Shown: positions 1 through 41,166 of the stretch, one piece after another | Numbering within the stretch: position 1 is the first letter of the stretch | Layout of the letters: each line of letters begins with the position of its first letter | Assembly: GCA_017463935.1 (NCBI GenBank) | Contig: JAFUEM010000058.1 | Location: 1-41,166, forward strand | From: Kiritimatiellia bacterium | GTDB taxonomy: Bacteria; Verrucomicrobiota; Kiritimatiellia; RFP12; UBA1067 | DNA length: 41,166 nucleotides | Reading direction: 5' to 3' | Translations under genes and position numbers: made by a program | The notes under the pieces: model-generated | What the model was told of the DNA's origin: nothing | Database searches by the model: none | Seen by the model: the letters and a program-made list of their open reading frames with translations, nothing else

Positions 1-2
1 CC

Positions 3-296
3 GCACCCCCGGCGGCTCCGGCGCGCCCTGGGGCTGCTCCTGCGCGTCCTGGGGCCGCTCCCGCACCCGTGCGTCACGTGGCGAAGCCGTCCGACTTCCC
101 GCAGGACGCGAACGGCGCGTTCTCGTTCTTCTGCGCGAGGCTGGAGGAGCACGGCGAGAAGTACGCGAGCGCGAAGCACGACGGAAGGTGGTTCGAGATT
201 TTCGACAGCGTGGCGAACGGGCAAGACCCCGACCTGTTCACGCCGCAGGAAACCGAGAGCCTGTTCCAGGCCGTCGATAAGGCGTTCGCCAAATGA
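3..296 (+). CDS. C-terminal part of a Pro/Ala-rich phage early protein
   Basis: The frame is open from the window edge, so the gene starts upstream; the first complete codon is at 3. The visible N-terminal stretch is a low-complexity linker with repeated APARPGA units ending in PAPVRH. It is followed by a compact, charged, aromatic-rich domain of about 70 residues ending DKAFAK. The GTG at 69 is an apparent start only because of the truncation. The linker-plus-small-domain layout is seen in single-stranded-DNA-binding and recombination proteins, but no diagnostic motif is present, so no function is assigned. Its stop overlaps an ATG at 293. Confidence 0.7.
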   Translation, partial: APPAAPARPGAAPARPGAAPAPVRHVAKPSDFPQDANGAFSFFCARLEEHGEKYASAKHDGRWFEIFDSVANGQDPDLFTPQETESLFQAVDKAFAK

Positions 297-364
297 TTCA
301 CAAGCCCCCTTCCCCGCGTCGGTGTGTGCGCGAGGGAGGGGGCGACCACGAAAGGCAAGAGACG

Positions 365-1462
365 ATGACGAAAATCAAGATAGCGGATCTCGACCTCAGC
401 TTGCAGACGCGGGCGGGGACGGACGCGGAGACGATAAACAACTACGCCGAGGCGATGGCTGACGGCGCGCACTTCCCGGACGTGACGGTGTTCACCGACG
501 GCGAGAGGTACTGGCTGGCCGACGGATTCCACCGCGTCATGGCCGCGAAGCAGAACGGCAAGGCGACGATTCCGGCGGACGTGCGCAAGGGCACCGCCGA
601 CGACGCGGTGGTGTTCGGCGGCACGGCCAACAACAAGCAGGGCAAGAGGCCTACGAGGGCGGACGTGCAGCACTTCATGCAGATGGTGTGGGAGCGGCGC
701 GAGGCGATCTTCGGCGGGACGCCCACGGGCGGGAACATGGCCGAGAAGTGCGGCGTGTCCAGGCCGACGGGCGAGCGGTTCGTGGCGGAGCGGCTTGCGG
801 AAATGCCGAAGGCTCCGACAAGGCCGACTGCAAGAAAGACACAGCCGAGCATGCCGGTGAGGCCGACAAAGCTGATAGGCGCGAACGGCAGGGAGTACCC
901 CGTCCGGCCCGCCCCTGTCGCTCCGAAGAAACCGGGGCGCTGCATTCACACGGACGCCGACGGCTACTGCACGAACGAGAACATGCAGGGCGGCGGATTC
1001 AAGTGCATGGGGCCGGAATGCGGAGGCCGCGAAACCGCTCCGAAGACGCCCGAGCCCCCTTCCGCACCCGTGCGCCCTACTGTAAAAAAGATACAGTCGC
1101 CAGCACCCGCAAGGCCCGTGCGGAAGATGCCCGTGGACAGGTACGGGACGGAGATTCCGGTCGAGATCGCGGAGGCGTTCGACGGCAGTACGCTGTCGGA
1201 CATCCTCTCGTGCATCAGCAAGGCGCGCGTGGCGTTGCGCAAAGGGTTCGACGACCACGATCCCGCGTTCGCGGCGGTCAGGCAGGACGCGCTGGTGAAC
1301 CTCAACAACGCGTACAACTTCGTGAACGCCGCCGAGCCGCACTGCGTGTGCCGGATGTGCCAGGGGAACGGATGCAAGGCGTGCCACGAGCGCGGGTGGC
1401 AGACCGAGGAGGAATACAAGCGCAACCCGAAGGAGTTTCAGGCGAAAGGCGGTGTGAAATGA
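365..1462 (+). CDS. ParB-nuclease-domain protein with HTH and zinc cluster
   Basis: The product has 365 residues. Residues 1-85 resemble the ParB/Srx nuclease-like fold, with the signature LADGFHRVMAA at 51-61. A helix-turn-helix-like segment follows at about 121-141. A long proline-rich region carries repeated PVRPT motifs (about 150-275), and a DnaJ-like Cys cluster (CVCRMCQGNGCKACHE) lies near the C-terminus. An upstream in-frame ATG at 293 has no ribosome site, whereas the ATG at 365 sits behind ACGAAAGG, so 365 is preferred. ParB-domain proteins without a partner ParA are common in phages and can act as nucleases or DNA-binding adaptors; the role here is unknown. The proline-rich part contains one copy of a 47-bp repeat shared with the gene at 5076. 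The stop overlaps the next start. Confidence 0.75.
   Translation: MTKIKIADLDLSLQTRAGTDAETINNYAEAMADGAHFPDVTVFTDGERYWLADGFHRVMAAKQNGKATIPADVRKGTADDAVVFGGTANNKQGKRPTRADVQHFMQMVWERREAIFGGTPTGGNMAEKCGVSRPTGERFVAERLAEMPKAPTRPTARKTQPSMPVRPTKLIGANGREYPVRPAPVAPKKPGRCIHTDADGYCTNENMQGGGFKCMGPECGGRETAPKTPEPPSAPVRPTVKKIQSPAPARPVRKMPVDRYGTEIPVEIAEAFDGSTLSDILSCISKARVALRKGFDDHDPAFAAVRQDALVNLNNAYNFVNAAEPHCVCRMCQGNGCKACHERGWQTEEEYKRNPKEFQAKGGVK
1070..1116 (+). repeat. 47-bp repeat in coding sequence, copy 1
   Basis: It matches 5298-5344 at 45 of 47 bases, with differences at 1075 and 1111. It encodes PVRPTVKKIQSPAPARP-type sequence in the ParB-domain protein. The dyad ACTGTA-N7-TACAGT sits at 1079-1097 within it. 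The match is far closer than codon constraint alone would require. Confidence 0.85.
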
Positions 1463-1668
1463 TGGCGTTATTTGTAAAGGACTTCCTACTGCCGTCGCTG
1501 GGATTGTGCGCCGTCATAGCTGTTGTCGTAGCGTGCGCTGCGTGGCTGGGCTACGTAATCAATTCGATTGCGCGTTCGGCTGACGCACTTGAGCGGATTG
1601 CCGATGCGCTCGAAGATGACGAGGATGTTGAAGACGAGGACACAGAAAAGGAAGGCGGTGCGAAATGA
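1459..1668 (+). CDS. Small single-pass membrane protein with acidic tail
   Basis: The 69-residue protein starts ATGATG; either Met is possible. A hydrophobic segment covers about residues 10-33 (LLPSLGLCAVIAVVVACAAW), followed by an amphipathic stretch and a strongly acidic tail (EDDEDVEDEDTEKE). Its start overlaps the stop of the ParB-domain gene (ATGATG over TGA) and its end overlaps the next gene by ATGA, so it appears translationally coupled within the early operon. No family is recognised. Topology, probably N-out with a cytoplasmic acidic tail, is inferred from charge only. Confidence 0.65.
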   Translation: MMALFVKDFLLPSLGLCAVIAVVVACAAWLGYVINSIARSADALERIADALEDDEDVEDEDTEKEGGAK

Positions 1669-2087
1669 AGGTCGAGCTGAGAGTAGGCGCGGCGAGTGTG
1701 ACCTGCGAGACAGACCACAGGCCGGATCCGAGCGGGAAGTGCTCGGAGAACGACGCGGCGCGTCAAGCGCTTTTCGAGAGGCTGCTTGACGTGGCCATCG
1801 CGCAGATGAACCAATGGCTGTACGGCAGCCGCGAACGTGTCGGCACGCCGCAGCCACCAAGCGAGTATGTGCGGAAACTTGAAAAGGCGCTGGAGCCGGT
1901 TCTGGCCGTCGAGGGCGCGATCGAGCAGGCGAAGCGCACCGACAGGAAAATCACCTGCCGCGAAGACGAGCGGCTGTTCCAGAGCCTCGACGCCGTGGCA
2001 GAGGCGCAGAAGGTCATGCAGCCGGTCATTGCGATTGAGCAGGCGGCGGTGGAAGTCAAAGCGAAGATGGCGGAGGCGACGGCGTAG
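1665..2087 (+). CDS. Hypothetical early phage protein, helical
   Basis: The 140-residue protein is predicted mostly helical after an N-terminal beta-like segment (KVELRVGAASVTCE). The C-terminal half is rich in Ala, Glu, Gln and Val (VEGAIEQAKR, AVEVKAKMAEATA) and could form a coiled coil. It overlaps the preceding membrane-protein gene by ATGA. No catalytic or metal-binding motif is visible and the family is not recognised. Position suggests an early accessory function. Confidence 0.6.
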   Translation: MKVELRVGAASVTCETDHRPDPSGKCSENDAARQALFERLLDVAIAQMNQWLYGSRERVGTPQPPSEYVRKLEKALEPVLAVEGAIEQAKRTDRKITCREDERLFQSLDAVAEAQKVMQPVIAIEQAAVEVKAKMAEATA

Positions 2088-2120
2088 CCGTCTCCGCATG
2101 GGCAAAACGAAAGGCACGAC

Positions 2121-2528
2121 ATGAACGCGATAAAGTTCTCCCACGAGTACCCGAAGCTGCACGGACAGACTTCTGCCGAGCTGCTGGCGGTGCGTCCGCT
2201 GAAGGTGGATGCGTACACGCCGAAGAAGCTGCTGGACTACGACACGACCTACGAGGGCGGACGCTATCCGCTCCACAGCGGCGAGTACATCCAGCTGATC
2301 TTCCTCGGCAACCTGCGCATCCCCTTCTGCACGATCCGCTCCGCATACCCGCCGAGCAAGGTGGCGTATTATAAACAGTCTGTCGGTAAGGTGTTTATAA
2401 TCGAGACGCCGAAGCTGGAGCGCTGCCGGAAGTGCGCGCACTACGTGGACGACGCCACGGAATGCTGGCTCGAAGACACACCGCCGGACGATTGCGGAAA
2501 CTTCCTTCCGGAAGGTGGTGCGCTATGA
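2121..2528 (+). CDS. Hypothetical protein with C-terminal Cys cluster
   Basis: The 135-residue protein has a beta-rich N-terminal domain of about 95 residues (GEYIQLIFLGNLRIPFCTIR at about 55-74). A small C-terminal module has the spacing CRKCAHY...ECW...DDCGNF, which could bind one zinc ion. The start is set by AAAGGC about seven bases upstream of the ATG. The N-terminal part is faintly ASCH-like (a small RNA-binding fold) in its basic, aromatic content, but that similarity is weak and is not used as the call. The stop overlaps the next start by ATGA. Confidence 0.6.
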   Translation: MNAIKFSHEYPKLHGQTSAELLAVRPLKVDAYTPKKLLDYDTTYEGGRYPLHSGEYIQLIFLGNLRIPFCTIRSAYPPSKVAYYKQSVGKVFIIETPKLERCRKCAHYVDDATECWLEDTPPDDCGNFLPEGGAL

Positions 2529-2929
2529 AGATCATATCTTGCGGCGGAGTTTCAATAAATGCCGATGATGTCCGTTGCGCGGTCGCGAACACGGGAGACA
2601 CGACCCAGGTCTATCTCAATGGCGGACGTTCGGTCATTATGCGAATGTGTATCGCCAAATTCAACTGTGAATGGAACGATGCGCTAAACAAGAGCGACCG
2701 ACAGCGCAAGGTCGTAAGGCTTGCGACTTGCGACATCGGAAAAGCCCTGTGCGCCCTTCACCTCGAAGACGAGCGCCGCACGAAGTACATGTGGACGTGC
2801 CGCGATGGGCGGGAGATCGCCGTCGAGGACATGTCCGACGAACACCTGGCGAACACTATAGCGATGCTGGAGCGAAAAATGCACGAGCGCGAGATTGTGG
2901 AAGAAAACCGCGGGGAGGTGTTCGGATGA
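2525..2929 (+). CDS. Hypothetical early phage protein
   Basis: The 134-residue protein starts at the ATG overlapping the preceding stop, with GGAAGGTGG as ribosome site. An earlier in-frame start at 2432 lies inside the preceding gene and is rejected. The N-terminal half is beta-like (MKIISCGGVSINADDVRCAV) and the C-terminal half is a charged helix (NTIAMLERKMHEREIVEENR). No recognised motif. It is directly coupled to the helicase gene: the helicase ATG lies four bases before its end. Confidence 0.55.
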   Translation: MKIISCGGVSINADDVRCAVANTGDTTQVYLNGGRSVIMRMCIAKFNCEWNDALNKSDRQRKVVRLATCDIGKALCALHLEDERRTKYMWTCRDGREIAVEDMSDEHLANTIAMLERKMHEREIVEENRGEVFG

Positions 2930-4566
2930 AACTTCGGGACTATCAGGAAGAAGCGGCCGAGGGAGTGTTCCGCGAATGGCAGGAGCACACGTCCGCGCTC
3001 GTGGTGCTGCCGACCGGCCTCGGAAAGACGGTGCTGTTCGCGGACGTCATCAGGCGGATGCACGAACAAGGGGCGCGGGCGATGGTGCTGGCGCACCGCG
3101 AGGAGCTGATCACGCAGGCCGCCGACAAGATACGCCGCGTCACCGGGCTGGACGCGCAGATCGAAATGGGCGAGTACCACGTCACGCCGATGTTCGGGGT
3201 GATGCCGCCCGTGGTCGTCTCCACGGTGCAGACGCACTGCGCGGGAGGCGACGGCGCGGGGAGGATGAGCAAATTCGACCCTGCCGACTTCGGGCTGGTG
3301 GTGATCGACGAGGCGCACCATGCGACATCGGGCACTTACAGGCGGTGCCTTGACTGGTACGGGCAGAACCCGGACTGCAAGGTGCTTGGCGTGACGGCCA
3401 CTCCGGACAGGGCGGACGAAGCCGCGCTCGGACAGGTGTTCGAGAGCGTCGCCTACGAGTACGGCGTTCTGGACGCGATCAACAACGGATGGCTCGTTCC
3501 CATCGAGCAGCAGATGGTGACGGTCGGATCGCTTGACTTCTCCAACATCCGCACCACGGCGGGCGACTTGAACCAGGGCGACCTTGCCGAGGTGATGGAG
3601 AGCGAGCGGAACCTTCAGGGGGTGGCCGTCCCGACGGTGGAGATATGCGGCGAGAGGCGGGCTATCGTGTTCGCGGCGACGGTTGAGCAGGCCGAGCGTC
3701 TGGCGGAGATCATCAACCGCTACAGGCCCGACAAAGCCGCCTGGCTCTGCGGCAAGACCGACAAGGACGACCGTCGCAGGATGCTGGCCGACTTCAAGGC
3801 CGGGCGTTTGCAGTACATCGTGAACGTGGGCGTGCTGACGGAGGGGTTCGACGACGCGGGCGTGGAGGTGGTGGTGATGGCGCGCCCGACGAAATCCCGC
3901 GCCCTCTACGCGCAGATGGCGGGACGAGGGACGAGGCCGGCCGAGGAGGTCGCGGGGAGGCTGGGCGACGTGCCCACGGCGGCGGAGCGGTGCGCGATGA
4001 TTCGCGGCAGCTCGAAGCCGTCGTGCCTCATCGTGGACTTCGCGGGAAACGCGGGGCGGCACAAGCTGTGCTGTTCGGCGGACATCCTCGGAGGGAACGT
4101 CGGGGACGACGTGGTGGCGGAGGTGGCGAGGCGCGTCCGCGAGAACGGCAAGCCGGTGGACATGGCCGAGGAGCTGGCGAAGGTGAAGGCGGAGGTCGAG
4201 GCGCGGAAGAAGCGCGAGGCGGCGACCCGTGCCGGACTACAGGCGCGTGCGCAGTTCCTCACCACGAAGATCGACCCGTTCGACCAGTGGGACCTGACGC
4301 CCGCGCAGGAGCGGGGATGGGACAGGAACCGGCACTTCAGCGCGAAGCAGTCGCAGGTGCTTCTGGAGCGCATCGGCGTCGATCCCGAGAAGATTCCCTA
4401 CGGACAGGGCAAGCAGCTCCTTGACGAATACTTCCGGCGCTTGCAGGGAGGGTACGCAAGCCTCAAGCAGGCGGCGCTCCTGAAGCGGCAGGGATTCACG
4501 ATGCCGTTGCGGCACGACATGGCCGGACGCATGATCGGGCGCATGAGGGAAAGGCAGGGCTGGTAA
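2926..4566 (+). CDS. Superfamily 2 DNA helicase, RadD/SSL2-like
   Basis: The 546-residue protein has the complete SF2 core. The Q-motif-like RDYQEEA is at 4-10, Walker A PTGLGKT at 29-35, DEAH box at 128-131, GVTATPDR at about 155-162, and motif VI QMAGRGTRP at 330-338. The layout (two RecA-like domains plus a roughly 200-residue C-terminal extension) matches the RadD/SSL2 group of ATP-dependent DNA helicases that phages often carry for replication or recombination. The start at 2926 is chosen over an upstream frame extension (2671) because MKLRDYQEEA is the normal N-terminus of the family and GGGGAGGTG precedes it. A Cys pair (KLCCSAD, about 381-387) is present in the C-terminal part. Substrate polarity cannot be read from sequence. 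Confidence 0.9.
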   Translation: MKLRDYQEEAAEGVFREWQEHTSALVVLPTGLGKTVLFADVIRRMHEQGARAMVLAHREELITQAADKIRRVTGLDAQIEMGEYHVTPMFGVMPPVVVSTVQTHCAGGDGAGRMSKFDPADFGLVVIDEAHHATSGTYRRCLDWYGQNPDCKVLGVTATPDRADEAALGQVFESVAYEYGVLDAINNGWLVPIEQQMVTVGSLDFSNIRTTAGDLNQGDLAEVMESERNLQGVAVPTVEICGERRAIVFAATVEQAERLAEIINRYRPDKAAWLCGKTDKDDRRRMLADFKAGRLQYIVNVGVLTEGFDDAGVEVVVMARPTKSRALYAQMAGRGTRPAEEVAGRLGDVPTAAERCAMIRGSSKPSCLIVDFAGNAGRHKLCCSADILGGNVGDDVVAEVARRVRENGKPVDMAEELAKVKAEVEARKKREAATRAGLQARAQFLTTKIDPFDQWDLTPAQERGWDRNRHFSAKQSQVLLERIGVDPEKIPYGQGKQLLDEYFRRLQGGYASLKQAALLKRQGFTMPLRHDMAGRMIGRMRERQGW

Positions 4567-5079
4567 TGCAGACAAGGCGAAAAAGATGGACAATGATAAA
4601 TGCTGACAGCGGCGAAAAAACGTGGTTGACGCCAAGGTGGATAATCGACGCGCTCGGACATTTCGACACCGACCCGTGTTGTCCAGACGAAATGCCATGG
4701 CGGACAGCGGATCGGATGATAACGAAGGCCGAAGATGGGACGACCGCCCCGTGGTATGGGCGTATATGGTGCAATCCGCCATACGGACGCGAGGCATGGC
4801 CATTCTTCGAAAGGATGGTTCGTCACACGGGGGGGGGGTATCATGCTCATATTCGTGCGAACTGATGCGCGGCAATGGCACGAATATGTTTTCCCCTTTG
4901 CTCATTCCGTGCTTTTCATCCGTGGGCGGCTATGCTTTTGCGATAGATACGGCGTTCCCGGCGATTCATGCCCGACACCTTCCGCGCTTGTCGCATTCGG
5001 AGCCGAAAATACGGATGTACTTGCGCGGAGCGGAATCAGAGGCACACTCGTGCGGCTCAAGGCTGGAGGCATGACATGA
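4566..5079 (+). pseudogene. Dam-like phage N6-adenine methyltransferase, frame broken at a G10 tract
   Basis: Two reading frames together make a normal phage DNA N-6-adenine methyltransferase of about 171 residues. Frame one (4566-4865) supplies LTPRWIIDALG, FDTDPCC and the catalytic motif WCNPPYG. The adjacent frame, up to 5079, supplies the conserved IMLIFVRTDARQWHEYV, FIRGRLCF and TPSALVAFG. They join at ten consecutive G residues (4829-4838); nine G would restore one frame. The start overlaps the helicase stop (TAATG), and the stop of the second frame overlaps the next gene start by ATGA, exactly as in intact operon members, so the two halves clearly belong together. The break may be phase variation, programmed slippage, a real mutation or a sequencing error. 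The expected role is methylation of phage DNA against host restriction. Confidence 0.85.
4829..4838 (+). repeat. Homopolymer tract of ten G inside the methyltransferase gene
   Basis: Ten consecutive G residues lie between codons for His-Thr and Ile-Met-Leu. This is the exact point where the methyltransferase reading frame must shift by one base. G tracts of this length are classic slipped-strand phase-variation sites in restriction-modification genes of other bacteria. No other mononucleotide run in the early genes was noticed at this length. Confidence 0.9.
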
Positions 5080-5402
5080 CGCGCAAATGCGGAGTGTGCC
5101 CGCCGTGGACGCAGACCGTGTGCCGGCATGCGTTCGGGAAATTCTGGGACGTGAAGTCGCGGAACGGCGAGGGGTGCGACCATCCGCTCGACGGCGTGGC
5201 GGAGGCATGGCGCGAGGCGGGATGGACGCCCGACAAGGGGGCGACGAAAACCATCACGCTCCCCCTTCCGTCCAGGCCGAAGATGCCGCGCCGCCCGGTG
5301 CGTCCTACTGTAAAAAAGATACAGTCGCCAGCACCCGCGAGGCCGAAGGTTTCGGCCGAGATAATGCGCCAGGCGGATCTCTTTTTCGGGAGGATGAAAT
5401 GA
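5076..5402 (+). CDS. Small Cys-rich protein with proline-rich PVRPT tail
   Basis: The 108-residue product begins with a Cys/His-rich segment (CGVCPPWTQTVCRHAFGKFW, residues 5-24, with a further Cys-Asp-His about ten residues on) that could bind zinc. It ends with a basic proline-rich region RRPVRPTVKKIQSPAPARP. That region is encoded by a 47-bp sequence nearly identical to one in the ParB-domain gene at 365. GGAGG lies just before the ATG, and an upstream in-frame start (4968) lies inside the methyltransferase and is rejected. The function is unknown. A zinc module with a proline-rich tether looks like an adaptor for protein-protein contacts, which is an inference. Confidence 0.65.
   Translation: MTRKCGVCPPWTQTVCRHAFGKFWDVKSRNGEGCDHPLDGVAEAWREAGWTPDKGATKTITLPLPSRPKMPRRPVRPTVKKIQSPAPARPKVSAEIMRQADLFFGRMK
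5298..5344 (+). repeat. 47-bp repeat in coding sequence, copy 2
   Basis: The second copy lies in the small Cys-rich gene at 5076 and encodes the same peptide. The internal dyad is at 5307-5325. The copies are 4.2 kb apart in direct orientation. Confidence 0.85.
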
Positions 5403-6190
5403 AGCGGACGGAACCAGTGCCGAGGTCCGAATGGCAGGAGCACTACGGCGCGTTCAAGAAGATGCTGCCGACCGTATCGAACGCCCATTCACCGAGCGAC
5501 ATATTCCGCGACGTGTGCCGCATCTTCTCGCTGTCCCTGCGCGGGGCCGTGACGGTTGACAAGACGGAGAGGGACGGCATCGAGAGCATGTACGCATCTC
5601 TCGCCGGAAAGTACGGGCCGGGCGGCATGGAGAAGGTCGGCGCGATGTTCGCCCATCTCGTCGAGGCGATGGAGCTGAAGCGGAGCGACTTCCTCGGGCA
5701 CGTGTACGAAGAACTGAACGCGACCGTAAAGAGTTTTGGCCAGTTCTTCACGCCTGACTGCGTATCGCGGATGATGGCGCGCATGACATTTTCGGCGCGT
5801 CCGGAACCCGGAAAGGTGGTGACGATGAACGACTGCGCGTGCGGCGCCGGCGCGCTTCTCATCGAGGGCGCGGAGGCGTTCGTCGGATGCGGCGGACGGC
5901 AGGGGGACATCCTGATCTACGCCGAAGATCTGGACGCCACGGCGTGTTGCATCGCGTACACGCAGCTTTCGCTTCTGGGATATCCGGCGATCGTACACCA
6001 CATGGACAGCCTCAGCCGGAAGGTGTACGAGGGGCCGTGGTTCACGGTCGGGTATTTTCTGCACGGGATGCCGATGCGGAGAGTTCACTCAAAAGGCGTG
6101 GTCGCAGAGCGGCCGCGCAATGAAGTCAAGAACGAGCCGAAGCCGATAGACGTACGCAAACTCGCGCAGGCGGAGTTCGACTTCGGCTGA
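5399..6190 (+). CDS. HsdM-like N6 DNA methyltransferase without visible NPPY motif
   Basis: The 263-residue protein resembles the catalytic core of type I restriction methylases. GQFFTP at 114-119 and the SAM-binding loop NDCACGAGALL at 144-154 are clear. AEDLDATAC (about 174-182) and LSLLGYPAIV, preceding MDSLSR, match the second strand and the region before motif IV. In active enzymes an (N/D)PP(Y/F) motif should follow; here the sequence runs on as KVYEGPWFTVGYFLHG with no such motif. The protein may therefore bind SAM and DNA without methylating adenine, or use a divergent motif. It belongs to a group of compact phage HsdM-like proteins often found near other methyltransferases. It starts at the ATGA overlap with the previous gene. 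Confidence 0.75.
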   Translation: MKRTEPVPRSEWQEHYGAFKKMLPTVSNAHSPSDIFRDVCRIFSLSLRGAVTVDKTERDGIESMYASLAGKYGPGGMEKVGAMFAHLVEAMELKRSDFLGHVYEELNATVKSFGQFFTPDCVSRMMARMTFSARPEPGKVVTMNDCACGAGALLIEGAEAFVGCGGRQGDILIYAEDLDATACCIAYTQLSLLGYPAIVHHMDSLSRKVYEGPWFTVGYFLHGMPMRRVHSKGVVAERPRNEVKNEPKPIDVRKLAQAEFDFG

Positions 6191-6219
6191 CAGGGCAAAA
6201 TCAAAACGAAAGGACAACG

Positions 6220-6546
6220 ATGGAGGTCATCGAAATTGGCGACATGCTGACGCGCAACGGCGAACGGTTGTGCGGCATACTTGTCGAAGCAAGCCGCGAC
6301 GAACTGCAAGCCGTGCAGGGGAACATCCTGTACAAGGAAGTCGAGGTGCTGCCGGTCGAAAGCGGGACTGACACGCACCGCGACATCTGGGACGAGACGA
6401 TGGAGAAGATGGTCGATGCGCTCGTAGCCGTGGACAGGCGGGTGCGGGATGCGAAGCCGTCGAAGCGGTACACCCGCGACGAAGTGCTGGCGATGCTGGA
6501 CGAAATCGACCCGGGGCCGAACAGGAAGGGATGCGAGGCAAAATGA
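6220..6546 (+). CDS. Hypothetical early phage protein
   Basis: The 108-residue acidic protein is preceded by AAAGGA six bases before the ATG. Its N-terminal half (VIEIGDMLTRNGERLCGILV) looks like a small beta domain. The C-terminal half contains RYTRDEVLAMLDEIDPGPN, an EF-hand-like or helix-turn-helix-like stretch that is too short to assign. It opens a run of tightly coupled genes ending in the C5 methyltransferase. Confidence 0.55.
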   Translation: MEVIEIGDMLTRNGERLCGILVEASRDELQAVQGNILYKEVEVLPVESGTDTHRDIWDETMEKMVDALVAVDRRVRDAKPSKRYTRDEVLAMLDEIDPGPNRKGCEAK

Positions 6547-6698
6547 GAACCGAGTACATATTTCCGACGGTGCTGATCGCGCTTGACGTGTGCGCGTCCG
6601 TGCCGTATGCGGTGCGCGGCAACCTGCGCATGATGGTGTATTGGCTTGCGGCCGCAACGCTGACCGCTTGCGTGACTTACACGGGAGGCAAGGCATGA
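6543..6698 (+). CDS. Very small hydrophobic protein
   Basis: The 51-residue frame runs between two ATGA overlaps, with the preceding gene at 6543 and the following gene at 6695, which is strong support for translation despite its size. The product has two hydrophobic stretches, YIFPTVLIALDVCASVPYAV (5-24) and MMVYWLAAATLTACVTY (30-46), consistent with two short membrane helices. The function is unknown. Its place beside another membrane protein suggests a pair. Confidence 0.55.
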   Translation: MRTEYIFPTVLIALDVCASVPYAVRGNLRMMVYWLAAATLTACVTYTGGKA

Positions 6699-6883
6699 AC
6701 AAGGCGACGATAATTCTGGCGGTCAACGTTGCGATCCTCGCAGTCGTGGTGCTGTGTCTTTCGCACCGCATCACCGCGCTGGAGCGCAGGGCGATGGACT
6801 ACGACTACCACTTCGGCTACAAGTCGAGGTTTCCGTACGTCGGGCTGTTCGGAGTGTTCGAGAAAGACGGAGGCGCGAAATGA
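6695..6883 (+). CDS. Small single-pass membrane protein
   Basis: The 62-residue product has one hydrophobic segment (IILAVNVAILAVVVLCLS, about 6-23), a short amphipathic helix ITALERR, and an aromatic, charged C-terminus. It starts at the ATGA overlap with the preceding small gene, with GGGAGGC as ribosome site. It ends in an overlap with the C5 methyltransferase start. It is early rather than lysis-located, so a holin role is unlikely. No family is recognised. Confidence 0.6.
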   Translation: MNKATIILAVNVAILAVVVLCLSHRITALERRAMDYDYHFGYKSRFPYVGLFGVFEKDGGAK

Positions 6884-8442
6884 AACGCCCGATAGTTTTC
6901 CTCGACCTGTACTGCGGCGCGGGAGGGTTCTCGACGGGGTTTGCCGAGGCGATGAAAGACCTCGGCCTGACGTTCCGCGAGATCGCGATAAACCACTGGT
7001 TCCGTGCGGTCGAGACGATGCGCGCAAACCATCCGGGGGTGTACGCGATGCAGATGGACATCGACGCAGCGACGCCGGACGACATCGAGGCGGACGTGAT
7101 AGACCACCTTCACGCCTCGCCGTCCTGTACCCACCACTCCAGGGCGAAGGGAGGCAAGCCGAGGTCGAACCAGCTCCGGTCGCAGCCGAACGAGATCTGG
7201 AAGTTCGTGGACAACAAGCACGTCCGCTGGATAACCATCGAGAACGTGCCCGAGTTCACGAAGTGGGGGCCGCTCACCCGCAAGGGCAAGCCGATCAAGC
7301 GCATGGAGGGATCGTGCTTCCGGGCGTGGCTGGCGCAGTTCACGGCGCGTGGCTACGACTACGAATATCGCATACTCAACTGCGCGGACTACGGCGACGC
7401 CACGAGCCGGAAGCGGTTCTTCCTGATCGCGGTCAAGCGCGGATGCGGGAAGATTCGCTGGCCGAAGCCGACGCACGCCGAGGTTCCGGGGAACGGGCTG
7501 AAGCGGTGGCGCGGCGTGGACGAGTGCCTGGACTACGCGGACATGGGACACTCGATCTTCGACCCGAAGTACCCGCTCGTGCAGAACACCCTTCGCCGCG
7601 TGGCCGTCGGTCTGCGGAAATACTGCGGCATCGCCTTTCAAATGGATTTGCTGGATACTGGCGGCAAAGACAACTGCCGGTTGCGATCGCTTGACGAACC
7701 GCTTTTTGCGCAGCCAACATGGAACCGCACCATGATCGTGCGCCCGTTCCTCGTGAAGTTGAACAACCACGCCACGGTCGAGGACGTAGCCGACCCGCTG
7801 ACGACCGTCACCACGTCCGGCAACCACCACGCGCTGTGTACGCCGTTCGTGGTGAAGATGAGGAACAACCAGGACTGCGCGTCCGTGGACGATCCGCTGT
7901 CCACGATATCCTGCTCCGGAGCCCACCACGAACTGTGCCAGCCGATAATCGTGGAAATCTCCAACAACGGCAAGGCGCGAAGGATCAAGAAGCCGCTCGG
8001 AACGCAGACGACGAAAGACCATTTCGCGCTCGTGAGGTCTTTCGTCCTCGGCCAGCAGGGAGGCGCGGCGCTCCGTCCCGACGGCGAGCCGTGCCCGACC
8101 GTTGCGACCGGCGGAGCCATCCGCAAGGTGGATGCCGTCATACTCGACATGAGCCGTCCGGCGGGGCCGGACTCCGGGCACGTCCGATCGTCGAAGGAGC
8201 CGATGCGGACGATCACGACGTACGACAACGTGCAGGGAGTGTTCGCCCTTCTGGAGGACGGGCGGCTGCTGGACGTGCGGATAAGGATGCTCAAGCCGAG
8301 CGAGCTGGCCGCCGCCCATTCGTTCCCGAAGGACTACAGGCTTTCGGGAAGCAGGGCGGACCAGGTGAAGCAGATCGGAAACTCGGTGCCCGTGAGGACG
8401 GCGAAGGCCATCGTGAAGGCGATATTCGGAAAGGCCGCGTAA
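6880..8442 (+). CDS. DNA (cytosine-5) methyltransferase
   Basis: The 520-residue enzyme has all key C5-MTase motifs. Motif I is DLYCGAGGFSTGF (9-21); the catalytic Cys83 is in the variant SPSCTHHS; the ENV motif is at 121-123; DYGDATSRKRFFLIA stands for motif VIII; and motif X is QIGNSVPVRTAKAI (498-511). The PSC-HHS variant of the usual PCQ loop is common in phage-encoded enzymes. Between about residues 280 and 470 the target-recognition region contains a degenerate tandem repeat of roughly 40 residues, with cores DPLTTVTTSGNHHAL, DPLSTISCSGAHHEL, KPLGTQTTKDHFAL, EPCPTVATGGA and EPMRTITTYDN. No partner restriction enzyme is present, so self-protection of phage DNA is likely. It could also supply 5-methylcytosine for further modification. 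ATGA overlap with the preceding gene. Confidence 0.93.
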   Translation: MKRPIVFLDLYCGAGGFSTGFAEAMKDLGLTFREIAINHWFRAVETMRANHPGVYAMQMDIDAATPDDIEADVIDHLHASPSCTHHSRAKGGKPRSNQLRSQPNEIWKFVDNKHVRWITIENVPEFTKWGPLTRKGKPIKRMEGSCFRAWLAQFTARGYDYEYRILNCADYGDATSRKRFFLIAVKRGCGKIRWPKPTHAEVPGNGLKRWRGVDECLDYADMGHSIFDPKYPLVQNTLRRVAVGLRKYCGIAFQMDLLDTGGKDNCRLRSLDEPLFAQPTWNRTMIVRPFLVKLNNHATVEDVADPLTTVTTSGNHHALCTPFVVKMRNNQDCASVDDPLSTISCSGAHHELCQPIIVEISNNGKARRIKKPLGTQTTKDHFALVRSFVLGQQGGAALRPDGEPCPTVATGGAIRKVDAVILDMSRPAGPDSGHVRSSKEPMRTITTYDNVQGVFALLEDGRLLDVRIRMLKPSELAAAHSFPKDYRLSGSRADQVKQIGNSVPVRTAKAIVKAIFGKAA

Positions 8443-8687
8443 TGAACACGATATCAACATCTACAGACGGATGGGCCATCGAGGAGTGTCCGCCGGTGAC
8501 GACTGCGACGGAGGTGTACGAGTTCGAGCTGATCTCGTGCCCGGTGTACGACCCGCCGCCGTTCAATCCCTCGATGGACGGAATAAGGGACGCGGCGAGG
8601 AGGCACGACGCACTGGCCAGGCGGAAGTACGCCAAGCCGTTCAAGTGGTTCAAGTTCAACAGGGCGAGGAGGGCAACCGCGAAATGA
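8442..8687 (+). CDS. Hypothetical small phage protein
   Basis: The 81-residue product lies between the C5 methyltransferase (TAATG overlap) and the primase (ATGA overlap). It has an acidic N-terminal half with a proline-rich core (YDPPPFNPSMDG) and a strongly basic C-terminus (FKWFKFNRARRATAK) that could touch nucleic acid. No family is recognised. A longer in-frame extension inside the methyltransferase gene is a shadow. Confidence 0.55.
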   Translation: MNTISTSTDGWAIEECPPVTTATEVYEFELISCPVYDPPPFNPSMDGIRDAARRHDALARRKYAKPFKWFKFNRARRATAK

Positions 8688-9643
8688 ACGGATGGCGCAG
8701 AGTGTCGAGGCGCGAGCCGTGCCCGATATGCCAGCATGCCGACTGGTGCGGGGTTTCGGCAGACGGCGTGGTGTGCCACTGCATGAGGGTTGAGAGCCCG
8801 CATCCGTGCCCGTCGGGCGGGTGGTTCCACTTCCTCGTCGAGAGGCCGAAGCGGGAGTTTGCGCCCCGGCGGATGCCGAAGCCGCCCGTCCGTCCGCGGA
8901 TGTTCAACGCCGAGTTGAGTATGGCCGGATTCCGCGCCGAGTTCGAGATGCCGGGAGGCGGCAGGGACATATTCGACAGCTTGCGGGAGATAGCCGACGA
9001 CCTCGACATGTGCGCGGCGGACATAGACCGCCTTCTCGTCGGGCGGAGCGCGTTCTACGGCGCATGGGCGTTCCCGATGCTCGATGCGCATGGCGCGACG
9101 GTCGGAATCCGCCTGCGGGAGTACGGAGGGAGCGGCAAGTGGTCGGTGGGCGGATCGCGGGACGGGCTTTTCTACGATCCGGAGCTGGTGCCGCGGGAGG
9201 CGACGTGCAACGGCGTGTCCGGGCGCGAGCTGGTGATCGTGGAGGGGGCGACGGACTGCATAGCCGGATATGCGCTCGGACTTCCGTGCGTGGGGAGGTC
9301 GGCGTGCGCCACGGGCGGCGACATGCTACGCGACCTGTGCAGCCGCCTGGGGGTCGGGCGCGTCACGATCGTGGCGGACAACGACGCGTACAAGTTCCGT
9401 CCGGACGGTACGCCATGGAAGCCTGGCGCGGAGGGAGCGCAGGCGCTGGCGCGGAAGCTGGGGCGGACGTACAGGATCGTGACGCCGCCGAAGAAGGATC
9501 TGCGCGAGTGGCTGGGCGCGGGACTGACCGCCGAGACCTTCTGGATGGTGGCGGACTTGCAGCCGTGGAGGCGTCCGCAGTTCCGCGGGCCCGTCCTCTT
9601 TCCCCCTTCCGCCCCCAAGACCCCCACTATCCCCCATACTTGA
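8684..9643 (+). CDS. DNA primase with zinc finger and TOPRIM domain
   Basis: The 319-residue protein has an N-terminal Cys cluster (C13-P-I-C16, C22, C31-H-C33) of the kind used as a primase zinc finger. It has a TOPRIM core with VIVEGATDC (about 184-192) and VADNDA (about 229-234). TOPRIM Glu and Asp-x-Asp residues coordinate the metal for primer synthesis. It should start replication of the phage genome with the helicase at 2926, although that helicase is not of the replicative DnaB class. The C-terminus is proline-rich (FPPSAPKTPTIPHT), and a PVRP motif also occurs near residue 68. The start overlaps the previous stop by ATGA. Confidence 0.87.
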   Translation: MNGWRRVSRREPCPICQHADWCGVSADGVVCHCMRVESPHPCPSGGWFHFLVERPKREFAPRRMPKPPVRPRMFNAELSMAGFRAEFEMPGGGRDIFDSLREIADDLDMCAADIDRLLVGRSAFYGAWAFPMLDAHGATVGIRLREYGGSGKWSVGGSRDGLFYDPELVPREATCNGVSGRELVIVEGATDCIAGYALGLPCVGRSACATGGDMLRDLCSRLGVGRVTIVADNDAYKFRPDGTPWKPGAEGAQALARKLGRTYRIVTPPKKDLREWLGAGLTAETFWMVADLQPWRRPQFRGPVLFPPSAPKTPTIPHT

Positions 9644-9729
9644 ATCAGAATCGAATCAGAAAGGAGTACCCCCATGAGTAATAATAATAATTATAATAAT
9701 ACGCGCACGTGCGCGTGCGAGGAGCTGTC
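9594..9729 (+). promoter_or_regulatory. C-tract / AT-rich / alternating GC leader, copy 1
   Basis: From the 3' end of the primase gene the plus strand runs through pyrimidine-rich CTCTTTCCCCC-type tracts, then TTGAATCAG, then AAAGGAG. A block of AAT repeats (9680-9700) and an alternating palindrome CGCGCACGTGCGCG follow. A similar succession occurs at 25320-25451 before another gene block. The abrupt AT-rich island in GC-rich DNA suggests a regulatory or RNA-processing site. The type of site is unknown. Confidence 0.4.
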
Positions 9730-9733
9730 ATGA
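9674..9733 (+). CDS. Possible 19-residue leader peptide
   Basis: A very short frame begins with ATG at 9674 behind a good ribosome site (AAAGGAG, about seven bases upstream). It encodes MSNNNNYNNTRTCACEELS, rich in AAT codons, and its stop overlaps the start of the nuclease gene by ATGA. The layout fits a translated leader that couples or meters expression of the next gene. No peptide function is claimed. Confidence 0.4.
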   Translation: MSNNNNYNNTRTCACEELS

Positions 9734-10215
9734 GCGGCGCAGTCCCACACGTCAGCATGGAATGGCTGGACGACTACATGAAGCGGCTCGGCAGTTCAAG
9801 GAACCCGCCCCAGGAACCAGCCACGACGAGCCGGAAGCCGATCAAGAAGCTCGCACTCTACTCTCACGCCAAGCGCGTGGCGGTGCCTCTACGCGCGGCA
9901 GAGGGGAAAATGTCGAAGACAGAGGAGCGGTACAGGCGGGACGTACTCAACGGCGGGGGGAGGTTCGAGCCCGTGTCGCTCCGTCTTCCCGGCGGTGGAC
10001 GCTATACACCGGACTTTATGACGATCGACGACGGAGTGGTGACGTTCCACGAGGTCAAGGGGTCGTACCGCCTCGGATCGCAGGGCAGGGCGTACACCGC
10101 GTTCCATGAAGCTGCGGCATACTATCCCATGTGGCGGTTCGTATGGGCGCACTGGACGGGCAAGACGTGGGAAGTTTCGACGATTGCCGAAGATGGCGAT
10201 TTGACGGGCAGTTGA
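9730..10215 (+). CDS. PD-(D/E)XK-type nuclease, DUF1064-like
   Basis: The 161-residue protein has KMSKTEERYRRDVL (about 61-74), then RYTPDFMTID (about 94-103) and FHEVKGSYRLGSQGRA (about 108-123). These give the PD...(E)xK active-site pattern of small phage endonucleases that stand in for RusA-like Holliday-junction resolvases. The conserved Arg-rich stretch and the WRFVWAHW strand near the C-terminus fit the fold. GAGGAG precedes the ATG at 9730, which overlaps the leader-peptide stop; an upstream GTG at 9709 is less likely. The expected role is processing branched replication intermediates before packaging. Confidence 0.75.
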   Translation: MSGAVPHVSMEWLDDYMKRLGSSRNPPQEPATTSRKPIKKLALYSHAKRVAVPLRAAEGKMSKTEERYRRDVLNGGGRFEPVSLRLPGGGRYTPDFMTIDDGVVTFHEVKGSYRLGSQGRAYTAFHEAAAYYPMWRFVWAHWTGKTWEVSTIAEDGDLTGS

Positions 10216-10221
10216 AATACG

Positions 10222-10770
10222 ATGAACTGCACACCCGAAAAATGCCCGCACAGGGCGCTGATGGAAAAGGCAAGGGCCGCTTGCCTCGCCTGCGACCACA
10301 TAGAGCCGGCGGGGCATGGCGGCACCGTCTCGTACGACGCCGCTGGCGAGCGCATTGTGCAGCGCGAGAAGGTGGCGTTCGACCGTACCCCGCGAGGGCA
10401 GGTGACTACCCTTCCGGCCGAAGTGGAGGAGCGCACGGCGGAGCTGTACCGCAGATGGTGCGGACTTGACACCATAGACGCCCTGCTCCTTCTGCACGTA
10501 TGCAACGGAGGAACGACCGCCACGTTCGGTGCGTACCTCGACAGGGTGAGACAGGCGATAGACCGCATCGACTGCAAGCGCGAGAGCTACAGGGCCACCG
10601 CGTGGGCCAAGTTCCAGCGTCTGATCCGGCGGTTCGCGCCCTTCCTTCACGGGCGGCTCCATTCGTGGGACGACGGCCACGGTGGAGCGGTGCGCAAGAA
10701 ACGCGAGGGCGCGGAACGTCGGGCGATGCAGGGCGACCTGTTCGACTTCACGGGGGCGAATGATGCGTAA
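10222..10770 (+). CDS. Conserved hypothetical phage protein with N-terminal Cys cluster
   Basis: The 182-residue product starts with CTPEKCPHRALMEKARAACL then ACDH, a C-x4-C...C-x2-C arrangement that could hold zinc. A helical region follows (VEERTAELYRRWCGLDTIDAL, then LLLHVCNGGT and ATSFG-like text at ATFGAYLDRVR) before a basic tail. The helical region loosely recalls sigma-70 region 4 or other small DNA-binding regulators. Such genes often end the early operon and act as late-gene activators. This is an inference; no motif proves it. There is no strong ribosome site before the ATG at 10222. Confidence 0.55.
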   Translation: MNCTPEKCPHRALMEKARAACLACDHIEPAGHGGTVSYDAAGERIVQREKVAFDRTPRGQVTTLPAEVEERTAELYRRWCGLDTIDALLLLHVCNGGTTATFGAYLDRVRQAIDRIDCKRESYRATAWAKFQRLIRRFAPFLHGRLHSWDDGHGGAVRKKREGAERRAMQGDLFDFTGANDA

Positions 10771-10999
10771 TATATATCGCCAAGGCCCGGTTGTCAAGTT
10801 ATTTGAAGCGCCAGCGCGTCCGCAGGCCCGCTCCACGGCGTCCGAATGTTTTGGACGTGTGATTGCACGCATGGCTAAAAGAACGCGCAGACGGCGGATT
10901 TCGGGGCTTGCGCGGCATGGTCGCGTCCGGGGTAGGTACTCCCGAAGGGGGAGCACCCCGGCCTATGCCCAAGGCGCGAGGTCTCGAAAAAAAATGTAG
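10760..10999 (+). CDS. Possible small basic protein
   Basis: The 79-codon frame overlaps the end of the preceding gene and encodes a highly basic product (RMAKRTRRRRISGL, RVRGRYSRRG, ending RSRKKM). It spans a strong hairpin at 10927-10961. High Arg content is typical of spurious frames in GC-rich DNA, and the ribosome site is weak. It is listed because otherwise the 10771-11030 gap holds no gene. A competing frame upstream of 11031 (from 10863) is also possible but less likely. Confidence 0.25.
   Translation: MMRNIYRQGPVVKLFEAPARPQARSTASECFGRVIARMAKRTRRRRISGLARHGRVRGRYSRRGSTPAYAQGARSRKKM
10927..10961 (+). other. Strong two-part hairpin between early and late modules
   Basis: An outer stem CCGGGGT/ACCCCGG (10927-10933 with 10955-10961) encloses an inner stem CTCCC/GGGAG (10939-10943 with 10949-10953). 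There is no T tract after it, so it is not a simple intrinsic terminator. It sits between the last early gene and the ParB-domain gene that opens the next module. It could be an RNA control element or a protein-binding structure. Confidence 0.5.
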
Positions 11000-11030
11000 T
11001 GACGAATTTTCATCAAACGAGGAGGTCAAG

Positions 11031-11873
11031 ATGCGGAAAAAGACGAAGGCGGGATCGGCCCTGCCGGAGGTGAAGGCCGGCGAAAACGGCGGGATAGCCA
11101 TCGCAGAGGGCGTTGCGCGGGTGGATCTGTCCACCCTTCGCGAGAACCCGAACAACCCGCAGAAGGTTGTGGAGTCGGAGTTCGAGTGCCTGCGCGACTC
11201 GATGCGGAGGCTGCACCGCTTCCTGAAGGACCGCCCCATGCTCGTCGAGGCCGACGGCATGGTGAAGTGCGGAAACAAGCGGCTGAGGGCTCTGAAGGCG
11301 AACGGGGTGCGGTTCGTGCCCGCCGAGTACGTGAGGATATTTTCCGACTACACTCCCGAGGAGGTGGCCGAGTTCATCCTTCAGGACAACCTTCACCGCG
11401 GGGTGTGGGATGCCGAGAAGCTGCTGGCGCAGTACGACGCGGACACTCTGAGAGCGCTCGGCTCCGAGTTCGACGACCTGATCGCGGAGTTCGCGGCCAA
11501 GGGAGCGGAGAGCGACTTCGAGTATTCGTCGAAGATTGAGGCGCCGCAGTACAACATCACGGGCGAGAATCCTTCTCTTGACGAGCTGTGCGACACGGAA
11601 AAGGCCGACGAGCTGGCGAAGGAGGTGGAAGCGGCGGACATCCCGAAGGACGTCAAGCGGTTCCTGAAGGTGGCGGCGATGCGGCACGTCGTGTTCGACT
11701 TCAGGAACATAGCCGAATACTACGCGCACGCCGACGCGAAGGTGCAGCGGCTGATGGAGAAGTCGGCGCTGGTGATAATCGACTTCGAGGACGCGATAAG
11801 GAACGGCTTCGTCATCGTGTCGGAGAAGATGGCCGCTCTGCGCGGCATGGAGGGCGGCGATGATGCGGAGTGA
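11031..11873 (+). CDS. ParB-nuclease-domain protein, glycosyltransferase-associated type
   Basis: The 280-residue product carries a ParB/Spo0J-like N-terminal domain at about 27-110, with VDLSTLRENPNNPQ (31-44), CGNKRLRALKANG (80-92), and the typical EFILQDNLHRGVWD stretch (about 118-131). After an acidic linker, a second conserved region contains SLDELCDTEKADELAKEV and FLKVAAMRHVVFDFRNIAEYY. The same two-part architecture occurs in phages beside TET-associated glycosyltransferases. GAGGAGG lies seven bases before the ATG at 11031, so the longer frame from 10863 is rejected. Its last 14 bases overlap the glycosyltransferase gene, implying tight coupling. The biochemical role in DNA modification, possibly targeting or nicking, is not established. 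Confidence 0.78.
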   Translation: MRKKTKAGSALPEVKAGENGGIAIAEGVARVDLSTLRENPNNPQKVVESEFECLRDSMRRLHRFLKDRPMLVEADGMVKCGNKRLRALKANGVRFVPAEYVRIFSDYTPEEVAEFILQDNLHRGVWDAEKLLAQYDADTLRALGSEFDDLIAEFAAKGAESDFEYSSKIEAPQYNITGENPSLDELCDTEKADELAKEVEAADIPKDVKRFLKVAAMRHVVFDFRNIAEYYAHADAKVQRLMEKSALVIIDFEDAIRNGFVIVSEKMAALRGMEGGDDAE

Positions 11874-12750
11874 CTTCTGCGTGTTCATACTGACGCACGG
11901 ACGCGCCGACAACGTGTTGACCGCCCGGACGCTGAAGAAGGAGGGCTACACCGGGCGGACGTACTTCGTGATAGACGACCAGGACGAACAGGCCGACCGA
12001 TACCGCGAGAACTTCGGGGCCGAGAACGTGCTGGTCTTCGACAAGGCGAAGTGGGCGGCGCGGGTGGACACGATGGAGAATCGCGGGAAGATGAACGGCG
12101 TCGTGTTCGCCCGGAACGCCGTCTGGGAGATCGCGCGGAAGGTAGGCGTGAAATACTTCTGCGTTCTCGATGACGACTACAAGCAGTTCTGCTTCCGCTG
12201 GAGGAACGGCGAGAAGCTGGACTGGGCGGACTGCTCCGACCTCGATTCGGTGTTCTCCGCGATGGCCGACTTCCTGATCGCGTCCGGAGCGGACACGGTG
12301 GCGATGGCGCAGGCCGGCGACTTCGTGGGCGGGATAGGTTCGACAGCCGCCGGGCATCCGCTTCTGCGCAAGGCGATGAACGTGTTTTTCTTCCGCGCGG
12401 ACCGGTCGTGCAGCTTCGTCGGGATGACGAACGAGGACGTCAACATGTACGTGCTGGCGAATCTCCGCGGCCGTCTGATCCTGACTCTGACTTCCGTGAT
12501 GATCGTCCAGATGGTGACGCAGACGAACAGCGGAGGGTTGACGGACATATACCTTCAGGACGGGACATACGTAAAGAGTTTCTACAGCGTGATGTGCGCT
12601 CCGTCGTGCGTGAAGATTTCCATGCTGCACGGCGGGACGAAGGACACCGCGCAGCACTGGCGGATCCACCACCACGTGAAGTGGAATAACTGCGCTCCGA
12701 AGATTCTCAGCGAGAAGTGGCGGAAGCGCGGAAAGCGCGCGAGGGGGTAG
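11860..12750 (+). CDS. TET-associated-type DNA glycosyltransferase candidate
   Basis: The 296-residue protein has a GT-A-like layout. The N-terminal CVFILTHGRADNVLTARTLK (7-26) is the nucleotide-sugar side, and the metal-binding acidic motif VLDDDYKQF lies at 102-110. Conserved VVFARNAVWEIA precedes the acidic motif, and GMTNEDVNM plus a His-rich segment (WRIHHHVKW) lie nearer the C-terminus. This matches the phage family known as TET-associated glycosyltransferases, which attach sugars to oxidised 5-methylcytosine in hypermodified phage DNA. The 14-base overlap with the ParB-domain gene and the C5 methyltransferase upstream are the expected companions. No TET/JBP dioxygenase is seen in this window; it may lie to the left. 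Start at 11860 (MM) or 11863. Family recognition is from memory of motifs and should be confirmed. Confidence 0.72.
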   Translation: MMRSDFCVFILTHGRADNVLTARTLKKEGYTGRTYFVIDDQDEQADRYRENFGAENVLVFDKAKWAARVDTMENRGKMNGVVFARNAVWEIARKVGVKYFCVLDDDYKQFCFRWRNGEKLDWADCSDLDSVFSAMADFLIASGADTVAMAQAGDFVGGIGSTAAGHPLLRKAMNVFFFRADRSCSFVGMTNEDVNMYVLANLRGRLILTLTSVMIVQMVTQTNSGGLTDIYLQDGTYVKSFYSVMCAPSCVKISMLHGGTKDTAQHWRIHHHVKWNNCAPKILSEKWRKRGKRARG

Positions 12751-12757
12751 TCGCTGA

Positions 12758-14908
12758 ATGGCGGTCGCGGAGACAGCAAAGGTCGAGGCGTTGGCGGCGC
12801 AGGGGCTGTCGCGGGTCGAGATCCGCGGACTGCTCCGCCGCGACCTTCTGCCGGAGGAGGTTCGGGCTGTGGCGGCTGGACGTGGCGTGTGGAAGCTGAA
12901 GGAGGCGAGGCGCAAGGAGGCGAAGGGCGAGGCGAAGTCCGGCGCCGAGAGGATGCGGGACATGCGCGCGAAAGAGGGTGCGCTGGAGAGGCGGGAGCCC
13001 GAGGACGCGGCGAGGCGAAAGCGGCTGGAGAAAGACCCGGAGAAGTGGCTGCGGTGGTACTTCCCGAATGTCTTCACCCTTCCCTTCTCGGATGGCCACC
13101 GCGAGATAATCCGCGCCATCGTTTCGAACGACTCGCAGGGCAGGGACACCGTGGTGGCGGCCCCCCGCGGCGAAGGCAAGACGAACATCATGCGCTACAT
13201 GACGATATACCTCGTCGTTACCAAGCGCGCGAAGTTCCCGGCCATGGGAGGATGGCAGAGCCGGTCGGCGTCGGAGGCGTTTTCGACATGGGTGATAGCG
13301 ATCACCTCGGAGCGGCTTGTCGCGGACTATCCCGAATACTTCGCGCCCTTCGCCGTGTCCACCCACGCGAACCGGCTGCCGCGCCTCCACTGGCAGGGCG
13401 AGGACAGGCCGACCGGCGCGGCGATAAAGTCGAAGCTGATGCAGATCGTCTTCCCGGACGGACTCGGCGCGATCGCGGCCGGATCCCTCCAGGGCGACGT
13501 CAAGGGCCTGAACATCACGACGGCGGACGGCTTGTCGCTCCGTCCCGACAAGCTGCTCCTCGACGACCCGCAGGACGTCAAGCGCGCGGCAGACCCGAAA
13601 TTCGTGGCCGACACGCTGAAGCAGATAGACACGCAGTGGCAATGCCTGGCAGGGCCGGACAAACGCATTTCGATGATGGTGGCTTGCACCATCTATGCGC
13701 CTGACGACGTGGGCGAATCCCTCGGCAAGAGGCGCAACACGGTCTTCGTGCGGATCCCGCGCGTCACATCGTGGCCGGTTGGCTTCGAGAAGGCGGAGTC
13801 GTTGACGCGCCAGCTGTGGGACAGATGGTTCGACCTGTACGACGACGACAAGACACGGGACATGGCTTTCAGGTTCTACCGGCAGAACCGCGCCGCGATG
13901 ACGAACGGCTTCACGGTCTCGTGGAAGTACCGCTTCGACAGGTCGAAGGGAGACCCGGACGCGCTGTTCAGCGCGATGGTGGACTACTACACAAAAGGTC
14001 GCGAGGCGTTCTTTTCGGAGTACCAGAACCAGCCCGTAGCGCACGAGACGAAATACTACGAGCTGACGCCGCAGTGCATCCTCAAGCACCAGATCGAGCT
14101 GCACGAGAACGAGGTGCCGGAGGATACCGTCTTCGCCTCGCTGTCCACTGACATCAACTACTCCTACGGTCTGACCTACGAGGCGGCGGCATTTACTCGC
14201 TCCGGCACCTGCCACGTCTTCGCCAAGGGCGTGTGGTGCCAGGAGCCGCTTCCGATCTCGGCCAAGAACACGAACATAGAGCAGAGGCAAAGGCTCGTCA
14301 AGAAGGCGCTGGAGATCATGGCGGAGTGGGTGGACGTGCAGCCGTGGAAGTTGGACGTCTGGTACATCGACGCCGGCGGCGAGCAGTTCGACACGGTGAC
14401 GAACTTCTGCCGGAAGGCGAAGAAGAACGGCAAGCTGGGCCGCGCCATGATAGGCCGCGCCGGAAAGACCTACGACCCGTCGGTGAAGACGTGCGTCGGA
14501 CGGGTGCGCGGCAGGGTGTACGCCTGCTTCACCCGCGAGAGCGGCAAGTGGTACTGCATGGACGCGGACTACTACAAGGAGCTGGCGCAGACCTCGTGGA
14601 TCACCCCCGAGGGCGAGCCGGGCAGCTCGACGATATACAAGGGCTCGCACCGCGACTACGCCGACCAGATGTGCCGCGAGGTGCTGGAGGCCAAGGGCGT
14701 CATCATGGGGCGCGGAGGCCGGACGATGGTGGTGTACAAGTGGAACACCCTTCCGGGCAAGCACGACCACCTCGACACCCACACGATGAACTACGCCGCG
14801 GCGGGGTACGAGGGGGTGCTGTCGATGTCGGCGGAGTCGGACACCGGCTCTCAGGGCGCGGGCGGCAACGTCCCGAAGAAAAACAGGAGGAAGGTCTATC
14901 ATGGCTAA
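12758..14908 (+). CDS. terL: Terminase large subunit
   Basis: The 716-residue motor protein has an ATPase domain with Walker A APRGEGKT (135-142) and Walker B LLLDDPQD (about 264-271). Its RNase H-like nuclease domain has acidic residues in SLSTDINYS (about 461-469), YIDAGG (about 535-540) and HDHLDTH (about 669-675). The roughly 90-residue N-terminal extension (AAQGLSRVEIRGLLRRDLLP) is helix-turn-helix-like and may replace a small subunit, since no separate small terminase gene is seen next to it. It cuts and pumps DNA into the prohead. Its stop overlaps the zinc-ribbon gene start. The last codons (KNRRKVY) are repeated at the start of the next protein. Confidence 0.92.
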   Translation: MAVAETAKVEALAAQGLSRVEIRGLLRRDLLPEEVRAVAAGRGVWKLKEARRKEAKGEAKSGAERMRDMRAKEGALERREPEDAARRKRLEKDPEKWLRWYFPNVFTLPFSDGHREIIRAIVSNDSQGRDTVVAAPRGEGKTNIMRYMTIYLVVTKRAKFPAMGGWQSRSASEAFSTWVIAITSERLVADYPEYFAPFAVSTHANRLPRLHWQGEDRPTGAAIKSKLMQIVFPDGLGAIAAGSLQGDVKGLNITTADGLSLRPDKLLLDDPQDVKRAADPKFVADTLKQIDTQWQCLAGPDKRISMMVACTIYAPDDVGESLGKRRNTVFVRIPRVTSWPVGFEKAESLTRQLWDRWFDLYDDDKTRDMAFRFYRQNRAAMTNGFTVSWKYRFDRSKGDPDALFSAMVDYYTKGREAFFSEYQNQPVAHETKYYELTPQCILKHQIELHENEVPEDTVFASLSTDINYSYGLTYEAAAFTRSGTCHVFAKGVWCQEPLPISAKNTNIEQRQRLVKKALEIMAEWVDVQPWKLDVWYIDAGGEQFDTVTNFCRKAKKNGKLGRAMIGRAGKTYDPSVKTCVGRVRGRVYACFTRESGKWYCMDADYYKELAQTSWITPEGEPGSSTIYKGSHRDYADQMCREVLEAKGVIMGRGGRTMVVYKWNTLPGKHDHLDTHTMNYAAAGYEGVLSMSAESDTGSQGAGGNVPKKNRRKVYHG

Positions 14909-14927
14909 GAACAGGCGGAAGGTCTAC
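14879..14927 (+). repeat. Short direct duplication across the terminase/zinc-ribbon junction
   Basis: The sequence AACAGG-N-GGAAGGTCTA occurs twice within 50 bases: at the very end of the terminase gene and just after the next start codon. Both copies encode KNRRKVY. It looks like a local duplication that created or extended the overlap of the two genes. Confidence 0.7.
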
Positions 14928-15089
14928 GAGGACGTGATGCGCGACGAGACTGCCGACGGCATCCCCTGCGCGGAGTGCGGATGCCGCCATTCCTACGTGG
15001 TGCGGACGGTGAAGATGGGCGAAGTCGTCCGCCGCACGAGGAGGTGCCGGAACTGCGGCAGGGAGTATTACACGACCGAATCTTCATAG
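14901..15089 (+). CDS. Zinc-ribbon protein, NrdR/Ogr-like
   Basis: The 62-residue product has two Cys pairs, CAECGCRHSYVVRT (23-36) and RRTRRCRNCGREYYT (45-59). This is the layout of the NrdR N-terminal zinc ribbon (CPxCG...RRRRxCxxC...F/Y-T), without the ATP-cone. Small zinc-ribbon proteins such as P2 Ogr/Delta activate late phage genes. The gene lies directly before a 200-base region full of dyad symmetries, so a DNA-binding regulatory role is plausible. That function is an inference. The start overlaps the terminase stop. Confidence 0.7.
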   Translation: MAKNRRKVYEDVMRDETADGIPCAECGCRHSYVVRTVKMGEVVRRTRRCRNCGREYYTTESS

Positions 15090-15093
15090 CGGT

Positions 15094-15116
15094 CTACTGT
15101 AAAATTGATACAGTAG
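15094..15116. promoter_or_regulatory. Perfect dyad CTACTGTA-N7-TACAGTAG
   Basis: An eight-base perfect inverted repeat with a seven-base spacer AAATTGA lies five bases after the zinc-ribbon stop. The same core CTGTA-N7-TACAG recurs at 25295-25317 in the opposite orientation, and with a changed spacer inside two coding sequences (1079, 5307). It resembles a LexA- or repressor-type operator, although the LexA spacing of enterobacteria is one base shorter. Confidence 0.6.
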
Positions 15117-15130
15117 ATTTTCCCGTCCAG

Positions 15131-15147
15131 CTGTAAAATTGACACAG
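15131..15147. promoter_or_regulatory. Imperfect second copy of the CTGTA dyad
   Basis: CTGTAAAATTGACACAG lies 14 bases after the first dyad. It is identical to the core of that copy except for one base in the right arm. The centre-to-centre distance of 34 bases is a little over three helical turns, fitting two regulator dimers on one DNA face. Confidence 0.55.
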
Positions 15148-15228
15148 TAGAATCAGGGACGGACCGATGCCGGATGCCTCGTTGGCGGCTCCGCGCACGG
15201 CTGAAATGCGGCATGGATGGCGCAAATG

Positions 15229-15287
15229 TGCTACATATAGCAGCAAGCCCCTTTTCTCGCCTCTTGACATCGCGTATCATATACGCG
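15229..15287. promoter_or_regulatory. Two further palindromes before the gpW-like gene
   Basis: TGCTA-CATA-TAGCA (15229-15242) and CGCGTATCATATACGCG (15271-15287, seven-base arms with a three-base centre) lie just upstream of the ATG at 15290. A TTGACA box at 15264-15269 overlaps the approach to the second palindrome, but no -10 element sits at normal spacing. The start codon has no clear ribosome site, so this region may control transcription or translation of the head genes. Confidence 0.5.
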
Positions 15288-15289
15288 CG

Positions 15290-15529
15290 ATGGCAGAAAA
15301 CCAGACAGACAGAACGCCCGAAAGAGGCGTGAGCGATTCCGAGTTCGCGGAGGCAGTGGCGAACCCTTCCTCGTTTTCCGTGGACGGGCTTTCGCAGACG
15401 AATCGCCCCCTCTCGGAGCTGATCGCGGCCGACAAGTACCTGCGCAAGCGCGCGCTGGCCGGACGCCGCCGCCATCCCCTGGCGGGCATGGTGTCCCACC
15501 TGATACCGCCCGGGACCTGCGACCGCTGA
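15290..15529 (+). CDS. gpW-like head-tail connector protein
   Basis: The 79-residue protein has FSVDGLSQTNRPLSELIAAD (28-47) followed by KYLRKRALAGRRR. This matches the pattern of lambda gpW and related small connectors (a short beta strand with DG, then a helix). The position between terminase and a lambda-type portal is exactly that of gpW. The start at 15290 is preferred to 15167 because the 15167 extension crosses the operator-like region, although neither has a strong ribosome site. It probably stabilises packaged DNA and provides the platform for tail attachment. Confidence 0.65.
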   Translation: MAENQTDRTPERGVSDSEFAEAVANPSSFSVDGLSQTNRPLSELIAADKYLRKRALAGRRRHPLAGMVSHLIPPGTCDR

Positions 15530-15543
15530 AAGGAGCCGAAGGA

Positions 15544-17085
15544 ATGGCGAAGAAACACCAGAGAACGTCTTTCGAGGGTGTGCAGGTAAGCGCCAAGTTC
15601 GACAACGCCCGCCGCACGCCCGACACGGAGTCACTTTTCCGCAACGTCGACTCGCTGGCGATGATCGCCGCGCTCGACCCGACGACGCGCCGGACAATCC
15701 GCGACCGTGCGAGGTACGTCGTCCTCAACTGCCCGTACGCATGGGGCATGCTCGACACGCACGCCTCGTACGTCGTGGGCTCGTGGGTGTCCGCGTCGTT
15801 CCCGCGCGGCGGAGTGCCGAAGAAGGTGCGCGACAAGCTGGTGCGCGACTTCGACGCGTGGGCGCTCAAGGTGGGGCTGTGGGAGAAGTTGCGCACGATG
15901 GTCAGGGCGAAGACCACGGACGGCGAGGCGTTCGCCGTGTTCTTCACGGATCCGACGATCACGGACAGGAAGAACCACGTCAAGCTGAACCTCGCCGTGA
16001 TCGAGTGCGACCGCGTGGAGTCGTGGACGGAGACGGTCACCCGCGAGAACGAGAGGGACGGCATCCGCTTCGACCCCTACGGCCACCCGACGGAGTACCG
16101 CATCCTGAAGTACCACCCCGGCGACTACCGCGTCAGCATCAAGAACCGCAAGGGCGAGTGGACGAAGGCGGCGAACGTCATCCACTACTTCGACATGCTG
16201 CGGCCCGAGCAGGTGCGCGGCGTCTCCGACTTCGTGTCCGCGCTGGAGATTCCGGCGGACCAGAAGTCGTACCGCTCGTCCGTCACCACGAGCGCGATCA
16301 ACGCGGCGAACATCAGCGGCGTGCTCGAGACCGACCTCGTGCCGGAGTGCTTCGACGATGAGGACGCGTCTATCGGCAAGTGCGCGATGGAGGTCAAGCC
16401 GAACACCGTCTTCAGGATGCAGCGCGGGGCGCTCCTCACCATTCCGGAGGGGTGGAAGATACACCAGCTCCAGGCGCAGCAGCCGACGTCCCTGTACCCC
16501 GATTTCGTGAGGTCTCTGATCGCGGAGATGGCACGGTGCCTCTCCATGCCGGTGAACATCGCCATGTGCGACAGCTCCCAGCACAACTTCGCGAGCGCGA
16601 AGATCGACCACACGGTGTATGGCGACAAGATCAACTCCATCCGCTCCACGCTCGCCACGAAGGTGCTCGACCGCATCTTCTTCAATTGGCTGGAGGAGTA
16701 CGCCATCAGGGAGAGCATCGACGAGAAGACGATGGACGCGCTCGCCGACGTCGAGTGGCTGTTCATGGCAAGGGGCAATGCGGACGTGATGAAGGACGCG
16801 GCGGCCGACAACACGCGGCTCGGGAATGCCTCGCTCTCGTACGAGACCCTTTACGCCAAGGACGGCAAGGACTGGAAGCGGGAGGTCCGTCAGGCCTTGT
16901 CCGAGCGCGCCCAGATGCTGGCGTGGTGGCGCGAGGAGTGCAAGACGAACGGACTCCCCGAGGAGACGCCCTGCCCCTTCTTCGCGAAGGACGCGGGGGC
17001 GGCGAAGCCCGCGCCGACCGAAGACCAGGTCGAACACGAATCGCAGAGGAACCGGAACCCGAACAACCGGGCGAAGGCGAATTGA
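15544..17085 (+). CDS. Portal protein, lambda gpB family
   Basis: The 513-residue protein shows lambda portal family features: an N-terminal RRTIRDRARYVVLNCPYAWG (about 49-68) with the typical R-x-R and N-P-Y residues, VVGSWVSASF after it, and VIHYFDMLRPEQVRGVSDF around residue 212-230. A C-terminal proline- and glutamate-rich tail follows. AAGGAG and GAAGG lie upstream of the ATG. Portal dodecamers form the DNA entry vertex and contact terminase during packaging. The stop codon is embedded in a conserved TTGACGG...GGAGG block that leads into the capsid gene. Confidence 0.9.
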   Translation: MAKKHQRTSFEGVQVSAKFDNARRTPDTESLFRNVDSLAMIAALDPTTRRTIRDRARYVVLNCPYAWGMLDTHASYVVGSWVSASFPRGGVPKKVRDKLVRDFDAWALKVGLWEKLRTMVRAKTTDGEAFAVFFTDPTITDRKNHVKLNLAVIECDRVESWTETVTRENERDGIRFDPYGHPTEYRILKYHPGDYRVSIKNRKGEWTKAANVIHYFDMLRPEQVRGVSDFVSALEIPADQKSYRSSVTTSAINAANISGVLETDLVPECFDDEDASIGKCAMEVKPNTVFRMQRGALLTIPEGWKIHQLQAQQPTSLYPDFVRSLIAEMARCLSMPVNIAMCDSSQHNFASAKIDHTVYGDKINSIRSTLATKVLDRIFFNWLEEYAIRESIDEKTMDALADVEWLFMARGNADVMKDAAADNTRLGNASLSYETLYAKDGKDWKREVRQALSERAQMLAWWREECKTNGLPEETPCPFFAKDAGAAKPAPTEDQVEHESQRNRNPNNRAKAN

Positions 17086-17117
17086 CGGACAGTCCAAACA
17101 TGGAGGAATGAAACATG
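17082..17117 (+). promoter_or_regulatory. TTGACGG...TGGAGGA gene-junction block, copy 1
   Basis: TTGACGGACAGTCCAAACA is followed by TGGAGGAA and then the ATG at 17115. The portal stop codon TGA is bases 2-4 of the block. Three related blocks occur at 25452, 30085 and 35332, each with the ATG 32-34 bases after the first T. The block combines a stop codon, a conserved GGTCC-type middle and the ribosome site. Confidence 0.65.
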
Positions 17118-19016
17118 CCACCTGAAAAGATAGCAGAACTCATGAAGAAGCCGCTCGTCGCGACGGGCGTTGTCTCTCTCGTCGCCGAGAAGGACGCCGA
17201 GGGCAAGCCCGTGGAGGGCAACAAGAAGATGACGATCACCGCCTACAACGGCGGGATGATGAAAGTCGGCTGGGGCTACCCGGTCGGCATCGAGTTGTCC
17301 GGCCTGAAGTGGCGCGAGGACAACGCCGTGCCGATCCTGTGCCAGCACAAGACGTATTCGATCGACGCGATCTGCGGACAGGCGACGAAGGTGTCGCACG
17401 ACGGGAAGACGCTCACCATCGACGCGGACTTCATGCCCGTGTCGCAGGACGCGAAGAAGGTGCACGAGCTGGCGAAGGCCGGCTTCAAGTTCCAGGCGTC
17501 CGTGGGTGTGTCCGCGAGCGACGTCATCTTCATCGAGGCGAATCAGTCCTACAAGCTGAACGGCGCCGAGGTCAAGGGCGAGTGCTACATCGTCCGCGCA
17601 GGCGTCCTGAATGAAGTTTCCATCGTCCCGCTGGGGGCCGATGGCTCAACCCAGACGGCGATCTCCGCCGCCGCTAACCAAGGAAAGGAGGGCGTAATGC
17701 CCGAAGACAAGAACAAGCCGGTGGAGGGCGCACAGCCTGCCGCCGCAACCGTGGAGGCGGCGCAGACCGCAGAGCGCGAGCGCGTCGCTTCCCTCATCAC
17801 CGCGTGCAAGGGGCACGAGGACATCCTGGCTCAGGCCGTCAAGGAGGGATGGACCGCCGAAAAGGCGGAGCTGGCCTGCCTCAAGGCCGAGAAGGAGGAA
17901 GCTGAGAAGGCGAAGAAGCAGGCCGCGATCGAGGCGTCGCGCCCCGGCGCGCCCGCCATCATCAACCTTCAGGCTTCCGCGTCGCACGACGCCAAGACCG
18001 TCGTCGCCGCCGCCTGCATGGGCGCCGCGATGAAGGACAAGGATCTGGAGGCGCAGTGCAAGGGCGTCGACCTCGACGCGGCGCACGACCTCAAGATCAC
18101 CCGCCTCAGCGACATCTTCGCCGCGTTCGGCATCCAGTACCGTCCGGGCGACAACGAGAGCATGGAGAAGGCGCTCCGCGCCGCGTTCTCGAACGCGAAC
18201 ATCCCGAACGTCCTATCCAACGTCGCGCACAAGTTCGTGATGGCCGGATTCGGCGCAGTGGGCGACGACTGGCGCAAGGTGTCCCGTCCCGTCTCGGTCG
18301 TGGACTTCAAGGAGGTCAAGGGCGTGCGTCTCGTCATGGGCGGGGTGCTGAAGCCGCTCGCCAAGGGCGGCGAACTCCAGCATGTCGATCTTTCGGACGA
18401 CACGCGCGCGCTCAAGGCCGCGACGAAGGGGTCCATCGTGGGCATTACCCGCGAAGACCTCGTCAACGACGACCTTTCCGTCCTCTCGCTCGTCCCGGAG
18501 CGCTTCGGCCAGATGTCCGGCCGCACCATCAACAAGGACGTGTTCGGCAAGATCTCGACGACCGCTTCCGACTACGGCGCGAACACCACGGGCGCGCTTT
18601 CGCTCGACGCCCTCGCCGCCGCGTATGCGCTGGCGATGACGATCAAGGACGGCCAGGGCGATCCGCTCGGCACGCTCCCCGACAAGATTCTCTGCTCGCC
18701 GTCGAGCTTCATTCTCGCGAAGGGAATCTACCAGTCGGAGCACATCGTGAACGGAGCCGGCAAGAGCGCGCGCGACAACGTGATGCGCAACATGCTGGAG
18801 CCGGTCACGTCGCCGTACCTCTCGGGCACGACCTACTGGCTGTTCAACTCGACGTTCCCGCTTGTGGACGTCGCGTTCCTGAACGGACGGCAGACGCCCG
18901 TCATCGAGACGGCCGACGTGGACTTCACCCAGCTCGGGATCCAGATGCGCTGCTACTTCGACTACGGCCCGAGCAAGGGCGAGACGAAGGCGGCGCTCAT
19001 CTCGACCGGCGCGTAA
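17115..19016 (+). CDS. Fused prohead protease and major capsid protein
   Basis: The 633-residue protein has an N-terminal HK97/S78-type prohead protease domain. Candidate catalytic residues are His78 in VPILCQHKT and Ser129 in FQASVGVSA, and the family motif LNEVSIVPLGAD lies at about 168-179. A charged Ala/Glu-rich scaffold-like region covers about 195-275 (AEKEEAEKAKKQAA), and the major capsid domain fills the rest (RLVMGGVLKPLAKGGEL, ITREDLVNDDLSVL). A nested start at 17697 can make the scaffold-capsid part alone. The fused protease should cleave the scaffold region during maturation. GGAGGA seven bases upstream sets the 17115 start. Confidence 0.88.
   Translation: MPPEKIAELMKKPLVATGVVSLVAEKDAEGKPVEGNKKMTITAYNGGMMKVGWGYPVGIELSGLKWREDNAVPILCQHKTYSIDAICGQATKVSHDGKTLTIDADFMPVSQDAKKVHELAKAGFKFQASVGVSASDVIFIEANQSYKLNGAEVKGECYIVRAGVLNEVSIVPLGADGSTQTAISAAANQGKEGVMPEDKNKPVEGAQPAAATVEAAQTAERERVASLITACKGHEDILAQAVKEGWTAEKAELACLKAEKEEAEKAKKQAAIEASRPGAPAIINLQASASHDAKTVVAAACMGAAMKDKDLEAQCKGVDLDAAHDLKITRLSDIFAAFGIQYRPGDNESMEKALRAAFSNANIPNVLSNVAHKFVMAGFGAVGDDWRKVSRPVSVVDFKEVKGVRLVMGGVLKPLAKGGELQHVDLSDDTRALKAATKGSIVGITREDLVNDDLSVLSLVPERFGQMSGRTINKDVFGKISTTASDYGANTTGALSLDALAAAYALAMTIKDGQGDPLGTLPDKILCSPSSFILAKGIYQSEHIVNGAGKSARDNVMRNMLEPVTSPYLSGTTYWLFNSTFPLVDVAFLNGRQTPVIETADVDFTQLGIQMRCYFDYGPSKGETKAALISTGA
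17697..19016 (+). CDS. Nested start: major capsid protein without protease
   Basis: An in-frame ATG at 17697 (residue 195 of the fusion) is preceded by AAAGGAGGGCGTA, the best ribosome site in the head region, inside a coding sequence. It would yield a 439-residue scaffold-capsid protein starting MPEDKNKP. Nested genes of this type are known for lambda C/Nu3 and other phages, and they solve the need for many more capsid than protease subunits. Independent initiation is inferred from the ribosome site. Confidence 0.6.
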   Translation: MPEDKNKPVEGAQPAAATVEAAQTAERERVASLITACKGHEDILAQAVKEGWTAEKAELACLKAEKEEAEKAKKQAAIEASRPGAPAIINLQASASHDAKTVVAAACMGAAMKDKDLEAQCKGVDLDAAHDLKITRLSDIFAAFGIQYRPGDNESMEKALRAAFSNANIPNVLSNVAHKFVMAGFGAVGDDWRKVSRPVSVVDFKEVKGVRLVMGGVLKPLAKGGELQHVDLSDDTRALKAATKGSIVGITREDLVNDDLSVLSLVPERFGQMSGRTINKDVFGKISTTASDYGANTTGALSLDALAAAYALAMTIKDGQGDPLGTLPDKILCSPSSFILAKGIYQSEHIVNGAGKSARDNVMRNMLEPVTSPYLSGTTYWLFNSTFPLVDVAFLNGRQTPVIETADVDFTQLGIQMRCYFDYGPSKGETKAALISTGA

Positions 19017-19024
19017 TGCGATCA

Positions 19025-19075
19025 CGGCGCGGCGGGGCCGCCACACGACCCCCTCGTGAAGGTTCCGCCGCGCCG
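19025..19075 (+). other. Perfect 11-bp stem-loop between capsid and decoration genes
   Basis: CGGCGCGGCGG (19025-19035) is exactly complementary to CCGCCGCGCCG (19065-19075), with a 29-base loop. No T tract follows. It lies just after the capsid stop and before the decoration gene, where phages often place mRNA-stabilising or attenuating hairpins. Confidence 0.6.
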
Positions 19076-19110
19076 ACTTCTGAAACATCCAATCGAAAGG
19101 AAAACTGAAA

Positions 19111-19464
19111 ATGGCAATCAGCAAGACTTCTGCGGTGTTCCGCAAGAACGGCCAGACGCGCGACATCACCGCCACGGCGAACATCGCGGCTGGCGACATC
19201 AAGATCGTGGATGGCCTCATGTGCATGGCGCAGTGGCCCATCGCGAACGGCGAGACGGGCGTGCTGAAGGTTCTCCAGCGCGGCGAGGTGGTCGAGATCA
19301 CGACCAACGAGGCCATCGGCGCGACAAACGCGGGAGTGGCGATCTACGTCACGTCGGCGGGGCTTGTCTCGAAGTCCGACGCGTCGGGCGCGAACAAGCT
19401 GCTCGGCTACACGGCCAAGGCCGTCGCGGCCGGCGACCTGACCTTCGAAGTCGTCTGCGCGTAA
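19111..19464 (+). CDS. Capsid decoration protein, DUF2190-like
   Basis: The 117-residue protein starts behind GAAAGGAAAA. It is a small beta-rich protein rich in Gly, Ala, Thr and Val. Motifs such as ITATANIAAGDIKIV (18-32), GETGVLKVLQRGEVVEIT and ANKLLGYTAKAVAAGDLTFE match capsid-stabilising proteins of the DUF2190 group. The position immediately after the capsid gene supports this. It would add to the outer surface of the expanded head. Confidence 0.7.
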   Translation: MAISKTSAVFRKNGQTRDITATANIAAGDIKIVDGLMCMAQWPIANGETGVLKVLQRGEVVEITTNEAIGATNAGVAIYVTSAGLVSKSDASGANKLLGYTAKAVAAGDLTFEVVCA

Positions 19465-19484
19465 AGCGAGGGGGACGCGAACCG

Positions 19485-20075
19485 ATGCGCAAGCCGAGCG
19501 AATACCTGCCCGCCGCGGTGAGGGGGCTTCGGAGCCGTCTGATGCCGGACTGCTCCATGCTCCTCTGCCACGCCGGGCGGTCCGCCGTGGTGACGCGCGT
19601 CGGCTCGCTGTCCAGAGGCGAGGACGCGCTGACCGATTCGGACCTGAGCGAGGGCGTCCGCGTCGTCGCCCTCGCGATCGACTTCCCCGAGCTGTCGAAG
19701 GGAAGTCTCGTGTCGCTGTCCGGGAAGCGTCGCATCGTGACGAGCGCGAGGACGGATCCAGCCGCCGCCTCGATGGTGGTGGGCATGTCCGCCGCAATGG
19801 ACGACGTGCGCGTGGCGTACTCTCGCCCGGGTACGAAGATTCGCTTCCCGCTTGACGCGCTCGCCGTCGAGAGCGACGTCATCGAACCGGTCTCCGACGC
19901 GTTCGCGCCCACGGCGAGCCGCGCGTGGTTCGTGGCCGTGAGCGCGGACCAGTGGACGGAGCCGACGGGGCCGCAGGTGGGCGACGCGCTCACGCTTGAC
20001 GGCGCGAACCTGCGCGTGGCGTCGGTGGCGAAGCGCGACGGGTTCTGGATTCTCACCGCACGGGCGAGGAGGTGA
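19485..20075 (+). CDS. Head-tail joining protein candidate
   Basis: The 196-residue protein follows the decoration gene. GAGGGGG is the ribosome site and the ATG at 19485 is preferred to the upstream frame from 19056. It is a mixed alpha/beta protein with a C-terminal small beta barrel-like part (VGDALTLDGANLRVASVAKR, then DGFWILTARAR) typical of head-tail adaptor or stopper proteins. Position between decoration and gp10-like proteins supports a connector role. No motif is decisive. Confidence 0.55.
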   Translation: MRKPSEYLPAAVRGLRSRLMPDCSMLLCHAGRSAVVTRVGSLSRGEDALTDSDLSEGVRVVALAIDFPELSKGSLVSLSGKRRIVTSARTDPAAASMVVGMSAAMDDVRVAYSRPGTKIRFPLDALAVESDVIEPVSDAFAPTASRAWFVAVSADQWTEPTGPQVGDALTLDGANLRVASVAKRDGFWILTARARR

Positions 20076-20079
20076 CGTG

Positions 20080-20814
20080 ATGCCGGCCGCGATAGCCTTC
20101 GAGTGCGAGGTTTCGGAACGCGGGATAGCCGACTTCATCAAGGCGCTTTCCCGCTACCAGCGCGAGACGCAGAGGGACATGCGCTCGGCGCTCCGCTCCG
20201 TGACGATAGACCTCATCCGATCGCTCCGCGCGAGAACGCGCAGGTCGAGGAAGTTCATCGACCGCATGGAGATTTCAAAGTCGTACCTGCCGCCGAAGTG
20301 GATCAAGCGCGGGCACAGCGGCAGACCGCTCCGCCGGATGCAGCTCATGCGCTGGGGCAATGGCACGAACTGGCTCGACCACCGCTACGTCTACGGCGGC
20401 GAGTACGTGCGCGGGCCTAAGGGCGGACAGAGGGTACGCCCCTTCTCCGAGGCGCAGATGCGCAGGGAGGCGCAGAGGAACTACGGCCAGATACGGAACT
20501 GGGGGCTTGCCAAGAAGTCGTGGGGATGGTTCATGAAGTCGCTGTTCCACGCCTCGATGCAGGACGAAAACCCGAAGGCGCTCATCAAGCCGGGAATGGT
20601 GGACGGCGGCATACAGGAGTTCCGCGAGGTGCTGCCGGACGGAACCGTGGACAGAATGGCGCCCGTGAGGTGCGATATCGACATCGTGAACCGGCTGGAG
20701 TACATCAGGAAGGCGATGCCGCCGGGGGTGTTCGCCATCGCCGTGCAGAAGGCGACAAATCTCATCAACCACAAAATCAACGCAGGGCTGAAGTCGCGGA
20801 GGTTCGGGACATGA
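20080..20814 (+). CDS. Tail-completion/minor tail protein, HK97 gp10-like
   Basis: The 244-residue protein begins after GAGGAGG and GTG; the ATG at 20080 fits spacing best. The N-terminal part (FIKALSRYQRETQRDMRSAL and a following Arg-rich stretch) resembles gp10-like neck/tail-completion proteins with long amphipathic helices. The C-terminal part is longer than the usual 130-150 residues of that family, so an extra domain may be present. Overlap by ATGA with the next gene. Confidence 0.5.
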   Translation: MPAAIAFECEVSERGIADFIKALSRYQRETQRDMRSALRSVTIDLIRSLRARTRRSRKFIDRMEISKSYLPPKWIKRGHSGRPLRRMQLMRWGNGTNWLDHRYVYGGEYVRGPKGGQRVRPFSEAQMRREAQRNYGQIRNWGLAKKSWGWFMKSLFHASMQDENPKALIKPGMVDGGIQEFREVLPDGTVDRMAPVRCDIDIVNRLEYIRKAMPPGVFAIAVQKATNLINHKINAGLKSRRFGT

Positions 20815-21275
20815 GCAGACTTTCGGCAAGCGCCTCTCTGGAGGCGAAGATTCTTTCCACGCTTCGGGCGATCGCTCCGGGCGTCCGCGCCGTGGGGCTT
20901 CTGGAGGTCGCGGACGCGGGTACGCAGAAGGACGAGGACATGACCGCGCTCCAGGTGCGCGTCTACAATTTCGCGCAGACGAACGAGGCGTTGCCGGCAT
21001 TCATCGCCACCGTGGAGGTTCGGCTGAACGTGGAGCAGGCCGAGAGCGCGAACGGCGGAGTGTTTTTCGAGAGCCACGAGGCGGTGTCCCTATGGCTGGA
21101 GCGCATCATGCTTTCCGACGCCTGCGCCGAGCTGTCCACCGACGAGGTGGACGTGGACGGGTTGCAGCGCGTCGGGGACGACAAGGACTTCGACACGATG
21201 GACGGCGTGTGGTTTGCCGTCTGGAACCTGACCCTTTCGGGTCGAATCAAACAGGAGACAACAGACAATGAGTAA
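20811..21275 (+). CDS. Tail terminator candidate
   Basis: The 154-residue protein overlaps the previous gene by ATGA and ends eight bases inside the tail tube gene start. Its fold pattern, an N-terminal helix, a central beta sheet (PAFIATVEVRLNVEQAES) and a C-terminal strand (FAVWNLTLSGRIKQE), is that of small tail-terminator proteins. Such proteins cap the tube and always sit directly before the major tail gene. The assignment rests on position and size more than on a motif. Confidence 0.5.
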   Translation: MSRLSASASLEAKILSTLRAIAPGVRAVGLLEVADAGTQKDEDMTALQVRVYNFAQTNEALPAFIATVEVRLNVEQAESANGGVFFESHEAVSLWLERIMLSDACAELSTDEVDVDGLQRVGDDKDFDTMDGVWFAVWNLTLSGRIKQETTDNE

Positions 21276-22077
21276 TCCAACGTTCAATTCGGGCATCGAC
21301 TATTGGGCGCTTGAAAACGCGACGTCCAACGCGGTGAAGGTCAAGTCCTCGCGCGAGAACCCGTCGAAGCAGTCTACGTCGGGTCCGAACAGCTTCGACG
21401 ATCCCGCCGTGGTCGATTCCTGGGGCGAGACCGCGGAGCCGTCCGCCGAATACGAGGTGGTCGCAGCCCTTTCCCACACCCTCGCGGCGCCGAAGATCAC
21501 TTTGGGCGACCTGGTGGCGGCGGCATCCTCGCAGATCGAAATCGACGGCACCGCCGTGCCTCTGGTGAAGGGCTCGCTCCGCATCAGCACGCAGGCGGGA
21601 AGCGCGCCGACAATTTCCGTGTCGGGTCGTGCGGTGCAGACCGGCGCGACCGCACTGCGCAAGTACATCCCGCCCGCGTTCTCGCTCACGCCGCGCCACA
21701 GGGCGCAGGACTTCCTCGGCCTCTGCACCGTGAAGAAAGGTTCGAATGTCGCGGACGACAAGACCGACTACGGCTACAGCTCCATCAATGGCGAGTTCCC
21801 CATCGAAATAACCCTTTCGCAGCCGAAGGGCGTCACCGCCGGATACGACCTGCATGGCAACATGGCGACGGTCGACTTCACGATGAACTGGTATCTTTCC
21901 ACGAAGCCGACGATCGAGCTCGTCAACTCGCTCACGCTCAAGGTGTCGAGCGCGGCCAACGGCACGACCACAGTCAAGCCCACCATGTCGAATCCCGTGG
22001 CGAAGGAGAATCCCGAGGGCGGGTACACACAGTATACGTGGACCGTCTCGTTTCCGTTCATCGGCTTTGAGGTGTAG
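21268..22077 (+). CDS. Major tail tube protein
   Basis: The 269-residue protein is beta-rich with many Thr, Ser, Val and Gly (VKGSLRISTQAGSAPTISVS, KVSSAANGTTTVKP) and lacks signal or membrane segments. Size, composition and position upstream of the chaperone and tape-measure genes fit the tail tube subunit. The start ATG at 21268 follows an AGGAGA site within the preceding gene. It should polymerise around the tape measure. Confidence 0.65.
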   Translation: MSNPTFNSGIDYWALENATSNAVKVKSSRENPSKQSTSGPNSFDDPAVVDSWGETAEPSAEYEVVAALSHTLAAPKITLGDLVAAASSQIEIDGTAVPLVKGSLRISTQAGSAPTISVSGRAVQTGATALRKYIPPAFSLTPRHRAQDFLGLCTVKKGSNVADDKTDYGYSSINGEFPIEITLSQPKGVTAGYDLHGNMATVDFTMNWYLSTKPTIELVNSLTLKVSSAANGTTTVKPTMSNPVAKENPEGGYTQYTWTVSFPFIGFEV

Positions 22078-22088
22078 GAGGGGCGCGG

Positions 22089-22805
22089 ATGGTCGCAGAT
22101 CTGGCGAGAGGCGATTTCGAGGACATGCGGGCGGAGGGGCTGAACCCGACGCTCGACGACTTCGACAGGCTGAACCAGCTCGCGCTGCGGCTGGAGGACG
22201 GGCCGGAGACGACGCCCGCGAATCATCCGCGCATCGGCTGGGCGGGCGACGTGCCCTTCCACGAGCCGACTGCATGCGCCATCATGTGGCTGCAGGACTA
22301 CGCCGCGCACGTGAAGTGCGACGCCGAGACGAGGCAGACGTTCTTCTATTTCGCGTGCGCACATGCGACCGACCCTTCCGCGTTCAACGCTCTGGAGACG
22401 CCGCGCCAGATCGAAAAGGCCGTCAAGAGGTGGCTGCGCTCCGTCCCCTGCACCGAACGCGAGATGGCGCGCGCGTGCCACTACGCCACATGGGGCTACG
22501 ACGACGCCGTGGCCGCGCCGTCGCCAATGAAACTGGAGTATCTGCGCCGTTCCGGCAAGTCTGCCGCGGCGGCCAACCTGGAGCGGCTGGAGCGCGTCAT
22601 GGCCGGAGCAGCCTCGTCCTGCGGACTGTCGTATCTCGACCTCATGGCGCAGACCCCTTCGCGGCTGAATGCGCTCGTGGTGGCCGCGCAGGTGGAGGCG
22701 GGCGCCACCGTGTCGCGCGACATGGCGAAGGCCCAGACCGAATACACGATGACGCTTGCGGAAATCCGCAGACGGCTTGAGGCGGAGAAGCGCGATGGCA
22801 AGTGA
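22089..22805 (+). CDS. Tail assembly chaperone candidate
   Basis: The 238-residue helical protein lies directly between the tail tube and the tape measure, the usual site of the tail assembly chaperones. It has a repeated helical layout (MWLQDYAAHVKCDAETRQTF, AVKRWLRSVPCTEREMARAC) and a charged C-terminal helix. No separate frameshifted G/GT pair was recognised; the product appears to be made from one frame. GGAGGGGCG is the ribosome site. The final codons overlap the start of the tape measure. Confidence 0.45.
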   Translation: MVADLARGDFEDMRAEGLNPTLDDFDRLNQLALRLEDGPETTPANHPRIGWAGDVPFHEPTACAIMWLQDYAAHVKCDAETRQTFFYFACAHATDPSAFNALETPRQIEKAVKRWLRSVPCTEREMARACHYATWGYDDAVAAPSPMKLEYLRRSGKSAAAANLERLERVMAGAASSCGLSYLDLMAQTPSRLNALVVAAQVEAGATVSRDMAKAQTEYTMTLAEIRRRLEAEKRDGK

Positions 22806-24333
22806 GGTTGCGATACATCTTTCCACCTACCTGAAGGACGCCGGGATAAAGGCGTCGAAGGCGCAGGTCGAGAAGCTGTCGCGGGACATCAAGAAGCTGA
22901 ACCGCGAGACGCAGCGCGAGACGGAGCGGACGCAGAATGCGCTCGGGAAGCTGCCAGGCGTTTTCGGGAGAATACAGTCTGCCGCGTCCGGCGCGTTCGG
23001 AACCGCGCTCGCCGTGGTCGGCGCGTTCAAGCTGGGATGCGACATCGGACAGTGGCTCAACGACAAGGTGATCATGCCCCTGCTCGGCATCAAAGACCCC
23101 ATCGAGGAGCTGAAGAAGAAGAACAGGGAGATCGAACAGTCGTGGAAGAAGGCCGCAGACGCGTTCGACGAGTCGATGGAGAGGTGGTCGGCCGGATGGG
23201 GAAAGGTCGTGGACGGCGCCGACAAGGCGCGTCAGAAGATCGAAGACCTGGCCGCGGCGTATCTGAAGATGCAGGCCGCGCGCGAGCGGGGCGAGGCGGC
23301 GGCCGGCGACGCGACAATGCTTGCCATGCAACGCGACAAGTTCGACGCAATGGCGGGTGCCGCGACGCCGGAGCAGGCGGCGCAGCTCGGAAAGTACCAC
23401 GACGTGCTGATCGCGGAGGAGCGGTCCAGGCAGACCCTCGCCAAGTTCGACCGCGAAGCCGAGGCGTCCGCAGTGCGGCAGACTGCGGCCGAGAAGGAGC
23501 TGCGCGAGGCCGTGAACAAGCGCGTCGCGCTGAAGCGGCAGATGGCGGAGCTGGACAGGAAGCTGGACTACATGCAGTCGCAGGACAGCGTGTACAAGTA
23601 CGGGTTCGAGGGTTCGATCGAAAAGGAAAAGGAGCTGGAGAAGGACAAGGCAGCGCTCCAGAGGCAGATCGACGCGGCAGACCGCGACGTGAACCGGCGC
23701 AAGGCTGACATTGCGGCCATGTCCGCATCCCGCGCCGCCGAGTCGCAGGAGCGGGAGAACATCGTCGCCCGGACGCGGCTGGAGGTTGACGAGCGGAAGA
23801 AGGCGTACGACGACTACGTGGCCTACGTGGAGGGTGAGGAGATTCGCCACGCCGAGGAGGAATGGAACCGCCAGCAGGAGGAGATTCGCCGCGAGGCCGA
23901 ACTTGAGCTGAAGGAGCGGCAGAGGGTCGAGCGCGAACTTGCGGCGCAGAGGATTGACGACCTGCGGAAGGAGCTGAGCGAGCGCGAGAGGGCCGAGGGC
24001 GAGGCGAGAAGCCGCCAGGGCGCGGCGGAGGGCTCGCTTTCCCAGGCGTGGGGGTGGTATCGCGACCAGTCGAGGATGCAGGCCGTCATCGACGAGCAGA
24101 AGGCCCAGGCCGCCGCCGAGGTGCAGTGGCAGAAGGACTTCGAGCGCCTGAAGACGTGGCGGCGCGACTGGCGCACGGCGGAGTTCGGGTCGCTTTCCGC
24201 GTCGGACGAGGCGGTGCGGCAGGTGGCGTTCGCGAAGGAGGAGAAGGCGGCGGCGGACCGCGCCGTGATCGAGACCGCCGAGAACACCCGCGACCTCGCG
24301 GAGAAGCTGGACGAACTGATCCAGATGAAGTAG
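22795..24333 (+). CDS. Tape measure protein
   Basis: The 512-residue protein is dominated by long charged coiled coils (KLSRDIKKLNRETQRETERT at about 26-45, then REAELELKERQRVERELAAQ). A hydrophobic segment FGTALAVVGAFKLGCDIG lies near residues 66-83, as expected for a membrane-inserting part. By the usual rule of about 0.15 nm of tail per residue, a tail of roughly 75 nm would result. The ATG at 22795 lies inside the end of the preceding gene. Confidence 0.72.
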   Translation: MASEVAIHLSTYLKDAGIKASKAQVEKLSRDIKKLNRETQRETERTQNALGKLPGVFGRIQSAASGAFGTALAVVGAFKLGCDIGQWLNDKVIMPLLGIKDPIEELKKKNREIEQSWKKAADAFDESMERWSAGWGKVVDGADKARQKIEDLAAAYLKMQAARERGEAAAGDATMLAMQRDKFDAMAGAATPEQAAQLGKYHDVLIAEERSRQTLAKFDREAEASAVRQTAAEKELREAVNKRVALKRQMAELDRKLDYMQSQDSVYKYGFEGSIEKEKELEKDKAALQRQIDAADRDVNRRKADIAAMSASRAAESQERENIVARTRLEVDERKKAYDDYVAYVEGEEIRHAEEEWNRQQEEIRREAELELKERQRVERELAAQRIDDLRKELSERERAEGEARSRQGAAEGSLSQAWGWYRDQSRMQAVIDEQKAQAAAEVQWQKDFERLKTWRRDWRTAEFGSLSASDEAVRQVAFAKEEKAAADRAVIETAENTRDLAEKLDELIQMK

Positions 24334-24346
24334 GGAGGTTCTCTTT

Positions 24347-24814
24347 ATGGCCGTCACAGCATCGTACGACAAGTATTTCACAGGTCGCGTCATCCAGCGC
24401 GAATATGCGCAGGAGTTCGACTTCGAGTTCATTCCGAACTACACGGTGGTGACGAGGGACGGCGTGGAGGTGGAGAGGTACATATCATCGTACACGCGGA
24501 ACTTCGTCACGGCGAAGGTCGTCGAGCAGACGTTCCGCTTCCTGGGCATGTCGCGCTCGCTTGCTTTCGGGACGGGCGCGATAACCGTTGCGGATCTCGA
24601 CGGCAACGAATACACGTTCACGCTGAAGACGTCCGTCGCCGACGGCTCGTCCGGATCGCGGGTGATGATCGTCGAGGAGGTGGACGTGCAGCGCATCCCG
24701 ATGTCGCCGCACATGTGGGAGCTGGTCGTCACGCGCAGGGGCTACAGGTACTACGTGAACGGGTCGCACATCCCGCTTTCCGGCGAACCTGCGTGGATGT
24801 CACCTTACGTGTAG
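24347..24814 (+). CDS. Hypothetical distal tail protein
   Basis: The 155-residue beta-rich protein is preceded by GGGAGG. It has repeated aromatic/charged strands (FDFEFIPNYTVVTRDGVEVE, RSLAFGTGAITVADLDGNEY) and an EEVDVQRIPMSPHMWELVVT strand. Placed just after the tape measure, it could be a distal tail or baseplate hub component. No recognised family. Confidence 0.45.
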   Translation: MAVTASYDKYFTGRVIQREYAQEFDFEFIPNYTVVTRDGVEVERYISSYTRNFVTAKVVEQTFRFLGMSRSLAFGTGAITVADLDGNEYTFTLKTSVADGSSGSRVMIVEEVDVQRIPMSPHMWELVVTRRGYRYYVNGSHIPLSGEPAWMSPYV

Positions 24815-24825
24815 GAGGTGCGGAG

Positions 24826-25293
24826 ATGGCTTTTCGCGTAAAGGACGACTTTCAGGCCGGGCGGCCGATGAGCCAGGTGCCGACGGCATGGTTCAACGCC
24901 GTGGGGCATTTCATCAACTGGATTGTCGGCGGATTCGGAATCAAGACGAACAAGAGCGATTCGGGGAAAATGGAAATTTCGCTCGACCGTGATGTGCTGA
25001 GGGCGGAGATCGACAACGCCATGCAGGGCAAGCGCATATCGAAGGAAGCCGGCACCCCGGTTGACTGCACGGACGATCCGAATGTTCTGGACGCAAATGG
25101 AGCGACGATCGAATGGACGGTCGGAGGCAAGAACGGATTCGAGCTCGACTGCTACTGCAAGATCGCGCCGCAGACCGCGACGTCGAACTACAGCGTGTAT
25201 CAGCGATGCCGCCTGACGTTTTCGAGGGACGGACTTCTGGTGAAGGGAAAGCTGCTGGCGGACAGGGTGCGGATCCAGGCGAAGAACGCATGA
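24826..25293 (+). CDS. Hypothetical tail protein
   Basis: The 155-residue product begins MAFRVKDDFQAGRPMSQVPT behind GTAGGAGG. It has a short N-terminal amphipathic helix including WFNAVGHFINWIVGGFG (22-38), then a beta-rich C-terminal half (GKNGFELDCYCKIAPQTATS). The N-terminal segment resembles the attachment peptide of phage fibre or baseplate proteins. The stop codon is followed at once by the CTGTA dyad at 25295. Confidence 0.45.
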   Translation: MAFRVKDDFQAGRPMSQVPTAWFNAVGHFINWIVGGFGIKTNKSDSGKMEISLDRDVLRAEIDNAMQGKRISKEAGTPVDCTDDPNVLDANGATIEWTVGGKNGFELDCYCKIAPQTATSNYSVYQRCRLTFSRDGLLVKGKLLADRVRIQAKNA

Positions 25294-25294
25294 C

Positions 25295-25317
25295 CTACTG
25301 TATCAATTTTACAGTTG
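25295..25317. promoter_or_regulatory. CTGTA-N7-TACAG dyad, third intergenic copy
   Basis: CTACTGTATCAATTTTACAG followed by TTG is the reverse complement of the 15094 site apart from the outermost arm bases. It begins two bases after a stop codon and precedes the leader-like region at 25320-25451. The two intergenic copies bracket the head and tail structural genes. Confidence 0.6.
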
Positions 25318-25319
25318 AC

Positions 25320-25451
25320 GGACTGCAATCCCCTCTTTCCCCCGAATCCCCCTTTCTCCCCTTTTTGAGTCAGGAAAGATGTAGATGGAAAGTCTCTATG
25401 TATGTTAGTAATATAATATTTACTTGCGCGTGTGCGCGTGCGCGAGAGGTT
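25320..25451 (+). promoter_or_regulatory. C-tract / AT-rich / alternating GC leader, copy 2
   Basis: The order matches the 9594-9729 region: CTCTTTCCCCC-like tracts, TTGAGTCAGG, AGGAAAG, an AT-rich block (TTAGTAATATAATATTTAC) and alternating TGCGCGTGTGCGCGTGCGCG. A short frame starting ATG at 25398 continues through to 25496. Its first residues (MYVSNIIFTCACA) recall the leader peptide of copy 1 (TRTCACEE). No gene is called here. Confidence 0.4.
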
Positions 25452-25486
25452 TTGACGGCTGGTCCAAATGCGGAGGTAGAACGATG
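25452..25486 (+). promoter_or_regulatory. TTGACGG...CGGAGGT gene-junction block, copy 2
   Basis: TTGACGGCTGGTCCAAATG leads to CGGAGGT and an ATG at 25484, 32 bases after the first T. This is the only copy whose TGA is not the stop of a called upstream gene. Confidence 0.55.
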
Positions 25487-25975
25487 GATCAGATAAACGC
25501 AGAGGTCGATTGCGACGTGTCGCGGCTTGACTTTCCGCTGCGGCCCTTCAAGGCGCGGGCGGGGCACAGCTTCGTCGCGCTTTTCCGGCGCGTCCCCGCG
25601 GACGTCACCGGGCTGTTCGTCCGCGTGTTCAAGGGGAACGGCGCGTACTTCGACGTGACGGGGCACGAGCACCCGGACGGAGGCTGGACGGTGCGCATAC
25701 CCGCCGCGTGCTTCCCGAACGTGGGCGAGTTCAGCTATGAGGTTCACGCCGTTGCGGCGGACGACCAGCCGACCGCGATAGGCGAGGGGCGGCTTCTCGT
25801 GGGGCCGTTCAGCACGACCACGGCGCCGGTCGCTCCGGGGACCGTGCAGGAGGTGGCGCAGCTCCCGTGCGAGGGAGGCGGCTTCGTGCAGGTCGTGATG
25901 AAGTACGACGGCTTCGAGTGGATGCCGGAGGCGGTCGTGTCCGCCACGGCGAACAACGGAACGGAGGGCGAATGA
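25484..25975 (+). CDS. BppU-like baseplate/fibre adaptor candidate
   Basis: The 163-residue protein has an immunoglobulin-like beta pattern (HSFVALFRRVPADVTGLFVR, then WTVRIPAACFPNVGEFSYEV). This resembles N-terminal adaptor domains of baseplate upper proteins that hold receptor-binding fibres. The same type of domain occurs at the N-terminus of the protein at 30117, which also has a TTGACGG block before it. The C-terminal part (FVQVVMKYDGFEWMPEAV) ends in a low-complexity tail. No signal peptide. It opens the fibre region. Confidence 0.45.
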   Translation: MDQINAEVDCDVSRLDFPLRPFKARAGHSFVALFRRVPADVTGLFVRVFKGNGAYFDVTGHEHPDGGWTVRIPAACFPNVGEFSYEVHAVAADDQPTAIGEGRLLVGPFSTTTAPVAPGTVQEVAQLPCEGGGFVQVVMKYDGFEWMPEAVVSATANNGTEGE

Positions 25976-26478
25976 TGAGGAAGCTGGCAATAGTCCTGAC
26001 GGCCAAACTGTGTTTGGCGTCGCAGCTGGCGTTCGGCATCGCGGCATCGCAGGCGTGGGTCGAGAACTACGTCTCGAACTACGTGGCGAGGACGGCGGCC
26101 GAGGTGCAGGCGGGAACGGTGACGGTGCACACCAACGGAAGCATGGTCGTGACGGCCAATCAGGGAAGGACGAACGAGATGCGCCTTGTCGTGCCGGACT
26201 TCACGGACGCGGCGATGATCGCCACGAACTGCACGATGCATGCGGAGGCGCGTGGAATAACAAACGGGACCGTCTTCGTGTGGAATGGCGCGGGGGCGTA
26301 CATAAATCCGCGTGCCATAATTTCCTGCACGTCCACGAACCTCGTGCTGGAGGGCGTGGGGTCGGTCACGACCGACGGCCTTGAACGATTCGCCGGATGG
26401 TTCGACGCATACGGAGGGCTGATTCAGGCGGACACGAGTTTTGCGATCACGAACGGCATGACGGAGGTGCATCAATGA
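25972..26478 (+). CDS. Secreted protein in the fibre region
   Basis: The 168-residue product starts with a clear Sec-type signal (MRKLAIVLTAKLCLASQLAFGIAA, starting at either Met), with cleavage likely near residues 22-27. The mature part begins with SQAWVENYVSNYVARTAAE, an amphipathic segment, then beta-rich repeats (ITNGTVFVWNGAGAY, NLVLEGVGSVTTDGL) of the fibre or tail-spike style. An ATGA overlap links it to the preceding gene and to the next gene. Export would take it away from virion assembly in the cytoplasm, which is unexplained. Confidence 0.55.
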   Translation: MMRKLAIVLTAKLCLASQLAFGIAASQAWVENYVSNYVARTAAEVQAGTVTVHTNGSMVVTANQGRTNEMRLVVPDFTDAAMIATNCTMHAEARGITNGTVFVWNGAGAYINPRAIISCTSTNLVLEGVGSVTTDGLERFAGWFDAYGGLIQADTSFAITNGMTEVHQ

Positions 26479-28865
26479 AATACGCGGCATACGGGCTTCT
26501 GGCGGCGTTTCTCGCCCTGGGGGTATATGGAGCCATACCCACGACTGCGGAGGGCTGGTACACCCCTTCCGGCGGCTTTTCGCGGCAGTCTGGCAGCGGC
26601 ACGGTGTGGTATCTCGACGACGAGGGGAACGAGCGGTCTGTCTCTGTTTCGGTGGACGGCCAAGGGAAGGTCACCGGCGGCATGGAGTCGATAGCCGACA
26701 CGACGCTCAAGACGTCGTACGAGGCTTTGGTCAAGGCATGCGCGAACGAGGCGTGGAACGCCCTGCAGGACGAAGCGATCGCAACCATAGGCAAGAACCT
26801 TCACAACCTCGGACTCGCGGATGGGATCGACATCGTGGGCACCGACCCAAACGGGAACGAGCACAGGTACACGATGCGCTTCACGCCCGGCAGCGGCATC
26901 CGCGATTCGCTGGACGACGGATCGCGTCCGGAGCTGACCGACCCGACGGCCGGCTGGAACATGGCCGACGAGAAGACCCTGCACTGGCGGACGAACAACA
27001 AGATGGAGCTGATGGGCGCGGACACCGCCACGTCTTCGACGGACGAGTGGTGGAACGACTACGGCTTCTTCGTTCCGTTCCTCAAGGGGACGGGGGCGCT
27101 CGGATGGAAGAAGTACGGAGGATGGTACGACGGCGTGTTCGGGACGATGACGAGCGACGGGCGGACGATGCTTACGCTGGCCGGATGGACGGGCGGGCAC
27201 GAGTGCAGCACCGACATGAACAGCATACTGACCGAGGAGAACGGAGACAACCGGGCCAACCACTATGTGCTGACGCGGTACGGCACCGGCTCCGACGCGG
27301 TATTCCACTACGTCCCCTTCGGAGACAGGCTGGAGACCGGGGGCGGTGCGCCCGTGGACGGCGTCTCGATAACCACGAACACCACGGACGGCGCGACGAC
27401 GCAGGGCGACGCGTCCCTTTACGGATGGGCCGACGCGGACGCCGAAAGCATCCCGCAGAAAGGCGACGGACGCCTGAAGTGGACGGATCCAGCCGATATG
27501 GTGGACGGAATCTCGATCGGCATGACGGATGCCGAAGGCGGCGGGAAGGTCTGGGAGGTGAAGGACGCCCACGTGTACGCGGGGCAGCACGCGAAGCACT
27601 ACTTCGGGACCGGCAACGACAAGTCCGCGCCTCTCGGATGGCATGAGCTGCCGAACGCGACGACGAACCGCGTGGAGGGCGACGAAGTGACGATATCGAG
27701 CGACCCGAACGTGCCGGGGGCGCAGCCGGAGGAGGGTCTGAAACGCCTCGGTCTGCGCGGCTGGAACTACGGCTGGGCGGGCGATCCGCTTTTCCTCGTG
27801 AACCAGGGCGGGGTCATGGGGTACATCCCCCTTCCGGCGATAACGAACCTTGCGGCTTGCGCCTGCACGAACAAGTGGAACGCGCTCCTCGGATGGATTC
27901 AAGACGGAGAGCTGAATGGCGAGGACGGGATAGCATTCTCGGACTCGAATCTCGACCAGTACCTCTACGGAACGCTCGGCTACATCTACAGCACGACGGC
28001 GGACAACCTCTACTTCGACAACGACGGGGAGCAGATACAGGCGTCGTTCACCGCTCCGGAGAACTGGGCGGACGGCAACAGCGTGGAGCTGACGGAGAGC
28101 GGGCAGTACCAGATAAAGGGCTTTGCCGACGCGGGCGCGTGCGGGGCGAGCGTGAGCGCGATGCTGTCGGACCCGACCGGAAGCGACGCCACGACGCACC
28201 TGATGCTCGCCAAGAAGACCGACACCGGGGAGCTGCACTACGTTCCGATGGGGCGGGGCGTGGCCGGAGGCGGGGAGCATGCGGACGGCGTGACGATCAC
28301 GACGAACGACACGCAGGGCGCGGCGACGCAGGGGCTCATGTCGCTCTACGGATGGTCGAGCGCGCAGGACGGCAAGGTGCCGATGAAGAAGAACAACGCG
28401 CTTGTCTGGGAGGACGCCGGAACGCCGCCGGACGACGTGACGCTGGCCGTGACGACGGAGGGAAGCGGGGCGCAGCAGACGAAGAAGCTGTCGATCAAGG
28501 GATTTTCCGCCGCGAAGAACAACTCGATACCGTGGAAGAACGACGAGGGCGAGTTCGTCTGGGGCGGATCTTCCACGGTCACGAACCGCATACTCGCCGG
28601 CGCCGGGATCAACATCACCGACAACGGCGGCGGAGCGGTCACGATATCCGCGCAGTCGTTCGACAGCGGCGGGTCGGGGGGCCAGACCATCGTCCTGTCG
28701 GTGATTACCGACATACGCTACAACGAGGAGACGCACAAGTTCCAGTGCAAGCGCCGCACGATAACCTTCAAGGGATCCGTGTCCGATGCGCCGCAGGAGG
28801 GCGAGGAGTGGGAAGATGTGTTCGAGGCGGTGAGCCACAAGAGCGAGCACGAGGAGGGCAACTGA
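26475..28865 (+). CDS. Large tail-fibre-like protein with signal peptide
   Basis: The 796-residue protein has an N-terminal hydrophobic signal (KYAAYGLLAAFLALGVYGA) and a long repetitive Gly/Thr/Asp-rich body. Two segments are clear paralogues: one around residue 295-345 with DGVSITTNTTDGATTQ and SLYGWADAD, and one around 600-650 with DGVTITTNDTQGAATQ and SLYGWSSAQ. Both match the beta-rich stalk repeats of phage fibres. Near the C-terminus NRILAGAGINITDNGGGAVT is a typical fibre motif. The C-terminal region (YNEETHKFQCKRRTITFKGS) is globular. A fibre gene with its own Sec signal is abnormal; the protein may be displayed on the cell or be a non-virion adhesin. Confidence 0.6.
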   Translation: MKYAAYGLLAAFLALGVYGAIPTTAEGWYTPSGGFSRQSGSGTVWYLDDEGNERSVSVSVDGQGKVTGGMESIADTTLKTSYEALVKACANEAWNALQDEAIATIGKNLHNLGLADGIDIVGTDPNGNEHRYTMRFTPGSGIRDSLDDGSRPELTDPTAGWNMADEKTLHWRTNNKMELMGADTATSSTDEWWNDYGFFVPFLKGTGALGWKKYGGWYDGVFGTMTSDGRTMLTLAGWTGGHECSTDMNSILTEENGDNRANHYVLTRYGTGSDAVFHYVPFGDRLETGGGAPVDGVSITTNTTDGATTQGDASLYGWADADAESIPQKGDGRLKWTDPADMVDGISIGMTDAEGGGKVWEVKDAHVYAGQHAKHYFGTGNDKSAPLGWHELPNATTNRVEGDEVTISSDPNVPGAQPEEGLKRLGLRGWNYGWAGDPLFLVNQGGVMGYIPLPAITNLAACACTNKWNALLGWIQDGELNGEDGIAFSDSNLDQYLYGTLGYIYSTTADNLYFDNDGEQIQASFTAPENWADGNSVELTESGQYQIKGFADAGACGASVSAMLSDPTGSDATTHLMLAKKTDTGELHYVPMGRGVAGGGEHADGVTITTNDTQGAATQGLMSLYGWSSAQDGKVPMKKNNALVWEDAGTPPDDVTLAVTTEGSGAQQTKKLSIKGFSAAKNNSIPWKNDEGEFVWGGSSTVTNRILAGAGINITDNGGGAVTISAQSFDSGGSGGQTIVLSVITDIRYNEETHKFQCKRRTITFKGSVSDAPQEGEEWEDVFEAVSHKSEHEEGN

Positions 28866-30088
28866 TGAAGCGCTTCGCGTTGGCGGCGTTCGCCGTGTCC
28901 GCAGTCTGCGCTGCGAACGCCATGCACATACAGATCGGCGCGTCCGGATGGTCGAGGCGTGCCGGACAGTGGATTGACGGCAGCGTCGGGATCGGCGCGA
29001 CTGCCGGAACGCTGTCGAGCCAGATCTGCGCGGCGTATGGATGGACCGACTACGGAAGCTACTACTACTACGTTCCGCTGGGCGCTAAGAGGATAACCAC
29101 CAGCAGCGCGTCGTGGACCGAATCGTGCTACGTGAGGTTCATTCCGGGCGGAGGGCTTTCTCTGTACGCGGCGACGACAAGCCCCGACTATACGGAACAG
29201 TACGGGGCGAGGCGGTTCACCGCGGCGGAAACCGTGTCGCTCGGCACGTTTGGCTACACGAGCCAGTACCATAACTACGCCTGGGACCATGCCGTGATAA
29301 CGATCCGGGGCGATCCGTACAGCACAGTCCTGAACGATACCGACACCGACAGGACGGTGAACGGCGTCCGCATTCCGGCCGGAGAGGCCCGTGCGTTGCC
29401 CTTCCCGATATATCTTGTCATGGACGAGATCGAGAACGTGAAGTTCTACGACCTGGAGAGCGGCGACGAAATAACATGCCGGGACTTCGCGTCGTACGGG
29501 GAGAGCGGCGTGTACTACAACTGGCGCGGCGGCTACTACTGCCCGTCGTGGACGGGGAACATACGGTTCAGCGACGGCACGTCCAAAGCGGACAGAACGC
29601 CCCCGGCGGAGCCGCTTCTGTTTGGCGACATGGCGACGGCCAACGCGGACAGGATTCTGTACGCCCGGAACGACATGCCGATATACGCGGACGGCAAGGT
29701 GGTTTCGACGAACATCCAGTTGCAGACCTGGTGGGACTTCGACCAGAACGCGTGGGGCGGTTCGCCGCTGGCGTACATAAACGACACGTGCGTGTGCAGC
29801 GGGCACAGCACGTCGCACATAATCGCGTACACGGTCTCGACCGCGGGCATGAAGGTGTACGCCGGAACGGGGTATGTCGATTTCACGATGTGGCAGACGC
29901 CGCAGAGCGGCTACAGCGGCGGGAGCTGCACGATGAGGTGCTGGGATGCGGCGATGGGAAGTTCGACGAGCGCGTACGCGAACACGCCCGCCGGGCACAA
30001 GGCGGAGGTTTCGGCGGGTCTGGGAACGGCGAGGTTCCGCCTGAAGGTGAATGTAAAGACCGGCACGTGGTCCGTCTATCCGCTTTGA
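28865..30088 (+). CDS. Secreted Tyr/Cys-rich protein of unknown function
   Basis: The 407-residue product has a strong signal peptide (KRFALAAFAVSAVCAANA, cleavage likely after ANA). The mature part is rich in Tyr, Ser, Gly and Trp (YGSYYYYVPLGAKRITTSSA, GESGVYYNWRGGYYCPSWTG), with scattered Cys pairs (CVCSGH, CTMRCW) that could form disulfides in the periplasm or outside the cell. A basic C-terminal strand ends FRLKVNVKTGTWSVYPL. No known family is recognised. The ATG at 28865 overlaps the preceding stop, and the stop lies within TTGACGG block 3. Confidence 0.5.
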   Translation: MKRFALAAFAVSAVCAANAMHIQIGASGWSRRAGQWIDGSVGIGATAGTLSSQICAAYGWTDYGSYYYYVPLGAKRITTSSASWTESCYVRFIPGGGLSLYAATTSPDYTEQYGARRFTAAETVSLGTFGYTSQYHNYAWDHAVITIRGDPYSTVLNDTDTDRTVNGVRIPAGEARALPFPIYLVMDEIENVKFYDLESGDEITCRDFASYGESGVYYNWRGGYYCPSWTGNIRFSDGTSKADRTPPAEPLLFGDMATANADRILYARNDMPIYADGKVVSTNIQLQTWWDFDQNAWGGSPLAYINDTCVCSGHSTSHIIAYTVSTAGMKVYAGTGYVDFTMWQTPQSGYSGGSCTMRCWDAAMGSSTSAYANTPAGHKAEVSAGLGTARFRLKVNVKTGTWSVYPL

Positions 30089-30119
30089 CGGGCGGTCCAT
30101 ACATGGAGGAATGACGATG
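30085..30119 (+). promoter_or_regulatory. TTGACGG...TGGAGGA gene-junction block, copy 3
   Basis: TTGACGGGCGGTCCATACA, TGGAGGA and the ATG at 30117 repeat the pattern seen at 17082, with the stop codon of the secreted protein at bases 2-4. Between copies 1 and 3 most bases from TTGACGG to GGAGGA agree. Confidence 0.65.
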
Positions 30120-31646
30120 GCGATACCAACCATACTGAAAGGCGAGACGGCGAAGCCGATACGGCTTGCGCTGGCTGACGGCTACGACTACGCCGGATGC
30201 TCGCTGCACGTGGACTTCTGCAGAACGCGCAGCACGTTCGTGGAGCTCAATGCCGGCGGAAGCCTGGAACTGCGCTTCACGGCGGAGCAGACGGCAGGAT
30301 TTCCGCTCGGCACGTCGAAGGCGATGCTTTCGCTGGAGAACGCGGCCGGAAAAATTCGCTTCATGCCCTGGGCGAAGATCAAGGTGACTGATTCGCCCGC
30401 AGACCTGTACGACGCGCAGATCACCATAGACCCCGCGACGCTGAACGTGGACGACCTGACGAGGAGCGACAACCCCGATGTCGTGAAGTCGCGCGTCAAC
30501 GCAATCCTTGCCTTTTTGCGCGGCCTGAAGGTGCTTGCCCTTGCGCTGATCCCTCTCGGCATTCTGGCAGACGTGACGCCGAAGTATGCCATTTCAGACT
30601 ACATACCGGGTGACATGCCGATCATGACGAACGTCGAGGAGTTCGTCGAGGCGAAGATGGCGGAGGCCGGAAAGGTCAAGAGCGTAAACGGCAGGACGGG
30701 CGCGGTCGTGCTTTCGGCGCCGGACGTCGGCGCGCTTGCGGCGGACGGCACGGCCTTTCGCGCATCGTCCGTCGGAAGCGCGGAGAGGTGGACGGACGCG
30801 ACCGGGTGCGTATGGCAGGCAACCTTCGACGTGGCGCGTGACTGGTGGACGATAGAGCCTGCGGAGAGCGCCGGGGGAATGTCCGTCTTCTGGGACGGCG
30901 ATTCGTGGGTGCTGCGGTACGAGGGCTACAACAACGACACGGGGCATGGAGCCGATGTGTACAGTTTCGGGTTCCGCCTTGGAATCCAGTACACGGCGAC
31001 GCGGCATCCGGGAGGGGCGGCGACCCTCGTTGACAGGGTTGCGCTCCAGTCGCAGATTCCGGGCGACTACGCGATCGTGAGCAATAGAGCTGTGAACGCC
31101 GTACAGCGGGATGACTTTGACACCGAAATGTATGCCAAGAGGGACATGGGCGACATCGACGTTGACGGATGGATGCTGACTGGTCCGGACGGGCGGCGTG
31201 AAGTGCTGTGGTACTCTGTTGGCAATGGCGGTGACGTGCAGTCGTGGTACAGTTCGGACATAAGCAGATATATCGTACATTTTGGAGTAGGCACCACGTC
31301 GATGTGGACACTCTCTGTCGATACCGAACAGAGAACCGTTTCCGGTCCGGCTAACGTGACAGAACTGTCGTTCGATTATGGCGGCACAAAGGTTTACAGG
31401 GCGGTTCGGATAAACAGTCGCTTTGTGTTTGAGTCTGATTTGGCGGCGGCGACGAACGCGCTGGCCGCGAAGATAGTCGCGCCGGACGTGATCGCGACGA
31501 ATCTCGTCAAGACCGTCATCAGCAACTCGCTCTACAACCTTACCTACGATGCGGCGCTCGGCGTGACATGGCAGAAGACAGCCGAGGGCGGGGCGTTCTA
31601 CGAGAGGTGCTACACAAACATAAACATGATAGGGGTCAGGCCATGA
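30117..31646 (+). CDS. BppU-like domain protein with internal membrane segment
   Basis: The product has 509 residues from the ATG at 30117, which is well spaced from GGAGGA; another ATG at 30111 is too close to that site. The N-terminal 115 residues (ILKGETAKPIRLALADGYDY, TAGFPLGTSKAMLSLENAAG) resemble the BppU-type adaptor domain of Siphoviridae baseplates. A hydrophobic segment FLRGLKVLALALIPLGILAD (about 132-151) follows and looks like an internal signal-anchor with the motif ILAD at its end. The remaining 350 residues are beta-rich and fibre-like (VNGRTGAVVLSAPDVGALAA is a classic phage collar/fibre motif). The fusion of a baseplate adaptor to a membrane anchor is unusual. Confidence 0.55.
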   Translation: MAIPTILKGETAKPIRLALADGYDYAGCSLHVDFCRTRSTFVELNAGGSLELRFTAEQTAGFPLGTSKAMLSLENAAGKIRFMPWAKIKVTDSPADLYDAQITIDPATLNVDDLTRSDNPDVVKSRVNAILAFLRGLKVLALALIPLGILADVTPKYAISDYIPGDMPIMTNVEEFVEAKMAEAGKVKSVNGRTGAVVLSAPDVGALAADGTAFRASSVGSAERWTDATGCVWQATFDVARDWWTIEPAESAGGMSVFWDGDSWVLRYEGYNNDTGHGADVYSFGFRLGIQYTATRHPGGAATLVDRVALQSQIPGDYAIVSNRAVNAVQRDDFDTEMYAKRDMGDIDVDGWMLTGPDGRREVLWYSVGNGGDVQSWYSSDISRYIVHFGVGTTSMWTLSVDTEQRTVSGPANVTELSFDYGGTKVYRAVRINSRFVFESDLAAATNALAAKIVAPDVIATNLVKTVISNSLYNLTYDAALGVTWQKTAEGGAFYERCYTNINMIGVRP

Positions 31647-32896
31647 AGCGTTCAGTCGTGATTGCCCTTTCGCTGCTTTCGATGTGCGCGGCGGCGAAGA
31701 CTAACGAGATTTTCACATCGGCCATCGAGTCGCCCTATGTGTACGGACTCGACGGCGCGAAGTATGAAGTGTTGGACGGCGAGGTTGTGGAGGCTCGCCC
31801 GCTGCTGCGCATGGCGCTGCCGGACGGCGCGGCGATAAGCGCGGACGGCATCACGCCGACCGTGAACTACACGAACATAAACGGCGTGGCGCACACCCGC
31901 GTCATGATCGACTTCTCCTGCAACTTCGACTGGAGGGGATGGCATCCGTTCATCCAGCACGTCACGTACGGCGGCACGAGGTCGCGGCTTGAATTGCAGG
32001 AGGACAGCGTATATCTCGGAGGGGATGCGCGTTCAGGCGTCTCGTCCTATCGCTACGCATGGCACGGCTATGTCGTGGGCTACGCGCCGCCGTCGCAGAG
32101 CGGATATTATTCCGTCTCGGTGGAGCCGGAGCCATACGACGGAGAGGACGCCGGGGATGGATACTACATCGTCACGCCGTCCGGAGAGAACGCGCCCGCG
32201 CGTGTGCAGTATGTGACGATCGACCAGCGCGGCAACATCTCGCCGTCTGGCGCGGTGGCGACGATCGCGCAAGCCGCGGCCACGGAGACGAGACTTGCCG
32301 CCGCGGAGGTTGCGGCGGTCGCGTACACGAACGCGGAGGCGCAGACAGAGGCGGCGGTGGACGATCTCGCGGCGGCGATCATCGGACAGAGCCTCGTCGT
32401 GTACGAGGACGACTTCATGTATTCGCTCGGGGACGCGATAGCGATCTCCACGAACTGCCACTGCCGCATCTACGACTTCAAGGCGAAGGTTTCGCAGGTG
32501 ACGGTGGACGGCGTGTTGTGCGACCGCTCCTGGGTGTACTTCGGATTCACGGAGAACATCGGCAGCCTGAACCCCGTCGCGCAGTTCAAGGATTCGCTTT
32601 CGTCCGACCTCGACTGGGGCGAGATAACGTGCGGAACGCCGGAGGTGCAGGACCATTCCTTCGTCGTAAACGGCGAACCCTTCGACTACTGCTACCGCAT
32701 GAGCGTGGACATTCCGCACACGCTCGCATCTGCGTTTCTGCGGGTGTACACGGAGATTACGTCTCAGGTGGGTGATGGGAGCGTGCTGAACATCGTCGGC
32801 GGAATCGCGGGCGGGATGACGGGCACCGTCACATGGGGCGCGAATACGCTGGAGTTCGTCGGCGGGCTGGCCGTCGAGCCGGAGGTGTCGCCATGA
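31643..32896 (+). CDS. Secreted fibre-like protein with coiled-coil segment
   Basis: The 417-residue product has a signal peptide (KRSVVIALSLLSMCAAAKT). Beta-rich regions follow (RTNIN-like text at YTNINGVAHTRVMIDFS; SQSGYYSVSVEPEPYDG). A heptad-like helix TIAQAAATETRLAAAEVAAV at about 210-230 resembles trimerising stalks of phage fibres and autotransporter adhesins. It ends in an elongated C-terminal domain that is Gly/Val-rich (LNIVGGIAGGMTGTVTWGAN). The function is unknown. Overlaps its neighbours by ATGA. Confidence 0.5.
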   Translation: MKRSVVIALSLLSMCAAAKTNEIFTSAIESPYVYGLDGAKYEVLDGEVVEARPLLRMALPDGAAISADGITPTVNYTNINGVAHTRVMIDFSCNFDWRGWHPFIQHVTYGGTRSRLELQEDSVYLGGDARSGVSSYRYAWHGYVVGYAPPSQSGYYSVSVEPEPYDGEDAGDGYYIVTPSGENAPARVQYVTIDQRGNISPSGAVATIAQAAATETRLAAAEVAAVAYTNAEAQTEAAVDDLAAAIIGQSLVVYEDDFMYSLGDAIAISTNCHCRIYDFKAKVSQVTVDGVLCDRSWVYFGFTENIGSLNPVAQFKDSLSSDLDWGEITCGTPEVQDHSFVVNGEPFDYCYRMSVDIPHTLASAFLRVYTEITSQVGDGSVLNIVGGIAGGMTGTVTWGANTLEFVGGLAVEPEVSP

Positions 32897-33360
32897 TCGA
32901 GACGTTCCAGAGGTTCGTGACGGCGGCGTGTCTTGCGGCGTTTGCCGTGTCGTTCGCCGCATGGGCGCTCTGCGCGATGCGCAGGCCGCTTGACGTGATG
33001 CTTTCGCGTGTGCGCCGACATCCGTGGGCGGCGATCATCCTCTCCCCTGCCGTGTTCGCGCTGTTCGTGTACGGTTCGACCAAGCCGGACCCGATCACGC
33101 CGACCGTGCGCGGCATCACACTCGGATCCCCGATGGAAACGCCGTCGAGCGTCGCCCTGGAGTGGAAGGCCGACGAGGGCCGGGAGATACGGACCAACCA
33201 GCTTGTGCGCGTGTACTGGCGCGACGCCTACACGCCGTGGACGCTCGCGGCGGAGGGCTACGGCATGACGAACGCCGTCATCAACGGCTTTTTCGTCAAC
33301 CGCGACACGGACTGGATGGTGGAGGTCGAGGACGACGAAGACGAGGGGGGCGGAGAATGA
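32893..33360 (+). CDS. Membrane-anchored protein of the secreted cluster
   Basis: The 155-residue protein has two hydrophobic segments, FVTAACLAAFAVSFAAWALC (8-27) and AAIILSPAVFALFVYG (about 46-61). A soluble C-terminal domain of about 90 residues follows with strands such as SVALEWKADEGREIRTNQLV, ending in an acidic tail. It is tightly coupled to both neighbours by ATGA overlaps. The layout suggests an inner-membrane anchor with an exported domain, perhaps holding the secreted proteins beside it. Confidence 0.5.
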   Translation: MIETFQRFVTAACLAAFAVSFAAWALCAMRRPLDVMLSRVRRHPWAAIILSPAVFALFVYGSTKPDPITPTVRGITLGSPMETPSSVALEWKADEGREIRTNQLVRVYWRDAYTPWTLAAEGYGMTNAVINGFFVNRDTDWMVEVEDDEDEGGGE

Positions 33361-34151
33361 GACGGCTTGCACTGATTCTGGCCGCGCTTCCGTTCGCGGC
33401 GCTGGCCGACGCCGCTCCGCTTCTCGGGGCGGAAGCCGAGACGAGGACGAACATCGTCTCGAACGTTGCGACGGTGCGGCAGTGGTCGCGGCAGTACGTG
33501 TTCGTGGACGGAGCCGGAGAGCTGCACGATCCGTCCGGACGGCTTGTCGCCTACGCCGACGAGGTGGGGCGGCAGAACCGGGCGGAGGATGTGCGGCTGG
33601 TGATACAGGGGGCGCACGACGGCATGACGAACGCACTCCAGCGGGTGTACGACCTGACGAACCGGGTGCCGGAGCGCGGCGTCGCGCTGCGCTTCTCGAT
33701 GAAGCCGTCCGCGGAGCGGCGGAACTTCTTCGCCTACATCGTGGACGAGGAGACCGACGGCACGAACGACGTGGCGCGGTACTACTTTTCGCACGTCCTG
33801 GACGTGCCGCCGAAGATCCAGCGCAGATACCGCTCGGCCGATTCGTCGGTGTTTGTCGAGGGCGAATGGCTGGACTATTCGACAAACGGCGTATCCGTCG
33901 TGGACGCGCAGGGCATCGTCTGGAACGGGTGCAACGCGATCCGCTTCACGCGTCCGCAGTGGGCGGTGGGTTATCCGGCGCGCCCCAACAGGCACTGCAC
34001 GATAGGCCATCCCGTGAGCGGACTCGACTTCGCCGGCGCGATGGTGTTTGTGGACGGCCGCCCGACGCTGACGGGCTACGTCACCAACGGGCTTCAGCGC
34101 ATCTACTTCGACAACGGCGTATACAAGGGAACGGAGGTCATCGAGGAATGA
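33357..34151 (+). CDS. Secreted protein with beta-rich body
   Basis: The 264-residue product begins with a signal (RRLALILAALPFAALADAAP, cleavage likely near ALA). The mature part begins with an Arg-rich helix (NIVSNVATVRQWSRQYV), then VYDLTNRVPERGVALRFSMK and a beta-rich body with DYSTNGVSVVDAQGIVWNG. No known family is recognised. It overlaps the membrane-anchored gene and the next gene by ATGA, so the set is one operon. Confidence 0.5.
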   Translation: MRRLALILAALPFAALADAAPLLGAEAETRTNIVSNVATVRQWSRQYVFVDGAGELHDPSGRLVAYADEVGRQNRAEDVRLVIQGAHDGMTNALQRVYDLTNRVPERGVALRFSMKPSAERRNFFAYIVDEETDGTNDVARYYFSHVLDVPPKIQRRYRSADSSVFVEGEWLDYSTNGVSVVDAQGIVWNGCNAIRFTRPQWAVGYPARPNRHCTIGHPVSGLDFAGAMVFVDGRPTLTGYVTNGLQRIYFDNGVYKGTEVIEE

Positions 34152-34603
34152 AACGAATCGTGTTTTCGCTCGTCGCGATTGCGGCGATTGCGGCATTTGG
34201 CATGACAGAGACGGAGCGTCGGTATCTGCGGATGCTCGCGGAGCGCCCCAGGTGCGAGGCGCGGGAGCGCGTCGTGATCGGCGGTACGACCAACATCGTC
34301 GAGACGTGGCGGCGCGGCGGCTACGAATGGAAGCAGACGAACGCCGTCCGGCGCGTGATCGGGACCGTCCAGCGCAACACCTTCGAGGAGAAGGTTGCGG
34401 AGGCGCGGGCGTTGGCCGCCGAGTACGAGACGGACGCCAAGGCGATTCGCGATCTTCGCAAGTCCGCGAAGAAGACGGCGAAGAACCTTGAAAAGCTGCG
34501 CAAGAACATCGAGAAGGCGAAGAAGCAGTCGCAGGACGCCGACGAACTCGCATTCTACATCGCGCTTGAACAACTCGTCATGGATGCGCAGGAGGGGAAC
34601 TGA
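34148..34603 (+). CDS. Secreted coiled-coil protein
   Basis: The 151-residue product has a short signal peptide (KRIVFSLVAIAAIAAFG) and a long basic/acidic coiled coil from about residue 75 to 135 (DLRKSAKKTAKNLEKLRKNI). The N-terminal mature segment contains NIVETWRRGGYEWKQTN, with an NIV start also seen at the mature N-terminus of the preceding protein (TRTNIVSN). It could be an exported scaffold or an Rz-like coiled-coil spanin part, but the region lies upstream of the lysis genes. Confidence 0.45.
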   Translation: MKRIVFSLVAIAAIAAFGMTETERRYLRMLAERPRCEARERVVIGGTTNIVETWRRGGYEWKQTNAVRRVIGTVQRNTFEEKVAEARALAAEYETDAKAIRDLRKSAKKTAKNLEKLRKNIEKAKKQSQDADELAFYIALEQLVMDAQEGN

Positions 34604-34992
34604 TGAATACGATTGCGATGCTTGCCGTTTCCGCCGTGCTGGTGACGAACGCCGCGCCCGTCTCGATCGCGTCCATGACGCCGAGGGAGCGGATGGAGTG
34701 GCGCAAGGCCCAGACGCAGAGGATGCACGACGCGCTAAAATGGGACGAGGCGCGGCGCGAGGCGTTCCGCTACGAAGTCCGCAAGAGGCGTCTGAACCGG
34801 GCCGCCGCCGACTTCCTGAATGTCTCGGAGCCGAGCAACGCGGTCGTGTCCGTGAGCGTGGACTACAGGAGCGGCGACATCCGCGTCGTTTACGCCGACG
34901 GCTACAGGCTGATCCAGAGGTTCACACCGCCGAAGCCGGTCAAACCGAAAGTGGTTGCCCGGCCGAAGCCGAAGAAGAAGGAGGGCTACTGA
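34603..34992 (+). CDS. Small secreted basic protein
   Basis: The 129-residue product has a weak signal peptide (NTIAMLAVSAVLVTNAAPVS), a helical region (RKAQTQRMHDALKWDEARRE) and two strands (NAVVSVSVDYRSGDIRVVYA). A Pro/Lys-rich tail follows (PPKPVKPKVVARPKPKKK), which would be suited to crossing or binding the cell wall, like TonB or spanin linkers. No family is recognised. Coupled to the preceding gene. Confidence 0.45.
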   Translation: MNTIAMLAVSAVLVTNAAPVSIASMTPRERMEWRKAQTQRMHDALKWDEARREAFRYEVRKRRLNRAAADFLNVSEPSNAVVSVSVDYRSGDIRVVYADGYRLIQRFTPPKPVKPKVVARPKPKKKEGY

Positions 34993-34993
34993 C

Positions 34994-35335
34994 ATGTGCA
35001 TGAGAGCTACCGAGGAGGGCTGCGTGCTTGCCGCGCAGCAGAATGAGCTGAAGGAGCGCGTGTCCGTGCTTGAACGCGACGTAGCCAACATCCGCGCGGA
35101 GACGCAGGCGGGGTTCAAGCAGGGCGCGGAAACCATGCGGGAGATCAACACGTCCGTCGCGAACCTTGCGCACGACTTCGCTCAGCGTTTCAACAACATG
35201 GAGGCTACCGTGGTTTCGGAGAAGGTGGAATGGGGCAAGACGCTTCGGAAAATCGCGCTGTGGTCTGCGATGGTTCTTCTGTCGGGCTGTGCCGTCGCGA
35301 TGGGCGTGACGATATACAAAAACTTCTTCCATTGA
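34994..35335 (+). CDS. Holin-like/XhlA-like protein
   Basis: The 113-residue product has an N-terminal charged coiled coil (QNELKERVSVLERDVANIRA at about 16-35, then more helix) and a single C-terminal membrane segment (IALWSAMVLLSGCAVAMGVT, about 86-105) with a short basic tail. This is the XhlA/hemolysin-type layout of many phage lysis cassettes. The ATG at 34994 or 35000 may be used. Its stop is in TTGACGG block 4. Confidence 0.55.
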   Translation: MCMRATEEGCVLAAQQNELKERVSVLERDVANIRAETQAGFKQGAETMREINTSVANLAHDFAQRFNNMEATVVSEKVEWGKTLRKIALWSAMVLLSGCAVAMGVTIYKNFFH

Positions 35336-35368
35336 CGGGCGGTCAGAATACAGGAGGTTCAACAGATG
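35332..35368 (+). promoter_or_regulatory. TTGACGG...CAGGAGGT gene-junction block, copy 4
   Basis: TTGACGGGCGGTCAGAATA, CAGGAGGT and the ATG at 35366 give a 34-base spacing. The stop codon of the holin-like gene is at bases 2-4, as in copies 1 and 3. Confidence 0.6.
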
Positions 35369-35791
35369 GAAGACAAGGAAAAGGTAGGGCGGCTGCTTCA
35401 CAAGGCGGTCGGGATCGGGCTGGATGGCGTCGACTTCGTGACGAAACTCGGCTTCGCCACCGTCTGCCGCGAATACAACGGCATCGGGCCGGAGTTCTTT
35501 CCGCCGACGCTCCGCGCGAAGGTGACCGAGTGGCTTGGGCTGTTCGAGCCGGCCGCGCTGATACACGACCTTCGGAACTACCAGTCGGACGGCATGCGGC
35601 ATGCGTTCAACTACGCGAACTACGAGTTCTTCGCCAACTGCCGCAAGTGCGCCGCAGCCGAATACAGGTGGTGGAGCTGGCGCAGATACCGCGCCTACGC
35701 CATAGCGAAGGTTCTGTACGATTTCGTGAGCGGCGATCCGGGCTGGAGGGCCTGGATGGACTGCTACGAGAAAACCCACAAACAAAACTGA
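35366..35791 (+). CDS. Conserved lysis-cassette protein of unknown function
   Basis: The 141-residue protein contains NGIGPEFFPPTLRAKVTEWL (37-56), then EPAALIHDLRNYQSDG, and an aromatic helical part (ANYEFFANCRKCAAAEYRWW). The IHD motif followed by a Tyr and Gly-rich turn recalls DUF1353-like and small phage enzymes, but no catalytic triad can be shown. It lies between a holin-like and a lipoprotein gene where an endolysin would be expected. It is therefore the best candidate for the missing lysis enzyme, with low certainty. Confidence 0.45.
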   Translation: MEDKEKVGRLLHKAVGIGLDGVDFVTKLGFATVCREYNGIGPEFFPPTLRAKVTEWLGLFEPAALIHDLRNYQSDGMRHAFNYANYEFFANCRKCAAAEYRWWSWRRYRAYAIAKVLYDFVSGDPGWRAWMDCYEKTHKQN

Positions 35792-35801
35792 AAGGAAACA
35801 G

Positions 35802-36368
35802 ATGAAGAAACTACTCGTAGTGATTGCGCTGGCCGCTTGCGCGGCGGCGATCACAGGATGCAAGAGCATTGAGGTCGAGCGCCACGCGCAGAGCCTCGCC
35901 ACGATCCAAAACGCGGACGGCACAGTGTCCGTCGTGAAGGATGCCGCGAACAACCCCGTCGTTCTCGACGGCGGATGGGAGGTGGACTACTTCCAGCACT
36001 GGAACTGGCAGAAGTTCGACAGCCTCGCCGCCAAGACGAAGGAGGCCGAACTTTCGATCAACAACTACGAGGGCGGAGCTGACGCGACGAACCTGACGCA
36101 GCTGGTGCATACGTCCCTCGAAGGCCTGACGAAACTCGTCGCGACGGCGGCCGACGCCTACGTGAAGGTGGCCGGAGGCGGAGCGCAGGCCGACACGGCG
36201 CTCAACGCCGCGAAGAAGATGATCGAATACTTCGCTGAGAAGGGAGGCGACGTGTCGAAGGCGGTCGTCACCACCGACACCGCATCCAACACCGTGAAGG
36301 TGTCGGACGGCACGACGTGCATTTCGTGCGATGCCGCAGGGAACTGCACCGACTGTACGGCGAAGTGA
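35802..36368 (+). CDS. Phage lipoprotein, possible outer spanin or surface protein
   Basis: The 188-residue product has a lipoprotein signal peptide with lipobox ITGC at about 17-20, behind AAAGGAAACAG. The mature part is mostly helical (TNLTQLVHTSLEGLTKLVAT) and ends with a Cys cluster, CISCDAAGNCTDC. It is larger than typical Rz1 and not proline-rich, so a surface-exclusion or superinfection lipoprotein is an equally good idea. It is the last gene of the plus-strand late operon. Confidence 0.55.
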   Translation: MKKLLVVIALAACAAAITGCKSIEVERHAQSLATIQNADGTVSVVKDAANNPVVLDGGWEVDYFQHWNWQKFDSLAAKTKEAELSINNYEGGADATNLTQLVHTSLEGLTKLVATAADAYVKVAGGGAQADTALNAAKKMIEYFAEKGGDVSKAVVTTDTASNTVKVSDGTTCISCDAAGNCTDCTAK

Positions 36369-36376
36369 CGATGTGC

Positions 36377-36468
36377 TATAATATCGGCTTGCGCGGTTAG
36401 CCTTTCGTTATCCGCGCTGCCCCGCCGGAGGCTTGCCCAAGCCGTTTGATGGCGGGGCTCTTTATTTC
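36377..36468 (+). ncRNA. Candidate structured RNA with extended -10 promoter and terminator
   Basis: TGCTATAAT (extended -10; TATAAT at 36377-36382) stands ten bases after the lipoprotein stop. A GCGCGG/CCGCGC hairpin follows (36391-36396 with 36412-36417). Then a larger stem GCCCCGCC/GGCGGGGC (36419-36426 with 36451-36458) encloses an inner GGCTT/AAGCC hairpin. CTCTTTATTT ends it. There is no reading frame of useful length. The -35 region is weak, as expected for an extended -10 promoter. It could be a small regulatory RNA or simply the late terminator with a chance -10. Confidence 0.45.
36419..36468 (+). terminator. Intrinsic terminator at the end of the late operon
   Basis: An eight-base GC stem (36419-36426 with 36451-36458) is followed by CTCTTTATTT. 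It stands between the plus-strand lipoprotein gene and the convergent minus-strand membrane-protein gene, the natural place to end late transcription. No T tract exists on the opposite strand. Confidence 0.7.
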
Positions 36469-36614
36469 CCGGAATGCCCGAGCGCGGACGCCCGCACCTG
36501 GCGCGGGAAGTCCGTCGGATGGCCGGACGTGCGCCCATGAGACGGCGAGCGCCATGTCAGGTATGCGCACCAGGCGGCGAGGATGATTATCGCGTATGTC
36601 TTCCAGTCTTTCAT
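36462..36614 (-). CDS. Small membrane protein downstream of the integrase
   Basis: The 50-residue product (MKDWKTYAIIILAAWCAYLT then a basic, Ser/Gly/His-rich tail) has one hydrophobic helix at about 7-18. A longer start at 36650 overlaps the integrase end and is less likely. On the minus strand a TATAAT-like stretch and AAGGTGG precede the ATG. The function is unknown; it may be cotranscribed with the integrase. Confidence 0.45.
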   Translation of the reverse strand: MKDWKTYAIIILAAWCAYLTWRSPSHGRTSGHPTDFPRQVRASALGHSGK

Positions 36615-36633
36615 GGCGTATATTATACCACCT

Positions 36634-37803
36634 TCAGCCGATCGACTCAATGACGGATCCGCATTCGCGGACGAGTTCGTCCACGGCGGCCTCGCGCGAA
36701 TAGCCCTGCGTCACCTTCAGTCCGCCGGAATGCCCCATGAGCATCGCGGCCATCAGGATTCCGTGCTTCCGCCGCACTTCCGTGGCGAACGAGTGGCGGA
36801 GCTGGTTCGGAGACCACGGATCCACGTCGGCGCGTCTCGCGGCGTCCCGTATGGTGCAGCCGTACCGGGCCGTGTCCCATGTGTCGGTCAGCTTGTCGGG
36901 GATTCCGCGGACGCCGCGGCGCCCTTCCGCTCCGTTCGCGGTCTCGACGTCGAACGCGACCTTCGGGGAGAACGGCCGGGGCCATGCGCGGTACTTCTCC
37001 AGAATCGCCCTCGCCCTCGGGCCGATCAGCACGGCGCGTATCTTCCCCTTCCATTCCGTCTTGTGGTGGGCTGGGCGGTACACCCACGGCGTGGCCGTCG
37101 TGTCGATGAGCGCCCATGCCATGCCGCAGGCCTCGCCCGGGCGCATTCCGGTGAGGCGCTGGACGCGCACGAGGTCGGCGGTGTTCCTGGCCATGACCGC
37201 GCACGTCGCCTCGATGTCCGCGTCGTCCACGGGGCGCACGGGCTCCGTCTCGTGCGCTTCCGATCGGAACGCCTTGAGGTTCTGCACCTGCGACAGCTCC
37301 GCCTTGTGCGTGGCCGTGATACGCCCTTCGTCAAGCGCCCAGCGCCACAGGCGCCTGATGCGCTCCATGTAGCGATTCACCGTCACGCGGGCGATGCCGG
37401 AGCGGACGAGCGCGTCGCGCACGGCCAGCATGTCGGAGTGCTGGAGTTCCGCGACGGGTCGGTCGCCGTACATTTCGCGAAGGAGCCGTACGGCGTTCTG
37501 GCATCCCCAGGCCTCGCCCGTCTGCGTCCCGTCGGCGTGGCGGTAGTATGTCTCGCAGTGCGCGATCCAGCCGCCACAGAGCGTGTCCACCGTCTCGCTT
37601 TTCAGCGCGATGGTGGGCGTCCGGCGCGTGGCCTGCTCCCATATCCTGCGCGCGGCGGAGATCGCCACGTCGCGGGAGCGGTCGGCGTGCAGCGCGATCT
37701 CGCTTCCGGGTGCGCACAGCTTCCGCGCCGTGCGCTTCTTCTCGCCTGGCAGACGCACCGCGTACCACCAGTAGCCGTTGTTTACGTAGACTGTTCCTTT
37801 CAT
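36634..37803 (-). CDS. int: Tyrosine recombinase integrase
   Basis: The 389-residue enzyme has an N-terminal arm-binding/SAM-like region and the catalytic domain. Arg221 lies in TGMRPGEACG, Lys248 in HHKTEWKGK, Arg336 in SPNQLRHSFA, His358 in LMGHSGG and the nucleophile Tyr368 in TQGYS. The first His of the usual HxLRH box is Asn333 here, a tolerated variant. On the minus strand GAAAGGAAAAAACC precedes the ATG. It would insert and excise the prophage by acting on attP near its own upstream region. Codon use and GC match the rest of the phage. Confidence 0.92.
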   Translation of the reverse strand: MKGTVYVNNGYWWYAVRLPGEKKRTARKLCAPGSEIALHADRSRDVAISAARRIWEQATRRTPTIALKSETVDTLCGGWIAHCETYYRHADGTQTGEAWGCQNAVRLLREMYGDRPVAELQHSDMLAVRDALVRSGIARVTVNRYMERIRRLWRWALDEGRITATHKAELSQVQNLKAFRSEAHETEPVRPVDDADIEATCAVMARNTADLVRVQRLTGMRPGEACGMAWALIDTTATPWVYRPAHHKTEWKGKIRAVLIGPRARAILEKYRAWPRPFSPKVAFDVETANGAEGRRGVRGIPDKLTDTWDTARYGCTIRDAARRADVDPWSPNQLRHSFATEVRRKHGILMAAMLMGHSGGLKVTQGYSREAAVDELVRECGSVIESIG

Positions 37804-37830
37804 GGTTTTTTCCTTTCGTTTTGTTTGCCC

Positions 37831-37850
37831 AAAGTGTTATAAAGTGTTAT
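37831..37850. repeat. Tandem 10-bp repeat AAAGTGTTAT upstream of the integrase
   Basis: Two exact, adjacent copies of AAAGTGTTAT (37831-37840 and 37841-37850) lie between the integrase start and the phage/chromosome junction. A period of about one helical turn on the attP side is the layout of arm-type integrase or excisionase sites. It could also be an operator for integrase expression. Confidence 0.55.
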
Positions 37851-37910
37851 ACGGTTTTTCGCGGAACCCTTATTTTACAGGGGTTATATTATATCATAAT
37901 TTGCTCGTCA
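37851..37910. other. Putative attachment site region and composition break
   Basis: Between the integrase leader and the LRR gene the sequence turns from GC-rich to AT-rich. The leucine-rich-repeat reading frame is cut in the middle of a repeat, after SVTS: the codons for GTGACGAGCA continue as AATTATGATATAA on the minus strand. This is what insertion of a prophage into the LRR gene would leave at its right junction. The core att sequence cannot be fixed without the left junction. Confidence 0.45.
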
Positions 37911-39087
37911 CGCTATCTGGAATCACTACACTAGTCAAGTTCCTGCAATAATAAAACGCATCCAACCCTATGCTCGTCACGCCGATACTAAATGTTATAT
38001 TCGTAAGTCCATAACATTGCCGAAAGGCATAATCCCCAATACTCGTGACGCTGGCGGGAATCGTCACACTCGTCAAATTCGTGCAGAGATAAAACGCCCA
38101 GCTATCAATGCTCATCACGCCGTCAGGTATCGTCACATCTCTGGAAACACCACTTATGAGCTTTTTACCATCCTTTGTTAGCAGTAGTCCCGAGACGGAT
38201 TTATAGGCGGAGTTTCGTTCGTCAACTATAAATTGCTCCATGCTGTTGCAACCATCAAACACCTCACTTCCAATGCTCGTCAGACCTCGCCCTATCATCA
38301 CACTCGTCAGCCCACTGCAAAACGAAAACGCATTATCCCCGATACTTATCACGCCATCCGGAATTGTAATGCTCGAAAGACCAGTGCATGCGTAAAATGC
38401 CCGATACCCTATGTTCGTCACCGCGTCAGGCATTTTCACGAGCGTCAGAGTGTCACATCTTTCAAAGGCACAGCTTCCAATGCTTATCACACTGTTAGGA
38501 ATCAACACACTCGTCAATCTCCTACAACTTGCAAATGCAGAATCGCTAATGCTTTTCACGCCAGCAGGAATCGTAACATCTCCATTGATACCATAGATGA
38601 GCGTTTTCCCATCCTTTGTCAACAGAAGTCCCGACACGGACTTGTAGGCAGAGTTTTGTTCGTCTACGGCAAAGGACTCAATGCCACTCCCATAAAATAC
38701 CGAAGACCCGATCTCGACCACGCCAGAACCAAATGCTACGTGCGTCAGCGAACTGCAACCCCTGAAGGCATAATCTTCAATACTAGTCACACTGGCCGGG
38801 ATTGTCAAACTTACCATCTCTCGACAACTATAAAACGCATACCTAGCAATTTTTGTCACAGGATAACCACCAAGCACGGACGGGATTTCAATCGCACCTA
38901 CCACAGACCGTGGCATGGCAGGAAAGGATTGTGACCCACCTCCAATTGACGCTTTCCCATTTGAGACAGTATATGTCCATGTAATTCCATTGACGGTTTC
39001 TGTATGTGTTGTGTCTGCATTGGAGCCCAAAGCCATCACCAAAATGACGCTGCAAATACAAATTCTCAAGATTCGGAAAGTGTTCAT
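37894..39087 (-). CDS. BspA-type leucine-rich-repeat surface protein, probably truncated by the prophage
   Basis: The 397-residue product begins with a Sec signal (NTFRILRICICSVILVMALG). At least ten BspA/LRR_5-type repeats of about 23 residues follow (pattern LTSVTIPxSVTSIGxxAFxxC; two longer units contain NSAYKSVSGLLLTKDGK). It ends abruptly as VVIPDSVTSKL, within a repeat, at the phage junction. AAGGAAGG before the ATG at 39087 is the ribosome site; a TTG start at 39105 is unlikely. BspA proteins are surface adhesins of gut and oral bacteria. DNA composition is AT-richer than the prophage. Confidence 0.82.
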   Translation of the reverse strand: MNTFRILRICICSVILVMALGSNADTTHTETVNGITWTYTVSNGKASIGGGSQSFPAMPRSVVGAIEIPSVLGGYPVTKIARYAFYSCREMVSLTIPASVTSIEDYAFRGCSSLTHVAFGSGVVEIGSSVFYGSGIESFAVDEQNSAYKSVSGLLLTKDGKTLIYGINGDVTIPAGVKSISDSAFASCRRLTSVLIPNSVISIGSCAFERCDTLTLVKMPDAVTNIGYRAFYACTGLSSITIPDGVISIGDNAFSFCSGLTSVMIGRGLTSIGSEVFDGCNSMEQFIVDERNSAYKSVSGLLLTKDGKKLISGVSRDVTIPDGVMSIDSWAFYLCTNLTSVTIPASVTSIGDYAFRQCYGLTNITFSIGVTSIGLDAFYYCRNLTSVVIPDSVTSKL

Positions 39088-39101
39088 TGAAATCCTTCCT
39101 T

Positions 39102-39800
39102 TCAATAATGTTTGATGATGGTTGCAAAGTCATGTTTTTTTGTTATAGCACGCAATGCGGCACACTCATCGTCTTCTACAGAAGCAACACACACCATGAA
39201 GACAAAGCGCTTCTTCAATTCAGGAACAAAACCATCATAAGCTTTCTGCACGTCATCGAAGACTCGTTCCCAATTACGATGTCCTATAACGTTGCAAATC
39301 TCAATACCATATAGGCACTTACCATATTCCATGACAGCATCAAAATAATATGTCGAGACTCCTATTGATCTACGCTCGAAGACAGGAACGCCATACTCTT
39401 TTTGCAATCTTTCTATCCATTGATGCTCGCAAAATGATGCGGCGTTCGGAATTATTTGTGGCCCTGATAGTGTATCCCCATTCACACAATTCTTGAACTC
39501 ATCGCTGCTATCATCGTCCTCGTCTCCAATACGTTTCATGCCTTCCTGTTGGGGCAAAAAGACAACACTTCCATTACCCAGACTTGAACGACTTACAAGA
39601 CCAGGCAATTCCGTAAGGACCTTAATCACACTGTCACGAAATATTGCAATGCAAATCCCTGCGAAGATCGGCCAGGAAGCATGCTCGATCACTGCTTTCC
39701 CAATATCGGAAGGGAACAGATAGCTCAACACAGCTAGAAAAGCCAGAATAACCAAGGCAAAGGCCGCTATACTTTTTATCGATTTTTGACGTTCTGACAT
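39102..39800 (-). CDS. Two-helix membrane protein with possible nuclease-like domain
   Basis: From the ATG at 39800 (AAAAAGGA upstream) the product has 232 residues; a GTG at 39836 would add 12. Two hydrophobic helices lie at about 10-29 and 43-55. A soluble domain follows with YYFDAVMEYGKCLYGIEIC, giving D154 and E167 spaced like a PD-(D/E)XK site but with Cys at the Lys position. The FDDVQKAYDGFVPELKKRFV helix and FMVCVAS strand also fit such a fold. The gene follows the HEPN/CBS gene closely on the same strand, implying an operon. A membrane-anchored nuclease-like effector is possible but unproven. AT-rich, as in islands. Confidence 0.5.
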   Translation of the reverse strand: MSERQKSIKSIAAFALVILAFLAVLSYLFPSDIGKAVIEHASWPIFAGICIAIFRDSVIKVLTELPGLVSRSSLGNGSVVFLPQQEGMKRIGDEDDDSSDEFKNCVNGDTLSGPQIIPNAASFCEHQWIERLQKEYGVPVFERRSIGVSTYYFDAVMEYGKCLYGIEICNVIGHRNWERVFDDVQKAYDGFVPELKKRFVFMVCVASVEDDECAALRAITKKHDFATIIKHY

Positions 39801-39835
39801 ATGTAATCCTTTTTCTAAAACTTCTTTCCTCTTCA

Positions 39836-40597
39836 CTAACTTATACCGCGCGAAAGATTTTCCTCAATAGTTTTCGCAGAGCAATTAAATGATGTTGCCA
39901 TGTCGGAAACTCCCGCGACATCCCAGACAGTAAGGATGCCGAGCAACGGTTCATCCACTTTCCCATTCTCTGTCACAAAGAACATGCCGATGCGTTCGTG
40001 CTTCTGCAATGCTTCAGCGCAAAGATGTCGAATGTGAGCGACGGAATCATTCTTAGGCACAAATCTGAACACCTCAGCCGTGTGCCTGTTGCACGGCAGA
40101 AATTCAGCAACAGCTTTCAAAGTTGTCTTGCCATCGTCGGGAATTCCCGCCTTGTTCATCTCAAGCATCGTGCTTTCGCTGAACACGCCAAGAACCTTGT
40201 CTTCAGAATCAAGAACTGGAACATGCGAATAAACATTCGTCAGCATATCACCGACAACTGTTGAAATTGGGTCATCCAGCGAACCAAAGTAAACTTCGCT
40301 TCGCGGAATCCAAATGTTAGACACCATTGGGAGTTTCTTCAGACGCGCAATCACTTCATCAAGGAATGAAACAACTCCCGCATTGACTGTCACAATCGGA
40401 TTTCCGTTTAGCAGCGGGTTGTGCGTCAGAGCGTTTCTCACATAACGCAAGGCCATAAGCCGAGTGAAGTCGACACCTTCCACATGCATCTTCTTCAAGA
40501 ACTTCTCAACCTCCTTGCCATCCCATGTCGGGAATGCAATACGAGTGGCCGATTCAAGCTCTTTCCACCTTTCAGCGAACAATGCTTCTGTCGTCAT
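39836..40597 (-). CDS. HEPN-motif plus CBS-domain protein
   Basis: The 253-residue product has an N-terminal helical region with RYVRNALTH (51-59). This contains R54-N-A-L-T-H59, the R-x4-H signature of HEPN ribonuclease/toxin domains. A pair of CBS domains follows at about 95-250 (TNVYSHVPVLDSEDKVLGVF, then RIGMFFVTENGKVDEPLLGI and LTVWDVAGV). CBS pairs bind adenine nucleotides or related ligands. The combination suggests a nucleotide-gated sensor or toxin. It is cotranscribed with the membrane protein downstream. Family identity is read from motifs only. Confidence 0.55.
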   Translation of the reverse strand: MTTEALFAERWKELESATRIAFPTWDGKEVEKFLKKMHVEGVDFTRLMALRYVRNALTHNPLLNGNPIVTVNAGVVSFLDEVIARLKKLPMVSNIWIPRSEVYFGSLDDPISTVVGDMLTNVYSHVPVLDSEDKVLGVFSESTMLEMNKAGIPDDGKTTLKAVAEFLPCNRHTAEVFRFVPKNDSVAHIRHLCAEALQKHERIGMFFVTENGKVDEPLLGILTVWDVAGVSDMATSFNCSAKTIEENLSRGIS

Positions 40598-41166
40598 GTG
40601 ACGAGATTACTCTTTCTCCACGCCTCTCCCTATTGAGGCACGTCGCGGTGAGGCGCGGAAAAAGAACGTGGCGTGCCTGTAGATCCATGTCTTGAGAGAG
40701 GCACGACCAAGCGCCCTTACAGAAACACGAATTGAAGACACGCCACGTGCGACTAGCGCACATAGCGCATCTCACATACTCGGCTTCTGTATGAAATTTG
40801 GTCGTTTTCTCTCAAAGCTAAATACGCAAGATTGCGTACGTCGGCGGATGTTGCCGTCCGCCCTTGGCGGACTCCGCTTTCGCGTGCCGCCGATCCCGGG
40901 CCGTTTGCGCACCCGGGAGTATGGAAAAGATCAAGCCCGGCCTCGCGGCGGATTTGCCCGCCCCTCAACCGAACGCCTTAATTATAGCAAAAATCCCTTG
41001 CGCAAGGCAAGAGCGAAACAGGAAAGTGTCGCGTAGTTTTCAAAAGCGGAAAATTTGTAGTTAGCAAAAGCGGAATGGCCTTCAGCCTCTTTTCACCCTC
41101 GGATTGGTCGTGAAGACCACCTGTGGAGTGGTCGACAAGTCCGGTTTGTTGAGGACGAGCGAGATA
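40598..41166. other. Intergenic region with several palindromes, no supported gene
   Basis: No convincing gene lies here. A plus frame of 114 codons (40692-41036) has no ribosome site and biased Arg content. A minus-strand frame open from 41166 to 40978 lacks a start within the window. Several inverted repeats are seen: GTGGCGTG/CACGCCAC near 40671 and 40739, ACGCAA-GA-TTGCGT near 40830, GTCCGCC-CTT-GGCGGAC at 40857-40873, and CCCGGG pairs near 40900-40920. The last 100 bases may belong to a gene or repeat beyond the window. Confidence 0.45.

Follow-up and report, generated by a model that had tools for sequence, protein, structure and literature searches.

In the window, by which we mean the whole stretch of DNA analysed (the entire 41,166-base contig, C262, of a 2.79 Mb assembly in 354 contigs), two overlapping genes encode a ParB-fold protein and a TET-associated glycosyltransferase (TAGT), and this pair rather probably constitutes a dedicated two-protein glycosyltransferase module that is independent of TET and carries an exchangeable DNA tether. 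Judging from sequence comparisons, the constant partner of the TAGT is the C-terminal tail domain of the neighbouring protein, not its ParB domain. TAGT and tail would form the working unit, which the N-terminal part of the partner would hold on DNA. In small phages such as that of the window, the tether would be a ParB CTPase-fold clamp and the module would lie by the terminase; in large phages with a replisome of their own, the tether would be a short sliding-clamp-binding peptide and the module would lie by the clamp gene.

The gene pair in the window

Both ORFs, their overlap and the DDDY at residues 104-107 of the TAGT were found where the initial annotation had placed them, on inspection of ORF coordinates and translation (Table 1). 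The two ORFs have 14 bases in common, the terminase ORF begins 8 bases past the TAGT ORF, and GC3 is 0.87-0.88 for the ParB-like and TAGT ORFs alike. The ParB-like ORF starts with an ATG that is preceded by GAGGAGG; a longer ORF, with a TTG start at 10863, runs in the same frame. The contig has no terminal repeat, and its right end carries minus-strand genes for a BspA-type LRR protein and a CBS-domain protein (37894-40597); given their strand and position, these genes are possibly host flank, which would make the phage an integrated prophage. Other ORFs of the window include an N6-methyltransferase-like protein (5396-6190; PF02384, 43.5 bits; PHROG 5696), a match to Dam (PF05869) among the 42 scanned, and a likely fusion of prohead protease and major capsid protein (17115-19016; NF045541, 207 bits, under the cut-off of 525).

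Table 1. The gene pair and associated features of the window
Feature	Position	Strand	Basis
ParB-fold tether protein (putative) with C-terminal tail domain, 280 aa	11031..11873	+	PHROG 620, model, alignment
TAGT, predicted GT-A glycosyltransferase, 296 aa	11860..12750	+	PF20691, PHROG 842, model
Terminase large subunit (gpA-like), next gene, marks packaging neighbourhood	12758..14908	+	Family matches
C5-cytosine DNA methyltransferase, probably outside the module	6874..8442	+	PF00145, 112.3 bits

The TAGT enzyme

The second product belongs to the TAGT family, as had been proposed, scoring 142.8 bits against Pfam PF20691 (cut-off 27.5; profile positions 3-205 of 205) and 217.5 bits against PHROG 842. 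It carries DxD at 104-106, xED at 191-193 and a C-terminal His at 270/271, the motifs of GT-A enzymes. D105, D106, N191, D193, K239, R268, H270 and H271 are present in all 108 aligned TAGT homologues, D104 in 102 and E192 in 95 of the 108. The AlphaFold model (pLDDT 92, pTM 0.89) finds its structural matches in GT-A glycosyltransferases, polypeptide GalNAc-transferases among them, with a best Z of about 13 over about 200 residues; by sequence, no close solved structure was retrieved, the best PDB matches being designed TIM barrels at E 0.003 or worse. By its sequence motifs, the TAGT is predicted to be a metal-dependent GT-A enzyme. No TAGT was detected in 72,556 plasmid records. Some loci (L047, L060, L014, L016, L019, L021 and L039) hold two or three TAGT genes in tandem, perhaps for the build-up of a longer glycan.

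The ParB-fold protein and its tail domain

The first product consists of an N-domain (about 28-124) and an all-helical C-terminal tail (about 165-260), joined by a linker whose structure is predicted weakly. The ParB domain assigned to it by the initial annotation is corroborated by PHROG 620 (70.5 bits) and by the AlphaFold N-domain, which superposes on ParB-CTPgammaS (7bnr_A) with a Z of 10.9 and an rmsd of 2.5 over 88 residues; the N-domain, as modelled, has the ParB-CTPase fold. No Pfam family exceeds its cut-off with this protein, and the canonical ParB partition protein (TIGR00180) reaches 12.3 bits, under the curated cut-off of 58.45; the window's ParB form is known as sequence and model (model pTM 0.55). 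The nucleotide-box residues N42, G81 and N120 occur in 98/98 homologues and R84 in 83/98, the window included, and the domain may well bind nucleotide. In the tail, P172, R218, Y231, Q239, E243 and D251 are likewise found in all 98. A comparison of the tail with 214 Foldseek-ranked PDB chains gave no convincing match (best Z 2.9), which does not in itself imply a new fold. Among the loci examined, no natural fusion of tail and TAGT was found.

Recurrence of the pair and its neighbourhoods

Overlapping or abutting ParB and TAGT genes near a terminase are also met in unrelated phages, namely Lactobacillus phages c5 and jlb1, haloarchaeal HHTV-2, Nocardia NTR1, a Porphyromonas phage and a Rac-type E. 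coli prophage; in Nocardia NTR1 both genes are annotated as hypothetical proteins, and the ParB was identified by alignment. In IMG/VR, a tail ORF adjoins the TAGT in 75 of 80 TAGT loci, and a TAGT adjoins the ParB in 79 of 80 ParB loci, both counts including near-duplicate loci and the latter, from the best 80 of 595 in a scan seeded with TAGT-adjacent ParBs, being biased towards pairing. Of the five TAGT loci that lack an adjoining tail, four contain a tail ORF elsewhere in the locus and the fifth ends at a contig edge. In both nearest relatives of the window there is a second ParB-like ORF, L205:4111-5721 and L202:3900-5462 (minus), that of L205 lying about 15 kb left of the pair, beyond the range of the window.

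Within 5 kb downstream, the terminase large subunit (TerL) is encoded in 31 of the 41 TAGT-set loci that could be decided and in 47 of 49 for the ParB set (after dereplication the sets number 48 and 51 loci, of which 7 and 2 are too short to decide), and of the ten loci without TerL in the first set, eight are of the tail-only kind described below. Beyond terminase- and portal-like genes, no widely recurring gene was found in 89 full-length ParB loci, with clusters judged partly by sequence appearance.

Of 5426 E. coli genomes, 1572 gave a match and 885 contain 80% or more of the pair; K-12 strains are left with just the first 254 bases of ynaK. In Lactobacillus phage LL-Ku, ORF1 (L177:90-938) is an in-frame deletion that fuses the ParB start to a truncated TAGT, and phage Ld25A keeps only a remnant of the module; both are natural loss mutants, from which it follows that the module is dispensable.

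Tail-only forms and the sliding clamp

Large phages lack the ParB domain; there, the tail forms a protein of its own, usually 120-150 aa long, that adjoins the TAGT. In the first set, 10 of 11 such tail-only proteins have LF within their first 16 residues, that of Vibrio pv27 being without it; rows at contig ends (L020, L025, L059 and L093) were left out of the set, as was L048, which is labelled tail-only in the tree. A targeted scan gave 86 tail-only ORFs, of which 22 were removed because they were duplicates or were cut by a contig end; of the remaining 64, 48 have LF close to the N-terminus (41 of 57 minus the 7 rows from first-set contigs), with a small bias from ranking against a query that itself starts MSQLF. 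Among other N-termini of the same loci the count was 47 of 523, and among full-length ParBs 0 of 87; the Fisher value for the enrichment, computed ignoring relatedness, is 4e-30. The beta-clamp-binding motif has been described as Q-phi-x-[LM]-[FL] (PMC11139829); the exact motif occurs in 7 of the 64 and just [LM]F in 43.

The neighbourhoods of the tail-only genes include replication genes. Of the 11 tail-only records, 7 contain a DnaN-type clamp (PHROG 947) by family search (two of the records, L084 and L085, are near-copies), as against none of 29 others, and a sliding-clamp gene lies within 3 kb of the tail-only gene in 45 of 64 cases, a proximity of which the compact replication cluster of large phages may be the sole cause. 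A family-A DNA polymerase is present in 59 of 80 tail-only loci (for example, L239:948-3254). These polymerases start with MPLF or MALF, a candidate N-terminal clamp-binding peptide; a polymerase accompanies 44 tail rows in the same locus, and its N-terminus shows L[FIW] in 42 of them and LF in 34, while in L263, LI replaces LF in polymerase and tail protein alike. On the simplest reading of these sequences, polymerase and tail protein would bind one clamp. In 17 of 80 tail-only loci (L218:7122-7580 and relatives), a cytidylyltransferase-like gene, related to heptose-1-phosphate adenylyltransferases, lies near the TAGT and may hint at the sugar donor.

These forms bear on two other accounts of the pair. 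It is highly improbable that the pair is a packaging factor whose function is its adjacency to the terminase, with no modification enzyme involved: TerL does lie downstream in most full-length ParB loci, but the tail-only forms are mostly not by the terminase but in replication clusters, the catalytic motifs are conserved, and the module can decay (LL-Ku) or persist as a remnant (Ld25A). The other holds that the acceptor is a protein (the tail of the partner, the terminase or the capsid) and that the ParB merely positions the TAGT. Y165 and Y174, conserved inside the weakly predicted linker, would suit such an acceptor, as would the GalNAc-transferases among the GT-A matches and the annotation of certain E. 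coli homologues (hits H186-H225) as 'GREB1-related protein'; animal GREB1, presumably a TAGT relative, reportedly glycosylates a receptor. The ParB fold and the clamp-binding-like peptide, however, both point to DNA, and we regard a protein acceptor as unlikely.

Phylogeny of the TAGTs

In a tree of 122 TAGTs, six TET-linked sequences are set apart by a branch 8.35 changes per column long (support 100), three T4-like ones have their own branch (support 90), and the window TAGT sits among 112 ParB- or tail-linked rows (support 98). Tail-only rows are scattered over the tree, from which two long rows were left out, and its well-supported branches force at least four changes, rows not listed as tail-only being taken as full-length by default. 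Over 95 dereplicated loci, pairwise TAGT distances correlate better with those of the tail (r 0.62) than with those of the ParB domain (r 0.37), and bootstrapping puts the difference at 0.09-0.34. We infer that tail and TAGT bind each other.

The question of TET and the acceptor

The initial annotation had likened the pair to modules that hypermodify cytosine after a C5-methyltransferase and a TET/JBP dioxygenase, and had supposed that the dioxygenase lies left of the window or that a different base is glycosylated. The methyltransferase is indeed in the window, and the lack of a visible dioxygenase is borne out by a Tet_JBP search of the whole source assembly and by an HMM built on actinophage TETs, which has no match in the window ORFs or the nearest relatives. 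No oxygenase was recognised by Pfam among 42 further window ORFs, and the search on the window contig spans 11 kb left of the pair, beyond which a TET could lie. The dioxygenase to the left was rejected as a candidate: neither the assembly nor the two records of the nearest relatives have Tet_JBP, and the contig of a close relative, which continues leftwards for about 8 kb past the limit of the window, holds no TET by Pfam or by the actinophage-TET HMM. A TET left of the window is unlikely, given that the pair recurs without Tet_JBP and that the window TAGT falls in the ParB/tail clade, far from TET-linked TAGTs.

Across phages, a single one of 49 TAGT-bearing records has Tet_JBP, that of mycobacteriophage Baee, whose TAGT is distantly related; the counts are 0 of 24 for large tail-only records, with Baee added as positive control, and 0 of 387 genomes phylum-wide, searched without a positive control. 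Genes 1-3 of Baee are ParB, a TET-like protein and TAGT, and the TET, which is the only positive control for this family, scores 21.9 bits, under the family cut-off of 34.9, so that the Pfam search is rather insensitive to phage TETs and a divergent one could escape it. The actinophage-TET HMM has only 20 ORF matches, every one in actinophage-type loci. Such TET-like proteins (Baee gene 2, L172:819-1697 and relatives) are publicly annotated as queuine tRNA-ribosyltransferase or oxidoreductase. In phage c5 (33 CDS), no oxygenase is among 25 of 69 Pfam families listed, and a weak match elsewhere is possible.

A cytosine route, in which the C5-methyltransferase makes 5mC, an off-contig TET oxidises it and the TAGT glycosylates the resulting 5hmC, is very unlikely. 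It would account for the methyltransferase in the window and in the records of both nearest relatives, and actinophages do have clusters of TAGT, TET and ParB; against it stand the rarity of Tet_JBP, the separate branch of the TET-linked TAGTs and the occurrence of a C5-methyltransferase (PF00145) in only 3 of 49 TAGT-bearing records, two of them those nearest relatives. The methyltransferase is probably incidental to the module, and membership in a cytosine module of this kind does not hold up; a different base is the better of the two options that the initial annotation had offered.

Nor do known families account for the acceptor hydroxyl otherwise: a thymidylate-synthase/dCMP-hydroxymethylase fold was found in 2 of 50 records, both of large phages, and a thymidylate-synthase-type enzyme in none of 25 further searches, 24 of them of tail-only records. 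As no recognised base-hydroxylation route is general in TAGT phages, either new chemistry is at work or the hydroxyl comes from an unrecognised enzyme. On the two-protein, tethered module favoured here, the sugar would most likely be added to phage DNA during replication or packaging, and it would serve as a shield against host nucleases. More tentatively, TAGT and tail could be self-sufficient for DNA glycosylation, with no TET, dCMP hydroxymethylase or primary glucosyltransferase and with delivery by interchangeable clamps, ParB-type or replisome; an ordinary base would then be sugared directly, or the helical tail, a small and strongly conserved domain, would supply the acceptor group. If DNA is truly glycosylated without any known base hydroxylase, this would be new DNA chemistry. 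The usual lack of TET in close relatives of the pair makes the sugar target of these phages a testable question, for which existing material includes L. delbrueckii phage c5, with the module intact, to set against LL-Ku with its truncated fusion, and Rac-type prophages of wild E. coli to set against the K-12 remnant.

Comparison with known systems

TAGTs without alpha-GT or beta-GT are already known, having been counted in 288 of 753 phage genomes and termed potentially novel transferases in a 2026 study (PMC13216743), as are phage ParB-fold fusions; here, such TAGTs gain a partner in the tail domain, along with a clade and a proposed mode of tethering. A weak check of openly licensed (CC0/CC BY/CC BY-SA) literature retrieved no description of ParB with TAGT, TAGT with terminase, the tail partnership or the exchange of ParB and clamp; the available portions of the HHTV-2 relatives paper (PMC8651126) make no mention of glycosyl or ParB. 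The surveyed fusions join the ParB-CTPase fold to other domains, often methyltransferases, in prophages (Kaljevic 2025, PMC12704722). The window protein resembles them in joining this fold to another domain; in the available text of that survey, 'glycosyl' occurs once, and neither TAGT pairing nor the tail domain was found.

The actinophage clusters exemplified by Baee are presumably the TET/JBP-TAGT systems that Iyer 2013 and Burke 2021 describe. Like the window, they have a ParB-fold protein and a TAGT near the terminase; unlike it, they have a TET, a divergent TAGT and a ParB without the tail domain.

The T6 beta-glucosyl-HMC-alpha-glucosyltransferase is a member of the TAGT family, PF20691 and PHROG 842 (PMC13216743, PMC13390438), and is assigned to add a second sugar to a glucosylated base (PMC13216743). 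It has the Pfam family, GT-A fold and phage DNA context in common with the window TAGT, whereas nearly all relatives of the latter occur without alpha-GT, beta-GT or the dCMP-hydroxymethylase fold, and T4-like TAGTs are extended by about 105 aa at the N-terminus, lack a tail partner and branch separately. That the window TAGT likewise extends an already glucosylated base would agree with the common family and with the tandem TAGTs of some loci, but it is extremely unlikely, as alpha-GT and beta-GT were each found in 0 of 49 records (with no control that scored) and the T4-like TAGTs branch apart. For the tethered module itself, T4 alpha-glucosyltransferase, which binds the sliding clamp gp45, provides a precedent of clamp-tethered DNA glycosylation (PMC13216743); that enzyme has a GT-B fold and binds the clamp directly, whereas here the putative link would be a separate adaptor protein.

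Follow-up and report, generated by a model that had tools for sequence, protein, structure and literature searches.

A putative tail-fibre module with conserved Sec-type signal sequences in Kiritimatiellae prophages

On the accepted view, tailed phages assemble entirely in the cytoplasm, which makes export signals on their fibre genes unexpected. The prophage described here raises the question of why the genes lying where its tail fibres should be carry such signals almost throughout, and whether their products belong to the virion or to the host envelope. The stretch of DNA analysed, hereafter the window, is a complete contig of 41 kb, belonging to a metagenome-assembled genome of 2.8 Mb, and holds a siphophage-like prophage whose head genes resemble those of lambda. 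The close phage relatives that bear names come from goat abomasum and from other Kiritimatiellae/Verrucomicrobia metagenome genomes, which makes a member of the Kiritimatiellae from the ruminant gut the most likely host.

Prophage setting and layout of the block

The genes framing the block are as follows, the head genes being assigned to PHROGs 38, 21, 4523 and 122.

12758, terminase, head gene
15544, portal, head gene with PHROG match
17115, protease-capsid fusion, head gene with PHROG match
19111, decoration protein lacking a signal peptide (SP), head gene with PHROG match
21268, tube-like protein
22795..24333, + strand, tape-measure-like protein, 5' context of the module
24347-24814 and 24826-25293, + strand, two small SP-less tail proteins separating the tape measure from the module, an order kept in relatives
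34994..36368, + strand, presumed lysis-side genes, family unassigned (34994, C-terminal TM protein; 35366; 35802, lipoprotein-like)
36634, minus strand, integrase

The tape-measure-like protein, without match in the PHROG search, is named for its position after the tube-like protein and for its coiled sequence. Elsewhere in the window, at 11860-12750 and 6880-8442, lie an HMC alpha-glucosyltransferase PHROG match (E=5e-64) and a cytosine-methyltransferase-like gene recognised by eye, a pair that makes hypermodification of the prophage DNA possible. Adjoining the integrase, 37894-39105 (minus strand) encodes a BspA-type leucine-rich-repeat protein (Pfam LRR_5, 3.6e-75) with an apparent signal peptide, either a host gene or cargo.

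The nine genes at 25972-34992 form, together with the SP-less gene at 25484, a tightly coupled run 3' of the tape measure and one late operon. A second docking-type protein without SP (25484-25975) is thus added to the unit given in the preliminary description, and the start of the BppU-like protein is corrected from 30111 to 30117. The members are lettered A to J.

A, 25484..25975, + strand, SP-less docking-type protein of 163 aa that opens the module, 33-88% identical to homologues in the same position
B, 25972..26478, + strand, Sec SP, conserved 'IAASQAWVENYVSNYV' helix and small beta domain, 168 aa
C, 26475..28865, + strand, Sec SP and large body with repeats, 796 aa
D, 28865..30088, + strand, Sec SP, protein of 407 aa with conserved C-terminal half
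E, 30117..31646, + strand, BppU-like Ig domain (residues 1-105), coil and internal signal-like helix (129-147 by the scorer, 137-151 in the domain layout), 509 aa
F, 31643..32896, + strand, Sec SP and body of 417 aa with an Ala-rich stretch
G, 32893..33360, + strand, two membrane helices (8-26 and 45-63) followed by 'YGSTKP', 155 aa
H, 33357..34151, + strand, Sec SP, protein of 264 aa with homologues in L075 and L077
I, 34148..34603, + strand, Sec SP, helical protein of 151 aa, SP in 3/3 homologues
J, 34603..34992, + strand, probable Sec SP, basic protein of 129 aa, the least certain member

Reading frames are intact in all nine block genes, and every start is ATG. The ATGA coupling described earlier holds in part: neighbouring genes overlap by 4 bases (ATGA) or by 1 base (TGATG), with the sole exception of a 28-base gap 5' of 30117. 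No promoter-like site stands out on the coding strand of the block, the count of sigma-70-type sites not exceeding that in shuffles, a measure to be read with the proviso that host promoters may differ.

Signal sequences and their conservation

Signal peptides were called with a home-made heuristic scorer (n-, h- and c-region plus positions -3/-1) together with evolutionary conservation, a Sec type-I signal being defined by a basic n-region, a hydrophobic core of 7-15 residues and small residues at -3/-1 in N-terminal position. The seven products for which Sec-type signals had been claimed (25972, 26475, 28865, 31643, 33357, 34148 and 34603) display all these features and score 12.0-14.8, against a background in which a single upstream window gene of 32, encoding a 62-aa TM protein, reaches 11.5 (7/10 block genes versus 1/32; Fisher p=3e-5). 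Positives are comparably rare among the upstream genes of relatives (3/85) and the genes of outgroup phages (3/125). When whole proteins are shuffled, 0-3% of the shuffles attain the cut-off score; under the stricter shuffling of the first 30 residues five block proteins are individually significant (0-2.3%), whereas 25972 (13%), 34603 (9%) and 32893 (17%) are not, so that for 25972 the case for an SP depends on its conservation across 12 homologues. The claims of two membrane helices in 32893 and of an internal anchor in 30117 were likewise borne out, the latter as one signal-like helix after the BppU-like domain.

Chance hydrophobic N-termini are ruled out by the background rates and the homologue conservation, and wrong start codons by the ATGA/TGATG coupling in the window and, in relatives, by starts that are likewise coupled and have RBS-like sequence. 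An argument from disulfides via even cysteine counts was dropped, the counts being mixed.

Relatives from the same genus and other genera of the family were found by portal, 26475 and profile searches, and IMG/VR and GTDB supplied further contigs. Synteny of the module extends over about a dozen prophages and viral contigs of several genera; where the region is complete enough, the order is tape measure, two small proteins, A, B, C, usually D, and E; F, G, H and I follow 3' of E with varying completeness. The signal peptide is present in every homologue of B (12/12), C (11/11), D (5/5), H (3/3) and I (3/3), across genera and at GC contents of 48-62%, and the module is kept in G025, a contig of 48% GC. 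A standard signal occurs in three of five F homologues, the others being L035, with a weaker score, and L077, with N-terminal TM helices. J is the least certain member because no homologue was found among the relatives compared, and a convincing SP was seen in none of 11 homologues of A. Homologues of G carry a single SP/TM segment directly before GSTKP/GGTKP/GSKPP, a motif that abuts the membrane helix in the window (32893-33360), L035, L036, L047 and L077; the domain after YGSTKP is presumed to lie on the periplasmic side.

In B, the SP region has a mean pairwise identity of 30% with its hydrophobicity kept, whereas the following 15 residues reach 56%. Among five close members of the C family the signal (76%) is as conserved as the stretch after it (72%), which limits the argument from diverged but still hydrophobic signals to B and E; in the latter the internal helix shows 32% identity with a mean KD of 2.0-2.4 in all seven proteins tested. 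Such a pattern indicates signals kept by selection, and from the sequence evidence as a whole we regard the export signals of the block proteins as very probably real.

Docking domains, fibre bodies and replaced fibre genes

In the E family the docking domain is about 60% identical and the body 22%, a conserved docking part with a variable body that bears the mark of fibre and receptor-binding proteins. An AF2 model of E residues 1-105 (pLDDT about 80) is Ig-like. It aligns with 3uh8 (TP901-1 ORF48, the BppU of that phage; Z 6.4, 90 residues aligned, rmsd 2.9), although unrelated Ig-like proteins score equally, and with 6v8i_AK (Z 6.5), phage baseplate and neck proteins at Z 6.4-7.3 scoring the same as unrelated Ig-like folds; sequence searches of PDB and Pfam with this domain gave no match. 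A is proposed, from its sequence pattern, to be BppU-like as well.

The part of E beyond the helix begins with 'IPGDxPIMTN' and continues as a fibre body carrying the collar motif VNGxTGAVxLxxxDVGA, with tail PHROG matches of 6.9e-5 to 1.4e-3. The helix ends in a signal-peptidase-like [AGS] site in 13 of the 13 proteins that have it. In L035 and G025 the BppU part and an SP-bearing body are two ATGA-coupled genes (L035:9963-10427 and 10424-10759, reverse strand numbering), the C-terminus of this body matching that of E (E=1e-3), and in L089 the A domain is joined to a fibre body via an internal TM helix. Docking and body parts are separable at the signal: some phages make them as one chain, others as two products. 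An internal start that would yield a separate SP protein inside 30117 was also considered, with a possible TTG in the window and ATG in G064; G079 and L047 have CTG at this position, and no internal start codon is conserved across the family. One fibre-body type, ending in a trypsin-like GGDSG, stands behind three different N-termini, each with an internal helix (L034:12932-14821; L089 8685-10955 and L090 10180-13317, both reverse strand), and is possibly self-processing or a secreted protease.

Further fibre features accompany signals elsewhere in the family: L047 has the collar motif and a tail-fibre PHROG match (1.6e-7) behind its helix, L032 a protein with Sec-like SP and fibre repeats (tail-fibre PHROG, 5.8e-5), and G070 a homologue of B with SP and tail-fibre repeats. 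The C body of the window matches, at E=4.5e-9, the SP-less tail protein L042_9827, which an outgroup phage encodes shortly 3' of its tape measure; this match is moderate and lies within a repeat-bearing domain. L036_6809 is matched weakly. Identity among D homologues is 30-45% over the aligned part. Of the fibre-like repeats and coiled coils ascribed to 26475 and 31643, the repeats were recovered in 26475, whose body contains two 62-residue copies 53% identical; the coiled coil of 31643, judged by eye, is only an Ala-rich stretch. Fibre features are absent from the smaller products H, I and J, tail-fibre PHROG searches with 25972, 26475, 28865 and 31643 were without match, and sequence searches of the block against Pfam and PDB returned nothing useful. 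The structure of 25972 (pLDDT 65; BFVD matches all at E>0.2, best PDB Z 3.1) was uninformative, and the model of the 30117 body (pLDDT mostly <50) not interpretable. IMG/VR scans with 26475 and 30111 alone as queries and an INPHARED tblastn gave no match.

The placement of the block where tail fibres should be was upheld by its location in the tail module, 3' of the tape measure, in both the window and relatives. In outgroup phages of the same genus, with portals 36% identical, the fibre region is SP-less apart from sporadic positives of the scorer, which include a terminal gene with an SP; the block therefore replaces SP-less fibre genes rather than accompanying them, and the host does not impose it. 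In L089 every gene between the tape measure and the presumed lysis genes has an SP or an internal helix, and this phage would have no tail tip if block-type proteins were not virion parts. It is likely from these comparisons that the block proteins descend from tail fibres and most probably still serve as such.

Route to the virion and competing explanations

We give an even chance to the reading that the block is the tail-tip/fibre module of this phage group, its fibre bodies being made with cleavable Sec signals. During late expression, the signal-less docking proteins (25484 and residues 1-105 of 30117) would remain in the cytoplasm with the growing tail, while the bodies (25972, 26475, 28865, the C-terminal part of 30117, 31643 and others) would pass to the periplasm. 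Since the signal of 30117-type proteins lies between docking domain and body, the chain would either remain threaded through the inner membrane or be cleaved at that membrane by signal peptidase. Most economically, the bodies would meet the particles during lysis or later, once the contents of periplasm and cytoplasm mingle; alternatively, tails may be finished while tethered to the inner membrane. That the bodies join virions in either way is the guess that fits best, though it could equally well prove wrong. If signal peptidase does cleave the 30117-type proteins, body and docking domain would be left separate and would have to rejoin, which weighs against this reading.

The preliminary description had left two readings side by side, an unusual fibre route and a host-surface system, and the former is now favoured by the replacement of fibre genes, the fibre-type evolution, the PHROG domains and L089. 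Fibre-derived bodies acting on the host envelope, in display of binding domains, phage exclusion or adhesion during lysogeny or late infection, are a less probable but serious possibility, since signal peptides would place them directly there, and relatives carry the body with the trypsin-like GGDSG motif. A precedent for one SP protein among tail genes is lambda Lom, an outer-membrane protein made in lysogens whose gene lies between those for tail and fibre (PMC12309495), and a survey of diversity-generating retroelements (DGRs) takes signal peptides to mark surface-displayed bacterial proteins rather than phage ones (PMC6199706). Lom and other SP-bearing lysogenic-conversion proteins of tail regions resemble the block in being encoded by SP-bearing genes within a tail module, but they differ in that Lom is a single outer-membrane barrel on its own, next to fibre genes that remain intact, whereas the block comprises nine genes, replaces the fibres and keeps phage docking-type domains. 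At least one relative, L089, would on the host-envelope account be left without a tail tip, and a coupled late operon without a promoter-like site of its own argues, weakly, against a surface system expressed in lysogeny.

Hydrophobic segments can occur in tail-tip proteins, and the N-termini might accordingly go unused by Sec, forming buried trimer stalks or membrane-penetrating segments of fibres assembled in the cytoplasm; the internal helix of 30117, coming after a coil, would suit a trimeric stalk. We consider this improbable, given that members encoded as separate ORFs repeatedly show basic n-regions and small residues at -3/-1, that a small -1 residue recurs after the internal helices, and that the B sequence varies freely with its n/h/c layout retained. 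The position of the block directly before the presumed lysis genes and the membrane helices of 30117 and 32893 would also accommodate 30117-type proteins as inner-membrane tethers, whose BppU-like domain binds tails in the cytoplasm and whose exported partners time or complete lysis, but the bodies are large, variable and fibre-like, unlike lysis proteins, which makes this very improbable. SAR endolysins and spanins are, like the block, products of late phage genes with Sec signals; they are short lysis proteins or enzymes, whereas the block encodes long variable repeat proteins with docking partners.

With the fibre modules of Caudoviricetes (BppU-type modules of TP901-1 and 80alpha, and 'VNGxTGAV' collar fibres) the block shares its position 3' of the tape measure, an Ig-like docking-type N-domain, the VNGxTGAVxLxxxDVGA motif, and a conserved N-terminus before a variable body; it differs in the Sec-type signals, or the internal signal-like helix, that stand in front of its bodies. 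To our knowledge, known tail fibres are made without export signals. The filamentous (inovirus) coat proteins pIII and pVIII are virion components that Sec translocates ahead of assembly, as it may the block proteins; they differ in non-lytic extrusion and the lack of a cytoplasmic capsid, and no sequence relation to the block was seen. In the open-access literature, a scope leaving out most subscription journals, neither an SP-bearing fibre module, a fibre-exporting tailed phage nor these phages themselves were found.

Outside the fibre region, the gene directly 3' of the major capsid gene begins with a Sec-type SP in four relatives (L074:2618-3013; L049:2406-3047; L053:1634-2245; L089 3302-3853, reverse strand), the window counterpart being the SP-less decoration protein; the slot proteins of L074 and L049 were tested for homology to decoration proteins, and none was found. 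We speculate, tentatively and with more doubt than confidence, that a tailed-phage lineage completes its particles outside the cytoplasm, Sec-exported fibre bodies and, in these four relatives, a decoration-slot protein attaching at or after lysis.

A conserved fibre module with Sec signals, if true, would break both the rule of wholly cytoplasmic assembly and the equation of signal peptides with bacterial surface proteins. Either virions would be completed in the periplasm or once the cell has lysed, or fibres would have given rise to prophage surface systems of a new class. The module also calls for caution in annotation pipelines that discard SP-bearing proteins when phages of this phylum (Verrucomicrobiota) are searched for receptor-binding proteins.
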